Source: Rhizobium sp. JAB6 (GTDB taxonomy: Bacteria > Pseudomonadota > Alphaproteobacteria > Rhizobiales > Rhizobiaceae). From it: a stretch of DNA of 64,000 nucleotides. Location of the stretch: contig NZ_PYJQ01000011.1 of NCBI RefSeq assembly GCF_003024605.1, positions 124,001-188,000 of the forward strand, read 5' to 3'. Position numbers and translations under genes: made by a program. Of the stretch, positions 1-64,000 are shown piece by piece. Below the pieces are notes generated by a model. The model saw only the letters and a list, made by a program, of their open reading frames with translations, searched no databases and was not told the origin of the DNA. Numbering within the stretch: position 1 is the first letter of the stretch; each line of letters opens with the position of its first letter.

Positions 1-53
1 GCGAAGTCGCCGAAATGGTGGCTGCCGACATCGCTGCAGCGCTCAGCCGCTGA
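1..53 (+). CDS. lptE: C-terminal end of a gene, probably LPS-assembly lipoprotein LptE
   Basis: Only the last 16 codons are visible (third frame, ending ALSR and a TGA at 51-53). The tail is alanine-rich and amphipathic. The assignment rests on context: in rhizobia the gene directly upstream of holA is usually lptE, encoding the outer-membrane partner of LptD in LPS insertion. The 13-base gap to holA suggests co-transcription. The sequence itself cannot prove the identity. Confidence 0.5.
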   Translation, partial: EVAEMVAADIAAALSR

Positions 54-66
54 TAGAGAGCGCGGC

Positions 67-1104
67 ATGGCAGAAATCAAGTCTCATGAATTTGACGGAT
101 TCCTGCAAAATGCCGCGCGCAACTACCGGATTTTCGTGATCTATGGTCCGGATCGCGGTCTCGTTTCCGAACGGGCCGCGCAGATTGCCGGCAAGACGGG
201 CGTCGATCTGAACGACGCATTTTCCCTCATCAAGCTCGATATAACCGACCTGCAGAATGATGCGGGCCGTCTTCTCGACGAAGTCAACGCCATCGGCCTG
301 TTCGGCGGCGAAAAGCTCGTCTGGATTCGCGGCGCCGCCAATGAGAAGGCGCTGGTCGATGCGCTGCAGATCATCGCGGACGATCCGCCCAATGCCAGTT
401 TCGTCATCGTCGAAGCCGGCGATCTCAAGAAGGGATCGGGATTGCGCAAGGTGGCAGAGCCGGCGCGAACCGTGGCAACCATTCCCTGTTATGCCGATGA
501 TGCAAGGGCGCTCAACAATCTGATCGACACCGAGCTGGCAAATGAAGGCCTGCGCATCTCGCATGCTGCCCGCCAGGCACTGCTCGAACTTCTCGGCGGC
601 GATCGCATTGCCTCGCGCAACGAGGTGCGAAAGCTTGCGCTTTACTGCCGCGGGCAGGCGACGATCGAAGAAGAGCACGTGATCGAAATCATTGGCGATG
701 CCAGCGCTATTTCCACCGACGACGCCGTCGATGCCATCCTAAAAGGGGATTCTCCAGCCTTCCTGCATGCTATGCAGAAGATCGCCTCATCCAAGACGCC
801 GATGTTTCTCGTGCTGCAAGGCTGTCTGAGGCAGTTTCAGATGCTTGATACGATGCGGGCCGAGATGGATGAAAAGCGCCTGGCACCCGCTCAGGTCATG
901 CAGACGCTTGGACGCCATCTCCATTTCAGGCGCAAGCCCGTGATCGAACAGGCACTGAAAAGCTGGAACGCTCCCGCCATCGCCCGCGAGATGAACAGGC
1001 TGCAAACGGCCATTCTGCAGACACGCCAGCGCGCCAGCCTCGAAGACACGATCGCAACGCAAACCCTGCTTGCGACCACTCTCCAGTCAGCCCGCAAGGG
1101 CTGA
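67..1104 (+). CDS. holA: DNA polymerase III delta subunit
   Basis: This is the clamp-loader subunit that opens the beta sliding clamp. The 345-residue length is normal for HolA. The N-terminal region (residues about 20-35, FVIYGPDRGLV) is the degenerate AAA+ nucleotide-binding fold of delta, which does not hydrolyse ATP. The C-terminal helical domain forms the clamp-loader collar. The ATG lies 13 bases after the preceding stop, so it is probably in an operon with lptE. It converges on parB. It is the only plus-strand gene left of the predicted origin apart from its upstream partner. Confidence 0.93.
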   Translation: MAEIKSHEFDGFLQNAARNYRIFVIYGPDRGLVSERAAQIAGKTGVDLNDAFSLIKLDITDLQNDAGRLLDEVNAIGLFGGEKLVWIRGAANEKALVDALQIIADDPPNASFVIVEAGDLKKGSGLRKVAEPARTVATIPCYADDARALNNLIDTELANEGLRISHAARQALLELLGGDRIASRNEVRKLALYCRGQATIEEEHVIEIIGDASAISTDDAVDAILKGDSPAFLHAMQKIASSKTPMFLVLQGCLRQFQMLDTMRAEMDEKRLAPAQVMQTLGRHLHFRRKPVIEQALKSWNAPAIAREMNRLQTAILQTRQRASLEDTIATQTLLATTLQSARKG

Positions 1105-1188
1105 TGTTTCACAGGAATCATAGCACTCAGAGTTCGCAAAAAGCACGGGCTCTGAATAACCGCCTGTTATTACTGGGGTTTCTCTATG

Positions 1189-2073
1189 TCAGCGACGCTC
1201 TAGCAGTCGGCATATTTCTTCAAGCTGCTCCAGCGTTTTATAGCTGATCTTCACCTGACCGCCATTGCCCCGGTGGTTGATCGAGACGTCCAGCCCCAGC
1301 GTGTCTGATAGCGTGCGTTCCAGCGCCAGCGTATCGGAATCCTTCTCATCCCTGCGCGCGCCCGCGGGGCGGGGGTCGTTCTGAGCCTTGATGTCGTTCT
1401 GCGCGAGACGCTCGGCATCGCGCACCGACATCCCTTTTGAAACGATGGTCCGCGCCAACGCCGCCGGATCGGAGGTGGAAACCAGGGCACGGGCGTGGCC
1501 GGCGGAAAGCGAGCCGGCGGCAAGCATATCGCGGACAGGGTCGGGAAGCTTCAACAGACGCAGTGAGTTGGCAACATGGCTGCGGCTCTTGCCGATGATT
1601 TCGCCGAGATCGTTTTGTGTGTAGCCGTGCTCGGCAATCAGCTGCTCGTAACCCAGAGCTTCTTCAAGAGGATTGAGATCCGCGCGCTGAACATTCTCGA
1701 CGATCGCGATCTCAAGTGCGGTCTTGTCATCGACATCGCGAACGATCACCGGGATTTCGATCAGGCCGGCAAGCTGCGCCGCCCGCCAGCGCCGTTCACC
1801 GGCGATGATTTCATAACGATCGGTGGAAACGGTGCGAACGACGACCGGCTGAACGATGCCGTGCTGGCGAATGGAGCTGGCAAGATCATGCAGCTCAGTC
1901 TCATCGAAATAGCGGCGCGGGTTGCGCGGGTTGCGGCTGATGAATTCGATAGGGACGAGGCGATCGGGATTCACCGCCGGTCTGTTGGCATCCACAGGCG
2001 TCGGCTGATCCATCTCCCCAATGAGAGCCGCCAGTCCGCGCCCGAGGCGCCGCTTCGAAAGATCATCATTCAT
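1189..2073 (-). CDS. parB: Chromosome-partitioning protein ParB
   Basis: ParB is a CTP-dependent DNA clamp that loads at parS and nucleates the segregation complex. It is 294 residues long. The N-terminal ParA-interaction peptide (KRRLGRGLAALIG, residues 8-19) is present. The CTP-binding ParB/Srx domain carries GERRWRA (92-98), and ENVQR follows at 126-130. A helix-turn-helix at about 152-175 recognises parS, and the C-terminus is the dimerisation domain. The ATG follows a GGTGAG seven bases upstream. It lies 33 bases downstream of parA in the same operon. Candidate parS targets lie at 3508, 5507, 5546 and 11917. Confidence 0.97.
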   Translation of the reverse strand: MNDDLSKRRLGRGLAALIGEMDQPTPVDANRPAVNPDRLVPIEFISRNPRNPRRYFDETELHDLASSIRQHGIVQPVVVRTVSTDRYEIIAGERRWRAAQLAGLIEIPVIVRDVDDKTALEIAIVENVQRADLNPLEEALGYEQLIAEHGYTQNDLGEIIGKSRSHVANSLRLLKLPDPVRDMLAAGSLSAGHARALVSTSDPAALARTIVSKGMSVRDAERLAQNDIKAQNDPRPAGARRDEKDSDTLALERTLSDTLGLDVSINHRGNGGQVKISYKTLEQLEEICRLLERR

Positions 2074-2106
2074 CGCCGATACTCACCCTGAAACAAATAC
2101 TCGATA

Positions 2107-2904
2107 TCAGGCGGCAGCCTTGCGCTGCCGCTCTCTTTGAATGACTTCCGAAGCCAGTTGGAGATAGGCTTGGCTGCCTGCGCACTTCAGATCGTAAAGA
2201 ATGGCCGGCTTGCCATAGGAAGGCGCCTCGGACACGCGCACGTTGCGCGGAATCAACGTGCGGTAGACCTTTTCGCCCAAATGGGTCCGTACGTCGCTAA
2301 CGACTTGCTGTGCAAGATTATTGCGCGAATCGAACATGGTTAAGACAATTCCCTGAATATCAAGAGAAGGGTTTACCGTGCGCCGGACCTGATCCACCGT
2401 CTCAAGCAGCTGGCTGAGGCCTTCCAGGGCGAAAAATTCACATTGTAACGGGACCAAAACGGAATGCGCCGCAGCCATCGCGTTCATAGTCAGAAGATTA
2501 AAGGAGGGCGGGCAATCCACGAGAATATAGGAAAAGGAGAGGGCATCAGACGTATTCAACGCGCGCCGCAGCTTGAAGACACGATCAGGCTGCTGGGCGA
2601 TCTCCATCTCGATCCCGAGCAGGTCCATCGTCGACGGCACGATAAAGAGATTCGGCACGGCCGTTTCCTGCACCGTTTCCATGATGCCATGGCTACCTAG
2701 CAGGAGGTCATAGGACGACAATTTACGATCGCGCCGTTCAATACCCAAACCGGTGCTGGCATTGCCCTGTGGATCGAGATCGACAATCAGGACGCGTTCG
2801 CCGATAGCGGCGAGCGCCGTGGCAAGGTTAATGGCGGTCGTCGTCTTGCCAACGCCGCCCTTTTGATTTGCGATGGTAATAATCCGGTTTCGCTCGCCGA
2901 TCAT
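2107..2904 (-). CDS. parA: Chromosome-partitioning ATPase ParA
   Basis: ParA is a Walker-type ATPase that forms a nucleoid-bound gradient pulling ParB-parS complexes apart. The deviant Walker A motif KGGVGKTTT starts at residue 15. The SwitchII-like sequence LVDCPPSFNLLT follows in mid-protein. I chose the ATG at 2904 (265 residues, matching the family length). An in-frame ATG at 2913 and a TTG at 2919, just after the rsmG stop, are alternatives. None has a convincing Shine-Dalgarno sequence, which suggests translational coupling to rsmG. It sits between rsmG and parB, as is typical of alphaproteobacterial chromosomes. Confidence 0.96.
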   Translation of the reverse strand: MIGERNRIITIANQKGGVGKTTTAINLATALAAIGERVLIVDLDPQGNASTGLGIERRDRKLSSYDLLLGSHGIMETVQETAVPNLFIVPSTMDLLGIEMEIAQQPDRVFKLRRALNTSDALSFSYILVDCPPSFNLLTMNAMAAAHSVLVPLQCEFFALEGLSQLLETVDQVRRTVNPSLDIQGIVLTMFDSRNNLAQQVVSDVRTHLGEKVYRTLIPRNVRVSEAPSYGKPAILYDLKCAGSQAYLQLASEVIQRERQRKAAA

Positions 2905-2925
2905 TTGCCGCATATCCAATTGTGG

Positions 2926-3543
2926 TTAATTCAAACGTCGCAGGTGACTGAGTTCCAAGATAACCGAATCTCGCTCAACGACGCTTTGATGTTTTACCAG
3001 ATCGAATTGCCAACGACCACGGGCTTTCTGAAGCTCCCGCTCGTAATCCCGGCCTTTATGCAGCAGAAGGCAGAGATTTTCATTGCGGTGGAGCCATGGC
3101 TCTGCGTAGTCCAGCAACATCTCGAGCTCTGCAAGAGCGCGCGCCGAGATAACATCACAGTTGTGAATGACCGTCGGCGCATCCTCAATACGAATGGCAT
3201 GAACCGCGCCGCGGGCATCACACTCACGCAGGCAGACGCGCAGAAAAGCAGCCTTTTTCTGGTTGCTCTCCACCAGATCCACATGACCAGCACCTTTTTC
3301 TGCCAGCAGGATCGCCGTTATTATGCCCGGAAATCCGCCACCGCTTCCCAGATCGACCCAGTGATCGGTTGCGGGATGCAGCTGAAAAATTTGCGCGCTA
3401 TCGGCGATATGCCGGCGCCATAGACCGTCAATCGTAGAGGGTGCAACGAGATTGATGGCCTTCGCCCATTTTTGAAAGAGCTGCGCAAAATGCTGCAACC
3501 GCTCCTGTGTTTCACGTGAAACACGTACGCCGTTCAATTCCAT
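2926..3543 (-). CDS. rsmG: 16S rRNA (guanine-527-N7) methyltransferase RsmG
   Basis: RsmG (GidB) methylates G527 of 16S rRNA using S-adenosylmethionine, and its loss gives low-level streptomycin resistance. The 205-residue protein carries the SAM-binding glycine loop [12 protein letters not shown] at residues 63-74. It follows mnmG in the conserved mnmE-mnmG-rsmG-parA-parB order. A perfect parS site lies inside codons 8-13 and is read as VSRET, so the N-terminal residues are constrained by a DNA site. The start is ATG. Confidence 0.96.
3508..3523. other. parS: parS centromere-like site, perfect 16-mer
   Basis: The sequence TGTTTCACGTGAAACA matches the widely conserved bacterial parS palindrome exactly, and one more base pairs on each side (3507 and 3524). 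It lies inside the start of rsmG, about 1.4 kb from parB and 6.6 kb from the predicted origin. It is expected to load ParB-CTP clamps. Confidence 0.93.
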
Positions 3544-3569
3544 ACTCGGGACTCTCTAGCCTTGTATTG

Positions 3570-5453
3570 TCAGGAAACGAGTTTCTGCTGTTCGAATGTG
3601 CTTAGTTTTCTCAGGTAAGCCAACAGCAGAGAAATTGCAGCCGGCGTCATTCCATCAAGACGCGCCGCTTGCGCGATGTTCTTGGGACGGGCAGAGGTGA
3701 GTTTTTGCTTCAGCTCGTTGGACAATCCGGAAATGATGGAGAAGTCGAACTCCGCCGGTATGGCGCGATCTTCCTCCTTTCGGGCCTGAACGATATCGGC
3801 GGTCTGGCGATCCATATAGACAGCATAGGCCGCCTCGATTTCGATGGCCTCGACAATCTTTCGCTGCATCGACTGCAGTTCCGGCCAAATGCGCCCAAGA
3901 TTTCCAATGGATTGACCAGGATGAGAAAGAAGCTCATAGGCCGAACGCCGCTGCCCATCCCTGTTCAGATGCATCCCGACCTTCTCAGCTTCGTTCGGCG
4001 TCACCGTCAAACTCTTCAACCGATCTCGAGCCTGGTCGAGAGCTTTTAGATACTGCTCGAAGCGGGAGGCCCGATCGAAAGCTACGCAGCCTATGGCAAG
4101 GCCGACGGGAGTAAGGCGGACATCTGCATTGTCGGCGCGAAGCGATAGGCGATATTCCGCGCGCGATGTGAACATCCGATAGGGTTCAGCGACACCGCGA
4201 GATGTCAAATCGTCGATCATCACACCGATATAGGATTCGGTTCGGCTGAACTCTATCGCCTTGCCTCCTGTAGCCAAACGCGCAGCATTCAATCCTGCGA
4301 CAAGTCCCTGAGCACCTGCCTCTTCATATCCGGTGGTGCCGTTGATTTGGCCAGCCAGAAAAAGGCCTGGAATCTTCTCCACCTCAAGAGAAAGCTTCAA
4401 CTCGCGAGGATCGACATGGTCATATTCGATGGCATAGGCATGTTGAAGAATGCGGACTCGTTCCAGTCCCGGAATGGTCCTGATGAACTCGTCCTGGACA
4501 TCCTCAGGCAGGGACGTTGAGATTCCGTTCGGATAAACCGTGGTATCGTCCAAGCCCTCCGGCTCGAGAAAAATCTGATGGCCGTCGCGCTCACCGAACT
4601 TGACGATCTTGTCCTCGATCGAAGGACAATAGCGCGGGCCGACGCCTTCAATCTGGCCCGAATACATCGCCGAACGCTTGAGGTTTTCAGCAATAATTCT
4701 GTGCGTCTCCCGCGTCGTGCGGGTAACGCCGCATTCGATCTGCGGATTCACGATCCCATCGGTCATGAAGGAGAACGGCGCCGGATCTTCATCCGCACCT
4801 TGACGTCCGACGGCATCCCAATCGATAGTCGTGCCATCAAGGCGCGCTGGTGTGCCCGTCTTCAAGCGGCCCAATGCGAGACCATTCCGAAGCAGTGTGC
4901 TCGAGAGCCCCACAGAAGGCTCTTCTCCGACGCGACCCGCCGGTATCTGCTTGTTGCCGATATGAATAAGGCCGCGAAGAAAAGTGCCCGTCGTCAAAAC
5001 CACGGCGCCACAGGGGATATGACGCCCGTCCTTCAAGATTACGGCGGATACACGGCCGTGCTCAAAAGCAAGATCGAAAGCATCGCCCTCTATGATGTCG
5101 AGATTATCGATGGCGGCGATCTCGGCCTGCATAGCCAGGCGATACAGCTTGCGATCTGCCTGCGTTCGGGGACCGCGAACCGCCGGACCCTTTTTTCGAT
5201 TCAGCATTCGGAATTGAATGCCTGCCGCGTCGGCCACGCGGCCCATCAAGCCGTCAAGAGCATCAATTTCCCGGACCAGATGGCCTTTGCCAAGCCCGCC
5301 AATCGCAGGATTGCAGGACATGACACCAATCGTCTCGCGCTTATGTGTCACCAACGCGGTACGCGCACCTAGGCGCGCCGATGCAGCGGCAGCTTCGCTG
5401 CCCGCATGGCCACCGCCCACAACGATTACATCATACGCAGTATCGAACATCAT
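3570..5453 (-). CDS. mnmG: tRNA uridine-34 carboxymethylaminomethyl-modifying enzyme MnmG
   Basis: MnmG (GidA) is the FAD- and NADH-dependent partner of MnmE that installs the cmnm group at C5 of U34 in certain tRNAs. The 627-residue protein has the N-terminal dinucleotide-binding motif [12 protein letters not shown] and the conserved [14 protein letters not shown] segment. I chose the ATG at 5453 because a GAGG sits six bases upstream. An in-frame TTG three bases earlier and an ATG three bases later are alternatives. It lies between mnmE and rsmG. The mnmE-mnmG gap contains two parS-like sites. Confidence 0.97.
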
Positions 5454-5506
5454 CAAGTACCTCGGTCGTGCCGTTTGTTTGGCACACCAATTTTAGGAGT
5501 CAAGAA

Positions 5507-5522
5507 GGTTTCACGTGAAACG
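5507..5522. other. parS: parS-like site, core intact
   Basis: GGTTTCACGTGAAACG keeps the central 14-base palindrome GTTTCACGTGAAAC and differs from the consensus only in the two outermost bases. It is intergenic between mnmE and mnmG, 23 bases before the next parS-like site. Confidence 0.82.
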
Positions 5523-5545
5523 TCTAGCGAGCGCACGCGGAGCTC

Positions 5546-5561
5546 TGTTTCACGTGAATCA
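5546..5561. other. parS: parS-like site, one mismatch
   Basis: TGTTTCACGTGAATCA matches parS at 15 of 16 positions. It overlaps the stop codon of mnmE (5559-5561). Together with the site at 5507 it forms a close pair in the mnmE-mnmG gap. Confidence 0.8.
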
Positions 5562-6878
5562 TTTGCCGATGCAGAATTCCGAGAAGATTACGTCCAGGAG
5601 ATCTTCGACATCGACCCGCCCGGTTATACGTCCCAGGCTCGTGGCCGCCTGCCGCAGGTATTCCGCGCGAATATCCAAGCCTCGATCCTCGGACGCAAGC
5701 GCTGTGGCCACTGCAGCAAGGCTGTCTGCAAGTAACGTGCGATGCCGCAGCCGGCTCGGCAGCGCTAGGGATAGCATCCCCGAACGCGCCTGCAAATCAT
5801 CACGGAGAAGCTGATGCAACTCAGCCAATCCCAAGCCGGTCGTGGACGAAATCAGCAGATCATACTGGTCGTGAGGACCAGGGTGAATATCAGCTTTCGT
5901 CCCGACAGTCAGTACCTTACCCGCGAAGCTCGGAAATATCCGCTGTGCCTCCTCTCCTATTTCGGCAAGAGACAGGACGAGATCCGCGTCGGCTACCGTC
6001 CGCAACGCACGGCGAATGCCTTCACGCTCGACAATCTCATCGGTCTCGCGCAGGCCGGCGGTGTCGTAGAGCTTGACGGCGTATCCTTCAATATTCAAAT
6101 CGATATGCAGAACGTCGCGGGTGGTTCCGGCAATATCTGTGACGATCGCCACTTCCCGTTTCGCTAAAGCATTCATCAGGCTGGATTTGCCGGCATTGGG
6201 AGCACCGGCAATCACCACCTTCAGCCCGTCGCGGATGATCTCGCCAAGTTCGGCGCCTGCGAGATGATCGGAAAGTTCGCGGTGCACTTGCCGCATGTCT
6301 GCCCAGACCATGTCCGATACCGAACCAGGCACATCATCCTCATCGGCAAAGTCGAGCTCGGCTTCGATCAGAGCACGAGCACGCGTTAATCGATCAGCCC
6401 AGTCATTATAAAGATCGGAAAGCCCGCCGGCAGCATGTTCGATGGCCAGCCGCCGCTGCATCTCGGTTTCGGCGCTGATAAGATCGGCAAGGCCTTCCAC
6501 CTCGACCAGATCCATCTTTCCATTTTCCAGCGCCCGTCGCGAAAACTCACCATGCTCCGCCAGACGGCAATTTTCGAAACTCGAAAGCTCGCCGAGGAGC
6601 GCATTCACCACCGCCCTGCCGCCGTGGACATGAATTTCCGCGCAATCCTCACCCGTAAAGGACGCCGGCCCGGGGAAAACCAGAACAAGGCCGCGATCAA
6701 TGATGAGACCGTTACGAGTCCGAATCGTCTTGAGAGCCGCTTGCCGTGGCATCGGCAGAGGGCCGGCAAGCGATTCAGCCGCGTGAAACGCTCGATTTCC
6801 GCTGATACGGATCACAGCAACTCCAGAGGGTAGGTTACCGCTGGAAAGTGCGTAGATTGTCTCACTTGCCGCCAACAT
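5559..6878 (-). CDS. mnmE: tRNA modification GTPase MnmE
   Basis: MnmE (TrmE) works with MnmG on the wobble uridine of tRNA. It is 439 residues long. The N-terminal formyl-tetrahydrofolate-binding domain is followed by a helical domain carrying an inserted G domain: G1 GAPNAGKS (225-232), G2 TDIAGTTRD (247-255) and G3 DTAG (272-275). The C-terminus ends in CIGK, with the conserved cysteine at 436. The start is ATG. It is the first gene of the mnmE-mnmG-rsmG-parA-parB run and its stop codon lies in a parS-like site. Confidence 0.97.
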
Positions 6879-7020
6879 CAGATTGAACCGGATCCGAATC
6901 GATTGGAGAAGAACTTCTGGCTTTTACAGTCGATGCTTGAAAACGAAATCGGGCCGCAAACGCGCAGCCCGATCATAGCACTCTTCGTCGCCGCCGATGA
7001 GGCGGGGAAACTCGCAGCAA

Positions 7021-8286
7021 TTAGGTGTTCATCGAATCGAAGAAATCCGGGTTGTTCTTCGTCTGCTTGAGCTTGTCGATTAGGAATTCGATCGCGTCGG
7101 TCGTGCCCATCGGCGCAAGGATACGGCGAAGAACGAAGATCTTCTGCAGGTCCTGGCGCGGCACGAGCAGGTCTTCCTTACGCGTGCCGGACTTGAGGAT
7201 GTCCATGGCGGGGAAGATGCGCTTGTCGGCAACCTTGCGGTCGAGCACGATTTCCGAGTTACCGGTACCCTTGAATTCTTCGAAGATCACTTCGTCCATG
7301 CGGCTGCCGGTATCGATCAGGGCCGTTGCGATGATCGTCAGCGAACCGCCTTCCTCGATGTTACGGGCGGCACCAAAGAAGCGCTTCGGGCGCTGCAGGG
7401 CGTTGGCGTCGACACCACCGGTCAGAACCTTGCCGGAAGAGGGAACGACGGTGTTGTAGGCGCGTCCGAGGCGGGTGATGGAGTCAAGCAGGATGACGAC
7501 GTCACGACCATGCTCGACGAGGCGCTTGGCCTTCTCGATCACCATTTCGGCGACCTGAACGTGGCGCACGGCCGGCTCGTCAAAGGTCGAGGAAATGACC
7601 TCACCGCGTACGGAGCGCTGCATGTCGGTCACTTCTTCCGGACGCTCGTCGATCAAGAGAACGATAAGATAGCAGTCCGGATGATTGGCGGTGATGGAAT
7701 GGGCGATATTTTGAAGGAGCACGGTCTTACCGGTGCGCGGCGGCGCGACGATCAGGCCGCGCTGACCCTTGCCGAGGGGCGCCACAAGATCGATCACACG
7801 GGGTGAAAGATCCTTCGAGGTGGGAACGTCGAGTTCCATGCGGAAACGCTCGTTGGGATAGAGCGGCGTCAGATTGTCGAAGTGTACCTTGTGACGGATC
7901 TTTTCCGGATCGTCGAAATTGATGGTGTTGACTTTCAGGAGCGCGAAATAACGTTCGCCTTCCTTGGGTCCCCGGATCGGTCCCTCGACCGTGTCGCCCG
8001 TCTTCAAGGAGAAGCGGCGAATCTGGGAGGGGGAGATATAGATATCGTCCGGGCCGGGAAGATAGTTTGCATTTGCGGAACGCAAGAAACCGAAGCCATC
8101 CTGCAGAACCTCGACGACGCCCTCGCCGATGATTTCTACGTCCTGGCTCGCCAGCACCTTCAAGATCGCAAACATCAATTCCTGCTTGCGCATCGTGCTG
8201 GCGTTTTCCACCTCGAGCGATTCGGCAAAGGCCAGCAGATCGGTCGGGGATTTATTTTTCAGTTCCTGAAGCTTCATTTCAGCCAT
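7021..8286 (-). CDS. rho: Transcription termination factor Rho
   Basis: Rho is a hexameric RNA-dependent helicase that ends transcription. The protein has 421 residues. It has an N-terminal helical and RNA-binding OB fold (about 52-118, including DGFGFLRS), a Walker A motif APPRTGKT at 181-188, and Walker [16 protein letters not shown]. The start is ATG but no clear Shine-Dalgarno sequence precedes it. The 198-base leader towards hemJ shows no open frame. It lies downstream of hemE-hemJ, as in other alphaproteobacteria. Confidence 0.98.
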
Positions 8287-8484
8287 GAAGGGAATTACTC
8301 ATTTTTTAGGAGGGGAAGGCAATGTTGCTCGTATTCAGAACCGCGATAGGGGCGCTCGCGGGCGACAGAATGGAATACATGCCACGAAGAGAAGATGGCG
8401 GGAAAATAGCGACTCGCTTTCCGAACCGCAAGGGGGGCACGCAAAATGAAGGAAATTTAACGCTGCCCTGATACAGCCCCCGCT

Positions 8485-9030
8485 TCAGGCAAACGGCTTC
8501 ACGACCACGAGAATGACGATGACAATCATCAAAAGCGTCGGCGCCTCGTTCATCATTCGCCAGTAGCGAGCGGAACGCTTGTTTTCGTCGCGGGCAAAGG
8601 CGCGCACTGCCGCGCTGAAATGGCCGTGAACGCCTGAGAGGATCAAGACCAGGCAGATCTTGGCATGCAGCCAGCCGCCCTGAAAATCATAAACCGACCA
8701 GGCGAGGTAAAGCCCGAAGATCCAGGTCAGAATCATCGCCGGATTGATGATGTAACGCAGCAGCCGCTGCTCCATCACCTTGAACGTTTCGGATTGCTGC
8801 GAGCCCGGCGCGGCATCCGTGTGATAGACGAAAAGCCGAGGCAGATAGAACATGCCGGCCATCCAGGAGATGACGGCGATGATGTGCAGCGCCTTGATCC
8901 AGAGATAGAGATCGGCCGGATGCCAGGCGAAAAGCCCGATTGCCAGAACCGCAAAAATGAGGATCATGACATAGGCGCGTCGTCCGGCCCTCTGGCCCGG
9001 AGCCGCGTCCGTCTGCTTTTCCATCGTCAT
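8485..9030 (-). CDS. hemJ: Protoporphyrinogen IX oxidase HemJ (UPF0093/CopD-like)
   Basis: HemJ is a haem-binding inner-membrane protein that oxidises protoporphyrinogen IX to protoporphyrin IX, the penultimate haem step. The 181-residue product has four hydrophobic helices. The signature IKALHIIAVISWMAGMFYLP contains the invariant histidine, and HAKICLV carries the conserved lysine. The chosen ATG overlaps the hemE stop (TGATG) and is preceded by GGAGG at five bases. An ATG 12 bases upstream and one 6 bases downstream are in frame. The overlap with hemE supports a haem role. Confidence 0.9.
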   Translation of the reverse strand: MTMEKQTDAAPGQRAGRRAYVMILIFAVLAIGLFAWHPADLYLWIKALHIIAVISWMAGMFYLPRLFVYHTDAAPGSQQSETFKVMEQRLLRYIINPAMILTWIFGLYLAWSVYDFQGGWLHAKICLVLILSGVHGHFSAAVRAFARDENKRSARYWRMMNEAPTLLMIVIVILVVVKPFA

Positions 9031-10070
9031 CAGCTCCTCCATCCCCGCACGCGCTCGACAAGCCTCGCAACATTGGCGGGATCTGCCTGCGGCGTAATAC
9101 CGTGCCCAAGATTGAAGATCAGCGGGCCATTTCCGAGCTGCTGCAGGATATCGTCTATCCCGTCATCCAGCGCCTTGCTGCCGGCAACCACGCGCATCGG
9201 ATCGAGATTGCCCTGCACCGGGCCATCCTTCTGAAGCTCCCGCGCGAAGGCCAGAGGCACGGACCAGTCGAGCCCGATCGCATCGGCACCGGTTTTCTGC
9301 CGATAGGTTTTCAGCAGATAGCCCGCACCCTTGGCAAAGGCGATGATTTTTGCCCGTGGCCGCTGCGCCTTGACGGATGCGATCATTCTCGCAACCGGCT
9401 TGACCGCAAAAGCCTCGAATTCCTTCTCTCCGAGCACGCCCGCCCAGGAATCGAAAATCTGCACGGCATCGGCACCGGCATCGATCTGCGCTACAAGATA
9501 GTCGGCAGAGATCTCCGCAAGCAGCATCAGCAGATGTTCGAAGGCTTCCGGATGGCGATAGGCAAACAGCCGGGCAGGCGCCTGGTCGGGCGTGCCGTGA
9601 CCAGCGATCATATAGGTCGCAACCGTCCAGGGAGCGCCGCAGAAGCCGAGAAGCGTTGTTTCCTGCGGTAAGTCCCGCCGCAGCCGCCGCACCGCCTCCA
9701 TAACCGGCTCCAGATAGGCTACGACCCCCTCCGGTTTCAAGGCCAGGATGCCCGCCTCATTGATCGGGTCCATTTCCGGCCCATGTCCCTCGGTGAAACG
9801 GACATTCCGCTTCAGCGCATCGGGGATGACGAGAATGTCGGAAAAGAGAATGGCGGCATCGAAGCCATAGCGCCGGATCGGCTGCAGCGTCACTTCGACG
9901 GCATATTCGGGCGTATAACAGAGATCGAGGAAACTTCCGGCCTTCGCACGCGTTTCCCGGTACTCGGGGAGGTAACGACCTGCTTGTCTCATCAGCCAGA
10001 GAGGGGGAGGGGCGAGCGTTTCTCCGCTCAAGACCCGCATGATCTTCCGGCGTTCATCGGTCACAGACAT
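9030..10070 (-). CDS. hemE: Uroporphyrinogen decarboxylase
   Basis: HemE removes four carboxyl groups from uroporphyrinogen III to give coproporphyrinogen III in the cytoplasm. The 346-residue protein has the hallmark [13 protein letters not shown] at residues 26-38 and the substrate-binding segment [12 protein letters not shown] use the ATG at 10070. A TTG 18 bases upstream extends the frame but lacks a ribosome-binding site. Its stop overlaps the hemJ start. The upstream side is the predicted chromosome origin, a position known for hemE in Caulobacter and Sinorhizobium. Confidence 0.97.
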
Positions 10071-10464
10071 CGTCCTATATAAAACCAAACATATATTAAA
10101 GGTTTCTATTTCTTAGAGTCGGTGAGTAGCAAGGATTAAAGTTCATCCCTTGCCTGTCCAATTTGTCGCGCCGCGCGCGTAAATTCGGAGAGATTTCGAG
10201 ATTGTAAGCCAATATGTGGAAAAGCTCGGCAATTTTTCAATCTTTTTAGGAGGTTGAGGAGAAATCCGGCTCTTCTTCTTCTGGGGACAAGTCGGGGATG
10301 AGCAAGGTGTTGCCGATCTTGTCCACATTACCCACAGTCTCCGCGAAAGCCTCCTTTCGAAAATTCCAAATGTGGAAAACTCGGCCGTTTTCCACTTGCC
10401 CAGGATGCCCCCCTTCCCGTACCTCTCTTTTCTCCCGAGATATCAACAGGCGACGGAAAGTAGC
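10071..10464. other. oriC: Predicted chromosome origin of replication (oriC)
   Basis: This 394-base gap lies between divergent hemE and ppsR, the known origin position in alphaproteobacteria. It contains two TTTTCCACA-type DnaA boxes on the minus strand (10215-10223 and 10371-10379). It also has a back-to-back pair with one mismatch each (10319-10327 TTGTCCACA and 10328-10336 TTACCCACA) and single-mismatch boxes at 10388-10396 and 10464-10472. AT-rich tracts lie at 10081-10115 and 10225-10250. Genes on either side are read away from it. No protein-coding gene is evident inside. Confidence 0.85.
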
Positions 10465-11286
10465 GTGGAAAACCGGACGAGCTTCTTTCATCTGCACCTG
10501 ATTTCTGACTCAACGGGCGAGACCCTCATCTCCGCCGGCCGCGCCGCTTCGGTGCAATTCCATGCCAGTCAGCCGATCGAGCACGTCTATCCGCTGATTC
10601 GGAATCGCAAGCAGCTTCTGCCTGTGTTGGAGGCGATCGACCACAGTCCCGGCATCGTCCTCTATACGATCGTCGATCGCGAGCTCGCCGATTTCATCGC
10701 TGAGCGCTGCCGCGAGATGGGCGTACCGTCAGTCAATGTGCTGGAGCCGGTCATGAACGTGTTCCAGACCTATCTCGGCACGGCGTCCCGCCGCCGCGTC
10801 GGCGCGCAGCATGTGATGAATGCGGATTATTTCGCCCGCATCGAAGCGCTGAACTACACCATGGACCACGACGACGGCCAGATGCCGGACGATTACGACG
10901 ACGCGGATGTCGTCATCATCGGCATCAGCCGCACCTCGAAAACGCCGACGAGCATCTATCTGGCGAACCGCGGCATCAAGACGGCCAACATTCCGATCGT
11001 CCACGGGGTGCCCTTGCCTGAAAGTCTGATCAGGGCGACCAGGCCTTTGATCGTCGGACTGGTGGCGACCACGGACCGCATCTCACAGGTCCGCGAAAAT
11101 CGCATCCTGGGTGCGACCCCCGGCTTCGACCGCGGCGACTATACCGATCGGGCCGCGATCTCCGAAGAGCTGAAATATGCCCGCTCGCTCTGCTCGAGGC
11201 ATAACTGGCCGATCATCGATGTCACGCGCCGGTCGATCGAAGAGACCGCCGCCGCCATTGTTGCCCTGCGCCCCAAGCTGCGCTAA
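10465..11286 (+). CDS. ppsR: PEP synthase / pyruvate phosphate dikinase regulatory kinase-phosphorylase (DUF299)
   Basis: This family reversibly phosphorylates a threonine of PpsA or PpdK, using ADP and inorganic phosphate in the reactivating direction. The 273-residue product has a P-loop-like GISRTSKT at residues 153-160. The N-terminus ([11 protein letters not shown]) is characteristic. I chose GTG at 10465 (read MENRTSFF) because it gives the family length. An upstream in-frame ATG would add 31 residues that read through the origin region. A DnaA-like 9-mer overlaps the start codon. Which dikinase it acts on cannot be told from this window. Confidence 0.93.
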
Positions 11287-11319
11287 GCGCTGCACATGAT
11301 TATCTCGGAGGCAGCCATC

Positions 11320-11919
11320 ATGACCTCGCCCCTTATTCTTGCGTCCTCCAGCCCGTTCCGGCGCATGCTGATGGAAAATGCCGGGCTGCATTTCCAAGCC
11401 ATCGCCGCCGATATCGACGAACGCGCGATCGAAGCTCCGCTGGAGCGGGATGGCGCCGGCGCGGATGCTATCGCTCTTGTCCTGGCAAAGGCGAAGGCAA
11501 AGGAGGTGAGCGATCGCTTTCCCGCTTCGCTCGTCATTGGTTCCGATCAGACCATGTCGCTGGGCTCCGAGGTCTTTCACAAGCCGAAATCGATGACGGA
11601 TGCGGAAAACCACCTGCGAACCCTGTCCGGAAAGACGCATCGGCTGAACAGCGCCATCGCGCTCGCACGCAATGGCGACATCATCTGGGAGCATGTGTCT
11701 CACGCCGATCTGACCATGCGCGAATTGCCGGCCGATTTCATTCGCCGGCATCTGAGCCGGGTCGGCGAGAAGGCTTTGTCGAGCGTCGGTGCCTATCAGC
11801 TGGAGGGCGAAGGCATCCAGCTCTTCTCGAGAATCGGCGGCGACTATTTCACCATCGTCGGATTGCCCATGCTGCCGCTCCTGGAAAAACTGCGAGAGTT
11901 GGGGACGATCGATGGATGA
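11320..11919 (+). CDS. maf: Maf-family nucleotide pyrophosphatase
   Basis: Maf/YceF proteins hydrolyse non-canonical or modified nucleoside triphosphates. The signature [10 protein letters not shown] sits near the N-terminus, and later segments SDQTM and KPKS match the family. The protein is 199 residues from the ATG at 11320, which has GGAGG eight bases upstream. An ATG 24 bases earlier is in frame but poorly placed. The 3' end overlaps aroE by eight bases, so the two are probably translationally coupled. Confidence 0.93.
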
Positions 11920-12769
11920 TTCACGTGAAACACAAAGCGTAAACGCTTTCGTAACGGGTTATCCGGTCAAGCATTCGCGCTCGCCGCTGATCCATGGTTA
12001 CTGGCTGAAACAGCTCGGTCTGGCCGGGACCTACCGCGCCCACGAAGTGTCAGTGGAGGATTTCGCCGCCTTCATCGCGTCCCTGAAAGATGGCACCAGC
12101 GGCTTCGTCGGCGGCAATGTCACCATTCCCCACAAGGAAGCGGCCTTCAAACTCGCCGATCGGCCCGACGAACTTTCAAAAGAGCTTGGCGCGTCCAATA
12201 CCCTGTGGCTCGAAGCCGGCAAGCTGCATGCAACGAACACCGATGGCCGAGGGTTCACAGCAAACCTGGATGAGCGTCACCCCGGCTGGGATCGCAGCGA
12301 TCGTGCCGTCATCCTTGGGGCAGGGGGTGCCAGCCGTGCCGTGATCCAGGCGGTGCGCGACCGCGGCTTCAAGGAAATCCATGTGGTCAACCGCACAGTC
12401 GAGCGGGCACGGGAACTGGCGGATCGATTCGGCGAACGCGTCCACGCCCATGCGATGGTCGCACTCGGCGAGGTCACGCAGGGTGCCGGTCTCTTTATTA
12501 ATACGACATCGCTCGGCATGGACGGCGAAGCAGCGCCCCGCATCGATTTTTCCTCTCTTGCAGAAGGCGCCGTCGTCACCGACATTGTCTATGTACCGTT
12601 GAAGACGCCGCTTCTCGCCCAGGCCGAGGAACAAGGCTTTGCCATTGTCGATGGCCTCGGAATGCTTCTGCATCAGGCCGTGCCGGGCTTCGAAAAATGG
12701 TTCGGAAAGCGTCCGGCGGTGGATGAAACCTTGAGGGCATTGATCATCGCCGATATGGAAAAGCACTAG
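11912..12769 (+). CDS. aroE: Shikimate dehydrogenase
   Basis: AroE reduces 3-dehydroshikimate to shikimate with NADPH in aromatic amino acid synthesis. The 285-residue protein has the substrate motif NVTIPHK with the catalytic lysine and the NADP-binding loop GAGGASRAV. The ATG at 11912 lies inside the maf stop region. A parS-like site covers codons 2-7, so residues SRETQ echo those at the start of RsmG. coaE follows within two bases. Confidence 0.96.
11917..11932. other. parS: parS-like site inside aroE start
   Basis: TGATTCACGTGAAACA matches parS at 15 of 16 positions. It lies in aroE codons 2-7, about 1.5 kb to the right of the predicted origin, on the side opposite the other three sites. 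Confidence 0.8.
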
Positions 12770-12770
12770 C

Positions 12771-13370
12771 ATGATCAGGATCGGGCTCACCGGATCGATC
12801 GGCATGGGAAAATCGACCTCGGCAAAACTCTTTGCCGAAGCCGGGATACCGGTGAACGATTCCGATGCGGTGGTGCATGATCTCTATAGCGGCGAAGCCG
12901 TGCCGCTGGTCGAGGCGGCCTTTCCGGGCACGACCAGCGACGGCAAGGTCGATCGGCAGGAGCTCAGCCGAAAGCTTGCCGGCGATCCCTCAGGCTTCAG
13001 GCGTCTTGAGGCCATCGTTCATCCGCTGGTGCGCGATCGCGAGCGTCAGTTCCTCGAGCGTCAACGCAAGGCCGGCGCCGATATGGTGGTGCTGGATATC
13101 CCGCTGCTCTTCGAAACCGGCGCCGACAAGAGGGTGGATAAAATCGTTGTCGTCAGCTGCGATCCACAGATTCAGCGGCAAAGGGTGCTTGCCCGGCCCA
13201 GCATGACGGAGGAAAAATTCAATATGATTCTCTCCCGCCAGACGCCGGATGCGCAAAAGCGGGCGCGCGCCGATTACGTCATCGATACGGGTGGAAGCAT
13301 CGAGGCGGCCGGCGAACAGGTCAGAGAGATCATTGCCGATCTGCGGCGCAAGCGTCAGAGCAAGAAATAG
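12771..13370 (+). CDS. coaE: Dephospho-CoA kinase
   Basis: CoaE performs the last step of coenzyme A synthesis, phosphorylating the 3'-hydroxyl of dephospho-CoA. The 199-residue protein has the P-loop GSIGMGKST at residues 8-16, the lid region QRQRVLAR, and DIPLLFETG, typical of the family. It starts two bases after the aroE stop and precedes dnaQ by 17 bases, in a maf-aroE-coaE-dnaQ operon. Confidence 0.96.
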   Translation: MIRIGLTGSIGMGKSTSAKLFAEAGIPVNDSDAVVHDLYSGEAVPLVEAAFPGTTSDGKVDRQELSRKLAGDPSGFRRLEAIVHPLVRDRERQFLERQRKAGADMVVLDIPLLFETGADKRVDKIVVVSCDPQIQRQRVLARPSMTEEKFNMILSRQTPDAQKRARADYVIDTGGSIEAAGEQVREIIADLRRKRQSKK

Positions 13371-13387
13371 GAAGGCAGAGTTTCGAT

Positions 13388-14104
13388 ATGCGCGAAATCA
13401 TTTTCGATACGGAAACCACAGGCCTCGATAACAGGGCCGACCGTATCATCGAAATCGGCGGCATCGAGCTCTTCAACCACTTCCCGACCGGAAAGACGCT
13501 GCACATCTATATCAATCCGGGTGACCGCAAAGTGCATCCCGATGCTCTGGCCGTGCATGGCATTACCGATGAGTTCTTAGCGGACAAGCAGCCATTCGAA
13601 ACCGTCGTGGACCAGATCCTCGAATTTTTCGGCGATGCCAAATGGATTGCGCACAACGCCACCTTCGACATGGGTTTCGTCAACGCTGAATTTGCAAGGC
13701 TCGGCCGGCCGCCGATCCTGCCTGAGATGGTGATCGATACGCTGGCCATGGCCCGGCGCAAGCATCCGATGGGTCCGAATTCGCTCGATGCTCTTTGCCG
13801 TCGGTACGGCATCGATAACTCGCACCGCACGAAACACGGCGCGCTGCTCGACTCCGAACTGCTGGCCGAAGTCTATATCGAGATGATCGGTGGCCGCCAG
13901 ACGGCGCTGGGACTTGGCAGCGTCACCGGTGCGTCGGGGCGCTTGCGCCAGAACGATGTCTTCGAAGAAATCGTGGTCGACATCTTCGCGCGGCCCGCTC
14001 CGCTGCCGAGCCGGCTGACCGAGGAAGAACTTGCGGCTCACGCGGCGCTGGTCACCAAGCTCGGTGCGAAGGGGATCTGGTCGAAATACAGCGCTTCCGA
14101 ATAG
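13388..14104 (+). CDS. dnaQ: DNA polymerase III epsilon subunit (proofreading exonuclease)
   Basis: DnaQ is the 3'-5' exonuclease of the replicative polymerase. The 238-residue protein carries the DEDDh motifs: FDTETTG with D7 and E9, HNATFDMGF, and HGALLDSE with the catalytic histidine and aspartate. The C-terminal tail, which binds the polymerase alpha subunit, is present. It ends the maf-aroE-coaE-dnaQ operon, and a strong bidirectional terminator separates it from convergent secB. Confidence 0.96.
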   Translation: MREIIFDTETTGLDNRADRIIEIGGIELFNHFPTGKTLHIYINPGDRKVHPDALAVHGITDEFLADKQPFETVVDQILEFFGDAKWIAHNATFDMGFVNAEFARLGRPPILPEMVIDTLAMARRKHPMGPNSLDALCRRYGIDNSHRTKHGALLDSELLAEVYIEMIGGRQTALGLGSVTGASGRLRQNDVFEEIVVDIFARPAPLPSRLTEEELAAHAALVTKLGAKGIWSKYSASE

Positions 14105-14126
14105 AGCGCTTTTGATCGTCAAAAGA

Positions 14127-14155
14127 AAATGCCCGGATATGCGATCCGGGCATTT
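14127..14155. terminator. Bidirectional Rho-independent terminator, dnaQ / secB
   Basis: A perfect 12-base stem (AAATGCCCGGAT with ATCCGGGCATTT) closes a five-base loop. It is flanked by A- and T-rich ends on both strands, so it can end both convergent transcripts. Confidence 0.88.
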
Positions 14156-14182
14156 GCGTTTTTAGATAGAGAAAATTCAGGC

Positions 14183-14665
14183 TCAGTTCGGAACGGCCGA
14201 AACCTGGGCGCGGGCCTGTTCTTCGGCCATGCGCTGCGTGAACATCTGCGCGAAATCGATGGGGTCGATCATCAGCGGGGGGAAACCGCCATTGCGCGTG
14301 ACGTCGGCGATGATCTGGCGTGCGAAGGGGAACAGCAGGCGCGGGCATTCGATGAAGAGCAGCGGCAGCATGTGTTCCTGCGGGAAGCCGGTGACGCGGA
14401 AGACGCCGCCATAGACCAGCTCGGTGTGGAAGAGAACGCGCTCGCCATCCTTAGCCTCGGCGCTCAGCGTCAGCACCACGTCGAAATCGGAATCCGACAG
14501 CGGGTTGGCGTTGACATTCACATTGATATTGATGTCGGGAGCATTTTCCCGGGCCTGAAGCGAGCGCGGAGCACCCGGATTTTCGAAGGAAAGATCCTTG
14601 GTGTACTGAGCAAGGATGCTGAGGCTCGGGCTGGCTGCACCGTTGCCGTTGGTCTCGTTGGCCAT
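14183..14665 (-). CDS. secB: Protein-export chaperone SecB
   Basis: SecB is a tetrameric cytosolic chaperone that keeps preproteins unfolded and hands them to SecA. It is 160 residues long. The conserved beta-sheet segments with alternating residues ([18 protein letters not shown]) and the helix after it ([12 protein letters not shown]) match the family. A proline-rich segment ([13 protein letters not shown]) precedes the C-terminal helix. The start is ATG. It converges on dnaQ and shares its terminator. Confidence 0.95.
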
Positions 14666-14760
14666 GGGGGTGTCCTCTCACGTCTCGATGGGTGTCGCCA
14701 TCTAGCATTTAGAAAAGGGGCTTACAACCCTTATGGCTCCGGCGCTCCGGAGGCCGTTCT

Positions 14761-15279
14761 CTAGTCTTCCAGCCGCTTTTGATCCGACCAGGGCGACTTC
14801 CGGTTCGGTTCGCGATGGAAATCGCCTTCGTCGAGATCGACGACATTTCCGGGTTTGTTCGGTCGGCCCTGCGGGCCGGCGCCCGAGCCTTGCCCACGGC
14901 GGAAAGCGCGGGAATTGCCGACGACGACGATGCGCTTGCGCAGCATCTGCCAGGCGAGATCGCGCACGGCCGGGATGAAGAGCAGCAAGCCGATGATATC
15001 GGAGATGAAGCCGGGCAGCATCAGAAAGAAGGCTGCAACCACGATCATGGCGCCATGCACCATCTCGCGGCCGGGATCGCCGCCATTGCGGCTTTCGGCC
15101 GAAATACGCTGGAGAATGCCGATCCCTTGGATTCTCAAGAGCGCGGCGCCCAGTAGCACGCTGAGGATGACGAGCCCCAGTGTCGCCCAGACGCCGATCA
15201 TCTTTCCAACGACGATGAATCCGGCAATTTCAGCCAGAGGCATCAGGAAGACGAAGATAGGGAGAAGTGACAGGCGCAT
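14761..15279 (-). CDS. fxsA: FxsA-family membrane protein
   Basis: FxsA is a small inner-membrane protein named for suppressing phage T7 exclusion by the F plasmid in E. coli; its cellular role is unclear. The 172-residue product has hydrophobic helices at about residues 3-40 and 70-105, with the conserved core FFLMLPGFISDIIGLLL. A polar C-terminal tail of about 60 residues is rich in glycine, arginine and acidic residues. The start is ATG. It is divergent from timA. Confidence 0.88.
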   Translation of the reverse strand: MRLSLLPIFVFLMPLAEIAGFIVVGKMIGVWATLGLVILSVLLGAALLRIQGIGILQRISAESRNGGDPGREMVHGAMIVVAAFFLMLPGFISDIIGLLLFIPAVRDLAWQMLRKRIVVVGNSRAFRRGQGSGAGPQGRPNKPGNVVDLDEGDFHREPNRKSPWSDQKRLED

Positions 15280-15425
15280 GTTAGGGTGGTCCTGAGAGCG
15301 GGTTTCTTCGCGTAAGCGTTGGTTTCGCGCATATAATAAAGAAACTGGTCCGCTATTTGAATGATAGATCGATGCGGACTATATGGGGATTGATCTTTTA
15401 ATTTTAACGGTGGTTCCGATACGAG

Positions 15426-16127
15426 ATGGGTGCAAACGACTTTGTGACGATCTTTTTCCTGGTGGCAGCGGTGCTGATCTTCTTTCAGTTGCGCAGCGTT
15501 CTCGGCCGCCGCACGGGGAATGAGAAGCCGCCGCGCGATCTCTACGGTTCCGCCGATCCGGCAAGCAGCCAGACGGCGCCGGATGCCGGCAAGGTGGTGA
15601 CCCTGCCGCGGCGCGACGGTCCCGAAGAGGAAGATCGTTTTGCCGCCATCGATGCCTTCACCCCGGCCGGCACGCCCCTCAATGATTCACTGCGCGAATT
15701 GAGCAAGGCCGACCCTTCCTTCAATCCCAAGGAATTCGTCAACGGTGCCCGCATGGCCTACGAGATGATCGTCATGGCCTTTGCCGAAGGCGACCGCAAG
15801 TCCCTGAAGGGCCTGCTGTCGCGCGAAGTCTATGACGGTTTCGATGCCGCCATTGCCGATCGCGAAGCGAAAGGCGAAACGGTCAAATCCACCTTCGTCG
15901 GTATCGACAAGGCAGACATCGTCACCGCCGATCTGAAGGGAACGGAAGCCTTCGTCACCATGCGCATCGTCAGCCAGATGATCTCTGCCACCTATGACAA
16001 GGCCGGCACCTTGATCGATGGCGATGCCGAGACCGTTGCCGAAATCAGCGATCTCTGGACCTTCGCCCGCGACACGCGTTCGCGCGATCCGAATTGGAAA
16101 CTCGTGGCGACCGAATCGGAACAATGA
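15426..16127 (+). CDS. timA: Tim44/TimA-family membrane-associated protein
   Basis: The protein has 233 residues. A single N-terminal hydrophobic helix (about residues 6-22) is followed by a charged linker and a C-terminal Tim44-like domain (about 90-230) related to the mitochondrial import motor subunit. In alphaproteobacteria TimA-type proteins are membrane-anchored adaptors of unknown partner. The stop overlaps the mltA start (ATGA). Downstream smr and xre also overlap, so this is the first gene of a tightly coupled operon. Confidence 0.85.
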   Translation: MGANDFVTIFFLVAAVLIFFQLRSVLGRRTGNEKPPRDLYGSADPASSQTAPDAGKVVTLPRRDGPEEEDRFAAIDAFTPAGTPLNDSLRELSKADPSFNPKEFVNGARMAYEMIVMAFAEGDRKSLKGLLSREVYDGFDAAIADREAKGETVKSTFVGIDKADIVTADLKGTEAFVTMRIVSQMISATYDKAGTLIDGDAETVAEISDLWTFARDTRSRDPNWKLVATESEQ

Positions 16128-17242
16128 CAAGCTCATCGCAGGAATTCAGGTTAGAGCCGGCAACCTTCGCCGATCTGAAGGGCTGGGAGGAGGACGACCC
16201 TTCCAGCCTTTTTCACGCAATGAGAGACTGTCGAAATCATATCCGTTCGGTAAAGCCCTATCGCACCGGCGCCGCTGGACTGACGGCCGAGGATCTCCTG
16301 ACGCTGCTCGACGCCGCAGAAGGAAAAGAACCGCTCAATGCGGCCGAAGCCCGGGCTTTTTTCGAGGAACGCTGTCAGCCCTTTTTCATTCGCCGCGATG
16401 GGGATGCCAGGGGTTTCGTGACCGCCTTCTTCGAGCCGGAAATCGAAGTCTCGGCCGAGCCGAACGAGATCTACTGCTATCCCTTTTATCGCCGCCCGGA
16501 CGATCTGACCGATCTCGATGACGGCAATCGCCCCGCCGAGCTCGATCCGTCCTACATGTTCGGCAGGCTTCAGGACGGGATAATTTCCGCCTATCCCGAC
16601 CGCGGCGAAATCGACCGCGGCTATCTCGATGGCAAGGGGCTTGAGATCGCCTGGGCGAAATCCAAGGTCGATGTCTTCTTCGTGCATGTGCAGGGTGCCG
16701 CGCGCCTGCGCTATCCCGATGGGCGTCTCGGCCGAATCACCTATGCCGCCAAGGCCGGTCATCCCTTCTCCGCCGTCGGACGCCTGCTCATCGACCGCGG
16801 CCTGCTGGATCGGGCAACGATCTCCATGCAGACGATCCGCGATTGGCTCTACGCGCATCCGGAGCAGGTCGATGAAGTCCTCTGGCACAATCGGTCCTAC
16901 ATCTTCTTCCGCGAGGCCGATGTCAGCGACCCGGCTCTGGGGCCGATCGCTGCGGCGAAAGTGCCGCTGGTACCGGGCCGTTCCCTAGCGGTCGACCGGC
17001 TCATCCACACCTTCGGCTTCCCCTTCTTCATCCGTTCGGAAACTCTGACGCATCTCGATGCCGGCAAGCCCTTCGCGCGGCTCATGCTGGCGCTCGATAC
17101 CGGCTCGGCGATCGTCGGGCCGGCGCGTGGCGATATCTTTACCGGCTCCGGCTATGATGCCGGGGAGCTCGCCGGCACCGTGCGCAATGACGCCGATTTT
17201 TATATACTCATTCCAAAGGCGGCGGCGCAGAGGTTCGGCTGA
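16124..17242 (+). CDS. mltA: MltA-family murein transglycosylase
   Basis: MltA cleaves peptidoglycan glycosidic bonds to form 1,6-anhydro-muropeptides. The 372-residue protein has the double-psi beta-barrel motif LMLALDTGSAIVG with the probable catalytic aspartate at 325, followed by GDIFTGSG and a C-terminal hydrophobic strand. The start is the ATG overlapping the timA stop. No signal peptide or lipobox follows it: the N-terminus MTSSSQEFRLEP is polar. That is odd for an enzyme whose substrate is periplasmic. Confidence 0.88.
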   Translation: MTSSSQEFRLEPATFADLKGWEEDDPSSLFHAMRDCRNHIRSVKPYRTGAAGLTAEDLLTLLDAAEGKEPLNAAEARAFFEERCQPFFIRRDGDARGFVTAFFEPEIEVSAEPNEIYCYPFYRRPDDLTDLDDGNRPAELDPSYMFGRLQDGIISAYPDRGEIDRGYLDGKGLEIAWAKSKVDVFFVHVQGAARLRYPDGRLGRITYAAKAGHPFSAVGRLLIDRGLLDRATISMQTIRDWLYAHPEQVDEVLWHNRSYIFFREADVSDPALGPIAAAKVPLVPGRSLAVDRLIHTFGFPFFIRSETLTHLDAGKPFARLMLALDTGSAIVGPARGDIFTGSGYDAGELAGTVRNDADFYILIPKAAAQRFG

Positions 17243-17826
17243 TGGCCCCGAAACGGCAGAACAAGGAACGAAAGCTCAGTGCGGAAGACCGCATCCTCTG
17301 GGGTAAGGTCGCCAAGAGCACGCGCCCCATGCCGGGACGAATGGCTGATATCGAGGCTTTCGAAGCAGCGCTGCAGGCCGAAGCCGAGAGCGAGGAACGC
17401 AGCCGTTCTGCAAAGGCAAGACCGGCGCCCGCAGCGGCAGAAGCGCCGGAAGTCCCCGCGCCCGCAAGGCTGTCAGCCGGTCGCCATCATCCGCTCGAGC
17501 GCCCCGTCAAGCGCAAGATAGCTAAGGGCCATCTGGCACTCGAAGCCCGGATCGACCTTCACGGTCTCATCCAGAGCGAGGCCCATGGCATGCTTCTGGA
17601 TTTTCTGATGCGTGCCCATAGCCGCGGGCTGCGCCATGTGCTCGTCATAACAGGCAAGGGCAGCTCCATGGGAAGCGAAGGGGCGCTGAAGCGCGCCGTG
17701 CCGCTCTGGTTTTCCAAGCCGGAATTCCGCTTTTTGATTTCTTCCTACGAGACGGCAGCGCAGCATCATGGCGGCGAGGGCGCGCTCTATATCCGCTTAT
17801 CGCGCCTGAAAGGGGAGAAGCTTTGA
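17242..17826 (+). CDS. Smr-domain protein
   Basis: The 194-residue protein has a low-complexity alanine- and glutamate-rich N-terminal half. The C-terminal Smr domain runs from about 105 to 192: IDLHGLIQSEAH, then HVLVITGKGSSMG, then ALYIRLSR. Smr domains related to MutS2 bind nucleic acids, and some are endonucleases. The ATG overlaps the mltA stop by one base. Its own TGA lies inside the TTGA that starts the next gene. Its substrate is unknown. Confidence 0.88.
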   Translation: MAPKRQNKERKLSAEDRILWGKVAKSTRPMPGRMADIEAFEAALQAEAESEERSRSAKARPAPAAAEAPEVPAPARLSAGRHHPLERPVKRKIAKGHLALEARIDLHGLIQSEAHGMLLDFLMRAHSRGLRHVLVITGKGSSMGSEGALKRAVPLWFSKPEFRFLISSYETAAQHHGGEGALYIRLSRLKGEKL

Positions 17827-18188
17827 CCCCTTTTGGCGAGGCGGTGCGGAAATTGAGGTTGCGAAAGGGCGTTTCGCAGAAGCAGATGGCCGAGGCGCTG
17901 AATGTCACCCCGGCTTATTTATCCGCCTTGGAACACGGCAAGCGCGGCCTGCCGACCTTCGACCTGTTGCAGCGGATCGCCGGATACTTCAACATCATCT
18001 GGGACGAGGCCGAGGAATTGTTCCTGCTGGCGCGATTTTCCGACCCGCGCGTCGTCGTGGATACCTCGGGACTCCCGCCGGAATATACGGCTTTCGTCAA
18101 CCACTTGGCCGGCAAGATCCGTGGTCTTGACGCAGCAACCATCCGTGAACTATCGCAGGTTCTGGAAAATGCCGGAAAAACCGGCTGA
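17823..18188 (+). CDS. XRE-family helix-turn-helix regulator
   Basis: The 121-residue protein has an N-terminal HTH of the XRE type (about residues 6-62: RKLRLRKGVSQKQMAEAL, then SALEHGKRGLPTF). A C-terminal helical part contains ELFLLARFSDPRVVVDTSGL. The start is TTG at 17823, overlapping the smr stop as TTGA, with a GGGGAG five to ten bases upstream. As the last gene of timA-mltA-smr-xre it may regulate that operon or gyrB downstream. The target is unknown. Confidence 0.82.
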   Translation: MTPFGEAVRKLRLRKGVSQKQMAEALNVTPAYLSALEHGKRGLPTFDLLQRIAGYFNIIWDEAEELFLLARFSDPRVVVDTSGLPPEYTAFVNHLAGKIRGLDAATIRELSQVLENAGKTG

Positions 18189-18234
18189 AAACCGCCTTAA
18201 TCCCCTGTTTTATACCTGATTTCGGGGCCTTCCG

Positions 18235-18264
18235 TTTGGAACTTGGGGATGAAACATCCTATAT
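18235..18264 (+). promoter_or_regulatory. Possible gyrB promoter
   Basis: TTTGGA (18235-18240) and CTATAT (18259-18264) are spaced by 18 bases, resembling the rhizobial housekeeping pattern CTTGAC-N17-CTATAT. They lie 185 bases before the gyrB start, upstream of the composite repeat. Confidence 0.3.
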
Positions 18265-18286
18265 TCAGGGCAGGGAAAACCGCTGA

Positions 18287-20884
<2,598 letters not shown>

Positions 20885-20900
20885 TCGCTGCTTCACATGC

Positions 20901-20943
20901 AAAAAGGGCCCGCCGGAGGTTTCGGCGGACCCTTTTCTTTTTA
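20901..20943. terminator. Bidirectional terminator, gyrB / nitroreductase
   Basis: The hairpin pairs AAAAGGG and CCGCCG with CGGCGG and CCCTTTT, with one C/A mismatch. Its A-rich and T-rich ends suit both convergent genes. Confidence 0.85.
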
Positions 20944-20947
20944 TCGA

Positions 20948-21547
20948 CTACTTTGCGATGAAGGTGCCGTTGAAGGCCAGGTCCGAAAGCGGCTTGCGCT
21001 GGCTCGGCACTTCGCGCTCGCGCAGCTTTTCGGGAAGCTGGTTCTTGTCGCCGATCTTGCCGATCGCAACAGCCGCTTCGACGCGGAAGCCATCGGGAAT
21101 GCCGAGAACCTCATACGCCTTTTCGACGTGGAAGCCCGTCATGCCGTGAGCTTCGTAGCCGGCTAAATGGGCCTGAATGGCCAGAAAGCCCCAGGCAGTA
21201 CCCGCGTCGAAGGAATGGCTATAGCTGGGTTTCTGTTCGGCCGAGCCGAGTTCACCGCTGTGAGTGCGGGAAATGACGAAAAGCAGCGCACCGGCGGATT
21301 TCACCCAGCCCTGATTGAAGTCGATCAGGACGCTCAAAAAGCGGTCCCAATGTTCCGAACCACGCAGAGCATAGAGGAAGCGCCAGGGCTGCAGGTTCGA
21401 GGCGGAAGGAGCCCAATGCGCCGCTTCCAGAATGGTCAGCAGGTCGGCTTCCGGGATGGTCTCGTTGGAATAGGCGCGCGGCGACCAGCGGTCGAGAAAG
21501 AGCTTGTCGACCGGATATTGGGATTCGCGGCTGTTGCTTGATGTCAT
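20948..21547 (-). CDS. Nitroreductase-family flavoprotein
   Basis: The predicted FMN-dependent NAD(P)H oxidoreductase of the nitroreductase fold has 199 residues from the ATG at 21547. The N-terminal RWSPRAYSNETIPE is the FMN-binding signature, followed by AHWAPSASNLQPWRFL. The central helix GTAWGFLAIQAHLAG lies at the dimer interface, and the C-terminus (REREVPSQRKPL) is typical. The upstream ATG at 21598 is less likely because AAGGAAAG precedes the chosen one. It lies 79 bases after a DUF2218 gene on the same strand. The substrate is unknown. Confidence 0.88.
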   Translation of the reverse strand: MTSSNSRESQYPVDKLFLDRWSPRAYSNETIPEADLLTILEAAHWAPSASNLQPWRFLYALRGSEHWDRFLSVLIDFNQGWVKSAGALLFVISRTHSGELGSAEQKPSYSHSFDAGTAWGFLAIQAHLAGYEAHGMTGFHVEKAYEVLGIPDGFRVEAAVAIGKIGDKNQLPEKLREREVPSQRKPLSDLAFNGTFIAK

Positions 21548-21626
21548 GGGGCTTCTTTCCTTGGAGGGGATCGGCCGCAGGCGGGCGAGACCGGCCATTG
21601 GCTTTTTGTAAATAGAGGATGCGAAC

Positions 21627-21917
21627 TTAAACTCGGGCAGTCCAGGTCACATCGAGCTCTTCGCGGAAGGCGAAGCGCTTGAGGTGATCGGCGACGACGT
21701 TCTGCATGCGTTCGAGATCTTCGGGCTTCTCGACCGTCAGCGCCATGACGAGGGTGCCCGGCTCAGCTGCAAGATCGAGGAAGTTTTCCGCGCTGAACGG
21801 CACCTTGCCGGCGGTGGCGTCGAATTCCACGCTGAAGCGATGGCTCCAGTGCTTGCAGAGCTGCTGGAGATAGCGGCTGGCATGCTCGGTTTTGACATTG
21901 GAAACGGATGTCGCCAT
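21627..21917 (-). CDS. DUF2218-family small protein
   Basis: The 96-residue protein matches the DUF2218 pattern: TEHASRYLQQLCKHWSH near the start, FDATAGKVPF, and VADHLKRFAFREEL at the end. The function is not established. The ATG at 21917 has GGAG seven bases upstream. It is followed by the nitroreductase gene and may be co-transcribed with it. It is divergent from the glutathionyl-hydroquinone reductase gene. Conserved histidines (residues about 12, 24 and 27) could bind a metal, which is inference. Confidence 0.82.
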   Translation of the reverse strand: MATSVSNVKTEHASRYLQQLCKHWSHRFSVEFDATAGKVPFSAENFLDLAAEPGTLVMALTVEKPEDLERMQNVVADHLKRFAFREELDVTWTARV

Positions 21918-22057
21918 GGAATTATCTCCGACAATCTTGATCGCAAAACGCATCATTTCCATACATAGAGCCATCCGCATTCGCCAGGTAGACAGTCTGT
22001 TTCAAGTTTGCGTTATTCCGGTGAAATTCTGTTCCGCTATGCTTCACGCCTCTAGGA

Positions 22058-23035
22058 ATGCCTACGAATGGAGACAGGACCTTGCTGGTAAACGGGAAAT
22101 GGGCAGAAGATTGGCAGCCGGTTCAGGCCAAGGATGAGAAGGGCGGCTTCGTTCGCCAGGTTTCAAGCTTCCGCAACTGGGTAACGCCGGATGGCCGGCC
22201 GGGGCCGACGGGCGAGGGCGGTTTTGCGGCTGAGGCCGGGCGCTATCATCTTTATGTCGCACTGATCTGCCCCTGGGCGTCGCGCACCCTGATCGGCCGC
22301 AAGCTGAAGGGCCTGGAAGACGCGATTTCCGTTTCCATCGTCGAACCTGTATTGTCCAGGCAGGGCTGGCGGTTTGGCGACTATCCCGGTGCGACGAACG
22401 ATCCGATAAACGGCGCCACCTATATGCATGAGATCTATACGCAGGCCGATCCCGCCTTTACCGGTCGCGCCACGGTCCCGGTCCTTTGGGACAAGCGGAA
22501 GGGTACCATCGTCAACAACGAGTCCTCGGATATCCTGCGGATGCTGAATGACGGCTTTGGCGGTTTTGCCAGCAACGACGTCGATCTCTATCCGGCCGGC
22601 AAGCGGCAAGAGATCGAAGCCTTCAATGCCCGGATCTATCCGGCGCTCAACAATGGCGTCTATCGTGCCGGCTTTGCCACGACCCAGATCGCCTACGAGG
22701 AGGCCTTCAACGAGGTCTTCGATTGCCTCGATCGCATTGAAACCGAGCTGGAGGGCAGGGACTTTCTCTTTGCCGCCTCTCCCACGGAGAGCGACATCAG
22801 GCTGTTCGTCACCCTCGTCCGTTTCGATGTCGCCTATCACGGCCTCTTCAAATGCAATCTCCGCCGGGTGTCCGACTATGCCAACCTCCAATCCTTCTGC
22901 CGCCGCACGCTCGATTGGCCTGGCGTCGCTGAGACCGTGAATTTCGATCACATCAAGCGCGGCTACTACTCGATTAAAACGATCAATCCCACAGGTATCG
23001 TGCCTCTCGGACCGGCGCTTGACGAGCTGTTCTGA
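22058..23035 (+). CDS. Glutathionyl-hydroquinone reductase (Xi-class glutathione transferase)
   Basis: This YqjG/ECM4-type enzyme reduces glutathionyl-hydroquinones to hydroquinones with glutathione. The 325-residue protein has the catalytic CPWASR with cysteine 71 and the thioredoxin-fold segment ATVPVLWDKRKGTIVNNES. A C-terminal helical domain of the family follows. The ATG at 22058 is used; a TTG at 22082 with GGAG eight bases upstream would give a protein eight residues shorter that starts LLVNGKW. It is a stand-alone gene divergent from DUF2218. Confidence 0.9.
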   Translation: MPTNGDRTLLVNGKWAEDWQPVQAKDEKGGFVRQVSSFRNWVTPDGRPGPTGEGGFAAEAGRYHLYVALICPWASRTLIGRKLKGLEDAISVSIVEPVLSRQGWRFGDYPGATNDPINGATYMHEIYTQADPAFTGRATVPVLWDKRKGTIVNNESSDILRMLNDGFGGFASNDVDLYPAGKRQEIEAFNARIYPALNNGVYRAGFATTQIAYEEAFNEVFDCLDRIETELEGRDFLFAASPTESDIRLFVTLVRFDVAYHGLFKCNLRRVSDYANLQSFCRRTLDWPGVAETVNFDHIKRGYYSIKTINPTGIVPLGPALDELF

Positions 23036-23110
23036 TACTCGACCGCCTTCAAAAACCGGTCTAAGGTCCGCCTCGCTTGATAGAGCGGGCGATGGATGAG
23101 GGAGGACGCC

Positions 23111-24529
23111 ATGAATTGGGAGGAGTTCCGGCAGTGGTCGGAGAAGGCGGCGCATTGGGGCGCGGATTATCGCGCGTCGCTTCGCGATAGGCCGGTACGG
23201 GCAAAGGTGGCTCCGGGCGAGATCGCCGCGCATATTGCCGATTCCCCGCCGGAATCGGGAGAAGCCATGGAGGATATCTTCACTGATTTTGAGGATATCC
23301 TGGTACCAGGTATGACGCATTGGCAGCATCCGCGCTTCTTCGCCTACTTTCCCGCCAATGCTGCCCCCGTCTCGGTGGTTGCCGAATATCTGGTCAGCGC
23401 CATCGCCGCCCAATGTATGCTTTGGCAGACATCGCCTTCCGCGACCGAGTTGGAGACGAAGGTGGTCGACTGGCTGCGCCAGGCCCTCGGCCTTCCGGAG
23501 ACCTTCACCGGCGTCATTCAGGATTCCGCCTCCACCGCGACCCTTGCGGCAGTGCTGGTGATGCGCGAAAGAGCTCTGGACTGGCAGGGCAACAAAAGCG
23601 GGCTTGCTGCCAATAAGGCAGTGCGCATCTATTCGACCGATCAGGTCCACACCTCGATCGACCGCGCCATCTGGATAGCGGGCGTCGGCGAGAAAAATCT
23701 GGTGCGCATTCCCTCTGGCGGTCCCAACAAGGCCATGGACTCGAAGGCGCTTGCCGCGGCCATAGAGCGCGACCGCGCGGCCGGGCTTTTGCCCGCCGGT
23801 GTCATTGCCTGCGTCGGCGGTACCAGCGTCGGCGCCTGCGACGATATCGCGGCCATTGTCGAAATGGCCCATGAACATGGGCTCTACGTGCATGTCGATG
23901 CCGCCTGGGCGGGCTCGGCGATGATCTGCCCGGAATTCCGCGTGCTTTGGCAAGGTGTCGAGCGAGCCGATTCCATCGTCTTCAATCCGCATAAATGGCT
24001 CGGCGCGCAGTTCGATTGCTCCGTCCAGTTCGTTCGCGAGCCGGAGACGCTGGTGCGCACGCTGGCGATCCAGCCGGAATATCTGCGCACCCATGGCCAT
24101 GACGGCATCATCAATTATTCGGAATGGTCGGTGCCGCTCGGACGCCGCTTCCGCGCGCTGAAGCTCTGGTTCCTCTTGCGCTATCACGGCCTGGAAGGGT
24201 TGCGCACGATGATCCGCAATCATGTTTCCTGGTCGCAGAATCTGGCGAAGCGCCTCGCCGCAGAGCCGGATTTCGAAATCGTCACCGAGCCATTCCTGTC
24301 GCTGTTTTCCTTCGACCACAAGGCGCCTGAGGGCGTCGATCAGGAAAGCCATACCCAGCGGCTGCTCAATGCCATTAACAACGATGGCCGCATCTATTTA
24401 ACGCAGACTCGCGTCGGCGGTCGGTTGGTCATCCGCTTTCAGGCCGGCCAGTTCGAGGCGACGGCCGATGATATCCACACCGCTTTCGATGTCATCATGG
24501 AAATCGCACGATCGTTGTCACAGGGTTAG
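23111..24529 (+). CDS. PLP-dependent group II (aromatic-L-amino-acid type) decarboxylase
   Basis: The 472-residue protein has the group II decarboxylase fold. The PLP lysine is predicted at 295 in NPHKWLG. The cofactor ring is stacked by the histidine in DQVHTS (180), and aspartate 263 lies in HVDAAWAG. The N-terminal THWQHPRFFAYFPAN motif is typical of aromatic amino acid and tyrosine decarboxylases. GGAGG sits five bases before the chosen ATG. The substrate (tryptophan, phenylalanine, tyrosine or DOPA) cannot be read from the sequence. No transporter is adjacent. Confidence 0.88.
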   Translation: MNWEEFRQWSEKAAHWGADYRASLRDRPVRAKVAPGEIAAHIADSPPESGEAMEDIFTDFEDILVPGMTHWQHPRFFAYFPANAAPVSVVAEYLVSAIAAQCMLWQTSPSATELETKVVDWLRQALGLPETFTGVIQDSASTATLAAVLVMRERALDWQGNKSGLAANKAVRIYSTDQVHTSIDRAIWIAGVGEKNLVRIPSGGPNKAMDSKALAAAIERDRAAGLLPAGVIACVGGTSVGACDDIAAIVEMAHEHGLYVHVDAAWAGSAMICPEFRVLWQGVERADSIVFNPHKWLGAQFDCSVQFVREPETLVRTLAIQPEYLRTHGHDGIINYSEWSVPLGRRFRALKLWFLLRYHGLEGLRTMIRNHVSWSQNLAKRLAAEPDFEIVTEPFLSLFSFDHKAPEGVDQESHTQRLLNAINNDGRIYLTQTRVGGRLVIRFQAGQFEATADDIHTAFDVIMEIARSLSQG

Positions 24530-24676
24530 AAAGCTGTTTTTACGGCACGGAGGGCCGAGCCCTAAAGGCTCAGCAAAATCGAATAGTGACACTGGTGAAT
24601 AACTCGTTCATATGTGGACCCAGCAATTTTGTCGCAAAGGCAATCTCCTCTTTGAAAATGCAGGGAAGGAAAATCC

Positions 24677-25519
24677 ATGAAACTGTTGCGTGTTGGCGAA
24701 GCCGGCAAGGAAAAGCCGGCGCTTCTCGATAGCGACGGCAAGATCCGCGATCTCTCGGCCCGTGTCGCTGATATCGGCGGCGAGACCATTTCACCCGCGG
24801 GTCTGGCAAAGATCGCGGCTCTCGATCCCAAGAGCCTGCCCGAGCTGGCGGAAGGCCGCCTCGGCGCCTGCGTTGCCGGCACCGGCAAGTTCATCTGCAT
24901 CGGCTTGAACTTCTCCGATCACGCTGCCGAAACCGGCGCCACCGTGCCCCCGGAGCCGATCATCTTCATGAAGGCAAGCTCGGCCATCGTCGGCCCGAAC
25001 GACAATGTGCTGATCCCGCGTGGCTCTGAAAAGACCGATTGGGAAGTCGAGCTCGGCGTCGTCATCGGCAAGACGGCGAAATATGTCAGCGAAGCCGACG
25101 CTCTCGACTATGTCGCCGGTTACTGCGTCTCCCACGACGTTTCCGAGCGCGCCTTCCAGACCGAGCGCTCGGGACAATGGACCAAGGGCAAGTCCTGCGA
25201 CACCTTCGGCCCGATCGGCCCCTGGCTCGTCACCAAGGAGGAGATCGCCGATCCGCAGAATCTCGGCATGTGGCTCAAGGTCAACGGCAAGATGATGCAG
25301 AACGGCTCGACCAGGACCATGGTCTATGGCGTTGCCTATCTCGTCTCCTATCTCAGCCAGTTCATGTCGCTGCACCCGGGCGATGTCATCTCCACCGGCA
25401 CGCCTCCGGGCGTCGGCATGGGCCTGAAGCCGCCGCAGTACCTGAAGCCGGGCGACGTCGTCGAGCTGGGCATAGAAGGCCTGGGCACGCAGCGCCAGAC
25501 CTTCCTGGCCGACGCGTAA
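24677..25519 (+). CDS. Fumarylacetoacetate hydrolase (FAH)-family protein
   Basis: The 280-residue protein has the FAH fold. An N-terminal cap (about 1-70) is followed by a catalytic domain with CIGLNFSDHAAETG, FMKASSAIVGP, and the metal-ligand segment DWEVELGVVIG. GDVISTGTPPGVGMG closes the active site. Members hydrolyse or hydrate 2-keto acids such as acylpyruvates, 2-hydroxyhepta-dienedioate or ureidoglycolate-like substrates. The ATG has GGGAAGGA upstream. It stands alone and ends in a clear terminator. The exact substrate is unknown. Confidence 0.88.
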   Translation: MKLLRVGEAGKEKPALLDSDGKIRDLSARVADIGGETISPAGLAKIAALDPKSLPELAEGRLGACVAGTGKFICIGLNFSDHAAETGATVPPEPIIFMKASSAIVGPNDNVLIPRGSEKTDWEVELGVVIGKTAKYVSEADALDYVAGYCVSHDVSERAFQTERSGQWTKGKSCDTFGPIGPWLVTKEEIADPQNLGMWLKVNGKMMQNGSTRTMVYGVAYLVSYLSQFMSLHPGDVISTGTPPGVGMGLKPPQYLKPGDVVELGIEGLGTQRQTFLADA

Positions 25520-25565
25520 GGCGTGCGAATCTCAGGAACTTTAACTTTCTGAGATCATTGTTGAT

Positions 25566-25594
25566 GCCGGGGAAGCGATTCTCCGGCGTTTTTT
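25566..25594 (+). terminator. Rho-independent terminator after the FAH gene
   Basis: A nine-pair stem (GCCGGGGAA with TTCTCCGGC, one G-T pair) with a GCGA loop is followed by a run of six Ts at 25589-25594. Confidence 0.88.
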
Positions 25595-25812
25595 ATCGAT
25601 AAGAACCAATTGTAGTTATGTTGCTCTGCAGCAGAAACTGCTAGGTTGGATTAAGGAAGGATGAGGATCGTGCTCGAGGAGCCCTCACTATCCTGCTGCA
25701 CAGCGCGACTGGAGGAGCGCCGCCGTGAAGGCAGCGACACGCAAGACGCGTGCGCTTCAATGATTTAGGTGATTTGCGCGTTCGCTTACCGCATCACGAA
25801 AGGTAAAGCCCC
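25595..25812. other. Upstream region of phaZ, no gene seen
   Basis: This is 218 bases between the FAH terminator and phaZ. The only short plus-strand frame (about 35 codons from an ATG near 25660) has no well-spaced ribosome-binding site. GC-rich inverted segments around 25700-25740 could fold. It presumably carries the phaZ promoter and leader, but I recognise no defined site. Confidence 0.4.
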
Positions 25813-27090
25813 ATGTTTTATCAGTTTTACGAACTCAATCATGCCGCTCTCGCCCCTTTTCGCGCCGCGGCAGACATGATGCGCCTAGCCTATGCCAATC
25901 CTCTTAATCCCCTCTCTCATACCGTATTCGGCCGCACCTTGACGGCAAGCCTCGAGGTTTTCGAGCGCACCACCCGGCGCTATGGCAAGCCGGAATTCGG
26001 CCTTCACCAGACGCAGATCGAGGGCAAGACGGTTTCCGTGCATGAAAAGATCGTCTGGAAAAAGCCTTTCTGCGATCTCATCCATTTCGAGCGCAGCCTG
26101 CCCGCCGGCCACAGCGCCGATCCCCGTATCCTGATCGTCGCGCCGATGTCTGGCCACTATGCCACGCTGCTGCGCGGCACGGTCGAAGCCCTGCTGCCGG
26201 GCGCCGACGTCTACATCACCGACTGGATCGATGCCCGCATGGTGCCGATGACCGAAGGCACCTTCGATCTTGAGGACTATATCGATTACGTCATCGAAAT
26301 GCTGCATCATCTCGGGCCGGACACGCATGTCGTGGCAGTCTGCCAGCCGTCCGTACCGGTTCTGGCCGCCGCCGCCGTCATGGAAGCGGCTGGCGATCGC
26401 CTGGCGCCCTCATCCATGACGCTGATGGGCGGCCCGATCGATACCCGCATCAATCCGACCGCCGTCAACCAGCTCGCCAAGGAAAAGCCGCTGGAATGGT
26501 TCGCCGACAATGTCGTCATGAACGTGCCCTGGCCGCAGCCGGGTTTCATGCGTCCGGTCTATCCGGGCTTCCTGCAGCTGTCCGGCTTCATGTCCATGAA
26601 CCTCGACCGGCATATGATCGCCCATAAGGATTTCTTCGTGCACCTCGTCAAGAACGACGGCGAGCCGGCCGAGAAGCATCGCGATTTCTATGACGAATAT
26701 CTGGCGGTCATGGACCTGACGGCGGAATTCTATCTGCAGACGGTCGACCAGGTCTTCATCAAGCATGCACTGCCCAAGGGCGAACTCATGCATCGCGGCG
26801 AGCGCGTCGATCCCTCTGCCATCCGCAATATCGCGCTTTTGACCGTTGAAGGCGAAAACGACGATATTTCCGGCGTCGGCCAGACGCATGCGGCGCAAAC
26901 CATCTGCACCAACATCCCCGACCATATGCGCATGCATTATCTGCAGCCGGATGTCGGCCACTACGGCGTCTTCAATGGCTCGCGCTTCCGCCGCGAGATC
27001 GCGCCACGCATCCTGGCCTTCACCCGCGAGCACGCCCGCACCGGCCGGCCGGTGGTCAAGCGGGTCATCAAGGGCGGAAAATCCGCCTGA
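25813..27090 (+). CDS. phaZ: Intracellular polyhydroxyalkanoate depolymerase
   Basis: PhaZ degrades stored poly-3-hydroxybutyrate granules. The 425-residue alpha/beta-hydrolase has the lipase-box-like VAVCQPSVP, with cysteine 177 in place of the usual serine. This is known for intracellular depolymerases of the Ralstonia PhaZ1 type. The acid is probably in EGENDDISG and the histidine in DVGHYGVFNG. The N-terminus MFYQFYELNHAAL is typical. There is no signal peptide, fitting a cytoplasmic granule enzyme. It is monocistronic. Confidence 0.94.
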   Translation: MFYQFYELNHAALAPFRAAADMMRLAYANPLNPLSHTVFGRTLTASLEVFERTTRRYGKPEFGLHQTQIEGKTVSVHEKIVWKKPFCDLIHFERSLPAGHSADPRILIVAPMSGHYATLLRGTVEALLPGADVYITDWIDARMVPMTEGTFDLEDYIDYVIEMLHHLGPDTHVVAVCQPSVPVLAAAAVMEAAGDRLAPSSMTLMGGPIDTRINPTAVNQLAKEKPLEWFADNVVMNVPWPQPGFMRPVYPGFLQLSGFMSMNLDRHMIAHKDFFVHLVKNDGEPAEKHRDFYDEYLAVMDLTAEFYLQTVDQVFIKHALPKGELMHRGERVDPSAIRNIALLTVEGENDDISGVGQTHAAQTICTNIPDHMRMHYLQPDVGHYGVFNGSRFRREIAPRILAFTREHARTGRPVVKRVIKGGKSA

Positions 27091-27125
27091 AGTAAGTAAA
27101 ATCAGATAGAGCTGGGTGGAGATCA

Positions 27126-27305
27126 ATGGAAAGCCTGGCGCGCAAACTATTAGCTTTTGTTGAATTATTTCGGAAAATTCAGATAGTTGTCGGATTCAGC
27201 CGGGAGGCACCATTGAAGCCTCACGAAGCGGTTACCATCTCGATTCCAGCGGTACCGCAGAAGATCGGGCCGTTTACCGCGCCGCGCGTCCTTGGAACGC
27301 GCTGA
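27126..27305 (+). CDS. Possible small protein, 59 residues
   Basis: A short frame in the 305-base gap between phaZ and the DUF2852 gene starts at ATG 27126. GGTGGAG lies four bases upstream, a better site than many annotated neighbours have. The predicted peptide begins MESLARKLLAFVELFRKIQI, an amphipathic or hydrophobic helix, and ends in a basic tail PRVLGTR. The first 60 bases are clearly AT-richer than surrounding genes. I recognise no family. It may be an unrecognised small gene or chance. Confidence 0.3.
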   Translation: MESLARKLLAFVELFRKIQIVVGFSREAPLKPHEAVTISIPAVPQKIGPFTAPRVLGTR

Positions 27306-27395
27306 GATGCAGGTAGAGCTTTAAAAACCGCGCAGAAACCTTTCCATCGATCACTGTCGAGCGGGGGGCAATGCGCCGTGCGAGGATACCTGACA

Positions 27396-27836
27396 ATGAA
27401 CCAATCTGCATTGCTTCGCCCGGATTGGACTCCGGCTACTATTGCCCTGATGGTGCTTGGCTTCGTGGTCTTTTGGCCGCTGGGCTTTGCCATGCTCGCT
27501 TATATTCTCTTCGGAGAACGTTTGCGGGAATTCAAACGGGATGTGAATGAAAGGACCGACGGCATGTTTGCTGGCTGCGGACGTTATCGCAATCGTCATC
27601 GCCACTCCTATTCCTCCACCGGCAACGTCGCCTTCGACGACTGGCGCAAGGCCGAGCTTGAGCGCCTGGAAGAGGAACGGCGCAAGCTGGATGAAATGCG
27701 CGCCGAGTTCGACGCCTACGCCCGCGAACTGCGCCGCGCCAAGGATCAGGAAGAGTTCGACCGTTTCATGCGCGAGCGCAACAACGTCAAGCGCGATGGT
27801 AATGGCGGCTCGCCGACCGAATTCCAGACACCGTGA
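27396..27836 (+). CDS. DUF2852-family membrane protein
   Basis: The 146-residue protein matches DUF2852, found in Rhizobiales. One or two hydrophobic helices lie near the N-terminus (about residues 15-40, ALMVLGFVVFWPLGFAMLAY). A cysteine-containing segment MFAGCGRY follows. The C-terminal coiled coil (about 85-130, ELERLEEERRKLDEMRAEF) is rich in charged heptads. The function is unknown. A GTG 18 bases upstream is in frame, but the ATG gives the expected N-terminus. A strong terminator follows. Confidence 0.85.
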   Translation: MNQSALLRPDWTPATIALMVLGFVVFWPLGFAMLAYILFGERLREFKRDVNERTDGMFAGCGRYRNRHRHSYSSTGNVAFDDWRKAELERLEEERRKLDEMRAEFDAYARELRRAKDQEEFDRFMRERNNVKRDGNGGSPTEFQTP

Positions 27837-27857
27837 CGGAAGTTCCGTCACGAGGTC

Positions 27858-27890
27858 AAAACCGGCATCCATCGATGCCGGTTTTTCTTT
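27858..27890 (+). terminator. Rho-independent terminator after the DUF2852 gene
   Basis: A perfect 12-pair stem (AAAACCGGCATC with GATGCCGGTTTT), a CATC loop, then TTTTTCTTT. A near-palindrome CGTGACGGAA-G-TTCCGTCACG lies just before it at 27832-27852, over the stop codon. Confidence 0.9.
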
Positions 27891-27926
27891 GCCAGAAATC
27901 CCCGCGAATCATATAAAACTGCCCTC

Positions 27927-28688
27927 ATGTTTCCGCTGCTCTCCAGATCCCGCAAACTGCCGGCCAAGCTGGCCGCGCCGGAAACGCGTACGCTCGATCT
28001 CGCCGGCCGGCTGATGCCGCTGACGATCCGCCAGCATGAGCGCGCGACCCGCATCACGCTTAGGATCGAGCCCGGCGGCAGGTCGCTGAAGATGACCATT
28101 CCACGTGGGTTGGCGGCACGCGAGGTCAACGCCTTCCTCGACCGGCATCAGGGCTGGCTTTTGACCAAGCTCGCGAAATTCTCCGTCGACGGCAGCCTGC
28201 GCAGCGGCAGCGAAATCCTCTTGCGCGGGGTACGCCATCGCATCGAACATACCGGCACCCTGCGCGGTCTCACCGAAGCCGTCACCGTCGAAGGCATGCC
28301 TGTTCTGCGCGTCAGCGGCCTGCCGGAACATGCCGGCCGCCGCATCGCCACTTTCCTCAAGAAGGAGGCGCGCGCCGATCTCGAACGATATGTGGCGGTG
28401 CATGCCAAGGCCATCCGCGCCACCGTCACCTCGATCACCATGAAGGATACCCGCAGCCGCTGGGGTTCCTGCTCTTCGCAGGGGAACCTGAGTTTCTCCT
28501 GGCGCATCGTCATGGCGCCGCCGCTCGTCATCGATTACCTCGCCGCCCATGAGGTCGCGCATTTGCGGGAAATGAACCATGGCCCACGCTTCTGGGCGCT
28601 CTGCCGCAAGCTCTGCCCCGACATGGACGAGGCCAAGGCTTGGCTGAAGCGCCACGGCAGCCAGCTGCACGCGATCGATTTTGATTGA
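27927..28688 (+). CDS. YgjP-like zinc metallopeptidase (DUF45)
   Basis: The 253-residue protein carries HEVAHLREMNH at 208-218, with metal ligands H208 and H212 and general base E209. It is preceded by the family hallmark RSRWGSCSSQGNLSFSWR (177-194). These place it in the YgjP/DUF45 metal-dependent hydrolases related to WSS1/SprT. There is no signal peptide. The substrate is unknown. It lies between two unrelated transcription units, with its own ATG at 27927. Confidence 0.87.
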   Translation: MFPLLSRSRKLPAKLAAPETRTLDLAGRLMPLTIRQHERATRITLRIEPGGRSLKMTIPRGLAAREVNAFLDRHQGWLLTKLAKFSVDGSLRSGSEILLRGVRHRIEHTGTLRGLTEAVTVEGMPVLRVSGLPEHAGRRIATFLKKEARADLERYVAVHAKAIRATVTSITMKDTRSRWGSCSSQGNLSFSWRIVMAPPLVIDYLAAHEVAHLREMNHGPRFWALCRKLCPDMDEAKAWLKRHGSQLHAIDFD

Positions 28689-28778
28689 TGCGTTCAAACA
28701 CGGTGCGCTGCACTCAAAAATCCCGCCAACCTCGCCTTTAGGCTCGACTCTTTCCAATTTTCATGTCACTCCGCTGCC

Positions 28779-29453
28779 ATGAACCCCGATGTCAAAATTT
28801 GTGGCCTGAAGACGCCGGAAGCGGTGGATCGCGCGCTTGAGCGCGGCGCCACCCATATCGGCTTCATCTTCTTTGAGAAAAGCCCGCGCTATATCGAGCC
28901 GGATCTCGCCGGCCAGTTGGCGGAGCGCGCACGCGGCAAGGCGAAGGTCGTTGCCGTCACGGTCGATCCGACGAATGACGATCTCGACGAGATTATGGCG
29001 CTGGTGAAGCCCGACATGCTGCAGCTCCATGGCAATGAGAGCCCGGAGCGTGTGCTGACCATCAAGGCAGTCCATAACGTGCCGGTCATGAAGGCCATGT
29101 CGGTGCGCGAGGCCGATGACCTGAAGCGGGTGGAATCCTATATCGGCATTGCCGACCGTTTCCTCTTCGATGCCAAGCCGCCGGCCGGCTCTGTGCTGCC
29201 GGGCGGAAACGGCGTATCCTTCGATTGGAGCCTGATGAGCTGGCTCGACGATCGGGTGGATTACATGCTGTCCGGCGGCGTCAACAAGGACAATGTCGCC
29301 GAGGCGCTGGCTTCCACCAGGGCCAGCGGCATCGATCTTTCCTCCGCGCTGGAAAGCGCGCCGGGCGTGAAGGATCTCGGCAAGATCGACCAGTTTTTCG
29401 ACGCTTTTGCAGAAGCATGCCTGCCGGAACCGGCAGCAGGGAGTAGAAAGTGA
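28779..29453 (+). CDS. trpF: Phosphoribosylanthranilate isomerase
   Basis: TrpF isomerises phosphoribosylanthranilate to CdRP in tryptophan synthesis. The 224-residue barrel starts with the catalytic cysteine segment [11 protein letters not shown]. It has the aspartate of [17 protein letters not shown], and phosphate-binding [11 protein letters not shown] and [10 protein letters not shown] near the end. The ATG lacks a clear ribosome-binding site. Its stop overlaps the trpB GTG (GTGA). It heads trpF-trpB-trpA-accD-folC, a common rhizobial arrangement. The other trp genes are not in the window. Confidence 0.96.
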
Positions 29454-30664
29454 ACCAGACGCCCAAACCCAATTCCTTCCGCTCCGGCCCCGATGAGGAC
29501 GGCCGTTTCGGCATTTATGGCGGCCGTTTCGTAGCCGAAACGCTGATGCCGCTGATCCTGGATCTGCAGGAGGAATGGAACAAGGCGAAGGATGATCCGG
29601 CCTTCCAGGCGGAGCTGAAGGCTCTCGGCACCCATTATATCGGCCGCCCGAGCCCCCTTTATTTTGCCGAGCGCCTGACGGCTGAACTTGGCGGCGCGAA
29701 GATCTATTTCAAGCGCGAAGAGCTGAACCACACGGGCTCGCACAAGATCAACAACTGCATCGGTCAGATCCTGCTCGCCAAGCGCATGGGCAAGACCCGC
29801 ATCATCGCCGAAACCGGCGCCGGCCAGCATGGCGTGGCATCGGCGACCGTTGCCGCCCGCTTCGGCCTGCCTTGCGTCGTCTACATGGGCGCAACCGATG
29901 TCGAGCGCCAGGCGCCGAATGTCTTCCGCATGAAGCTCTTGGGCGCCGAAGTCATTCCGGTAACGGCCGGCAGCGGCACGCTGAAGGATGCCATGAACGA
30001 AGCGCTGCGCGACTGGGTCACCAATGTCGAAGACACCTACTACCTTATCGGCACGGCTGCCGGTCCGCATCCCTATCCGGAAATGGTCCGCGATTTCCAG
30101 GCCGTAATCGGCACCGAAGCCCGGGCGCAGATCCTGGAGGCCGAAGGCCGCCTGCCCGATCTCGTGGTTGCGGCGGTCGGCGGTGGCTCGAATGCCATCG
30201 GCATCTTCCATCCCTTCCTCGATGACGAGGGCGTCAAGATCGTCGGCGTCGAAGCCGGCGGCAAGGGCTTGCAGGGTGACGAGCATTGCGCCTCGATCAC
30301 CGCCGGTTCGCCCGGCGTGCTGCATGGCAACCGCACCTATCTGCTTCAGGACGGCGATGGCCAGATCAAGGAAGGCCATTCCATCTCGGCCGGTCTTGAT
30401 TATCCCGGCATCGGCCCGGAGCATTCCTGGCTGAACGATATCGGCCGCGCCGAATATGTGCCGATCATGGACCATGAGGCGCTGGAAGCCTTCCAGATGC
30501 TGACGCGTCTCGAAGGCATCATTCCGGCGCTCGAGCCGAGCCATGCGCTTGCCGAAGTGATCAAGCGCGCCCCGAAGATGGGCAAGGACGAGATCATCCT
30601 GATGAACCTCTCCGGCCGCGGCGACAAGGACATCTTCACCGTCGGCAAGATTCTGGGAATGTGA
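29450..30664 (+). CDS. trpB: Tryptophan synthase beta subunit
   Basis: TrpB condenses indole and serine to tryptophan using PLP. The 404-residue protein has the Schiff-base lysine at 99 in HTGSHKINN, the active-site glutamate in AETGAGQHG, and the phosphate-binding GGGSNAIG. It starts at GTG 29450, overlapping the trpF stop, with GGAG five to six bases upstream. trpA follows ten bases later. Confidence 0.97.
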
Positions 30665-30674
30665 GTTAGACGCC

Positions 30675-31514
30675 ATGACCGCACGTATGGACAAACGCTT
30701 CGCCGCTTTGAAGGCTGAAGGCCGCCCGGCACTCGTCACCTATTTCATGGGCGGCGACCCCGACTACGAAACCTCGCTCGGCATCATGAAGGCGCTGCCG
30801 GAAGCCGGCGCGGATGTCATCGAGCTCGGCATGCCCTTTTCCGATCCCATGGCCGACGGCCCGGCGATCCAGCTTGCCGGCCAACGCGCCCTGAAGGCCG
30901 GCCAGACGCTGAAGAAGACGCTGCAGCTCGCCGCCGATTTCCGCAAGGTCGATGCCGATACGCCGATCGTGATGATGGGCTATTACAATCCGATCTACAT
31001 CTACGGCGTCGAAAACTTCCTGGACGATGCGCTGGCCGCCGGCATCGACGGCCTGATCGTCGTCGATCTGCCGCCGGAAATGGATGACGAGCTTTGCATT
31101 CCGGCGATCCGCAAGGGCATCAACTTCATTCGCCTGGCAACGCCGACCACCGACGACAAGCGCCTGCCGACGGTTCTGAAGAACACCACGGGTTTCGTCT
31201 ACTACGTCTCCATGAACGGCATCACCGGTTCGGCCCTTCCGGACCCGTCGCTGGTTTCGGGCGCCGTCAAGCGCATCAAGCAGCACACGGAGCTTCCGGT
31301 CTGCGTCGGCTTCGGCGTCAAGACTGCAGAGCACGCCAAGCTGATCGGCGCTGCCGCCGACGGCGTCGTTGTCGGCACCGCGATCGTCAACCAGATCGCC
31401 ACCAGCCTCACCAAGGATGGCAGGGCGACATCAGATACCATCCAGGCCGTGGCGACCCTGGTGCGCGGCCTGTCGACAGGCACCCGTTCCGCCCGCCTTG
31501 TTGCCGCCGAATAG
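30675..31514 (+). CDS. trpA: Tryptophan synthase alpha subunit
   Basis: TrpA cleaves indole-3-glycerol phosphate to indole, which is channelled to TrpB. The 279-residue barrel has the catalytic glutamate 50 and aspartate 61 in [14 protein letters not shown]. It also has the second strand [12 protein letters not shown] and the phosphate-binding GFGVKTAEH and [11 protein letters not shown]. It starts ten bases after trpB. A strong hairpin at 31533 separates it from accD. Confidence 0.97.
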
Positions 31515-31532
31515 TTTTCCCATATAGGCCTC

Positions 31533-31557
31533 TCCTCAATCCCCTGCGGATTGAGGA
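31533..31557 (+). other. RNA hairpin between trpA and accD
   Basis: A perfect ten-pair stem (TCCTCAATCC with GGATTGAGGA) with a CCTGC loop is followed by As rather than Ts, so it is not a canonical terminator. Short flanking blocks (CCCATA at 31520 and TATGGG at 31566) can extend it. It could be a processing or stability element in the mRNA or part of the accD leader. Confidence 0.5.
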
Positions 31558-31623
31558 AAAAGCCCTATGGGCATTTGGTGACGACTGGGTTATCGATACA
31601 TTCGGTCGATTAGGAGTTTCGAA

Positions 31624-32535
31624 TTGAACTGGATCACGAACTACGTCCGCCCGCGGATCAATTCCATGCTGGGCCGTCGCGAGGTTCCGGAGAATCTCTG
31701 GATCAAATGCCCGGAAACGGGCGAAATGGTCTTCCATAAGGATCTGGAAGACAACAAATGGGTCATCCCCGCATCGGGCTTCCATATGAAGATGCCGGCA
31801 AAGGCCCGCCTCGCCGATCTTTTCGACAATGGCGAATACGAAGCCCTGCCGCAGCCGAAGGTCGCGCAGGATCCGTTGAAATTCCGCGATTCGAAGAAAT
31901 ACATCGATCGCCTGAAGGATAGCCGTCTGAAGACCGAGCAGGAGGATACGATCCTTGCCGGCATCGGCAAGGTTCGCGGTCTGAAGCTCGTGGCCGTCGT
32001 GCATGAATTCAACTTCATCGGCGGTTCGCTCGGCATGGCTGCCGGCGAAGCCATCGTAAAGGCTTTCGAGCGCGCCATTGCTGAAAAGTGCCCGCTGGTC
32101 ATGTTCCCGGCTTCCGGCGGTGCCCGCATGCAGGAAGGTATCCTGTCGCTGATGCAGCTGCCGCGCACGACGGTTGCCGTGGACATGCTGAAGGAAGCAG
32201 GCCAGCCCTATGTGGTGGTTCTGACCAATCCGACGACCGGCGGCGTCACGGCCTCCTACGCCATGCTGGGCGACATTCATCTTGCCGAACCCGGCGCCGA
32301 AATCGGCTTCGCCGGCAAGCGCGTGATCGAACAGACCCTGCGCGAAAAGCTTCCCGATGGCTTCCAGACGGCGGAATATCTGCTGGAACACGGTATGGTG
32401 GACATGGTCGTCAAGCGTCACGACATTCCGGACACCCTGGCGACGCTTCTGAAGATCCTGACCAAGGCGCCGGCAAACGACGTGTCGGTGAAGAGCAAGA
32501 ACGGCGCCGCACTGGCGATAGCAGCGAGCGCCTGA
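31624..32535 (+). CDS. accD: Acetyl-CoA carboxylase carboxyltransferase beta subunit
   Basis: With AccA, AccD transfers the carboxyl group from biotin to acetyl-CoA, the first step of fatty acid synthesis. The 303-residue protein has the carboxyltransferase core [15 protein letters not shown] and [16 protein letters not shown]. The start is TTG at 31624 with TAGGAG seven bases upstream. The N-terminal zinc ribbon of E. coli AccD is degenerate here: only one of four cysteines remains (IKCPETGEM, then [10 protein letters not shown]). It lies between trpA and folC. Confidence 0.95.
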
Positions 32536-32567
32536 CATCATCGATTGCCGGCAGGCGGAGGTGCGGG

Positions 32568-33920
32568 ATGACGTCTATGAATCAGTCCGCAATGAGCGAG
32601 GCAGCACGCGAGATCGAGAAGCTCATGGAGTTGCACCCCAAGGGCTTCGATCTTTCTCTGGAGAGAATAACCAGGCTGCTCGACGCTCTCGGCAACCCCC
32701 ACCAGAAATTGCCGCCGGTGATCCATGTCGCCGGCACCAACGGCAAGGGGTCGGTGACGGCCTTCTGCCGTGCCCTCCTGGAAGCTGGCGGCTATAGCGT
32801 GCATGTCCACAGCTCGCCGCATCTCGTCAATTGGCATGAGCGCTATCGCATCGGCGTTGAGGGCGGCCGCGGCAGGTTCGTCGACGATGCCGTATTTGCC
32901 GATGCACTGAGGCGCATCGCCAAGGCCAATGACGGACAAAAGATTACCGTCTTCGAAATTCTGACGGCCGCTACCTTCCTCCTCTTTGCCGAGCATCCTG
33001 CCGACGCCGCCGTCATCGAGGTGGGTCTCGGCGGCCGCTTCGATGCCACCAATGTCATTTCCGACCCGGCCGTCTCGGTTGTCATGCCGATTTCGCTCGA
33101 TCACCAACCCTATCTCGGCGACCGCGTCGAGCTGATCGCCGCCGAAAAGGCCGGCATCATGAAAGCCGGTCGGCCTGTTGTCATCGGTCATCAGGATTAT
33201 GACGCCGCTCTCGACGTGCTGATATCGACGGCCGAGCGGCTTCGCTGCCCGACGGCCGTCTTTGGCCAGGATTTTTCCGCCCATGAGGAATACGGCAAGC
33301 TGGTCTATCAGGACGAGTTCGGTCTCGCCGACCTGCCGCTGCCGCGCCTGCCGGGCCGCCACCAATATGGCAATGCCGCCGCCGCAATCCGGGCGGTCAA
33401 GGCCGCCGGTTTCGTCGTCACCGAAACGATGATGGAGAAGGCGATGACCTCGGTCGAGTGGCCGGGGCGCCTGCAGCGGCTGATCGAAGGGAATTTGGTG
33501 CCGCACGCCCCCGAGCGCTCGGAGATCTGGGTCGATGGCGGTCACAACCCCGGTGCGGGCGAGGTCATCGCCGAGGCCATGGCGAATTTCGAGGAGCGTC
33601 AGCCACGGCCCCTGTTCCTGATCACGGGCATGATCAACACCAAGGATCCGATCGGCTATTTCAAGGCTTTTGCCGGTCTTGCGGAGAAAGTCTATTGCGT
33701 GCCGATCCGGGGCAGCGAAGCCATGGTCGATCCCGTCATTCTCGCCAATGCCGCTTATGATGCCGGTCTTGTCGCCGAGCCCATGTCCAGCGTCGTTGAG
33801 GCGCTGGATGCAATCAAGGCTCTGGCCGCGCCGAATGTTCCCGCCCCGCGCATCCTGATCGGCGGCTCCCTCTATCTGGTCGGCGATGTCCTTGCGGATA
33901 ACGGCACGCCGCCGCGGTGA
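32568..33920 (+). CDS. folC: Folylpolyglutamate / dihydrofolate synthase
   Basis: FolC joins glutamate to dihydropteroate and extends the polyglutamate tail of folates. The 450-residue protein is a Mur-ligase relative with GTNGKGS (56-62), HLVNWHERYRI, and the later EVGLGGRFDATNV and WVDGGHNPGA. The ATG at 32568 has GGAGGTG five bases upstream. Two further in-frame ATGs lie within the next 25 bases. It ends the trpFBA-accD-folC operon. Confidence 0.95.
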   Translation: MTSMNQSAMSEAAREIEKLMELHPKGFDLSLERITRLLDALGNPHQKLPPVIHVAGTNGKGSVTAFCRALLEAGGYSVHVHSSPHLVNWHERYRIGVEGGRGRFVDDAVFADALRRIAKANDGQKITVFEILTAATFLLFAEHPADAAVIEVGLGGRFDATNVISDPAVSVVMPISLDHQPYLGDRVELIAAEKAGIMKAGRPVVIGHQDYDAALDVLISTAERLRCPTAVFGQDFSAHEEYGKLVYQDEFGLADLPLPRLPGRHQYGNAAAAIRAVKAAGFVVTETMMEKAMTSVEWPGRLQRLIEGNLVPHAPERSEIWVDGGHNPGAGEVIAEAMANFEERQPRPLFLITGMINTKDPIGYFKAFAGLAEKVYCVPIRGSEAMVDPVILANAAYDAGLVAEPMSSVVEALDAIKALAAPNVPAPRILIGGSLYLVGDVLADNGTPPR

Positions 33921-34133
33921 TGCTGGTCGGCTGGCTAACCAACCGCCCCAGTCGTTCGAGACGGCCATGATGGCCTCCTCACTGTGATTGACTCCCTTAC
34001 CTGGCTCGCAACTCGCTCCGCTCATCCTGAGCCTGTCGGAGGATCGGGGCGGCCCATGGGCAAGCGCAAACACAACATGGTTGCTGAGCTGCGAAGCCTC
34101 GAAGCGCGAGGAATGGCGCGCTCTCTTCGTATC
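33921..34133. repeat. Gene-free gap with degenerate REP-like sequence
   Basis: This is the gap between convergent folC and trxA. Segments such as GCTCATCCTGAGCCTGTCGG (34018-34037) and GCGAAGCCTCGAAGCGCGAGG (about 34091-34111) resemble fragments of short repeats that are scattered in many alphaproteobacterial genomes. No gene is supported. The repeat call is by recollection of similar motifs only. Confidence 0.35.
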
Positions 34134-34135
34134 AA

Positions 34136-34160
34136 CAAAAAACCCCGCCGAAGCGGGGTC
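34136..34160 (-). terminator. Rho-independent terminator after trxA
   Basis: Read on the minus strand, CCCCGC-TTCG-GCGGGG forms a stable UUCG-capped stem followed by a run of Ts (the A run at 34137-34142). Confidence 0.9.
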
Positions 34161-34183
34161 TTGTTCCAGACGATCGATACCGA

Positions 34184-34504
34184 TCAAGCTGCGCTGGAGA
34201 TCCAGCTCTGCAGGGCCGTCTTGGGAGCGGCGCCGACCTTGATATCAGCGACTTCGCCGGCCTTGAACATGGCGAGCGTCGGGATCGAGCGAACGCCGAA
34301 CTGGGCGGCCAGTTCCGGATTTTCGTCGATGTTGAGCTTGGCAACCTTGACCTTGCCTTCGAACTGCACGGCAAGCTCTTCCAGAGCCGGGGCGATCATC
34401 TTGCACGGACCGCACCATTCGGCCCAGAAATCAACGACCACAGGCTCTGCAGACTGCAGCACTTCGGTGGCGAAGTTGGAGGTATCGACTTTAACGGTAG
34501 CCAT
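34184..34504 (-). CDS. trxA: Thioredoxin
   Basis: Thioredoxin is a general protein-disulfide reductant. The 106-residue protein has the classical active site WCGPC with cysteines 31 and 34 and the cis-proline loop RSIPTLAMF. The ATG at 34504 has GGAG five bases upstream. An upstream in-frame extension of 26 codons is not needed for the fold. It is the last gene of the divL-tsaE/amgK-murU-addB-addA-trxA run, 74 bases after addA. Confidence 0.97.
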
Positions 34505-34578
34505 AGGCTGCTCCTTACCAGGATTGCGGGTTGCTAGATATGTGATGGTGCGGTGCCCAGATTTCAATATCTGGTATT

Positions 34579-37500
34579 TCACTTTGTCTCGAGCTTCGCA
34601 AGCGCCAATGCAAGCGCCCTCTCAGACAGCGTGTAGATCGAAGCATTTTCGGTATAGACGAGCATGCAGTCGATGCGCTTTCCCGGATAGAGCGGCGAGA
34701 GGATCTCGCGATAGATGGCAAGCTGCGCTTTGTGAGCGAAGGGGATGTTGCTTTCCTGGCCGGGCGGCACGCGATTCGTCTTGTAGTCGAGAATGACGAC
34801 GCGATCGTCCAGGTCAGCCAGCCGGTCGATGCGGCCGGAGACGGCATAGGACTGGCTGCCGAGCTTCAGTGTGCCCATGATCGAGACTTCCGCCTGCGCA
34901 TGGGTGCTGAACGTGCCTTGCAGATCCGGATGCGAGAGCAGCGCCATGACCGACTTCACCAGTGCCTCTTGCTCGGCCTGCGGCCAGAAGCGCGCGGCCC
35001 GATCGGCATAGCGCCGGGCGGCATCGGCCCGCTCTTCGGCCGCGATGTCAGGCAAGGTCTGCAGCATGCGGTGAATGAAGCGGCCCTTCTGCAGGGCGCG
35101 GTCGGATTTGGCCTTCTCGCCGAAAAGCGCCGAGGTGACAAGCAGATCGTCGGCTTCCTCGTCGATGACGGTGCCGACGCCGGAGGGGCTCAGCGGCCGT
35201 GGCAGGCTTCTTTGCGGCGGCAGCGGGCGTTTGAGGCCGGCAGGCAGGCCAGCCCGTTCCGAGCGTTTCTCATGCTCTCTCGCAGTCTCGAATTCGAGCT
35301 GGACCTGGGCAATCCGCCAGCTCAAGCCTTGCCAGTCGCCATCCGGGCCGGTGAAGGTCTTCTGCGTGCAATATAGTTCATGCCCGCGCAGCGCCGCGGA
35401 AATCATCGCGTGCCAGGTATCGGCATTTTCGCGGACGCCACGATAGCCACAGATGATCAGCCGGTCGGCGGCGCGCGTCATGCCCACATACAGCAGCCGG
35501 CGATACTCCTCCTCCGCCAGCGCCTGCAGCCGTGCTGTATCGGCCTGCGTCAGCGAATTGGCAAGCGCCGAGACCGGCACCCAGACCGGCAGCGGAATTT
35601 CGTCTCTGCCGGTTTCGATCAGCCGCAGCTTTGGCAGGTGCGTATGGGTGAAGGCCTTGCCGCCGCCATCGACGAGAAAGACGATCGGCGCTTCCAGTCC
35701 CTTCGAGGCGTGCACGGTCATGATCCGCACCTCGTTGCGGCCCTTGTCCTGTTCGCGCTTGACAGTCGGCGCTTCCAGCTCCAGCGTCGAGATGAAGGAT
35801 TGCAGGCCGGGCAGGCCGCTCGTCTCGTGATCGAGCGTGAAGGTCAGGAATTCGTCGAGGATATCGCTGACTTCTGTGCCGAGGCGCGCCAGGAATTGCC
35901 GCCTGCCGCCGAAGCTTCCGAGCACGCGCGCATAAAAATCATGGACAGGAAGGCTCTTCGACAAGGCAAGGAAGGTTCTCAGCCGTCCGACCGTCTGACT
36001 GAAGCGTTCATGGCCGTCTGCGGCAAATCTCTGCAGGTGGCTCCAGACGCTTTCCTCATCGTCGCGGTAGGCGGCAATCGCAAAGACATCCTCTTCGCTG
36101 AGGTCGAACAGCGGGCTCTTCATGAGCGCGCAGAGCGAAAGATCGTCTTCCGGCAGCAGCAGGAAGCGGCCGAGTGCGAGAAGATCCTGAATGGCGATAT
36201 GGCTCGTCAGCACCAGACGATCGGCGCCGGCAACGGGAATATTGCCGCGCCGCTTCAGGGCGCGGGTCAGCGCGTTGACGAAGCTGTCGCGTTTGCGCAC
36301 CAGTACGAGAATGTCGCCGGCCTCGATGAAGCGGGCCTTTCCCTTCTCGATGATCGTTTCCCGGCCGATAAGATTGCCGATCGTATGCGCCATCCGTCGC
36401 GCCAGAATGGCGGCGGGCGCGCTTTCAGGCGTCGAATCGAAGGGCGCCGTCCAGTCCTCTTCCTTGGCGGCCGGCTCCGGCGCGATCATGTCCCAGAGAT
36501 CGACGGCGCCGGGATGGCCGATGCGGCTGGAGCGATGCACGACAGGCTCGTTGACGGCACTGAGGCCTCGGGCATTCTCCGCACTGGTAAAGACATGGTC
36601 GACGGCGCCGAGCACATCGGCAGTCGAGCGGAAGGAGAGGGGCAGGCGGATCGACGAGAATTGCTGGCCGCTCGCCGCCACGCGCCGCCGCGTGCGGTCG
36701 CTCTCCTCGGAAAACCGTTCGGGACGGGCGCCCTGGAACGAATAGATCGATTGCTTCTCGTCACCGACGGCAAAGATCGTGCGTAGCGTCGGCCGGGCGC
36801 TGTCGCCGGAGAAGAAGTCCTCCGCCAGCGACTGAATGACGCTCCACTGAATCGGGCTCGTATCCTGCGCCTCATCGACGAGAATGTGATCGATGCCCTG
36901 ATCCAGCTTGTAGTGGATCCACGGTCCGACATCCTTCTTGGTCAGAAGATCGGCCGTGCGGGTAATGAGATCCTCGAAATCGAGCTGGCTGCGCCGCTTC
37001 TTCAGCTCCTCATAGTCGCGGTTCAGGCGATCGGCGAGAACGAGAGCGGCATGGGTGGCGCGATACATCCGCATCAGCCTCAGCCGGTCGCGGCTGGCAA
37101 CGACGTGGGCGCGTGCCTCCGCGACCGCTTCGGCGAGGGCCGGCGCATCGGTGAGCATGGCCTTGACTAAGAACTGGCTGTCCGATTTCGGTTCGCCCCT
37201 GGCGGTCAGCATGGCCTTTTCGAGGATTTCGACGCGGGCAAGCGGATCTGCCTCGCGCTTGGCAAGGCGCAGCGCATAAGCGACTTCCTGAGCCTTGGCG
37301 CCGCCCTTCTCGTCCGCAAGCGTGAGATAAAGCTCCAGCGTTGCGCCTGAGAGGCCGGGCAGCGGCCAATATTGCTCGGCAATGCTCGTTTCCGTCTCAC
37401 CGGGCATAAGGCCGAGCCGGGCGAGCAGTGCCGTTTCGATGCCGCCTTTGCGCTCGGCTGCTTCTGTGAAACGGCGGATGGCGTTGCGGTTGGCGACGAT

Positions 37501-38145
37501 ATCGCCGAGCAGTGTCTCGAGCCCGGATTCGTCGCCGAGATCGAGCACATAGTCGAAAGCTCGCGCCAGTTCGGCATCGCCACGTGGCGTCGTTGCCGTC
37601 AGCAATGCGCGACGTGCATCCTCGAGTAGGACTTCGGCGGCTCGATCGTCGAGAACGGAGAAGTGGCCGGCGACGTTTGCTTCGAGCGGAAATTGATGCA
37701 GCAAGGCCTCGCAAAAGGCGTGGATGGTCTGGATCTTCAGCCCGCCCGGCGTTTCCAGTGCCTTGGCAAAGAGCCGCCGCGCCTCGGCGAGCTTGAAGAC
37801 GTCAGGCTCCTTGCCCTCGATATCCGCAATGCGTGTCTTCAGCTCCTCGTCCGGCATCGTCGCCCATGCGGCAAGCCGGTCGAACACACGGTTCGACATT
37901 TCAGACGCTGCGGCCTTGGTATAGGTGAGGCAAAGGATGGAGGAGGGTCGCGCGCCTGCCAGAAGCAGACGGATGACACGCTGCGTCAGCACATGCGTCT
38001 TACCGGAGCCGGCATTGGCCGAAACCCAGGCCGAGCGTTCGGGGTCGGAGGCGATCGATTGCTGAATCGTCGTCCAGCTGATCCAGATGCCCGGATCGTC
38101 GCCTTCGGGCAGATTGGCGAAGCCCTCGGCGGAAAAATCACTCAT
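34579..38145 (-). CDS. addA: Double-strand break repair helicase-nuclease AddA
   Basis: AddA is the UvrD-type helicase and nuclease subunit of AddAB, the alphaproteobacterial counterpart of RecBCD. It resects DNA ends for RecA. The 1188-residue protein has Walker A ANAGSGKT (43-50), helicase motif [15 protein letters not shown], motif [17 protein letters not shown] and motif [12 protein letters not shown]. The C-terminal PD-(D/E)XK nuclease carries LDYKTN, with D1120 and K1122. The ATG at 38145 overlaps the addB stop by eight bases and has AGGAAGG upstream. Confidence 0.96.
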
Positions 38146-41100
38146 CGCCGTCGCCTTCCTGCTCAATCTCCGCCGTCGACCATTCCGAGACGCGGGCCAG
38201 ATGATCGTAATCGCCGCCATACTCGAACTGCTGCGCCGGGATGAGCCGCGACGAAAACCCTTTCTCGCCCGACTGCAGCAGCGAGACGAATTTCACCAGC
38301 TGATCCATCGATTCCTGCGCGAGATCCATAGCCGACTTCGTTTCCGTCTTGCCCGCGCGGCCGGAATGTTCGTTGTTGACCTGGTCGACCTTGAAGCGGT
38401 CGCCGGGCCGCAGCCGGACATAAAGCAGGTTCTCGGGGATCAGCGCGCCGATATTGCGGAAGGCGCCGGCCTTCAGCGCGTAGGCTTCCAGCGCCAGCTG
38501 CGGATCGAGCAGTGCGCGCGCCTGCGGCGGCGAGGGGTTGTAGCCGGTCTTGTAATCAATGAGATCGGCGCCCTTGTCGTTCTTGATGTCGATGCGGTCG
38601 GCAACGCCGGTCAACCGAATGCCGATCGGTTCGATCTCGACGCTGGCCGGCACTTCCGTTGCCGTTTTACGCACTTCGGGCCGCCTTTGCGCTTCCCAGG
38701 CAAGGAAAGCGCGCGCCACTTCGCGAAAGCGTGGCCGCCAGACACTGTCGATGTGAACGGGCAGCCGCTCGACATCGAAAAGCTCAGCAATGATGTGATC
38801 CATGGCCAGCGCCGCCTCGGGCGTGCCGGCCATATGCCCTTCGCGGACGAAGCGATCGATGATCTTGTGATAGAGCGTGCCGCGCTCGGCCGGGCCGGGA
38901 TCGCGGTTGAACGGGTCGACCGGATCGAGCCGCAGCACGCGCCGGGCATAGATCGCATAGGGATCGCGCCGCAGCCGCCCCACCTCGCTGAAGGAATAGC
39001 TTTTCGGCTGCAGTTCTACGGGCGGCTTCGGTGCCGGGCGCAGCGCCGGCGCCTGGTTTTCGCCCTCGTCGATCATCGCGGCCCAATGGCGATATTGATC
39101 GCCACGCGCCTTCATGGCCTCTTCCAATTCCTTGCCGCCCAGCGCGATCAGCCGCTGCAGCCAGCGTGACGCGACCGTCGGCGTCGAGCCCTGGCGCAGC
39201 GCGCGGGAATAGATGAGATCACGCGCCCCGTTCGCCATTTCGAAATCATGCGCGAGCTGGCCGATGCGGCGCTCCGGCGGTTCCAGGCCGATCTCCGTTT
39301 TCATGCTGCGGGAAATGAAGGGATTATTCGCGGTTTGCCCGGGCCAGGAGCCTTCGTTCAACCCGCCGAGGATCAGCGTATCGACGCTCTGCAGGCGTGC
39401 TTCGAGCGTACCGAAAATGAAGAGGCGGGGATGGCTGAGCGCCCGCGGCTTCACCGCCTGGCCCACTGAGAGTGCCGCCATGATGTCGATCCATTGCACG
39501 CCGTCGGCCTCAAGCTGACCTTCGGTTTCGATGACATCCCGAAGGAGGCTGGCAAGCGTATCCCCGGCCTCGCCGGACCAGAGGCCCGCCAGACTGCTGC
39601 GCTCGTCGACGGCCACGGCTTCGAGGGCGCGGCCTGTACGCTCGGCCCAATCCGAAAGTGTGAGGAAACCCTCTGACGCGGGCAGGGAAAGCGCCGATAC
39701 CAGCGGTTCGCATGCCGCAGTCACTCGCTGGGCCAGAGTCCGCGCGTGCTCGATGGCCTCGGGCGGCAACGCTTTGCGCCATTGCGGCGCGTGCCGGTCA
39801 TCGGCCTGTTCCGTCACGCGGTCGTGGAGCAGGCCTTCCAGCCTGCCGATCTCGATGTTGTCGACACCGCCTCGGAGTGCCAGGATCTCCAGCGCATCGA
39901 CGCCCGGCTGGTGTGTCTCCGCCGGCAGGCCGAACAAGGCAAGGGGATGTTTCAGCAGCGCGACGACGGCAACGGGATCTCCAGGGCGAAGGGTTGCTTC
40001 AAGCAGCAATTGCAGCAGCGTGCCCTGGGGCGTGGCGTTCAGCGGCGTTCCGGCCGAATCGTCGGCGGTGATGCCGAAGCGGGCAAGCTCGGCGGTCACG
40101 CGCCGCGCCAGATTGCGGTCGGGCGTGATCAAGGCCGCCTGGCTTTCGCCGCCATTACGTCCTGGTTTCTCCAGCGCCAGCCGCAGGGCGATGGCGATGG
40201 CGGTCGCCTCCTCGCGCTCGTTGGCAGCCTCGATGAGCGCGACGTCGGCAAACGCATTCGCGATCGCATCGGGAGGAAGCGTCTTGCGCCAGCTTCCCCA
40301 GCCGCTCGTCGCCTTGGCCGGCGCCAGCGCGCGCGACAGGATCTGCGCCCGCATCTGCATGGTTTCAGCCGCATCCGCGATGGGTTCGACATCGCGCCGG
40401 GTGACCCGCAACCGCTTCAGCAGCAGCGAAAGACCATATTGCGGGTGGCTGCGGCTGGTCGGATCGGCTCTTTCACCGATGGATGTCTCCGGCGCCACGA
40501 GCTGCCAATCCTCCTCCGGCATCGCAAGATCGAGGCCGGGCAGCACGATTACGCCTTGCGGCAAAGAGGCGACCGCTGCAATCAGCTCCGCTGTTGCCGG
40601 CACCGAGCCGGTCGAACCGGCAATAATGACAGGCCCGGGATGCCGCATCGTGGCCATGCGCTGCGCTTCTGCGCGCAGGATGGCATTGCGGTTGCGGGCG
40701 GGTGATGATTTGCCGAGTTCCGCAAGGCGCGCCGGCCAGAAGGCGCTGGCAATCGCCAGGAATTCCGCCGTCAGCTGCCACCAGAGCGCATGATCCTCCG
40801 CGCTGAGATTGGCAAGCTCGCTCCATTCGCGGTCCTCCGTCTCCAGCGAATCGATGAGTTCGGCGAGATTGCGCGCGAGCCATATGGCGTCAGCCGGGCT
40901 TGCCGGCGCCACCAGCGGCGAATCGGAGTGAATGTCGCGCACGATCTGCGGTAGCTTGTTGCGCCAGGCAAGGATCAGCCGCGCCAGTTCCAGGAGCCGT
41001 GCCGTGTTGGCGAGCGGCTGCGCCAGATCGGCCGTTCCCGGCAGGGTTTCTTCGAAATAACCGCTGTCGTCGTCGGTTTCGCCGAGCGGGCGAATGACCG

Positions 41101-41329
41101 GCAGGATAGCGGAGCGGCCGCCGAGCAGATCGACGAATTCCGAACGCAGCACGCGCGCCGCGCGCCGCGTCGGCAGAAAGATGCTGACCTTGGCAAGCGA
41201 CAGCGGGTCGGCCGGATCATGGCGGAAATGCTCGGTGAGCCGACCGTCGCAGAGCGCTGTCGCAAGGGTCTTCAGGAAGGGCAGGCCCGCCGGAATTGTC
41301 AGAATGCGCTGCCGGTGTCCGCCTGCCAT
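38138..41329 (-). CDS. addB: Double-strand break repair protein AddB
   Basis: AddB is the partner of AddA. Its inactivated helicase domain usually recognises Chi-like sequences, and its C-terminal nuclease cuts the other strand. The 1063-residue protein has an N-terminal helicase-like region (IFLPTRRAARVL) without an intact P-loop. The C-terminal nuclease motif is LIDYKTGY, with D925 and K927. Only about two cysteines are present, so the four-cysteine iron-sulfur cluster of Bacillus AddB is missing. The ATG at 41329 is four bases after murU. Confidence 0.93.
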   Translation of the reverse strand: MAGGHRQRILTIPAGLPFLKTLATALCDGRLTEHFRHDPADPLSLAKVSIFLPTRRAARVLRSEFVDLLGGRSAILPVIRPLGETDDDSGYFEETLPGTADLAQPLANTARLLELARLILAWRNKLPQIVRDIHSDSPLVAPASPADAIWLARNLAELIDSLETEDREWSELANLSAEDHALWWQLTAEFLAIASAFWPARLAELGKSSPARNRNAILRAEAQRMATMRHPGPVIIAGSTGSVPATAELIAAVASLPQGVIVLPGLDLAMPEEDWQLVAPETSIGERADPTSRSHPQYGLSLLLKRLRVTRRDVEPIADAAETMQMRAQILSRALAPAKATSGWGSWRKTLPPDAIANAFADVALIEAANEREEATAIAIALRLALEKPGRNGGESQAALITPDRNLARRVTAELARFGITADDSAGTPLNATPQGTLLQLLLEATLRPGDPVAVVALLKHPLALFGLPAETHQPGVDALEILALRGGVDNIEIGRLEGLLHDRVTEQADDRHAPQWRKALPPEAIEHARTLAQRVTAACEPLVSALSLPASEGFLTLSDWAERTGRALEAVAVDERSSLAGLWSGEAGDTLASLLRDVIETEGQLEADGVQWIDIMAALSVGQAVKPRALSHPRLFIFGTLEARLQSVDTLILGGLNEGSWPGQTANNPFISRSMKTEIGLEPPERRIGQLAHDFEMANGARDLIYSRALRQGSTPTVASRWLQRLIALGGKELEEAMKARGDQYRHWAAMIDEGENQAPALRPAPKPPVELQPKSYSFSEVGRLRRDPYAIYARRVLRLDPVDPFNRDPGPAERGTLYHKIIDRFVREGHMAGTPEAALAMDHIIAELFDVERLPVHIDSVWRPRFREVARAFLAWEAQRRPEVRKTATEVPASVEIEPIGIRLTGVADRIDIKNDKGADLIDYKTGYNPSPPQARALLDPQLALEAYALKAGAFRNIGALIPENLLYVRLRPGDRFKVDQVNNEHSGRAGKTETKSAMDLAQESMDQLVKFVSLLQSGEKGFSSRLIPAQQFEYGGDYDHLARVSEWSTAEIEQEGDGDE

Positions 41330-41333
41330 AGGC

Positions 41334-42065
41334 TCACGCAAACGCCCGGAAATTCCGGATCGTTTCCTCCGCTTCGCCGACCGCCTCCGGCGTGCCGACA
41401 GTCAGCCAGTGGCCGTCGAGCATCGTGCCATAGAGCCGACCCTTGGCGATGGCCCTGTCGTAATAGGTATTGATGTTGAAGGCGTCGTCTGGCGCGTCAT
41501 CGAGAAACGAAGGATTGATGACCAGCGTCCCGGCATAGACAACACCATTACCGGTGGCGACGCTATAGCGCGACAGGCGGCCGTCTTCTGCCATGCTGAA
41601 ATCATTCTTGCCGTTATGGCCTGTCGTCTTATCCAGCGCGACGCAAAGCATACCGAAATCCATGCGTATAGCATCGAAGAATCCGGCTAAGCGCTCGAGA
41701 TTCGTTGGTTGATCTTCTCTTTCCCCAATCCAGAAAAGGTCCGAATTCATAACGAAGACGGGATCCCGGCCTAGAAGCTTCAATCCCTTTGCCAACCCGC
41801 CGCCATTGTTCATCAACGCATCCCGCTCGTCGGAGATCAGGATTTCAAGGCCACGATAGCCGCGCAGATGCGCTTCCATCTGGTCGGCATGGTGATGGAC
41901 GTTGACGACGGCTCGCTCTACACCGGCCTGCACCAAGGCATCCAGCGTATAGTCGATCATCGGCTTGCCGGCGATCTTCACCAGTGGCTTCGGGATAGTG
42001 TCGGTGATCGGCCGCATGCGGGTTCCGAGCCCCGCGGCCAATACCATGGCTTGCTTGATGGTCAT
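41334..42065 (-). CDS. murU: MurU-like sugar-1-phosphate nucleotidyltransferase
   Basis: The 243-residue protein has the nucleotidyltransferase signature MVLAAGLGTRMRPITDTIPK, the sugar-binding LMNNGGGLAKGL, and the metal-binding aspartate in VMNSDLFW. Its place next to an AmgK-type kinase suggests MurU, which makes UDP-MurNAc from MurNAc-1-phosphate in the peptidoglycan recycling route defined in Pseudomonas putida. The ATG at 42065 has only a weak upstream GAG. An in-frame ATG at 42101 is an alternative. A different sugar specificity remains possible. Confidence 0.82.
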   Translation of the reverse strand: MTIKQAMVLAAGLGTRMRPITDTIPKPLVKIAGKPMIDYTLDALVQAGVERAVVNVHHHADQMEAHLRGYRGLEILISDERDALMNNGGGLAKGLKLLGRDPVFVMNSDLFWIGEREDQPTNLERLAGFFDAIRMDFGMLCVALDKTTGHNGKNDFSMAEDGRLSRYSVATGNGVVYAGTLVINPSFLDDAPDDAFNINTYYDRAIAKGRLYGTMLDGHWLTVGTPEAVGEAEETIRNFRAFA

Positions 42066-42139
42066 TTCGTCTCGAACTTTCGATTCATATTTTCTTTCCA
42101 TAGCACAAGGCCGGAAAGCCGTCGCCGGGTCTCTGGCCC

Positions 42140-43651
42140 TTATATCAGGCCAATCCCGGCCTTCTCGCACCATTCGCGCAAGGGTGCGAGTGCTTCATGC
42201 TCGAAGGCGATGGCGAGATAGGCGAGCGTGCGCGGCATGTGCTTGAGATAGCCCGGTTTGCCGTCGCGCTGTAAGAGCCGCACCCAGAGGCCGGCCAGCT
42301 TGCAATTGCGCTGCGCCGACATGATCGCCCAGCTCTTCAGGAATTTCGCCTCGTCAAAGCCGCCCTGGGCGTGACGAAGGGCGAGATAGTCGGCCAAGAG
42401 CCGGTCATGCAGATCGCGCTCGATCGTCACCCGCGCATCCTGCACCAGCGAGGCTACATCGTAGGAGGTCGGACCGATCATCGCGTCCTGGAAGTCGATG
42501 AGGCCGATCCGCTTTATGCCCTTTTCCGCCGCCCGCCAGATGATGTTAGGCGAATGCATATCGCGCAAAAGCAGGTTCTTTTCCGCATCTTCAAGCTGAT
42601 CGATCAGCTTGTCCCAGATGGCCAGATAGTCGGCCCGCTCCTCGTCGCTTGCCGGCGTGCCGCGCTTCCAGGGCAGATGCCAGTCGAGCAGCAGCCGCGC
42701 TTCCATCTTCATGGCGGTCCGGTCGAAATCCGGAATGTGATGGATGTGCTCGGGGGTGACTGGAATATTGCGGGGAATCGAAAGGCTGTGCAGATGCGCA
42801 AGGCAGGCGACGCTTTCGCGATAGCGCTCGGCAATCGGTTTTCCCTGAGCATCGAGCACGCCGTCGGTGCCGAGATCTTCGATCAGAAGGATGCCCTGGT
42901 CGTAATCGGCGGCAAAGATCTGCGGAGCGGCAAAGCCCTTTTCGCGCAGGATGTTGGCGATCGCCACGAAGGGATAAGTGTCCCAGGCAAGATGCGCGAC
43001 CTTTGGATAGGGTTTCCCATCCAGCACGGGCGGTCCTTCGGGCAGGCCCGGCCAGTCCATCAGGATTATGCGGCCGCTGCTATCCTTCGGGTGGACGGAT
43101 TCGTAGGCCCGAAGCGAGGCATCGCCCGTCAGGAAGCGCCTGTGCGCGCCGCGATAGCCGTGCGCATCGAGAAAGGCGCGGATAGCAAGCACACGCTCCA
43201 TGCGTGTCATCTGCTTGGCCGGCGCTGTAAGGACGGCGCGCCGTCCTTCGCCCTCATGCGTGAGCTTGAGATCGATGCGCTCTCCCGGCAGCTCGCCTTC
43301 GGCCATTTCGGGCCACTCGACCAGGCAGATGCCGGTCTGCAGGGCTTCGTCGAAGCCGAGTTCCGTCAGTTCGCTGGGGTCGCCGAGGCGATAGAGATCG
43401 AAATGCGAGACCGGGATGCGCAGCTCGTAGGATTGCACGAGGGTAAAGGTCGGGCTCGGCACGTCCAGTTCGGCATCGTCGGCCATGGCGCGCAGCAGCG
43501 CGCGGGCGAGCGAGGATTTCCCTGCGCCGAGATCGCCTGATAGTGCCAGACAGTCGCCGGCCTTCAAGGCCAGCGCCAGATCTTCGCCGAGCTGAGCCGT
43601 GGCGGCGTCATCTGCGAGGAAAAGGGAAATGCTGCTCTCCGAGGCTGTCAT
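42140..43651 (-). CDS. TsaE - AmgK-like kinase fusion protein
   Basis: The 503-residue protein joins two enzymes. Residues 1 to about 145 are TsaE, the ATPase of the tRNA t6A37 complex: Walker A GDLGAGKS (39-46), SPTFTLVQSYE, then LVEWPEM. From about 148 the protein is an aminoglycoside-phosphotransferase-type kinase with the catalytic loop LLRDMHSPNIIW and the metal-binding GLIDFQDA. It resembles AmgK, which phosphorylates the anomeric carbon of MurNAc and GlcNAc. The ATG overlaps the divL stop by four bases. The murU-like gene follows 74 bases later. Confidence 0.88.
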   Translation of the reverse strand: MTASESSISLFLADDAATAQLGEDLALALKAGDCLALSGDLGAGKSSLARALLRAMADDAELDVPSPTFTLVQSYELRIPVSHFDLYRLGDPSELTELGFDEALQTGICLVEWPEMAEGELPGERIDLKLTHEGEGRRAVLTAPAKQMTRMERVLAIRAFLDAHGYRGAHRRFLTGDASLRAYESVHPKDSSGRIILMDWPGLPEGPPVLDGKPYPKVAHLAWDTYPFVAIANILREKGFAAPQIFAADYDQGILLIEDLGTDGVLDAQGKPIAERYRESVACLAHLHSLSIPRNIPVTPEHIHHIPDFDRTAMKMEARLLLDWHLPWKRGTPASDEERADYLAIWDKLIDQLEDAEKNLLLRDMHSPNIIWRAAEKGIKRIGLIDFQDAMIGPTSYDVASLVQDARVTIERDLHDRLLADYLALRHAQGGFDEAKFLKSWAIMSAQRNCKLAGLWVRLLQRDGKPGYLKHMPRTLAYLAIAFEHEALAPLREWCEKAGIGLI

Positions 43652-46227
43652 TCTGCTGCGACGGAGTGGGGCAGTTCGGCCGAAGGAATCCGGCAGGTGA
43701 CCGTCGTTCCCTTGCCCGGCTGGCTTTCGATCGAAACCTGGCCTTCATGCAGGCTGACGAAGCTTTCGACGATGGAAAGACCGAGGCCGGCACCGCTGCG
43801 CTTGCCGCCCTTGCCGCCGGAGGCAAAGCGGTTGAACACCGTGTTGATCAAATCCTCCGGGATGCCGGGACCCTTGTCGGCAACCGAGAAGACGAAATCC
43901 GTGCCTTCGCGCCCGCATTTCAGCGAGATCGTCGATCCCTCCGGCGCGAAATTGGCGGCATTGGTCAGAAGCTTGAGCAGGATCTGCTTCAGCCGCTGCT
44001 GATCGGCGACGATGGAGCCGAGATGCGCCGGCACGGTGATTTCAAGCATCACGCCGCTTTCCTGAAGCCGGTCGGCGATCTGCATCGATACCTCGTCGAG
44101 CAGTTCGCTAAGCACGATTTCGGAATAGTTCAGGCGCATGATGCCGGCATCCAGCGTTGCGAGATCGAGAATATCGTTGACCAGCGTCAGCAGCACCGAG
44201 GATGAGGTGGAGATATGGTCGATATATTCGGCCTGCCGCTCGTTCAGCGAGCCGATGCCCGGCGTTTTCAGCAGGTCGGTGAAGCCGATGATATTAGTCA
44301 AGGGCGAACGCAGCTCGTAGGAGACGTGCTGGACGAAATCGTTCTTCAGCTCGTCCGCCTTCAGCAGCGCTTCGTTCTTTTCGGTCAGCGCGCGCTCGGC
44401 GCGCACGCTGTCGGTCTTGTTGACGAAGGTCAGCATGGTCTGCGCATTCGGCAGAGGGATGACGGCATAGTCGAGCACGAGATTGGAATAGAGCTCCAAT
44501 GTGCCCTGCGATGAGGGCCGCTCGTCGTCGAAACTGGTGATCTGCTCGGCGAACCGCTTCCAGCCGTCCGGCCGGTCGTACGAAGGCGCGCAAGCCTCGG
44601 CCAGAGCCTGGATATGCGTTCCGGGCTTCGCCTGTGCCTCGGTGATGTTCCAGAGAATGCGGAAGGCGGGGTTCGATAGCCTGATGCGGCCATCGGGGCC
44701 GAAAACGGCGACGCCTTCGGAAAGATGGTCGATGGTTTCGCCCTGGACCTTGACCAGCGTGTTGTAGCGCGTTTCGAGATTGACCTGCTCGGTCAGGTTC
44801 TCGAATACCCAGGTGGCGCCGCCCTGCGGATGCGCGGTCGCGAAAACCTTGAGGATCTGGCCGTTGGGCAGATGCCAGAGATCCGTCTGCGTGTCGAGCG
44901 CGCGATAGACGGAAAGGACGTCGTCCTTCCATGTCTTCCAGTTCAGCTGCTCCGGCAGCTTCTTGGCGCCGCGCAGCCGATCCAGCAGCTCGCTATTGTC
45001 GGGGCGCTTCTCAAGGAAAGCGATATCGAGTTCCCAGAGTTGGACAAAGGCTTGATTGTAGAATTGCAGCCGTCTGTCGCCATCGAAAATCGCAACCGGT
45101 GTCGCCAGATGATCGAGGGTTTCGGCGTGGCTCTTCAGCGTGCGGGCAAGCTCGGCGCGAACCGCTTCCGCTTCGGAAATATCGATCGCGATGCCGGCGG
45201 AGCCGTTCGGCGATTTGACGTCGACAACGTCGAAGAAGGTGCGATTGCCGTGTACGACGGTGGAAATCTTGTCGTGGAACGGCGACTCCGGCGTGGCCGC
45301 CGCGCGGATGCGTTCGCGGGTCACGGTCGTCAGAAATTCCCGTCCCTCGCGCACGGCTTCATCGGCCGACACCGCTTCCACAGCCTCGCCGTAGGCCTGA
45401 TTGACCCAGGTAAGCTTGCCTTCCGCGTCCCGCTGCCAGACCGGCAGGTCGATGGCGTCGAGCAGATTCTGGAATGCGGAGATCGAGGTCATCAGCCGGT
45501 CGCGTTCGATCTTCAGCTCGGCGAGTTCGGCGCGCAGATTGTTGAGCGCAATGAAGCGGACGAAGGCGCGCCCGCCGGAAATGCGGCCCTGCGCTTCCAG
45601 GATTTCCTCACGGTTGGTCTCGACCACCATGTCGAAGCTCTGGCCGCTACCGCGCAGCTTGTCGATCGCCTTGTCGAGCTCGCCGGCCGACCAGGATTTC
45701 AGCCAGCGCCCGAAGGCGAGGAATTCGTTGTCCTGCGGCGCCCCGGTCTCGACCGGCAGCTGCCCCAGGAGTTCCGGCCGTGCATTCTGGCCATCCCAGA
45801 TGATGATCCGGCGGTTTTTGTCGGCAATCAGCGCCTGATACTGCGAAATGCGCTGGTTGGCATCCGAAAGGGCCGTGCGGATTTCGCGGCTTTCGCTTTC
45901 CATGTTGCCGCGCTGCCGGACCATCCACATGGTCGACAGAAGCGCGGCGGAAATCACGCCGATGATGACGGAGAAGACGGCCATTTCCGAGGAGGTGAAG
46001 AGGCGCATGCTCGTTTGCGCGGCGTCATTGCCCTGCGCGAGAACCGGCCCGGCCAAACCGCTCAACAGACCACCGAAAACGCTGAGCCTCAACAGGCGGC
46101 TGAGACGGGCGAGCCGGCCCTTGCCCTGCTTCGCTCCTGTCGAAGGCCGATATGCACTGCCCTGCAGCAACAGCGCCGCCGCGCGGCGGAACGCTGGCTG
46201 ATGCAGGTTGTCTTCCCCTTCAATCAT
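43648..46227 (-). CDS. divL: DivL-type atypical sensor kinase (tyrosine replaces histidine)
   Basis: The 859-residue protein has two N-terminal hydrophobic segments (about 48-65 and 82-103) and three PAS repeats (starting near 255, 390 and 505). A histidine-kinase core follows in which the H-box reads VSYELRSPLT. The phospho-accepting histidine is replaced by tyrosine 637 (codon TAC at 44317-44319). ATP-site motifs are kept (TNAANFAP, ADKGPGIP, GAGLGLSIV). This is the hallmark of DivL, which in Caulobacter controls CckA and so CtrA rather than acting as a kinase. It overlaps the tsaE-amgK gene. Confidence 0.9.
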   Translation of the reverse strand: MIEGEDNLHQPAFRRAAALLLQGSAYRPSTGAKQGKGRLARLSRLLRLSVFGGLLSGLAGPVLAQGNDAAQTSMRLFTSSEMAVFSVIIGVISAALLSTMWMVRQRGNMESESREIRTALSDANQRISQYQALIADKNRRIIIWDGQNARPELLGQLPVETGAPQDNEFLAFGRWLKSWSAGELDKAIDKLRGSGQSFDMVVETNREEILEAQGRISGGRAFVRFIALNNLRAELAELKIERDRLMTSISAFQNLLDAIDLPVWQRDAEGKLTWVNQAYGEAVEAVSADEAVREGREFLTTVTRERIRAAATPESPFHDKISTVVHGNRTFFDVVDVKSPNGSAGIAIDISEAEAVRAELARTLKSHAETLDHLATPVAIFDGDRRLQFYNQAFVQLWELDIAFLEKRPDNSELLDRLRGAKKLPEQLNWKTWKDDVLSVYRALDTQTDLWHLPNGQILKVFATAHPQGGATWVFENLTEQVNLETRYNTLVKVQGETIDHLSEGVAVFGPDGRIRLSNPAFRILWNITEAQAKPGTHIQALAEACAPSYDRPDGWKRFAEQITSFDDERPSSQGTLELYSNLVLDYAVIPLPNAQTMLTFVNKTDSVRAERALTEKNEALLKADELKNDFVQHVSYELRSPLTNIIGFTDLLKTPGIGSLNERQAEYIDHISTSSSVLLTLVNDILDLATLDAGIMRLNYSEIVLSELLDEVSMQIADRLQESGVMLEITVPAHLGSIVADQQRLKQILLKLLTNAANFAPEGSTISLKCGREGTDFVFSVADKGPGIPEDLINTVFNRFASGGKGGKRSGAGLGLSIVESFVSLHEGQVSIESQPGKGTTVTCRIPSAELPHSVAAE

Positions 46228-46365
46228 AAGAGGTCTGTCTCCGTCCTATAATGTGCCGCATCCTGACAAGACATCCCATTTTCATGGCTCCGGGCATGCC
46301 CGGTTCGTCACGAATCAAGTGTAAAAACAATACTGCCTAGGAGAATCCGGGGGAAGGGAGCTGGC

Positions 46366-46402
46366 TAAAAAATAAGCCCCGGCATTTGTCAATGCCAGGG
46401 CT
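46366..46402 (-). terminator. Rho-independent terminator after ahcY
   Basis: Read on the minus strand, the stem AGCCC-T-GGCATT pairs with AATGCC-G-GGGCT around a GACA loop. It is followed by a T-rich stretch (the A run at 46367-46373). Confidence 0.85.
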
Positions 46403-46431
46403 ACAAGATGTTGTGGATACTGTTTTAGTAA

Positions 46432-47832
46432 TCAGTATCTGTAGTGGTCGGACTTGAACGGACCCTGCGGCGTCACGCCGATATACGCAGCCTGCTCGCT
46501 GGAAAGCTCCGTCAGCTTCACGCCGAGCTTGGCGAGATGCAGGCGGGCGACCTTCTCGTCGAGGTGCTTCGGCAGAACGTAGACTTCGTTCTTGTACTGG
46601 CCGGGCTTGGTGAAAAGCTCGATCTGCGCCAGCGTCTGGTTGGTGAAGGACGCCGACATGACGAAGGACGGATGGCCGGTGGCGTTGCCGAGGTTCAGGA
46701 GGCGACCTTCCGACAGCAGGATGATGCGGTTGCCCTTGGCGAACTCGACCATGTCGACCTGCGGCTTGATGTTCGTCCACTTCAGGTTTCGCAGCGCGGC
46801 AACTTGGATTTCATTGTCGAAGTGGCCGATATTGCCGACGATCGCCATGTCCTTCATCGCACGCATGTGATCGATGCGGATGACGTCCTTGTTGCCGGTC
46901 GTGGTGATGAAGATATCGGCGGTGGAAACGACGTCCTCGAGCTGAACGACTTCATAGCCGTCCATGGCAGCCTGCAGGGCACAGATCGGGTCGACTTCCG
47001 TGACCTTGACGCGGGCACCGGCGCCGGAGAGCGAAGCGGCGGAACCCTTGCCGACATCGCCATAGCCGCAGACGACGGCGACCTTGCCGGCCATCATGAC
47101 GTCGGTGGCGCGGCGGATACCGTCGACCAGCGATTCCTTGCAGCCGTACTTGTTGTCGAACTTCGACTTGGTGACGCTGTCGTTGACGTTGATGGCCGGG
47201 AAGGGTAGCAGGCCCTTCTGGCTGAGCTGGTAGAGGCGGTTGACGCCCGTGGTGGTCTCTTCGGTCACGCCCTTGATGGCGTCCCGCTGCTTGGTGAACC
47301 AGCCGGGCGTTGCCTGCAGGCGCTTCTTGATCTGCGCGAAGAGGATTTCCTCTTCTTCCGAATGCGGGTTGGAGAGCACGTCCTCACCGGCTTCCGCACG
47401 GGCGCCGAGCAGGATGTACATGGTGGCATCGCCGCCATCGTCCAGGATCATGTTGGAAAGACCGCCATCGGCCCACTGGAAGATCTTGTCGGTGTAGGTC
47501 CAGTAGTCCTCGAGGCTCTCCCCCTTGACGGCGAAGACCGGAACGCCGGATGCGGCGATGGCGGCGGCGGCATGATCCTGCGTCGAGAAGATGTTGCAGG
47601 AGGCCCAGCGCACCTGAGCGCCGAGGGCGACCAGCGTCTCGATGAGAACGGCCGTCTGGATCGTCATGTGCAGCGAACCGGTGATGCGGGCGCCCTTGAG
47701 CGGCTGCGCTTCGCCGAATTCGGCGCGGCAGGCCATCAGGCCCGGCATCTCGGTTTCGGCGATTGCGATTTCCTTGCGACCATAGTCGGCAAGGCCGATA
47801 TCCGCGACGATGTAGTCCTTTTCAGTGCTCAT
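46432..47832 (-). CDS. ahcY: S-adenosylhomocysteine hydrolase
   Basis: AhcY splits S-adenosylhomocysteine into adenosine and homocysteine, removing the inhibitor of SAM-dependent methyltransferases. The 466-residue protein has the NAD-binding loop [13 protein letters not shown], the N-terminal MPGLMACR, and the C-terminal [13 protein letters not shown] with [17 protein letters not shown]. The ATG at 47832 has GGAG six bases upstream. An operator-like palindrome lies about 130 bases upstream at 47961. Its own terminator separates it from divL. Confidence 0.97.
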
Positions 47833-47960
47833 GAAGGTCTCCAGCCTGAACGATGCAGCCGCGCCGCGGGCAGACGCCTCGGCCGAATGCAACAAGAATT
47901 GCACGCTGACAAGCGCGTGGATGATGCCGTGTATCAGGCTTCAGGGCGGAAATCAATAAT

Positions 47961-47990
47961 GATATAAAGAAGTCTTTATGTCTTTATATC
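47961..47990. promoter_or_regulatory. Operator-like palindromes upstream of ahcY
   Basis: The outer inverted repeat GATATAAAGA / TCTTTATATC has a ten-base spacer. A nested perfect palindrome ATAAAGA-AG-TCTTTAT (47964-47979) lies within it. Three half-sites in 30 bases suggest a dimeric repressor. SahR, an ArsR-type regulator of the SAM cycle, is a candidate: I recall ATAAAGA/TCTTTAT-type sites for it but cannot check. The site lies between ptsH and ahcY on the minus strand. Confidence 0.6.
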
Positions 47991-48012
47991 CACGCGGCGG
48001 AGGCGGAAAAGC

Positions 48013-48288
48013 CTATATTTCCTCGCCGAACTTGTTGGAGACCAACTGGTCGAGCGCTTCGAGCGCCTCGGCGGCCTGGTTGCCGCTTGCCGTGACCAGC
48101 ACGCTGCAGCCGGGGCTGGCTGCCAGCATCATCAGGCCCATGATCGAAGTTCCGCCGACCGTGGTGCCGTCCTTCGAAACGGTGATCGCGGCGTCGTAGG
48201 CTTCGACGGTCTGCACGAATTTCGCCGAGGCACGGGCATGCAGGCCCCGCTTGTTGATGATCAGGAGTTCCCGGGAAAGCTCGGTCAT
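48013..48288 (-). CDS. ptsH: Phosphocarrier protein HPr
   Basis: HPr carries phosphate from enzyme I to EIIA proteins. The 91-residue protein has the catalytic histidine 17 in RGLHARAS. The regulatory serine 48 lies in GGTSIMGLM, the target of HprK. The ATG gives the normal length, although no clear ribosome-binding site precedes it. It lies 19 bases downstream of the EIIA gene. With no sugar permease nearby, it belongs to a regulatory PTS. Confidence 0.95.
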   Translation of the reverse strand: MTELSRELLIINKRGLHARASAKFVQTVEAYDAAITVSKDGTTVGGTSIMGLMMLAASPGCSVLVTASGNQAAEALEALDQLVSNKFGEEI

Positions 48289-48307
48289 GGGGGCGGTGTT
48301 TGCCTCG

Positions 48308-48709
48308 TTATTTGCCACTGAGCACACGACTGGCCACGTTGATATATTTGCGCCCGGCCTCTGACGCCTCCACCAGAGCCCTTTCCATGTTGTTGTCGCC
48401 GCGCACACCCGCGAGCTTGATCAGCATCGGCAGATTGACGCCGGCGATGACCTCGGTGTGGCCGCTATTCATGACGGAGATTGCGAGATTGGAAGGGGTG
48501 CCGCCGAACATATCGGTGAGGATGACGACGCCGTGCCCGTCGTCGGCACCGGCAACGGCCTGCAGGATATCCTGCCGCCGCTTGTCCATGTCGTCTTCGG
48601 GACCAATGCATACCGTTTCTATGAACTTCTGCGGACCAACGACATGCTCGACAGCATGCCGAAACTCTTCAGCCAGCTTGCCATGAGTGACAAGCACAAG
48701 TCCAATCAT
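48308..48709 (-). CDS. PTS EIIA component, mannose family, regulatory
   Basis: The 133-residue EIIA-Man-type protein has the phospho-accepting histidine 9 in LVLVTHGKLAEEF. It also has the fold segment VVILTDMFGGTPSNLA, and ends in GVNLPMLIKL plus a C-terminal helix. No EIIB, EIIC or EIID is nearby. In alphaproteobacteria this EIIA works with HprK and HPr in regulation rather than transport. The ATG has GGAG about nine bases upstream. It lies between hprK (138 bases upstream) and ptsH. Confidence 0.92.
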   Translation of the reverse strand: MIGLVLVTHGKLAEEFRHAVEHVVGPQKFIETVCIGPEDDMDKRRQDILQAVAGADDGHGVVILTDMFGGTPSNLAISVMNSGHTEVIAGVNLPMLIKLAGVRGDNNMERALVEASEAGRKYINVASRVLSGK

Positions 48710-48847
48710 GATATTACTGCTCCCATCGCATACGCAAACAGATGGCCCATATCGCAATGCAGCAATGTCGTCCACCGTGGGGGGACATCTTGGCGATGAA
48801 AAGACGAAGTGCAAGCTTAAAATACAGGATTGCGCGCCCATGCGGAC

Positions 48848-49312
48848 CTAAATGGCCGATTCATCCAAACTCGCGCCGATTTTCGCCATTATTATGGCGA
48901 GCGGATTCGCGGAGGTTGCGGCCAGCCGGATCACCGGCAACCGTATGGACGCCGTGATGTCGATCTGCTCGTCCTCCGGTGGCATCCTTTCTGCCGTCGC
49001 CGGATCGACAGGGCGGACGGCGAAGTGCATTTCGCCCTCGGAGATGTAAGGCATCCGGACGATGCCAGTGTAGCGGATTTCCATGAGACCCGCGATCGAG
49101 GGCGGGCATTTCGCGACGATGGAGCCGTTTTGCTCGCTGATCAGCACCCGGTCGTCGGCCACGAGGTTTGCTGTCAGTCCAAACGGCTTGGCGGCGGCAA
49201 GGCAGGAAAAGGCGAGGGTGGATTTGCCGCTGCCGGAGGGGCCGAGAAACAGCAGGCCGGTCTTGCCGATGACGATGGCCGTTGCGTGGATATTGATCGC
49301 CTCACCGGTCAT
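48848..49312 (-). CDS. hprK: HPr kinase/phosphorylase, short alphaproteobacterial form
   Basis: HprK phosphorylates and dephosphorylates the regulatory serine of HPr. The 154-residue protein consists of the catalytic domain only, with P-loop GPSGSGKST (24-32) and the segment LMEIRYTGIVRMPY in the signature region. The N-terminal domain of the Firmicutes enzyme is absent, as is usual in this class. I use the ATG at 49312 with GTGAG seven bases upstream. A GTG at 49324 overlapping the chvG stop is an alternative. It follows chvG directly. Confidence 0.93.
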   Translation of the reverse strand: MTGEAINIHATAIVIGKTGLLFLGPSGSGKSTLAFSCLAAAKPFGLTANLVADDRVLISEQNGSIVAKCPPSIAGLMEIRYTGIVRMPYISEGEMHFAVRPVDPATAERMPPEDEQIDITASIRLPVIRLAATSANPLAIIMAKIGASLDESAI

Positions 49313-49320
49313 CGGTGCGC

Positions 49321-51159
49321 TCACGCCTGCGTCTTGGCCGGCAGCGACAGAATGAAGCGGGCACCAAGCAGTGTCGAGCCGTCGGTATCGACGATATTCT
49401 CGGCGCGCAGCGAGCCGCCATGCGCTTCGGCGATCTGCCGGCTGATCGAAAGGCCGAGGCCGGAATTCTGTCCGAAACCTTCGGATTCGGGCCGGTCGGT
49501 GTAGAAGCGTTCGAAGATGCGGTCGATATTTTCGGCCTGAATGCCCGGGCCGTTATCTTCGATATAGATGACGCAACGCGTCCGCGTCCGCGTCAGCCGC
49601 ACGGTGATCTTGCCGGTTTCCGCCGGGACGAAGGATCGTGCGTTTTCGATGAGATTGGTGACGATCTGGCCGATGCGCAGGTCATGGCCGTCGATGGAGA
49701 AGTTCGCTTTATTGCCCGGCTTGCGGTCGACGATATAATCGATCTCGACGGCCTTCTTGCTGTGCCCGACCTGTCTGGAAATATCGATCATGTCGCGCAG
49801 CAATACTTCCAGATCGAGCGACTTCGCATCCGAGCGTGCAAGCTCCGCATCGAGGCGCGATGCGTCGGAGATGTCGCTGATCAGGCGGTCGAGGCGGCGA
49901 ACGTCGTGCTGGATCACGTCCATCAACCGCTTCTTGGAATCGTCGCTCTTGGCGAGCGGCAGCGTTTCGACGGCGCTGCGCAGAGACGTCAGCGGGTTTT
50001 TCAGCTCGTGGCTGACGTCGGCGGCAAAACTCTCGATCGCATCGATGCGATCGTAGAGCGCCGATGTCATGTCGCGCAGCGCGATAGACAGATTGCCGAT
50101 CTCGTCCTGGCGGGCGGAAAAGTCCGGGATTTCCTCGCGCTCCTTCGCCCCGCCGCGCCGCACGCGGATCGCCGCAGCCGAAAGCCGGCGCAGCGGATTG
50201 GCGATGGTGGAGGATAAAAGTAGCGACAGCACGACGTTGACCAGCGTCGCCACGCCGAAGACCCGCATGATGGCGAGGCGCTCGGCGTGAACGATCTTAT
50301 CGATATCGCCGGCCTGCGTGGAGAGCAGCAAGACACCGAGAACGGCGCGGAAGCGCTGGATCGGCACGGCGACCGAAACGATCAGCTCGCCCTTCTCCGT
50401 GGTGCGGACAACGGCGCCGCGCACACCGGTCAGCGCATTCATGACCTCTGGATAGATGGAGCCGTCACCGCCGGGCGCTTCCTTATAGACGGGGAGATTT
50501 CCCGGCTGCAGCATCTTGTTGAGCAGGCCGCTGAACCAGTCGGACCAGCTCTGCTTCTCGTCTTCGACGGGCGGCAGATCGTAGCGCAGCACCTGGCCGC
50601 GCGAATAGAGATGACGGCTGTCGAGCAGCAGGTTCGCATCGGCGTCAAAAATGCGGGCCCGGGTGCGCGTCGGCGAGATCAGCCGCGTCAGCACCGGCGC
50701 CACCTTTTCAGGATCGATCGGGAATTCCAGATCTTCGTCGTTCGGAACAGGGGTGATGCTCTGGCCGGCCTGCAGCTCCAGCAGCTTCTGCGGATCGATG
50801 GTGATGGAGTTGGTGTCGACCGATGCCGAAGCCGAGACGGCACCGGCGATGATCTCGCCTTGCGTCAGCAGGCTCTCGACGCGGGCGTCGATCAGGCCTT
50901 CGCGGAACTGGTTGAGGTAGAGAATGCCGCCGACGAGGACGACGAGCGCGGCCAGATTGAAGAACAGGATGCGCCGCGTCAGGCTTGAGAACACGGCATT
51001 GCCGAAGATACGGCGGATCAGCACGAAGGGATGCGTCCAGCGCCGGCGCGCGATTCGAGCGCCGCTCGGGCTTTCCGAGTCGTCTATATCTCTGTCCTGC
51101 ACCAGCTGTGCCAAGCCAACGGCCCTTTCGAAGAACGGGACCGCCGATCCCGTCCGCAT
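49321..51159 (-). CDS. chvG: ChvG/ExoS-type sensor histidine kinase
   Basis: ChvG senses acid and envelope or host signals in rhizobia and agrobacteria and phosphorylates ChvI. The 612-residue protein has a first membrane helix (about 62-82), a periplasmic sensor domain, and a second helix near 300. A HAMP linker (IANPLRRLSAAAIRVRRG) follows. The kinase core has phospho-histidine 384 in VSHELKNPLTS and ATP motifs IENARS, EDNGPGI and GLGLSIS. The ATG at 51159 gives a somewhat longer N-terminus than some homologues. chvI lies 39 bases upstream, hprK just downstream. Confidence 0.95.
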   Translation of the reverse strand: MRTGSAVPFFERAVGLAQLVQDRDIDDSESPSGARIARRRWTHPFVLIRRIFGNAVFSSLTRRILFFNLAALVVLVGGILYLNQFREGLIDARVESLLTQGEIIAGAVSASASVDTNSITIDPQKLLELQAGQSITPVPNDEDLEFPIDPEKVAPVLTRLISPTRTRARIFDADANLLLDSRHLYSRGQVLRYDLPPVEDEKQSWSDWFSGLLNKMLQPGNLPVYKEAPGGDGSIYPEVMNALTGVRGAVVRTTEKGELIVSVAVPIQRFRAVLGVLLLSTQAGDIDKIVHAERLAIMRVFGVATLVNVVLSLLLSSTIANPLRRLSAAAIRVRRGGAKEREEIPDFSARQDEIGNLSIALRDMTSALYDRIDAIESFAADVSHELKNPLTSLRSAVETLPLAKSDDSKKRLMDVIQHDVRRLDRLISDISDASRLDAELARSDAKSLDLEVLLRDMIDISRQVGHSKKAVEIDYIVDRKPGNKANFSIDGHDLRIGQIVTNLIENARSFVPAETGKITVRLTRTRTRCVIYIEDNGPGIQAENIDRIFERFYTDRPESEGFGQNSGLGLSISRQIAEAHGGSLRAENIVDTDGSTLLGARFILSLPAKTQA

Positions 51160-51198
51160 GCTCTTATTCCATCGCGCGCCGTATGGTCCAGTTAACTC

Positions 51199-51930
51199 TT
51201 ATGCAGCTTCGCGGAACCGGTAGCCGACGCCATACAGCGTCTCGATCATATCAAAATCGAGATCGACCATCTTGAATTTCTTGCGCAGCCGCTTGATGTG
51301 GCTGTCGATCGTGCGGTCGTCGACATAGACCTGCTCGTCATAGGCTGCATCCATCAGCGCGTCGCGGCTCTTGACTACGCCCGGGCGCTGGGCGAGCGAA
51401 TGCAGGATGAGGAACTCGGTGACGGTGAGCGTCACGGGCTCGCCCTTCCAGGTGCAGGTATGGCGTTCCTGGTCCATGACGAGCTGTCCGCGTTCCAGCG
51501 AGCGGGCCTGCTGCGCAGCGCCCGGCTTGGGGGCGGCTGCGCCGCCGGCAGCATTTGCGGCATCACGGGCGGAGGCGCGGCGGAGAACAGCCTTGACGCG
51601 TTCGACCAGCAGGCGCTGCGAGAACGGCTTGGTGATGAAGTCGTCGGCACCCATCTTTAAGCCGAACAGCTCGTCGATCTCTTCATCCTTCGAGGTGAGG
51701 AAGATCACGGGCAGATCGGATTTCTGCCGCAGGCGGCGCAAGAGCTCCATGCCGTCCATGCGGGGCATCTTGATATCGAAGATCGCCAGTTGCGGCGGCC
51801 GTGCCAGCAGGCCGTCCAGCGCCGAGGCTCCGTCCGTATAGGTCTCTACCTTATATCCCTCTGCTTCCAAGGCAATGGAAACGGAAGTCAGGATATTGCG
51901 GTCGTCGTCAACGAGCGCGATTGTCAACAT
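51199..51930 (-). CDS. chvI: ChvI response regulator (OmpR family)
   Basis: ChvI is the DNA-binding partner of ChvG and controls exopolysaccharide, motility, acid-response and pckA-linked genes in related bacteria. The 243-residue protein has a receiver domain with phospho-aspartate 52 in [12 protein letters not shown] and lysine in FITKPFSQ. An alanine-rich linker precedes a winged helix ending [19 protein letters not shown] chose the ATG at 51930 because GGAG lies nine bases upstream. An ATG 18 bases earlier lacks a site. Confidence 0.96.
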
Positions 51931-52279
51931 GGTGTTCGTCTCCGTCATCAGTGCGCATCTCCCGGATTTGGAATCCAGCCCAGGCGGTCTGCCAGTTCGG
52001 TCGGCGGTAACCTGGCGCGCTTATGGGGATAAAGGTGGAACAAATTGTGGCAAAGATAAAGGGGAGGATTGCGGTGAGGAGAAACCCTTGCGCAGGAGTT
52101 GTGTGACGTGAGGTCCCGCCTCCCTCTATTCAAACGATTTAAAATTATGAAAATTTATTTAAATCGATTAAATAACTGATATCATTAAATATTTTGTGTT
52201 TGGGTCTTGTCCTTTTAAAAGGACCCCTCTACGCTTTAGACAATTCTAACGGCCAAGCCCCTTTGTAGAGGAAAATGTG
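51931..52279. promoter_or_regulatory. Divergent chvI-pckA intergenic region
   Basis: This is 349 bases without a gene. The left part is GC-rich; 52135-52210 is strongly AT-rich. Two inverted repeats stand out: CGATTTAAA with a 14-base spacer and TTTAAATCG (52135-52166), and the perfect 16-mer GTCCTTTTAAAAGGAC (52209-52224), 55 bases before the pckA start. It should hold the divergent promoters of both genes. ChvI is a plausible regulator of pckA because the system is linked to it in relatives. Confidence 0.6.
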
Positions 52280-53890
52280 ATGGAGCAATTCGGCGTTCGC
52301 AATCCCGCGACTGAACTGGGATCGATCGGCCTCGGAGCCGCTGCCAGTGTACGTTACAACCTCATGGAAGCTCATCTTTACGAAGAGGCGATTCGCCGCC
52401 GAGAAGCCGATCTGACCGCCGATGGCGCACTCAGGGCCTTGACCGGCCAGCACACCGGTCGTTCCCCGAAGGACAAGTTCGTGGTGCGTAACGCCACCAC
52501 CGAAGACCAGATCTGGTGGGACAACAACAAGCCGATGTCGCCCGAGCATTTCGAGCTATTGCATGAGGATATGCTGGCCCATGCCCGCGGCAAGGACCTG
52601 TTCGTGCAGGATCTGATCGGCGGCGCCGATGCCGAATACGCTCTGCCGACCCGTGTCGTCACCGAATTCGCCTGGCACTCGCTGTTCATCCGCAATCTGC
52701 TGATCCGCCCCGATCGTGCGGCGCTGGAAAGTTTCGTGCCGCAGCTGACGATCATTGATTTGCCGAGCTTCCGCGCCGATCCGGAGCGCCACGGCTGCCG
52801 CACCGAAACGGTGATCGCCTGCGATTTCGTCAATGGCATCGTCCTGATCGGCGGCACCTCCTATGCCGGCGAGATGAAGAAATCGGTGTTCACGGCGCTG
52901 AACTACATGCTGCCGGAGCGCGGCGTCATGCCGATGCATTGTTCGGCCAATGTCGGGCCTGAAGGCGATGCCGCGATCTTCTTCGGCCTGTCGGGCACGG
53001 GCAAGACGACGCTGTCGGCCGATCCGACCCGGACGCTCATCGGCGACGACGAGCACGGCTGGGGCGAGAACGGCATCTTCAACTTCGAAGGCGGCTGCTA
53101 CGCCAAGACCATCCGTCTTTCGGCCGAGGCCGAGCCGGAAATCTACGCCACGACGCGCCGTTTCGGCACCGTCCTGGAAAATGTCGTGCTCGACGAACAC
53201 GGCCGGCCGGATCTCGACGATGGCTCGCTGACGGAAAACACCCGCAGCGCCTATCCGCTGCATTTCATCCCGAACGCATCGGAATCCGGCATCACCGGTC
53301 ATCCGGAGACGATCATCATGCTGACGGCAGACGCTTTCGGCGTCATGCCGCCGATCGCGAAGCTGACGCCGGATCAGGCCATGTACCACTTCCTGTCCGG
53401 TTATACCGCCAAGGTCGCCGGCACGGAAAAGGGCGTCGTCGAGCCGGAAGCCACCTTCTCGACCTGCTTCGGCGCTCCCTTCATGCCGCGCCATCCGACG
53501 GAATACGGCAATCTGCTCAAGGAGCTGATCGCCCGCCACGGCGCCCGCTGCTGGCTGGTCAACACCGGCTGGACCGGCGGCGCCTACAGCAAGGGAAGCC
53601 GCATGCCGATCAAGGCGACGCGTGCGCTGCTCGCGGCCGCCCTGAAGGGCGATCTCGACAATGTCGAATTCCGCATCGATCCGAATTTCGGCTTCGCAGT
53701 CCCGGTCGCCGTTGAAGGCGTCGACAGCGCCATCCTCGACCCACGCTCCACCTGGGCCGATGGCGAGGCCTATGATGCGCAGGCCAAGAAGCTGGTTCAG
53801 ATGTTCGTCACCAATTTCGCGAAGTTCGAGGACCATGTGGACGGCAACGTCCGCGATGCGGCCCCGGGGGTGCCGGTCGCTGCAGAATAA
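52280..53890 (+). CDS. pckA: Phosphoenolpyruvate carboxykinase (ATP)
   Basis: PckA converts oxaloacetate to PEP, the first step of gluconeogenesis from C4-dicarboxylates, which rhizobia use in nodules. The 536-residue protein has kinase-1a [14 protein letters not shown], kinase-2 and metal segments GDDEHGW and NFEGGCYAK, and oxaloacetate-binding [10 protein letters not shown]-like residues ([10 protein letters not shown]). The ATG at 52280 has GAGGA eight bases upstream. A GTG three bases earlier is in frame. It is divergent from chvI and ends in a strong terminator. Confidence 0.97.
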
Positions 53891-53906
53891 TCATCCAGAG
53901 CGGGAA

Positions 53907-53922
53907 TGACTCACGTGAAACC
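53907..53922. other. Weak parS-like sequence after pckA
   Basis: TGACTCACGTGAAACC keeps CACGTGAAAC but matches parS at only 13 of 16 positions. It overlaps the pckA terminator stem. The site is 43 kb from the origin, so a functional role is doubtful. Confidence 0.35.
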
Positions 53923-53950
53923 CGGCGGCCAGTTCGCCGGGTTTCATTTT
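53916..53950 (+). terminator. Rho-independent terminator after pckA
   Basis: A perfect 12-pair stem (TGAAACCCGGCG with CGCCGGGTTTCA) with a seven-base loop is followed by TTTT. Confidence 0.92.
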
Positions 53951-54008
53951 ATCCGGCAGTGGTTTTCAACTGCGCATCGATGTGGGATAGACAGGCGCGG
54001 AGAAAATC

Positions 54009-54443
54009 ATGGCCAGCGAAGCGCTTTACATCAACGACCGGATCACGATTGCCGGCTGGGAGCTGACGGAACAATTCGTTCTGGCGGGCGGTCCCGGCGG
54101 TCAGAACGTCAACAAGGTCGCGACCGCAGTCCAGCTTTTCTTCAATGTCCAGAATTCCCCGTCGCTGACCGACCGTGTCAAGGCGAATGCAATCAGGCTT
54201 GCCGGCCGACGTGTGTCCAAGGATGGCGTTCTGATGATCGAGGCCAGCCGTTTCCGCAGCCAGGATCGCAATCGCGAGGATGCGCGCGAGCGCCTGAAGG
54301 AACTGATCCTCGAAGCCGCCGCTCCGCCGCCGCCGCCGCGCCGGAAGACCAAGCCTACAAAGGGATCGATCGAGCGCCGGCTGAAGGAGAAATCCGGGCG
54401 CTCCGAGGTCAAGAAGATGCGCGGCAAGGTCGGCGGCGACTAG
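54009..54443 (+). CDS. arfB: Peptidyl-tRNA hydrolase ArfB (ribosome rescue)
   Basis: ArfB (YaeJ) releases peptides from stalled ribosomes without a stop codon. The 144-residue protein has the catalytic GGQ at residues 30-32 in AGGPGGQNVNK. A basic C-terminal tail (KPTKGSIERRLKEKSGRSEV) inserts into the empty mRNA channel. A proline run of five precedes the tail. The ATG is at 54009. It is a stand-alone gene after pckA. Confidence 0.94.
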   Translation: MASEALYINDRITIAGWELTEQFVLAGGPGGQNVNKVATAVQLFFNVQNSPSLTDRVKANAIRLAGRRVSKDGVLMIEASRFRSQDRNREDARERLKELILEAAAPPPPPRRKTKPTKGSIERRLKEKSGRSEVKKMRGKVGGD

Positions 54444-54528
54444 GTTTGGTTTTCGGGCTGCGGTTTCGGTTCGGTTGAGTCAAGATGATGATGGTCAGGC
54501 GATTTTGATTTTGCCGCACCTATGTGCC

Positions 54529-54675
54529 TGGCCCCTCATCCTAACCTTCTCCCCGCAACGTGGGGAGAAGGGACCATAGCGCTAAACAGCCAAGCTCTCT
54601 GCTCGTGACGGGTTGGTACGGAGCAAGATAGGCCCCCTCGCCCCGCTTGCGGGGAGAGGGTTGGGGTGAGGGCCA
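54529..54675. repeat. MITE-like element with long terminal inverted repeats
   Basis: The left end starts TGGCCCCTCATCCTAACC and continues into a CCCCGC-AACGT-GGGG hairpin. The right end, reverse-complemented, starts TGGCCCTCACCCCAACCC and continues into CCCCGC-AAGC-GGGG. The two ends match at about 85 percent over some 37 bases around a core of about 70 bases with no coding capacity. Similar sequences are dispersed in many rhizobial genomes. It lies between arfB and alkB. Confidence 0.75.
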
Positions 54676-54734
54676 TGCATGAAGGCGCGGCAATGGCGCA
54701 CTGACCTGACCAGCGTTGCTCAAAGGGAATATCG

Positions 54735-55343
54735 ATGCTGCTCCCCAACGGAATTCGTCATCTGCCCGGATATCTCGACCGCCCCGCCCAGGAAGCCTTG
54801 GTCGATGCGATCCGCGGCATCGTGGCCGAGGCGCCGCTCTACACACCGGTCATGCCGGGCACCGGCAAGGAAATGTCGGTGCGGATGACCAATTGCGGTT
54901 CGCTCGGCTGGGTGACGGACAAGGAGCGCGGCTATCGCTATCAGCCGACGCACCCGGTCACCGGCCGTCCATGGCCTGCAATACCATCGCCGTTGCTGGA
55001 TTTGTGGCGCGGTATAGCAGGCTATGAAAAGCCGCCCGAGGCCTGTCTCGTCAATTTCTACAGCGACGATGCCCGCATGGGCCTGCATCAGGATCGAGAC
55101 GAACAGGATCTCAAGGCGCCGGTGCTATCGGTCTCGCTGGGAAACACCTGCCTCTTTCGGGTCGGCGGCCTAAACCGCAATGACCGCACGCTATCCTTCA
55201 AGCTTGCGAGCGGCGATATCGTCGTTCTCGGCGGCGAGGGCAGGCTGTGCTACCACGGCGTCGATCGCATCTATCCGGCGACATCGACGCTCTTGAAGAA
55301 CGGCGGCCGGATCAATCTGACGCTCAGGCGCGTCCAGCCCTGA
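54735..55343 (+). CDS. alkB: AlkB-type DNA dealkylase (2-oxoglutarate/Fe(II) dioxygenase)
   Basis: AlkB oxidatively removes methyl groups from 1-methyladenine and 3-methylcytosine. The 202-residue protein has the iron ligands H118 and D120 in LHQDRDE and H174 in LCYHGVDR. The C-terminal arginine cluster RINLTLRRV binds 2-oxoglutarate and substrate, and NFYSDDARMG is typical. The ATG has AAGGGA upstream. It converges on coaA with only three bases between the stops. No ada gene is visible nearby. Confidence 0.94.
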   Translation: MLLPNGIRHLPGYLDRPAQEALVDAIRGIVAEAPLYTPVMPGTGKEMSVRMTNCGSLGWVTDKERGYRYQPTHPVTGRPWPAIPSPLLDLWRGIAGYEKPPEACLVNFYSDDARMGLHQDRDEQDLKAPVLSVSLGNTCLFRVGGLNRNDRTLSFKLASGDIVVLGGEGRLCYHGVDRIYPATSTLLKNGGRINLTLRRVQP

Positions 55344-55346
55344 GCC

Positions 55347-56342
55347 TCAGAGCTTTCTCAGCGCCACCTGCTCGATCAGATGATTCTTGCCCTTCTGCAG
55401 GATGAGGTCGGCGCGCGGCCGCGTCGGCAGGATGTTCTGACGCAGGTTCTTCAGATTGATGTTCTTCCAGAGCCCCTCGGCGATCGCCAGCGCCTCTTCC
55501 TCGCTGATCGAGGCGTAGCGATGGAAGAAGGAGTTGGGGTCGCGGAACGCCGTCTCACGCAGCCGCATGAAGCGGGCGACGTACCAGTTGTGGATCAGTT
55601 CCTCGTCGGCATCGATATAAATCGAGAAGTCGAAGAAATCCGAAACCATCGGCACGATCTTGCCGTCGGCCGGCAAATGCCGCGATTGCAATACGTTGAT
55701 GCCTTCGAAGATCAGGATGTCCGGGCGATCGACCGTCTTGAATTCGTTCGGCAGCACGTCATAGACGAGGTGCGAATAGGAGGGTGCCTGCACATTCGGC
55801 TGGCCGGCCTTGATCGCCGAGAGAAAGCGCAGCAGCGCAGCCGTATCGTAGCTTTCCGGAAAGCCCTTGCGCTGCATCAGGTTTCGACGCTGCAATTCGG
55901 CATTCGGATAGAGAAAGCCGTCCGTAGTGACGAGATCGACCTTCGGACTCGACGGCCAGCGGCCCAGCAATTCCTTCAGGATACGGGCGGTCGTGGATTT
56001 GCCGACAGCGACGGAGCCGGCGATGCCGATGACGAACGGCGTCTTGGCGATATCGGAGAGGCTGAGGAAGCGGTTGCGCTGCTCGAACAGGATCTGTGAG
56101 GATTCCACATGCGAGGACAATAGCCGCGACAGCGACAGATAGATGCGTCGGACTTCATCGAGGTCGATCGGGTCCCCCATCGAGCGCAGCCGCGTCACTT
56201 CATCGGCGGTCAGCGTCAGCGGCGTGTCGGCGCGGAATTTCGCCCACTCTTCCGAGGAGAAGAAATAATAGGGCGAATAGGCTTTCGCCTGGAAAATATC
56301 GAGCGTTTCGGGCGCTGGGTGGCTCTTGGTCGCTATTGTCAT
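55347..56342 (-). CDS. coaA: Pantothenate kinase type I
   Basis: CoaA phosphorylates pantothenate, the committed step of CoA synthesis. The 331-residue protein from the ATG at 56342 has the P-loop GSVAVGKST (109-117), the pantothenate-binding TTDGFLYPN, and [12 protein letters not shown]. An upstream in-frame extension of 24 codons overlaps hisE and is less likely. It is the last gene of the his operon here. coaE lies at 12.8 kb in the same window. Confidence 0.96.
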
Positions 56343-56349
56343 CGCGTTC

Positions 56350-56664
56350 TTACCGGCTGGCCTTCTCCTGAAGGCCGGATTGGGCGGTGCGCCTTTCGAG
56401 CTCACCCATGACATTCTCTACCGGAATGCCGGCAATCTTCAATACGACCATAAGATGATATAGCAGATCGGCGGCCTCATAGGTAAGATTGTCGCGATCG
56501 TTGACGATCGCTGCCATCACGGCTTCGATCGCTTCTTCGCCCAGTTTCTTTGCCGCTTTCGGCTGGCCGGCGGCAAAAAGCTTCGCCGTCCAGGATTCGT
56601 TTGGCGAGGCCTTGGAGCGCTCCTCGACGATTCGTTCGAGGTCGGAAAGGGTAAATCCGCTCAT
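56350..56664 (-). CDS. hisE: Phosphoribosyl-ATP pyrophosphatase
   Basis: HisE hydrolyses PR-ATP to PR-AMP, the second histidine step. The 104-residue MazG-like protein has [16 protein letters not shown] with the metal-binding EExxE-type residues, followed by [16 protein letters not shown]. It lies nine bases after hisF and seven before coaA. hisI is separate and not in the window, as is common in alphaproteobacteria. Confidence 0.95.
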
Positions 56665-56673
56665 CGCCGTCTC

Positions 56674-57462
56674 CTAATCCAGCCGCATGGGGATACCGCG
56701 CTCGGCCATGTAGCGCTTTGCCTCGCCCACCGAATAGGTGCCGAAGTGAAAGATGGAGGCGGCGAGTACCGCCGTCGCATGGCCTTCCTTGACGCCGGCG
56801 ACGAGATCGTCGAGATCGCCGACGCCGCCCGAGGCGATGACGGGCACGCGCACGGCATCGGCGATCGCTCGCGTCAGCTCCAGATCGTAGCCGACCTTGG
56901 TGCCGTCGCGATCCATGGAGGTGACGAGCAGTTCGCCGGCACCGCGCTCGACCATCTTGCGGGCAAAATCGACCGCATCGATGCCGGTCGCGTTGCGGCC
57001 GCCATGGGTATAGATCTCCCAGGCGCTCAGATTGTCGCCGCCCGGCGCTTCCGTCCGGCGCCGCTTGGCATCGATAGAAACGACGATGCACTGGTTGCCG
57101 AATTTATCGGCTGCCTCGGCCACGAAATCGGGATTGTTGACCGCCGCCGAATTGATCGAGACCTTGTCGGCGCCGCAGAGCAGAAGCTTGCGGATATCGG
57201 CGATCGTGCGCACGCCGCCGCCGACCGTAACCGGCATGAAGCATTGTTCGGCGGTGCGGGCGACCACGTCGAAGATCGTGTCGCGATTGTCGGAGGAAGC
57301 GGTGATATCGAGGAAGCAGAGTTCGTCGGCGCCGGCTGCGTCATAGGCCTTGGCGGCCTCGACGGGATCGCCGGCATCGACGAGATTGACGAAATTGACG
57401 CCCTTGACGACGCGGCCGTCCTTGACGTCGAGGCAGGGGATGACGCGGGCTTTCAGGGTCAT
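56674..57462 (-). CDS. hisF: Imidazole glycerol phosphate synthase cyclase subunit
   Basis: HisF uses ammonia from HisH to convert PRFAR into imidazole glycerol phosphate and AICAR. The 262-residue barrel has the catalytic aspartates in [14 protein letters not shown] and [13 protein letters not shown], plus phosphate-binding GGGVRTIAD and [10 protein letters not shown]. Its ATG overlaps the hisA stop by four bases. Confidence 0.97.
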
Positions 57463-58202
57463 TGCGCTGCCTCCTTGGCCTGCTTGATCAGGGCCAGTGC
57501 CTCTGTCGGATCGATCCGGCCATCATAGAGCGCGCGGCCGGAAATCGCACCTTCCAGTCTGCGGGCATCCGGCTGGATCATGCGCTTGATGTCGTCCAGT
57601 GAGGCAAGGCCGCCGGAGGCGATGACGGGTATGGAAACGGCATCGGCCAGTTCCAAGGTCGAGTCCCAGTTGATCCCGGTTAAGATGCCGTCGCGGTCGA
57701 TATCGGTATAGATGATCGCGGCAACGCCGACGCCTTCGAATTTCTTTGCGAGTTCGATGACGCCGAGTTCAGAAGCCTCGGCCCAGCCCTCGACCGCCAC
57801 CTTGCCGCCCTTGGCATCGATCCCGACGGCGATGTGGCCCGGAAAACATCTGCAGGCTTCGACGACGAGCGCTGGATCGCGCACGGCAACCGTGCCGAGG
57901 ATGACGCGGGCGAGGCCGCGCGACAGCCAGTTTTCGATATGGGCGAGCGTGCGGATACCGCCGCCGAGCTGCACCGGATTCTTCGTCGCCTTGAGAATCG
58001 CATCGACGGCGGCACCGTTGACGGTCTCGCCGGCGAAGGCGCCGTTGAGATCGACGACATGCAGCCATTCGAAGCCCTGATCTTCAAAGGCCTTGGCCTG
58101 GGCAGCGGGATCGGGGTTGTAGACGGTCGCCTGCTCCATGTCGCCGAGCTTGAGGCGCACGCATTGGCCGTCTTTTAGGTCGATAGCGGGAAAAAGAATC
58201 AT
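57459..58202 (-). CDS. hisA: ProFAR isomerase
   Basis: HisA isomerises ProFAR to PRFAR. The 247-residue barrel, a paralogue of HisF, has [14 protein letters not shown] with the catalytic aspartate, [13 protein letters not shown], and the second aspartate in [12 protein letters not shown], followed by [11 protein letters not shown]. It overlaps hisF at its 3' end and lies 25 bases after hisH. Confidence 0.97.
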
Positions 58203-58227
58203 GATGTCTGTCCTTGGAGCGCGAGCC

Positions 58228-58878
58228 TTACGGCTTCCAGCGCAGAAAATTGGCGATCAGGGCAAGGCCGAGTTTCTGGCTCTTTTCCGGATGGAACTGC
58301 GCGCCGACGATGTTGTCGCGGCCTACGAAGGCCGTCATCGGCCCGCCGTAGTTCGTCGTCGCGATCACATCGTCACCATGGTCGGCGGCCAGATGGTAGG
58401 AATGGACGAAATAGGCATGCAAGCCGTCAGGTCCGGTCTCTATCCCATCGAAGAGAGCGTGCGGGTGGCGGATATCCAGCGTATTCCAGCCGATCTGCGG
58501 GATTTTCAGGTTGGGATCGCTGGGCGTCATTTCCTTGACGTCGCCCTTGATCCAGCCGAAACCTTGCGTGATCGTCTTCTCCAGCCCGCGCGACGACATC
58601 AGCTGCATGCCGACACAGATGCCGAGGAAGGGGCGGCCCTTGTGTTCCACAACATCGATGATGGCTTCCGCCATGCCGGGCACGGCACTGAGGCCCCGGC
58701 GGCAATCGGCATAGGCGCCGACGCCGGGAAGCACGATGCGGTCCGCCGTGGCGACACGCTCGGCATCGTCAGTCAGGTCGATCTCGGCGTCGATCCCCGC
58801 TTCACGGGCCGCTCGCTCGAAGGCCTTGGTGGCCGAGCGCAAATTGCCGGAACCATAATCGATAATCGCGACGCGCAC
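58228..58878 (-). CDS. hisH: Imidazole glycerol phosphate synthase glutaminase subunit
   Basis: HisH releases ammonia from glutamine for HisF. The 216-residue class I amidotransferase has the nucleophile cysteine 88 in [10 protein letters not shown] and the histidine 196 and glutamate 198 in FHPEKSQ, completing the triad. [13 protein letters not shown] marks the N-terminus. It starts two bases after the DUF2628 gene. Confidence 0.97.
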
Positions 58879-58880
58879 GG

Positions 58881-59378
58881 TCAGCGTCCTCCGTCATAGC
58901 CGGGAAGGCCGAAGCTCGGGCCCGGGGGGCTGCTATTTTTGTTGGTGGCCGGAATATTCCAGTTGTTGGAAGGGATATCCCCTTCCGGCTCCTGCTCGAC
59001 CTGGGAGAAATGGATCTCTTCCGCGGTTGCGAGATCGCGCGCAGAAACGAGGTTTTCGATTTCCCAGCCGCGGTTGATCAGCCGCTGGCCGACCGCATCC
59101 GGCCCCTCAAGTCCCGACAGAAGATGAACCCCCAGCCAGATGGCTGCTCCGGCAACGAAAAAGCCCGGCTGCCGTATCAGCTCCAGCGCAATGCCCTGCA
59201 GCAGAAAGGCGGCGACGGCATGCAGCCAGAGGCGATGAAAAAGCATCCAGAACGTCGGAAACAGGAACGCCGCCCACGAGAAACCGTCACGGATGAATCG
59301 CGTCTCGTCGCGATACCGGTTCGAGATTCCGGATCGGTTCGGCGCTCCGGGCGGCGTCAAAATCAGATAGCTTGCCAT
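58881..59378 (-). CDS. DUF2628-family membrane protein in the his operon
   Basis: The 165-residue protein begins [13 protein letters not shown]. It has two or three hydrophobic segments between about residues 30 and 85 ([18 protein letters not shown], then [15 protein letters not shown] and [14 protein letters not shown]). A polar, asparagine- and proline-rich C-terminal tail follows. DUF2628 has no assigned function. It sits between hisB and hisH with gaps of 22 and two bases, so it is co-transcribed with histidine genes. GGGA precedes the ATG. Confidence 0.82.
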
Positions 59379-59400
59379 TTCCTCAATTCCCAGAACGGGG

Positions 59401-60009
59401 TCAGGCGAGCGTGCCTTTCGTCGAGGGCACTCGGCCTGCCTGCCGCGGATCGATCTCGGTTGCGGTGCGCAATGCGCGCGCAACGGCCTTGAAGCATGTC
59501 TCGGCTATATGGTGATTGTTGGCGCCATAATGATTGAGGATATGCAAGGTGATGCCGGCATTCTGCGCTAAGGCCTGGAAGAATTCGCGCACCAGTTCGG
59601 TATCGAAGGTGCCGATCTTCGGCGCGCTGAACGACACGTTCCAGACGAGAAAGGGCCGACCGGACAGATCGACGGCCGCTTTCGTCATCGTCTCGTCCAT
59701 GGCGAGATCGATCGAGGCATAGCGGGTGATGCCGCGCCGGTCGCCCAGCGCCTTGGCGATCGCCTGGCCGATCGCGATGCCGGTATCCTCGACGGCATGA
59801 TGATCGTCGACATGCAGGTCGCCCTTGGTGTCGATTTCCATGTCGATCAGCGAATGTCGCGACAGCTGTTCCAGCATATGGTCGAAGAAGCCGACTCCCG
59901 TCGAAATCGTCGATTTTCCGCTGCCGTCGATGTTGACGGAAACGGAGACCGAAGTCTCGTTGGTCTTGCGGGAAATGCTTGCCGTGCGGCTCGCTGCGGT
60001 CTCTGCCAT
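59401..60009 (-). CDS. hisB: Imidazoleglycerol-phosphate dehydratase
   Basis: HisB removes water from imidazole glycerol phosphate with a di-manganese centre. The 202-residue protein has the two metal-binding histidine clusters [11 protein letters not shown] and [12 protein letters not shown], and [13 protein letters not shown]. The ATG at 60009 has GGAG six bases upstream; an ATG 12 bases earlier is weaker. It is the first gene of hisB-DUF2628-hisH-hisA-hisF-hisE-coaA and is divergent from hslV. Confidence 0.97.
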
Positions 60010-60129
60010 GGGCTGCTCCATCGGAATACGGCCGTTCCTTATCAGGCGGATCGGGAAATATCCAGAAGTTACGCGCGGGGGCCTATGCGTTTAGCCGGCT
60101 CGCGGCGATTATTCGGGCGCGGTTGCCAT

Positions 60130-60157
60130 TTGCAATCGCAAAAACCCCTCTTACATA
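60130..60157 (+). promoter_or_regulatory. Possible hslVU promoter
   Basis: TTGCAA (60130-60135) and TACATA (60152-60157) are 16 bases apart, 66 bases before the hslV start. They could be read by the housekeeping or the heat-shock sigma factor. This is a pattern call only. Confidence 0.28.
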
Positions 60158-60223
60158 GGTGCTGACGGGGCCGATAAGCGGCCCGGCAGAAGGCCCGCCG
60201 AAATGGGGGCAAACAGGTGTTAA

Positions 60224-60751
60224 ATGACGACAATCGTGACTATTCGCAAGGGTGGCAAGGTGGTGATGGCTGGTGATGGCCAGGTGAGCCTTGGCCAGAC
60301 CGTGATGAAGGGCAATGCGCGCAAGGTTCGCCGCATCGGCAAGGGCGATGTCATCGCCGGTTTCGCCGGCGCCACCGCCGATGCCTTCACCCTCCTGGAA
60401 CGCCTTGAAAAGAAGCTCGAACAATATCCCGGCCAGCTGATGCGCGCCGCCGTCGAGCTCGCCAAGGACTGGCGTACCGACAAATATCTGCGCAACCTCG
60501 AAGCCATGATGCTGGTTGCCGACAAACAAGTAACGCTCGCCATCACCGGCAACGGCGATGTGCTTGAGCCCGAACATGGCGCCATGGCGATCGGCTCCGG
60601 CGGCAATTTCGCCCTCGCCGCCGCACGCGCGCTAATGGACAGCGACAGGTCAGCTGAAGACGTCGCCCGCCGCGCTCTCGATATTGCTGCCGACATCTGC
60701 GTCTACACGAACCACAATGTGGTCGTCGAAACGCTCGATGCCGAAGTCTAA
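60224..60751 (+). CDS. hslV: ATP-dependent protease peptidase subunit HslV
   Basis: HslV is the proteasome-like peptidase chamber of the HslVU protease. The 175-residue protein starts [12 protein letters not shown], so removal of methionine exposes the catalytic threonine. [20 protein letters not shown] and [14 protein letters not shown] match the family. The start is certain, since a TAA in frame immediately precedes the ATG. Unlike some rhizobial homologues there is no N-terminal extension to cleave. hslU follows 47 bases later. Confidence 0.97.
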
Positions 60752-60798
60752 GACGTTCCTCTCTTGATAGTTTCCAGCCCTGACAGGGAACATACGAA

Positions 60799-62109
60799 AT
60801 GACCACTTTTTCCCCCCGCGAGATCGTTTCCGAGCTCGATCGCTATATTGTCGGCCAGCATGAGGCCAAGCGCGCCGTGGCGATTGCGCTGCGCAACCGC
60901 TGGCGCCGCCAGCAGCTCGAGCCTGAGCTGCGCGACGAAGTCATGCCCAAGAATATTCTGATGATCGGCCCGACCGGTGTCGGTAAGACGGAAATCTCCC
61001 GCCGCCTCGCCAAGCTTGCCGGCGCGCCCTTCATCAAGGTCGAGGCCACCAAGTTTACCGAGGTTGGCTATGTCGGCCGTGATGTCGAACAGATCGTCCG
61101 CGATCTCGTCGAAGTCGGCATCGGCCTGGTGCGCGAAAAGAAGCGCGCCGAGGTACAGGCCAAGGCGCATATGAGCGCCGAAGAGCGCGTGCTCGATGCG
61201 CTGGTCGGCGCCACCGCCTCGCCGGCAACGCGCGACAGCTTCCGCAAGAAGCTGCGTGACGGCCAGCTCGACGATAAGGAAATCGAGATCGAAGTGGCCG
61301 ATACCGGCTCCGGCATGCCCGGTGGCTTCGAAATCCCCGGCATGCCCGGCGCCAATATCGGCGTGCTCAATCTCTCCGAAATGTTCGGCAAGGCCATGGG
61401 CGGCCGTACCAAGAAGGTGCGCACGACGGTCAAGGATTCCTACAAGGAACTGATCCGCGACGAGTCCGACAAGCTGATCGACAACGAGGCGATTCAGCGC
61501 GAAGCCGTGCAATCCGCCGAAAATGACGGCATCGTCTTCCTCGATGAGATCGACAAGATCGCCGCCCGCGACGGCGGCATGGGGGCTGGCGTCTCCCGCG
61601 AAGGCGTACAGCGCGACCTGCTGCCGCTGGTCGAAGGCACGACGGTTTCGACGAAGTATGGTCCGGTCAAGACCGACCATATCCTCTTCATCGCTTCCGG
61701 CGCCTTTCATGTCTCGAAGCCTTCGGATCTTCTGCCGGAGTTGCAGGGCCGCCTGCCGATCCGCGTCGAGCTCCGTCCGCTGACCAAGGAGGATTTCCGC
61801 CGCATCCTCACCGAGCCGCAGGCAAGCCTCATCCGCCAGTACAAGGCGCTGATGGAAACGGAAGACCTGAAGCTCGACTTCACCGATGACGCGATCGATG
61901 CTCTGGCCGACGTCGCAGTGCATCTGAATTCCACCGTCGAGAATATCGGCGCCCGCCGCCTGCAGACGGTCATGGAGCGGGTCCTCGACGAGATCTCCTA
62001 CAACGCCTCGGATCGCGCCGGCGTATCGATCACCATCGATGCCGCCTATGTCCGCGAGCATGTCGGCGATCTCGCAAGCAACACGGACCTGTCGCGCTTC
62101 ATCCTGTAA
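60799..62109 (+). CDS. hslU: ATP-dependent protease ATPase subunit HslU
   Basis: HslU is the AAA+ unfoldase that feeds HslV. The 436-residue protein has Walker [10 protein letters not shown] (57-65), Walker [15 protein letters not shown], and the pore loop GYVGRDVE. The intermediate domain (about 110-240) is glycine- and methionine-rich. The C-terminal LSRFIL inserts into HslV to activate it. The composite repeat lies downstream. Confidence 0.97.
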
Positions 62110-62170
62110 CAGGCAGGTGAAGGCGATCTAAACAGTAGACACTCGACAACAGGCCGTTAACTTTTTAGTT

Positions 62171-62281
62171 AAAGCGTGATGCCGAAAAGTGTATGCGGTT
62201 TTCGGGCGACATCACGCTCTACTTTTTTGATGCTAGAGCGGATTCAGATTTTAGGTCGACAGACCTAAAATCATCCGCTCT
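62171..62281 (-). repeat. Composite palindromic repeat, RIME1-like, copy 2
   Basis: The first palindrome (about 62174-62220) pairs AGCGTGATGCCGAAAA with TTTTCGGGCGACATCACGCT. The second (62233-62283) pairs CTAGAGCGGAT and GATTTTAGGTC with GACCTAAAATC and ATCCGCTCTAG. The unit aligns in reverse orientation with 18292-18404. It lies between hslU and the DUF1402 gene, 60 bases after the hslU stop. Confidence 0.87.
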
Positions 62282-62381
62282 AGAGACTCGTTTCTTTGTG
62301 TCGGATGGCTTTATTCGGCCAAGATTATCCGTCAGGCAGCCGCACGGAAACATCGGTTGAAACTTCGACAGGACAGCCATC

Positions 62382-63335
62382 TTGCGACGCATACTGATCA
62401 CTCTTCTTCTGGCGGTCGCCAGCTTCTCCTGGATCCCAGCCTACGCGGACGCAGCGACCGCGGTGCCCCCGGGCAACCGCAATGCCGAGCAGCCGCCGGT
62501 CCCCGGTGCCTCCGTCCGGCGTACGCGCGGCACGAATTCGACCTTCGAACGCAAATACCAGAAGGTCCGTGAACTGCTGGCGACCGACACCAAGCTGATG
62601 TCGAAGATCAAGTCGACGGCGCGGGCCTACGGTATCGATCCGATCCACATCATCGGCGCGCTCGTCGGCGAGCATACCTACAATGTCGATGCCTATGACG
62701 GTCTGCAGTCCTATTACGTCAAGGCTGCCTCCTATGCCGGCCAGAGCTTCCGCTTTGCCTACAATGGCGAAAATGTCGATGATTTCGTGGCCCGGCCGCA
62801 ATTCGATGCCTGCAAGGGCAAGGGCGATTCCTACAGCCTCTGGACTTGCCGGGAAGACGTTTGGGAAGACGATTTCCGCGGCAAGACGGTCGGCGGCAAA
62901 TCCTATCCCGACAATCGCTTCAGCGCAGTCTTCTTCCAGCCCTTCTATGCCGGCCAGACCTTCGGCCTCGGTCAGGTCAATCCGCTGACGGCGCTGGAGC
63001 TCTCCGATCTGGTCAGCCGCACCTCGGGCATCCCGAAGCTCAATGAAAAGGATGCGGGCGGCGTCTACAAGGCGATCATGGACCCGGACCTGTCGCTCGC
63101 CTTCGTCGCGGCCTCGATCCGCAAGTCGATCGACGACTATCGCTCGATTGCCGGCATGGATATCTCCGGCAATCCGGGCATCACCGCGACGCTCTACAAT
63201 CTCGGCAACTCCCGCAAGCGTGCCGCTGCCCTTGCCGCCAAGAATCGCGGCTCTTCGCAGCCGGTCTGGCCGGAAGAAAATTACTACGGCTGGCTCATCA
63301 ATGATAAGCTGAGCGACCTGAAGTCGCTTTTATAA
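62382..63335 (+). CDS. DUF1402-family exported protein, lysozyme-like features
   Basis: The 317-residue protein has a signal peptide (about 1-24, ILITLLLAVASFSWIPAYADA), so it is probably periplasmic. A short proline-rich linker follows. The core contains HIIGALVGEHTYNVDAYDGL and, later, FGLGQVNPLTALELSDL. This layout (a glutamate followed by a GLxQVNPxTA segment) recalls lysozyme-fold lytic transglycosylases. The likeness is my inference; DUF1402 has no assigned function that I know. The start is TTG at 62382 with AGGA upstream. Confidence 0.8.
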   Translation: MRRILITLLLAVASFSWIPAYADAATAVPPGNRNAEQPPVPGASVRRTRGTNSTFERKYQKVRELLATDTKLMSKIKSTARAYGIDPIHIIGALVGEHTYNVDAYDGLQSYYVKAASYAGQSFRFAYNGENVDDFVARPQFDACKGKGDSYSLWTCREDVWEDDFRGKTVGGKSYPDNRFSAVFFQPFYAGQTFGLGQVNPLTALELSDLVSRTSGIPKLNEKDAGGVYKAIMDPDLSLAFVAASIRKSIDDYRSIAGMDISGNPGITATLYNLGNSRKRAAALAAKNRGSSQPVWPEENYYGWLINDKLSDLKSLL

Positions 63336-63450
63336 GCGCGCAGCGCGGCGTTTTATCGTCTGGATTTCGCAGGCGGCGTTCCCCATATCGGACGGGTGCG
63401 CCGCTCCGCCGCCTTCATTCGAGCAATGCCGATTTCGAGGAGAGTTGATC

Positions 63451-64000
63451 ATGGACATGATTCCGGAAGCCTTCTCCCCGCCGGCGCCCATCCCGCGCAC
63501 CGTGCCGCCATCGCGCTTGACGATCATCCGCACGATCCTGCGCAATCCGCTCGAACTCTGGGGTGAGCCCTCCTATACGCTGCCCTGGATCAAGACCAAG
63601 TTCTTCAACGAGCGGACGCTGATCGTCAACGATCCCGGCCTGATCAAGCATGTTCTGGTCGACAATGCCGCCAATTACCGCATGTCCGATATTCGCCAGC
63701 TCGTGCTGCGGCCGATCCTGCGTGATGGTCTGCTGACGGCGGAAGGGGCTGTCTGGAAACGTTCGCGCAAGGCGGTCGCACCGGTGTTCACGCCGCGCCA
63801 TGCTCAGGGCTTTGCCGGCCAGATGCTGAGCCAGAGCCTGGACTATGTGCAGAAATACGAGGGGGTTGGCGAGAAGGGCGCGGTGTTCGATATCGCTACC
63901 GACATGGCCGAACTGACCTTCGCCATTCTGGCGGAGACCTTGTTTTCCGGCGAGATCGCCACCGAAGGCGAGCATTTCGCTGATGAGGTCAATGAGCTCC
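63451..64000 (+). CDS. Cytochrome P450, N-terminal part (cut by window end)
   Basis: The frame from ATG 63451 (GAGGAG nine bases upstream) stays open to the window end, 183 codons. The protein has the P450 N-terminal order: IVNDPGLIKHVLVDNAANYR, then GLLTAEGAVWKRSRKAVAPVF (the C-helix W-x-x-x-R haem-propionate contact WKRSR). It continues into the D/E-helix region. The haem cysteine loop lies beyond the window. The N-terminus has no membrane helix, so it is a soluble bacterial type. The substrate is unknown. Confidence 0.88.
   Translation, partial: MDMIPEAFSPPAPIPRTVPPSRLTIIRTILRNPLELWGEPSYTLPWIKTKFFNERTLIVNDPGLIKHVLVDNAANYRMSDIRQLVLRPILRDGLLTAEGAVWKRSRKAVAPVFTPRHAQGFAGQMLSQSLDYVQKYEGVGEKGAVFDIATDMAELTFAILAETLFSGEIATEGEHFADEVNEL

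What the first reader, a model, noticed from the sequence alone, without database searches (positions are those of the whole stretch)
41334..43651. tRNA t6A factor fused to a cell-wall-recycling kinase, next to MurU
TsaE is joined in one polypeptide to an AmgK-like kinase, followed by a MurU-like transferase. AmgK and MurU would bypass de novo UDP-MurNAc synthesis and lower fosfomycin sensitivity. The fusion puts translation quality and peptidoglycan salvage under one promoter with divL.
Basis: partly seen in the sequence, partly recalled or inferred. Interest (0 to 1): 0.6.

Follow-up and report, generated by a model that had tools for sequence, protein, structure and literature searches.

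The report
tRNA-factor and cell-wall-sugar-kinase fusion protein
A Rhizobium gene joins a tRNA-modification ATPase to a kinase that reuses cell-wall sugar; the joint gene is widespread in its order, seems to be two enzymes that merged inside an old operon, and in Bartonella the kinase half outlives its known pathway, hinting at a second job.

Summary
Confirmed: a 503-aa frame (42140-43651, minus strand) joins a complete TsaE to a full-length AmgK-like kinase; a MurU-like gene follows (probable start 42065, not 42173). The fusion is no local oddity: it is seen full length in 150 of 199 Rhizobiales genomes (printed rows; 49 not printed), occurs in at least 10 of 237 other alphaproteobacterial genomes, and grew out of an older tsaE-amgK-murU-addB gene order with abutting or overlapping genes. 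Fosfomycin tolerance through AmgK and MurU is already published for Agrobacterium and Caulobacter, and co-transcription with divL for the syntenic Brucella operon; the fusion itself appears in no paper my searches found. New here: in 61 Bartonella genomes MurU and AnmK occur in the same 13. Of the 48 lacking both, 27 keep an intact kinase half under purifying selection (dN/dS 0.17 over ten pairs), with the catalytic aspartate in 26 of 27; 21 are reduced to TsaE alone, at four places on the best tree. So the halves are separable, and the kinase probably also does something that needs neither AnmK nor MurU. Novelty: new variant of a known kind.

The parts
43238..43615 (-). TsaE domain (residues 13-138) of the fusion; Walker A GDLGAGKS; the only TsaE above cut-off in the held genome
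   Evidence: Pfam PF02367 121.5 bits; TIGR00150 over cut-off; own-genome search
42161..43180 (-). AmgK-like sugar kinase domain (residues 158-497); LRDMHSPN and DFQD motifs
   Evidence: PF01636 and NF045698; D364, H366, N369, D386, Q388 invariant in 27 fused proteins; closest PDB chain 3csv
42140..43651 (-). whole fusion gene tsaE-amgK, 503 aa; domains joined by one predicted helix (residues 145-163)
   Evidence: one open frame; model pLDDT 92.7, pTM 0.89
41334..42065 (-). MurU-like nucleotidyltransferase, 243 aa, probable start ATG 42065
   Evidence: NF045697 E 1.3e-66; 4y7t and 8hhd best PDB matches; sequence
43648..46227 (-). divL; its stop overlaps the tsaE start (ATGA)
38138..41341 (-). 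addB, directly after murU (TTG 41341 or ATG 41329 start)
   Evidence: TIGR02786 1228.7 bits, over cut-off
34579..38220 (-). addA
   Evidence: TIGR02784 1491.8 bits, over cut-off
46432..47904 (-). ahcY, upstream in the same gene order
   Evidence: TIGR00936 595.3 bits, over cut-off
48013..48408 (-). HPr-type PTS protein
   Evidence: PF00381 90.4 bits, over cut-off
48308..48841 (-). PTS EIIA component
   Evidence: PF03610 102.1 bits, over cut-off
48848..49324 (-). short HPr kinase
   Evidence: PF07475 42.3 bits, over cut-off
49321..51159 (-). sensor histidine kinase in the place of bvrS
   Evidence: HisKA, HATPase_c, Stimulus_sens_1 over cut-off; name by gene order

Best explanation
One polypeptide carries two enzymes that work largely independently. 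The N-terminal half is the cell's TsaE, the ATPase of the TsaB-TsaD-TsaE complex that makes t6A in tRNA. The C-terminal half is an AmgK-type anomeric sugar kinase: it turns MurNAc (and probably GlcNAc) into the 1-phosphate, which the neighbouring MurU turns into UDP-MurNAc, bypassing MurA and so blunting fosfomycin. The fusion arose because tsaE and amgK were neighbours with overlapping or abutting ends in an old operon, so one small indel or stop loss could join them. Shown here: domains, motifs, gene order, wide spread in Rhizobiales, separability in Bartonella, and continued purifying selection on the kinase half where AnmK and MurU are gone. From the literature on relatives: MurNAc salvage, fosfomycin phenotype, co-transcription. 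Inferred: substrate of this kinase, independence of the two activities, how the fusion arose, and, from Bartonella, an extra kinase role that does not need MurU (simplest: GlcNAc-1-phosphate passed to GlmU).
For: Domain and PDB matches. Fusion spans the query in one frame in 150 of 199 order genomes. Unfused tsaE-amgK neighbours in 24 of 30 class-wide TsaE loci, 0 of the 24 fused, with a possible start 4 bases before the end of the tsaE stop in at least 8 of 24. At least 10 of 237 non-Rhizobiales genomes also fused, 9 of them checked frame by frame; 6 fused/split changes on a 63-sequence tree, several nodes weak. Agrobacterium, Caulobacter and Pseudomonas papers. Bartonella: MurU in 13 of 61 and AnmK in the same 13; kinase half broken or gone with TsaE whole in 21 of 61, at 4 places on the best tree.
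Against: NCBIfam AmgK and MurU naming cut-offs are not reached. AnmK was not found in the window's own genome (73% complete, both congeners searched have it). Some lineages keep a MurU-like gene without detectable AmgK and 27 Bartonella keep AmgK without MurU, so kinase and MurU are not an obligate pair. The model gives a confident joint arrangement of both domains (pTM 0.89), which does not exclude crosstalk. One of the two Caulobacter studies found no significant effect of amgK loss on beta-lactam resistance and a weaker phenotype than for anmK.
Confidence: 0.8

Rival explanations
1. The two halves are functionally coupled: TsaE and the kinase sense or regulate each other, so that translation fidelity and wall-precursor supply are linked.
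For: Fusion kept across most of an order and apparently formed more than once; tsaE-amgK adjacency also in at least 12 of 88 genomes outside the class, within 310 bp on one strand (printed rows only); well-defined joining helix and pTM 0.89.
Against: TsaE persists without the kinase in 21 of 61 Bartonella. Within Rhizobiales no kinase is found in 14 of 40 genomes that I chose (low scorers plus controls), and 13 of these 14 still match the fusion query, which must be through TsaE. Unfused arrangement is the rule in the class-wide loci.
Confidence: 0.12
2. The kinase half is kept in MurU-less Bartonella only because a folded C-terminus is needed for TsaE stability, not for catalysis.
For: dN/dS is low over the whole half. 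20 of 73 Rhizobiales-conserved kinase positions are not kept in at least 25 of 27 there, against 8 of 73 not kept in at least 12 of 13 MurU-bearing Bartonella; Gly176 before the conserved DAS is kept in 14 of 27 against 13 of 13; one of 27 has the catalytic Asp changed (L237) and one has D177 changed.
Against: Catalytic Asp kept in 26 of 27 and DFQD in 27 of 27; genomes whose frame ends just after TsaE keep TsaE whole.
Confidence: 0.2
3. Gene-prediction or assembly artefact: two genes wrongly joined by a lost stop.
For: In the class-wide loci outside Rhizobiales the genes are mostly separate.
Against: Same frame in 150 of 199 order genomes and nearly full-length matches in 80 of 80 loci kept, of which 39 were aligned over the junction.
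Confidence: 0.01

Closest known systems
AmgK-MurU anabolic MurNAc recycling pathway (Pseudomonas; Caulobacter CCNA_03649/03650; Agrobacterium Atu0026/Atu0025)
   Same: Kinase that matches the AmgK model over nearly its full length, next to a MurU-like gene; the pathway gives fosfomycin tolerance in these organisms.
   Different: Here the kinase is the C-terminal half of TsaE. No paper in the library holds both AmgK and TsaE. That Atu0026 is itself the fusion is inferred from the other Rhizobiaceae; I did not see its sequence.
TsaE (YjeE/YdiB) of the bacterial t6A complex
   Same: Full-length match over cut-off, Walker A and other invariant residues, single copy in the held genome.
   Different: Solved stand-alone TsaE chains are 141-184 aa; here about 350 residues of kinase follow.
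16-gene bvrR/bvrS operon of Brucella abortus (PMC9491525, section 12 read)
   Same: Sensor kinase, HPr kinase, PTS EIIA, HPr, ahcY, divL, tsaE, nucleotidyltransferase, addB, addA stand in the same order in the window; RT-PCR shows co-transcription there.
   Different: The Brucella list has extra small unknown genes; there the tsaE gene is listed only as TsaE and the MurU-like gene as mannose-1-phosphate guanylyltransferase; no kinase half is mentioned.
PDB 3csv, 'putative aminoglycoside phosphotransferase' of Silicibacter sp. TM1040
   Same: Best sequence and fold match of the kinase half (E 6.6e-41; TM-score 0.86 on the target).
   Different: Stand-alone protein of 333 aa with only a family-type name; probably an unfused AmgK (inference).

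Membership tests
TsaE | Pfam/NCBIfam TsaE model above curated cut-off | tested here: met
   PF02367 121.5 (26.6); TIGR00150 106.9 (60.1)
TsaE | Walker A motif | tested here: met
   GDLGAGKS; G39, L41, G42, G44, K45 invariant in 27 sequences
TsaE | t6A formation with TsaB/TsaD | not testable with these tools
   needs enzyme or genetics
AmgK | APH-type kinase fold and catalytic Asp / Asn / Mg-binding Asp | tested here: met
   PF01636 71.7 (23.2); D364, N369, D386 invariant in 27 (residue roles recalled); fold match 3csv
AmgK | NCBIfam AmgK naming cut-off | tested here: not met
   NF045698 204.6 against 500; NF045759 102 against 550; for this reason I call it AmgK-like
AmgK | next to murU | tested here: met
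   MurU-like ORF 74 bp downstream
AmgK | MurNAc/GlcNAc anomeric kinase activity | not testable with these tools
   published only for relatives
MurU | NCBIfam MurU naming cut-off | tested here: not met
   NF045697 224.4 against 370; NF045761 144 against 250; hence MurU-like
MurU | closest solved structures are MurU | tested here: met
   4y7t and 8hhd rank first and second of 76; the 8hhd sequence carries the MurU name, 4y7t is 'Nucleotidyl transferase' in the table (its MurU identity is recalled)
anabolic MurNAc recycling pathway | AnmK in the same genome | tested here: inconclusive
   not found in the 73%-complete own genome; found in congeners G406 and G550
anabolic MurNAc recycling pathway | MupP and muropeptide importer in the same genome | not tested
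   no search made
DivL | Tyr in place of the phospho-acceptor His | tested here: met
   HVSYELRSPL; criterion recalled

The most novel reading that the evidence does not exclude
The kinase half of the TsaE-AmgK fusion has a second, catalytic role that needs neither AnmK nor MurU, and at times not even NagZ: for example making GlcNAc-1-phosphate for GlmU, or, more boldly, acting on the t6A machinery to which it is welded, much as Bud32, a subunit of protein-kinase-like fold (fold recalled), serves the archaeal and eukaryotic t6A complex. Bartonella keep it under selection after the classical pathway is gone.
Probability: 0.5. Interest if true: 0.65.

Novelty: new variant of a known kind. Interest (0 to 1): 0.45.

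Why it matters
It would correct annotations (a 'TsaE' that hides a wall-sugar kinase, a 'mannose-1-phosphate guanylyltransferase' that sits in the place of the MurU-like gene), shows that most of a bacterial order carries a tRNA factor fused to a salvage enzyme, and gives a natural experiment in Bartonella that separates the kinase from its textbook pathway. If the second kinase role is real, AmgK is more than a feeder of MurU, and AmgK/MurU inhibitors, proposed as fosfomycin partners (PMC12346966, search listing only), could touch other processes.

Tried and rejected
Internal translation start for a separate kinase: 13 of 40 fused proteins have any Met at residues 138-160 and no column has one in more than 6, so not supported.

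Link between NagZ loss and kinase breakage in Bartonella: NagZ is intact in 12 of 27 kinase-intact/MurU-less genomes, partial in 1, a stop-bearing remnant in 4, without a match in 10; without a match in 21 of 21 kinase-broken ones. With 4 breaks on the tree, randomly placed breaks give the same pattern with frequency 0.06 (all absent) to 0.13 (all defective), so this stays a hint.

Substrate-switch residues: three weakly convincing positions (371, 399, 466), not interpreted.

Papers: AmgK+TsaE 0 papers; Atu0026 1 paper; YjeE+aminoglycoside phosphotransferase+fusion 0; bifunctional tRNA + threonylcarbamoyltransferase complex ATPase + phosphotransferase 0; AmgK+N-acetylglucosamine+GlcNAc-1-phosphate 0; AmgK+Bartonella 1 paper, the Agrobacterium one. 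Looser searches were seen as listings (up to 15 of 33, 4 and 2 papers); none of the listed titles or abstract starts tells of the fusion. PMC9654439, a t6A review, was seen in 12 passages; none describes it. The library is open-access only, so 'not in print' reaches no further. NCBI's automatic name for such proteins ('bifunctional ... TsaE/phosphotransferase') is recalled, not seen.

Full report
What is there. On the minus strand, 42140-43651 encodes 503 residues without a stop. Residues 13-138 are TsaE (PF02367, 121.5 bits against 26.6) and 174-434 an APH-type kinase (PF01636, 71.7 against 23.2). The NCBIfam AmgK model covers 158-497 at E 2.6e-60, yet at 204.6 bits it stays under the naming cut-off of 500, and the MurU model on the next gene gives 224.4 against 370. 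I therefore write AmgK-like and MurU-like. The MurU-like gene most likely starts at 42065. Upstream stand a sensor histidine kinase, a short HPr kinase, PTS EIIA and HPr, ahcY and divL; downstream addB and addA.

Structure. AlphaFold2 on an alignment of 40 fused sequences gives mean pLDDT 92.7 and pTM 0.89, with one helix (145-163) leading from the last TsaE strand into the kinase. Foldseek finds 3csv first (a phosphotransferase without assigned substrate, TM-score 0.86 on the target) and then TsaE chains. Phmmer also puts 3csv first.

How common. In 199 Rhizobiales genomes the fusion spans the query in one frame in 150, which fill the printed rows. The other 49 were not printed row by row. 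Of these, 26 were among the 40 genomes: 14 have no kinase match; 8 have the kinase in a frame of 491-505 aa, as a fusion would; 3 have it at contig ends (G401, G407, G414); in G571 it lies in two frames. G066 is seen fused. The remaining 22 I did not inspect.

Where it came from. The 30 best-scoring TsaE loci of 386 class genomes show amgK directly downstream in 24 and fused in none; 4 of the other 6 have addB next and 2 have a MurU-like gene and then addB. In at least 8 of the 24 a start overlapping the tsaE stop by 4 bases is possible. At least 10 of 237 non-Rhizobiales genomes, in seven families, have a fusion (printed rows). On a 63-sequence tree the state changes six times, but several nodes are weak. 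Outside the class, at least 12 of 88 genomes have TsaE and kinase rows within 310 bp on one strand (printed rows). The simplest reading is an old tsaE-amgK-murU-addB order with repeated joining of two abutting genes.

What it does. In Agrobacterium, fosfomycin Tn-seq pointed to AnmK, MupP, AmgK (Atu0026) and MurU (Atu0025) (PMC9790009, passages). In Caulobacter, delta-amgK accumulates MurNAc and is more fosfomycin-sensitive (PMC13046382, passages); a second group also saw fosfomycin sensitivity, but judged the beta-lactam effect not significant, where the first reports a moderate one (PMC11980594, passages). Pseudomonas AmgK was used to make both MurNAc-1-phosphate and GlcNAc-1-phosphate (PMC5371407, passages). 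In Brucella abortus RT-PCR shows one transcript of bvrR and 15 further genes down to trx-1, which includes divL, the tsaE gene and the nucleotidyltransferase gene (PMC9491525, section 12).

The Bartonella experiment. G529, with 1.5 Mb, kept the fusion but showed no MurU (best hit E 3e-8) and no AnmK. I then searched 61 genomes of its genus: 61 have TsaE and 40 the full fusion. MurU is in 13 and AnmK in the same 13, and these 13 have the full fusion. Of the 48 without MurU and AnmK, 27 keep an intact kinase half and 21 have a frame that ends 155-185 residues after the TsaE start, with the kinase in stop-riddled pieces or not recognisable. On a TsaE+DivL tree the 21 fall in four places: two single genomes, a group of 4 and a group of 15. 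The group of 4 is sister to a kinase-intact genome with support 99; some other nodes are weak (22-73), so fewer events cannot be excluded. Over ten edge-disjoint pairs among the 27 (20 sequences; 7 not used) dN/dS is 0.170 (95% 0.139-0.203) for the kinase and 0.142 (0.102-0.197) for TsaE; where NagZ is also defective in both members (five pairs) it is 0.184 (0.146-0.227) and 0.139; in four MurU-bearing pairs 0.115 and 0.113. The catalytic Asp of RDYHSPN is kept in 26 of 27 (L237 has Asn) and DFQD in 27 of 27. Against full function: 53 of 73 Rhizobiales-conserved kinase positions are kept in at least 25 of 27, while 65 of 73 are kept in at least 12 of the 13 MurU-bearing ones, and the Gly before the conserved DAS is kept in 14 of 27 against 13 of 13. 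So the kinase half is somewhat relaxed but clearly selected after its textbook partners were lost, and it can be lost without TsaE.

NagZ. A Glyco_hydro_3 match is intact in 13 of 13 MurU-bearing, 12 of 27 kinase-intact MurU-less, and 0 of 21 kinase-broken genomes. This suggests an order of loss (AnmK and MurU, then NagZ, then the kinase), but with four breaks it is not significant.

The converse case. In 6 of 7 genomes of f172 and in two genomes of f181 a MurU-like gene (37-47% identity) remains although no kinase is found in the genome; in two f131 genomes no kinase is found at the locus, and the rest of those genomes was not searched for it. In L203, L204, L206, L207, L209 and L210 the order is divL-tsaE-murU with the kinase missing and addB further on. 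MurU may thus have another source of its substrate there, or another substrate.

Verdict. A real, widespread fusion of two known enzymes, predictable in its main function. What is new is its spread and origin and the evidence that the kinase half has a life apart from MurU.

Noticed in passing
L203, L204, L206, L207, L209, L210 (Rhizobiales families f172 and f181, and family f131 of the class): MurU-like gene kept directly after tsaE while amgK is missing; in the f172 and f181 genomes no kinase is detected genome-wide, in f131 only the locus was examined.
   Followed up: partly
L273 (G571), about 2713-3824: Kinase half in two frames behind a TsaE, with a gap of nearly 800 bp before MurU: a decaying or split fusion, or a sequencing error.
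   Followed up: no
L211 (G388) and other small f170 genomes: Very divergent kinase half (29-32% identity) in 1.3-1.5 Mb genomes, with about 1.3 kb between kinase and MurU in G388.
   Followed up: no
PDB 3csv: A solved 'putative aminoglycoside phosphotransferase' that is probably an unfused alphaproteobacterial AmgK and could serve as its structural model.
   Followed up: partly
window residues 200-227 of the fusion: Insertion around GPPVxxGKPYxxxAHLA in the kinase N-lobe, present in the Rhizobiales rows and the f20 row but absent from the other fused lineages in the alignment.
   Followed up: no
window 51199-51948 (-) and 52277-53890 (+): ORFs that read as an OmpR-type response regulator and a divergent PEP carboxykinase (by eye), where Brucella has bvrR and pckA; the whole neighbourhood matches the Brucella operon.
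   Followed up: partly
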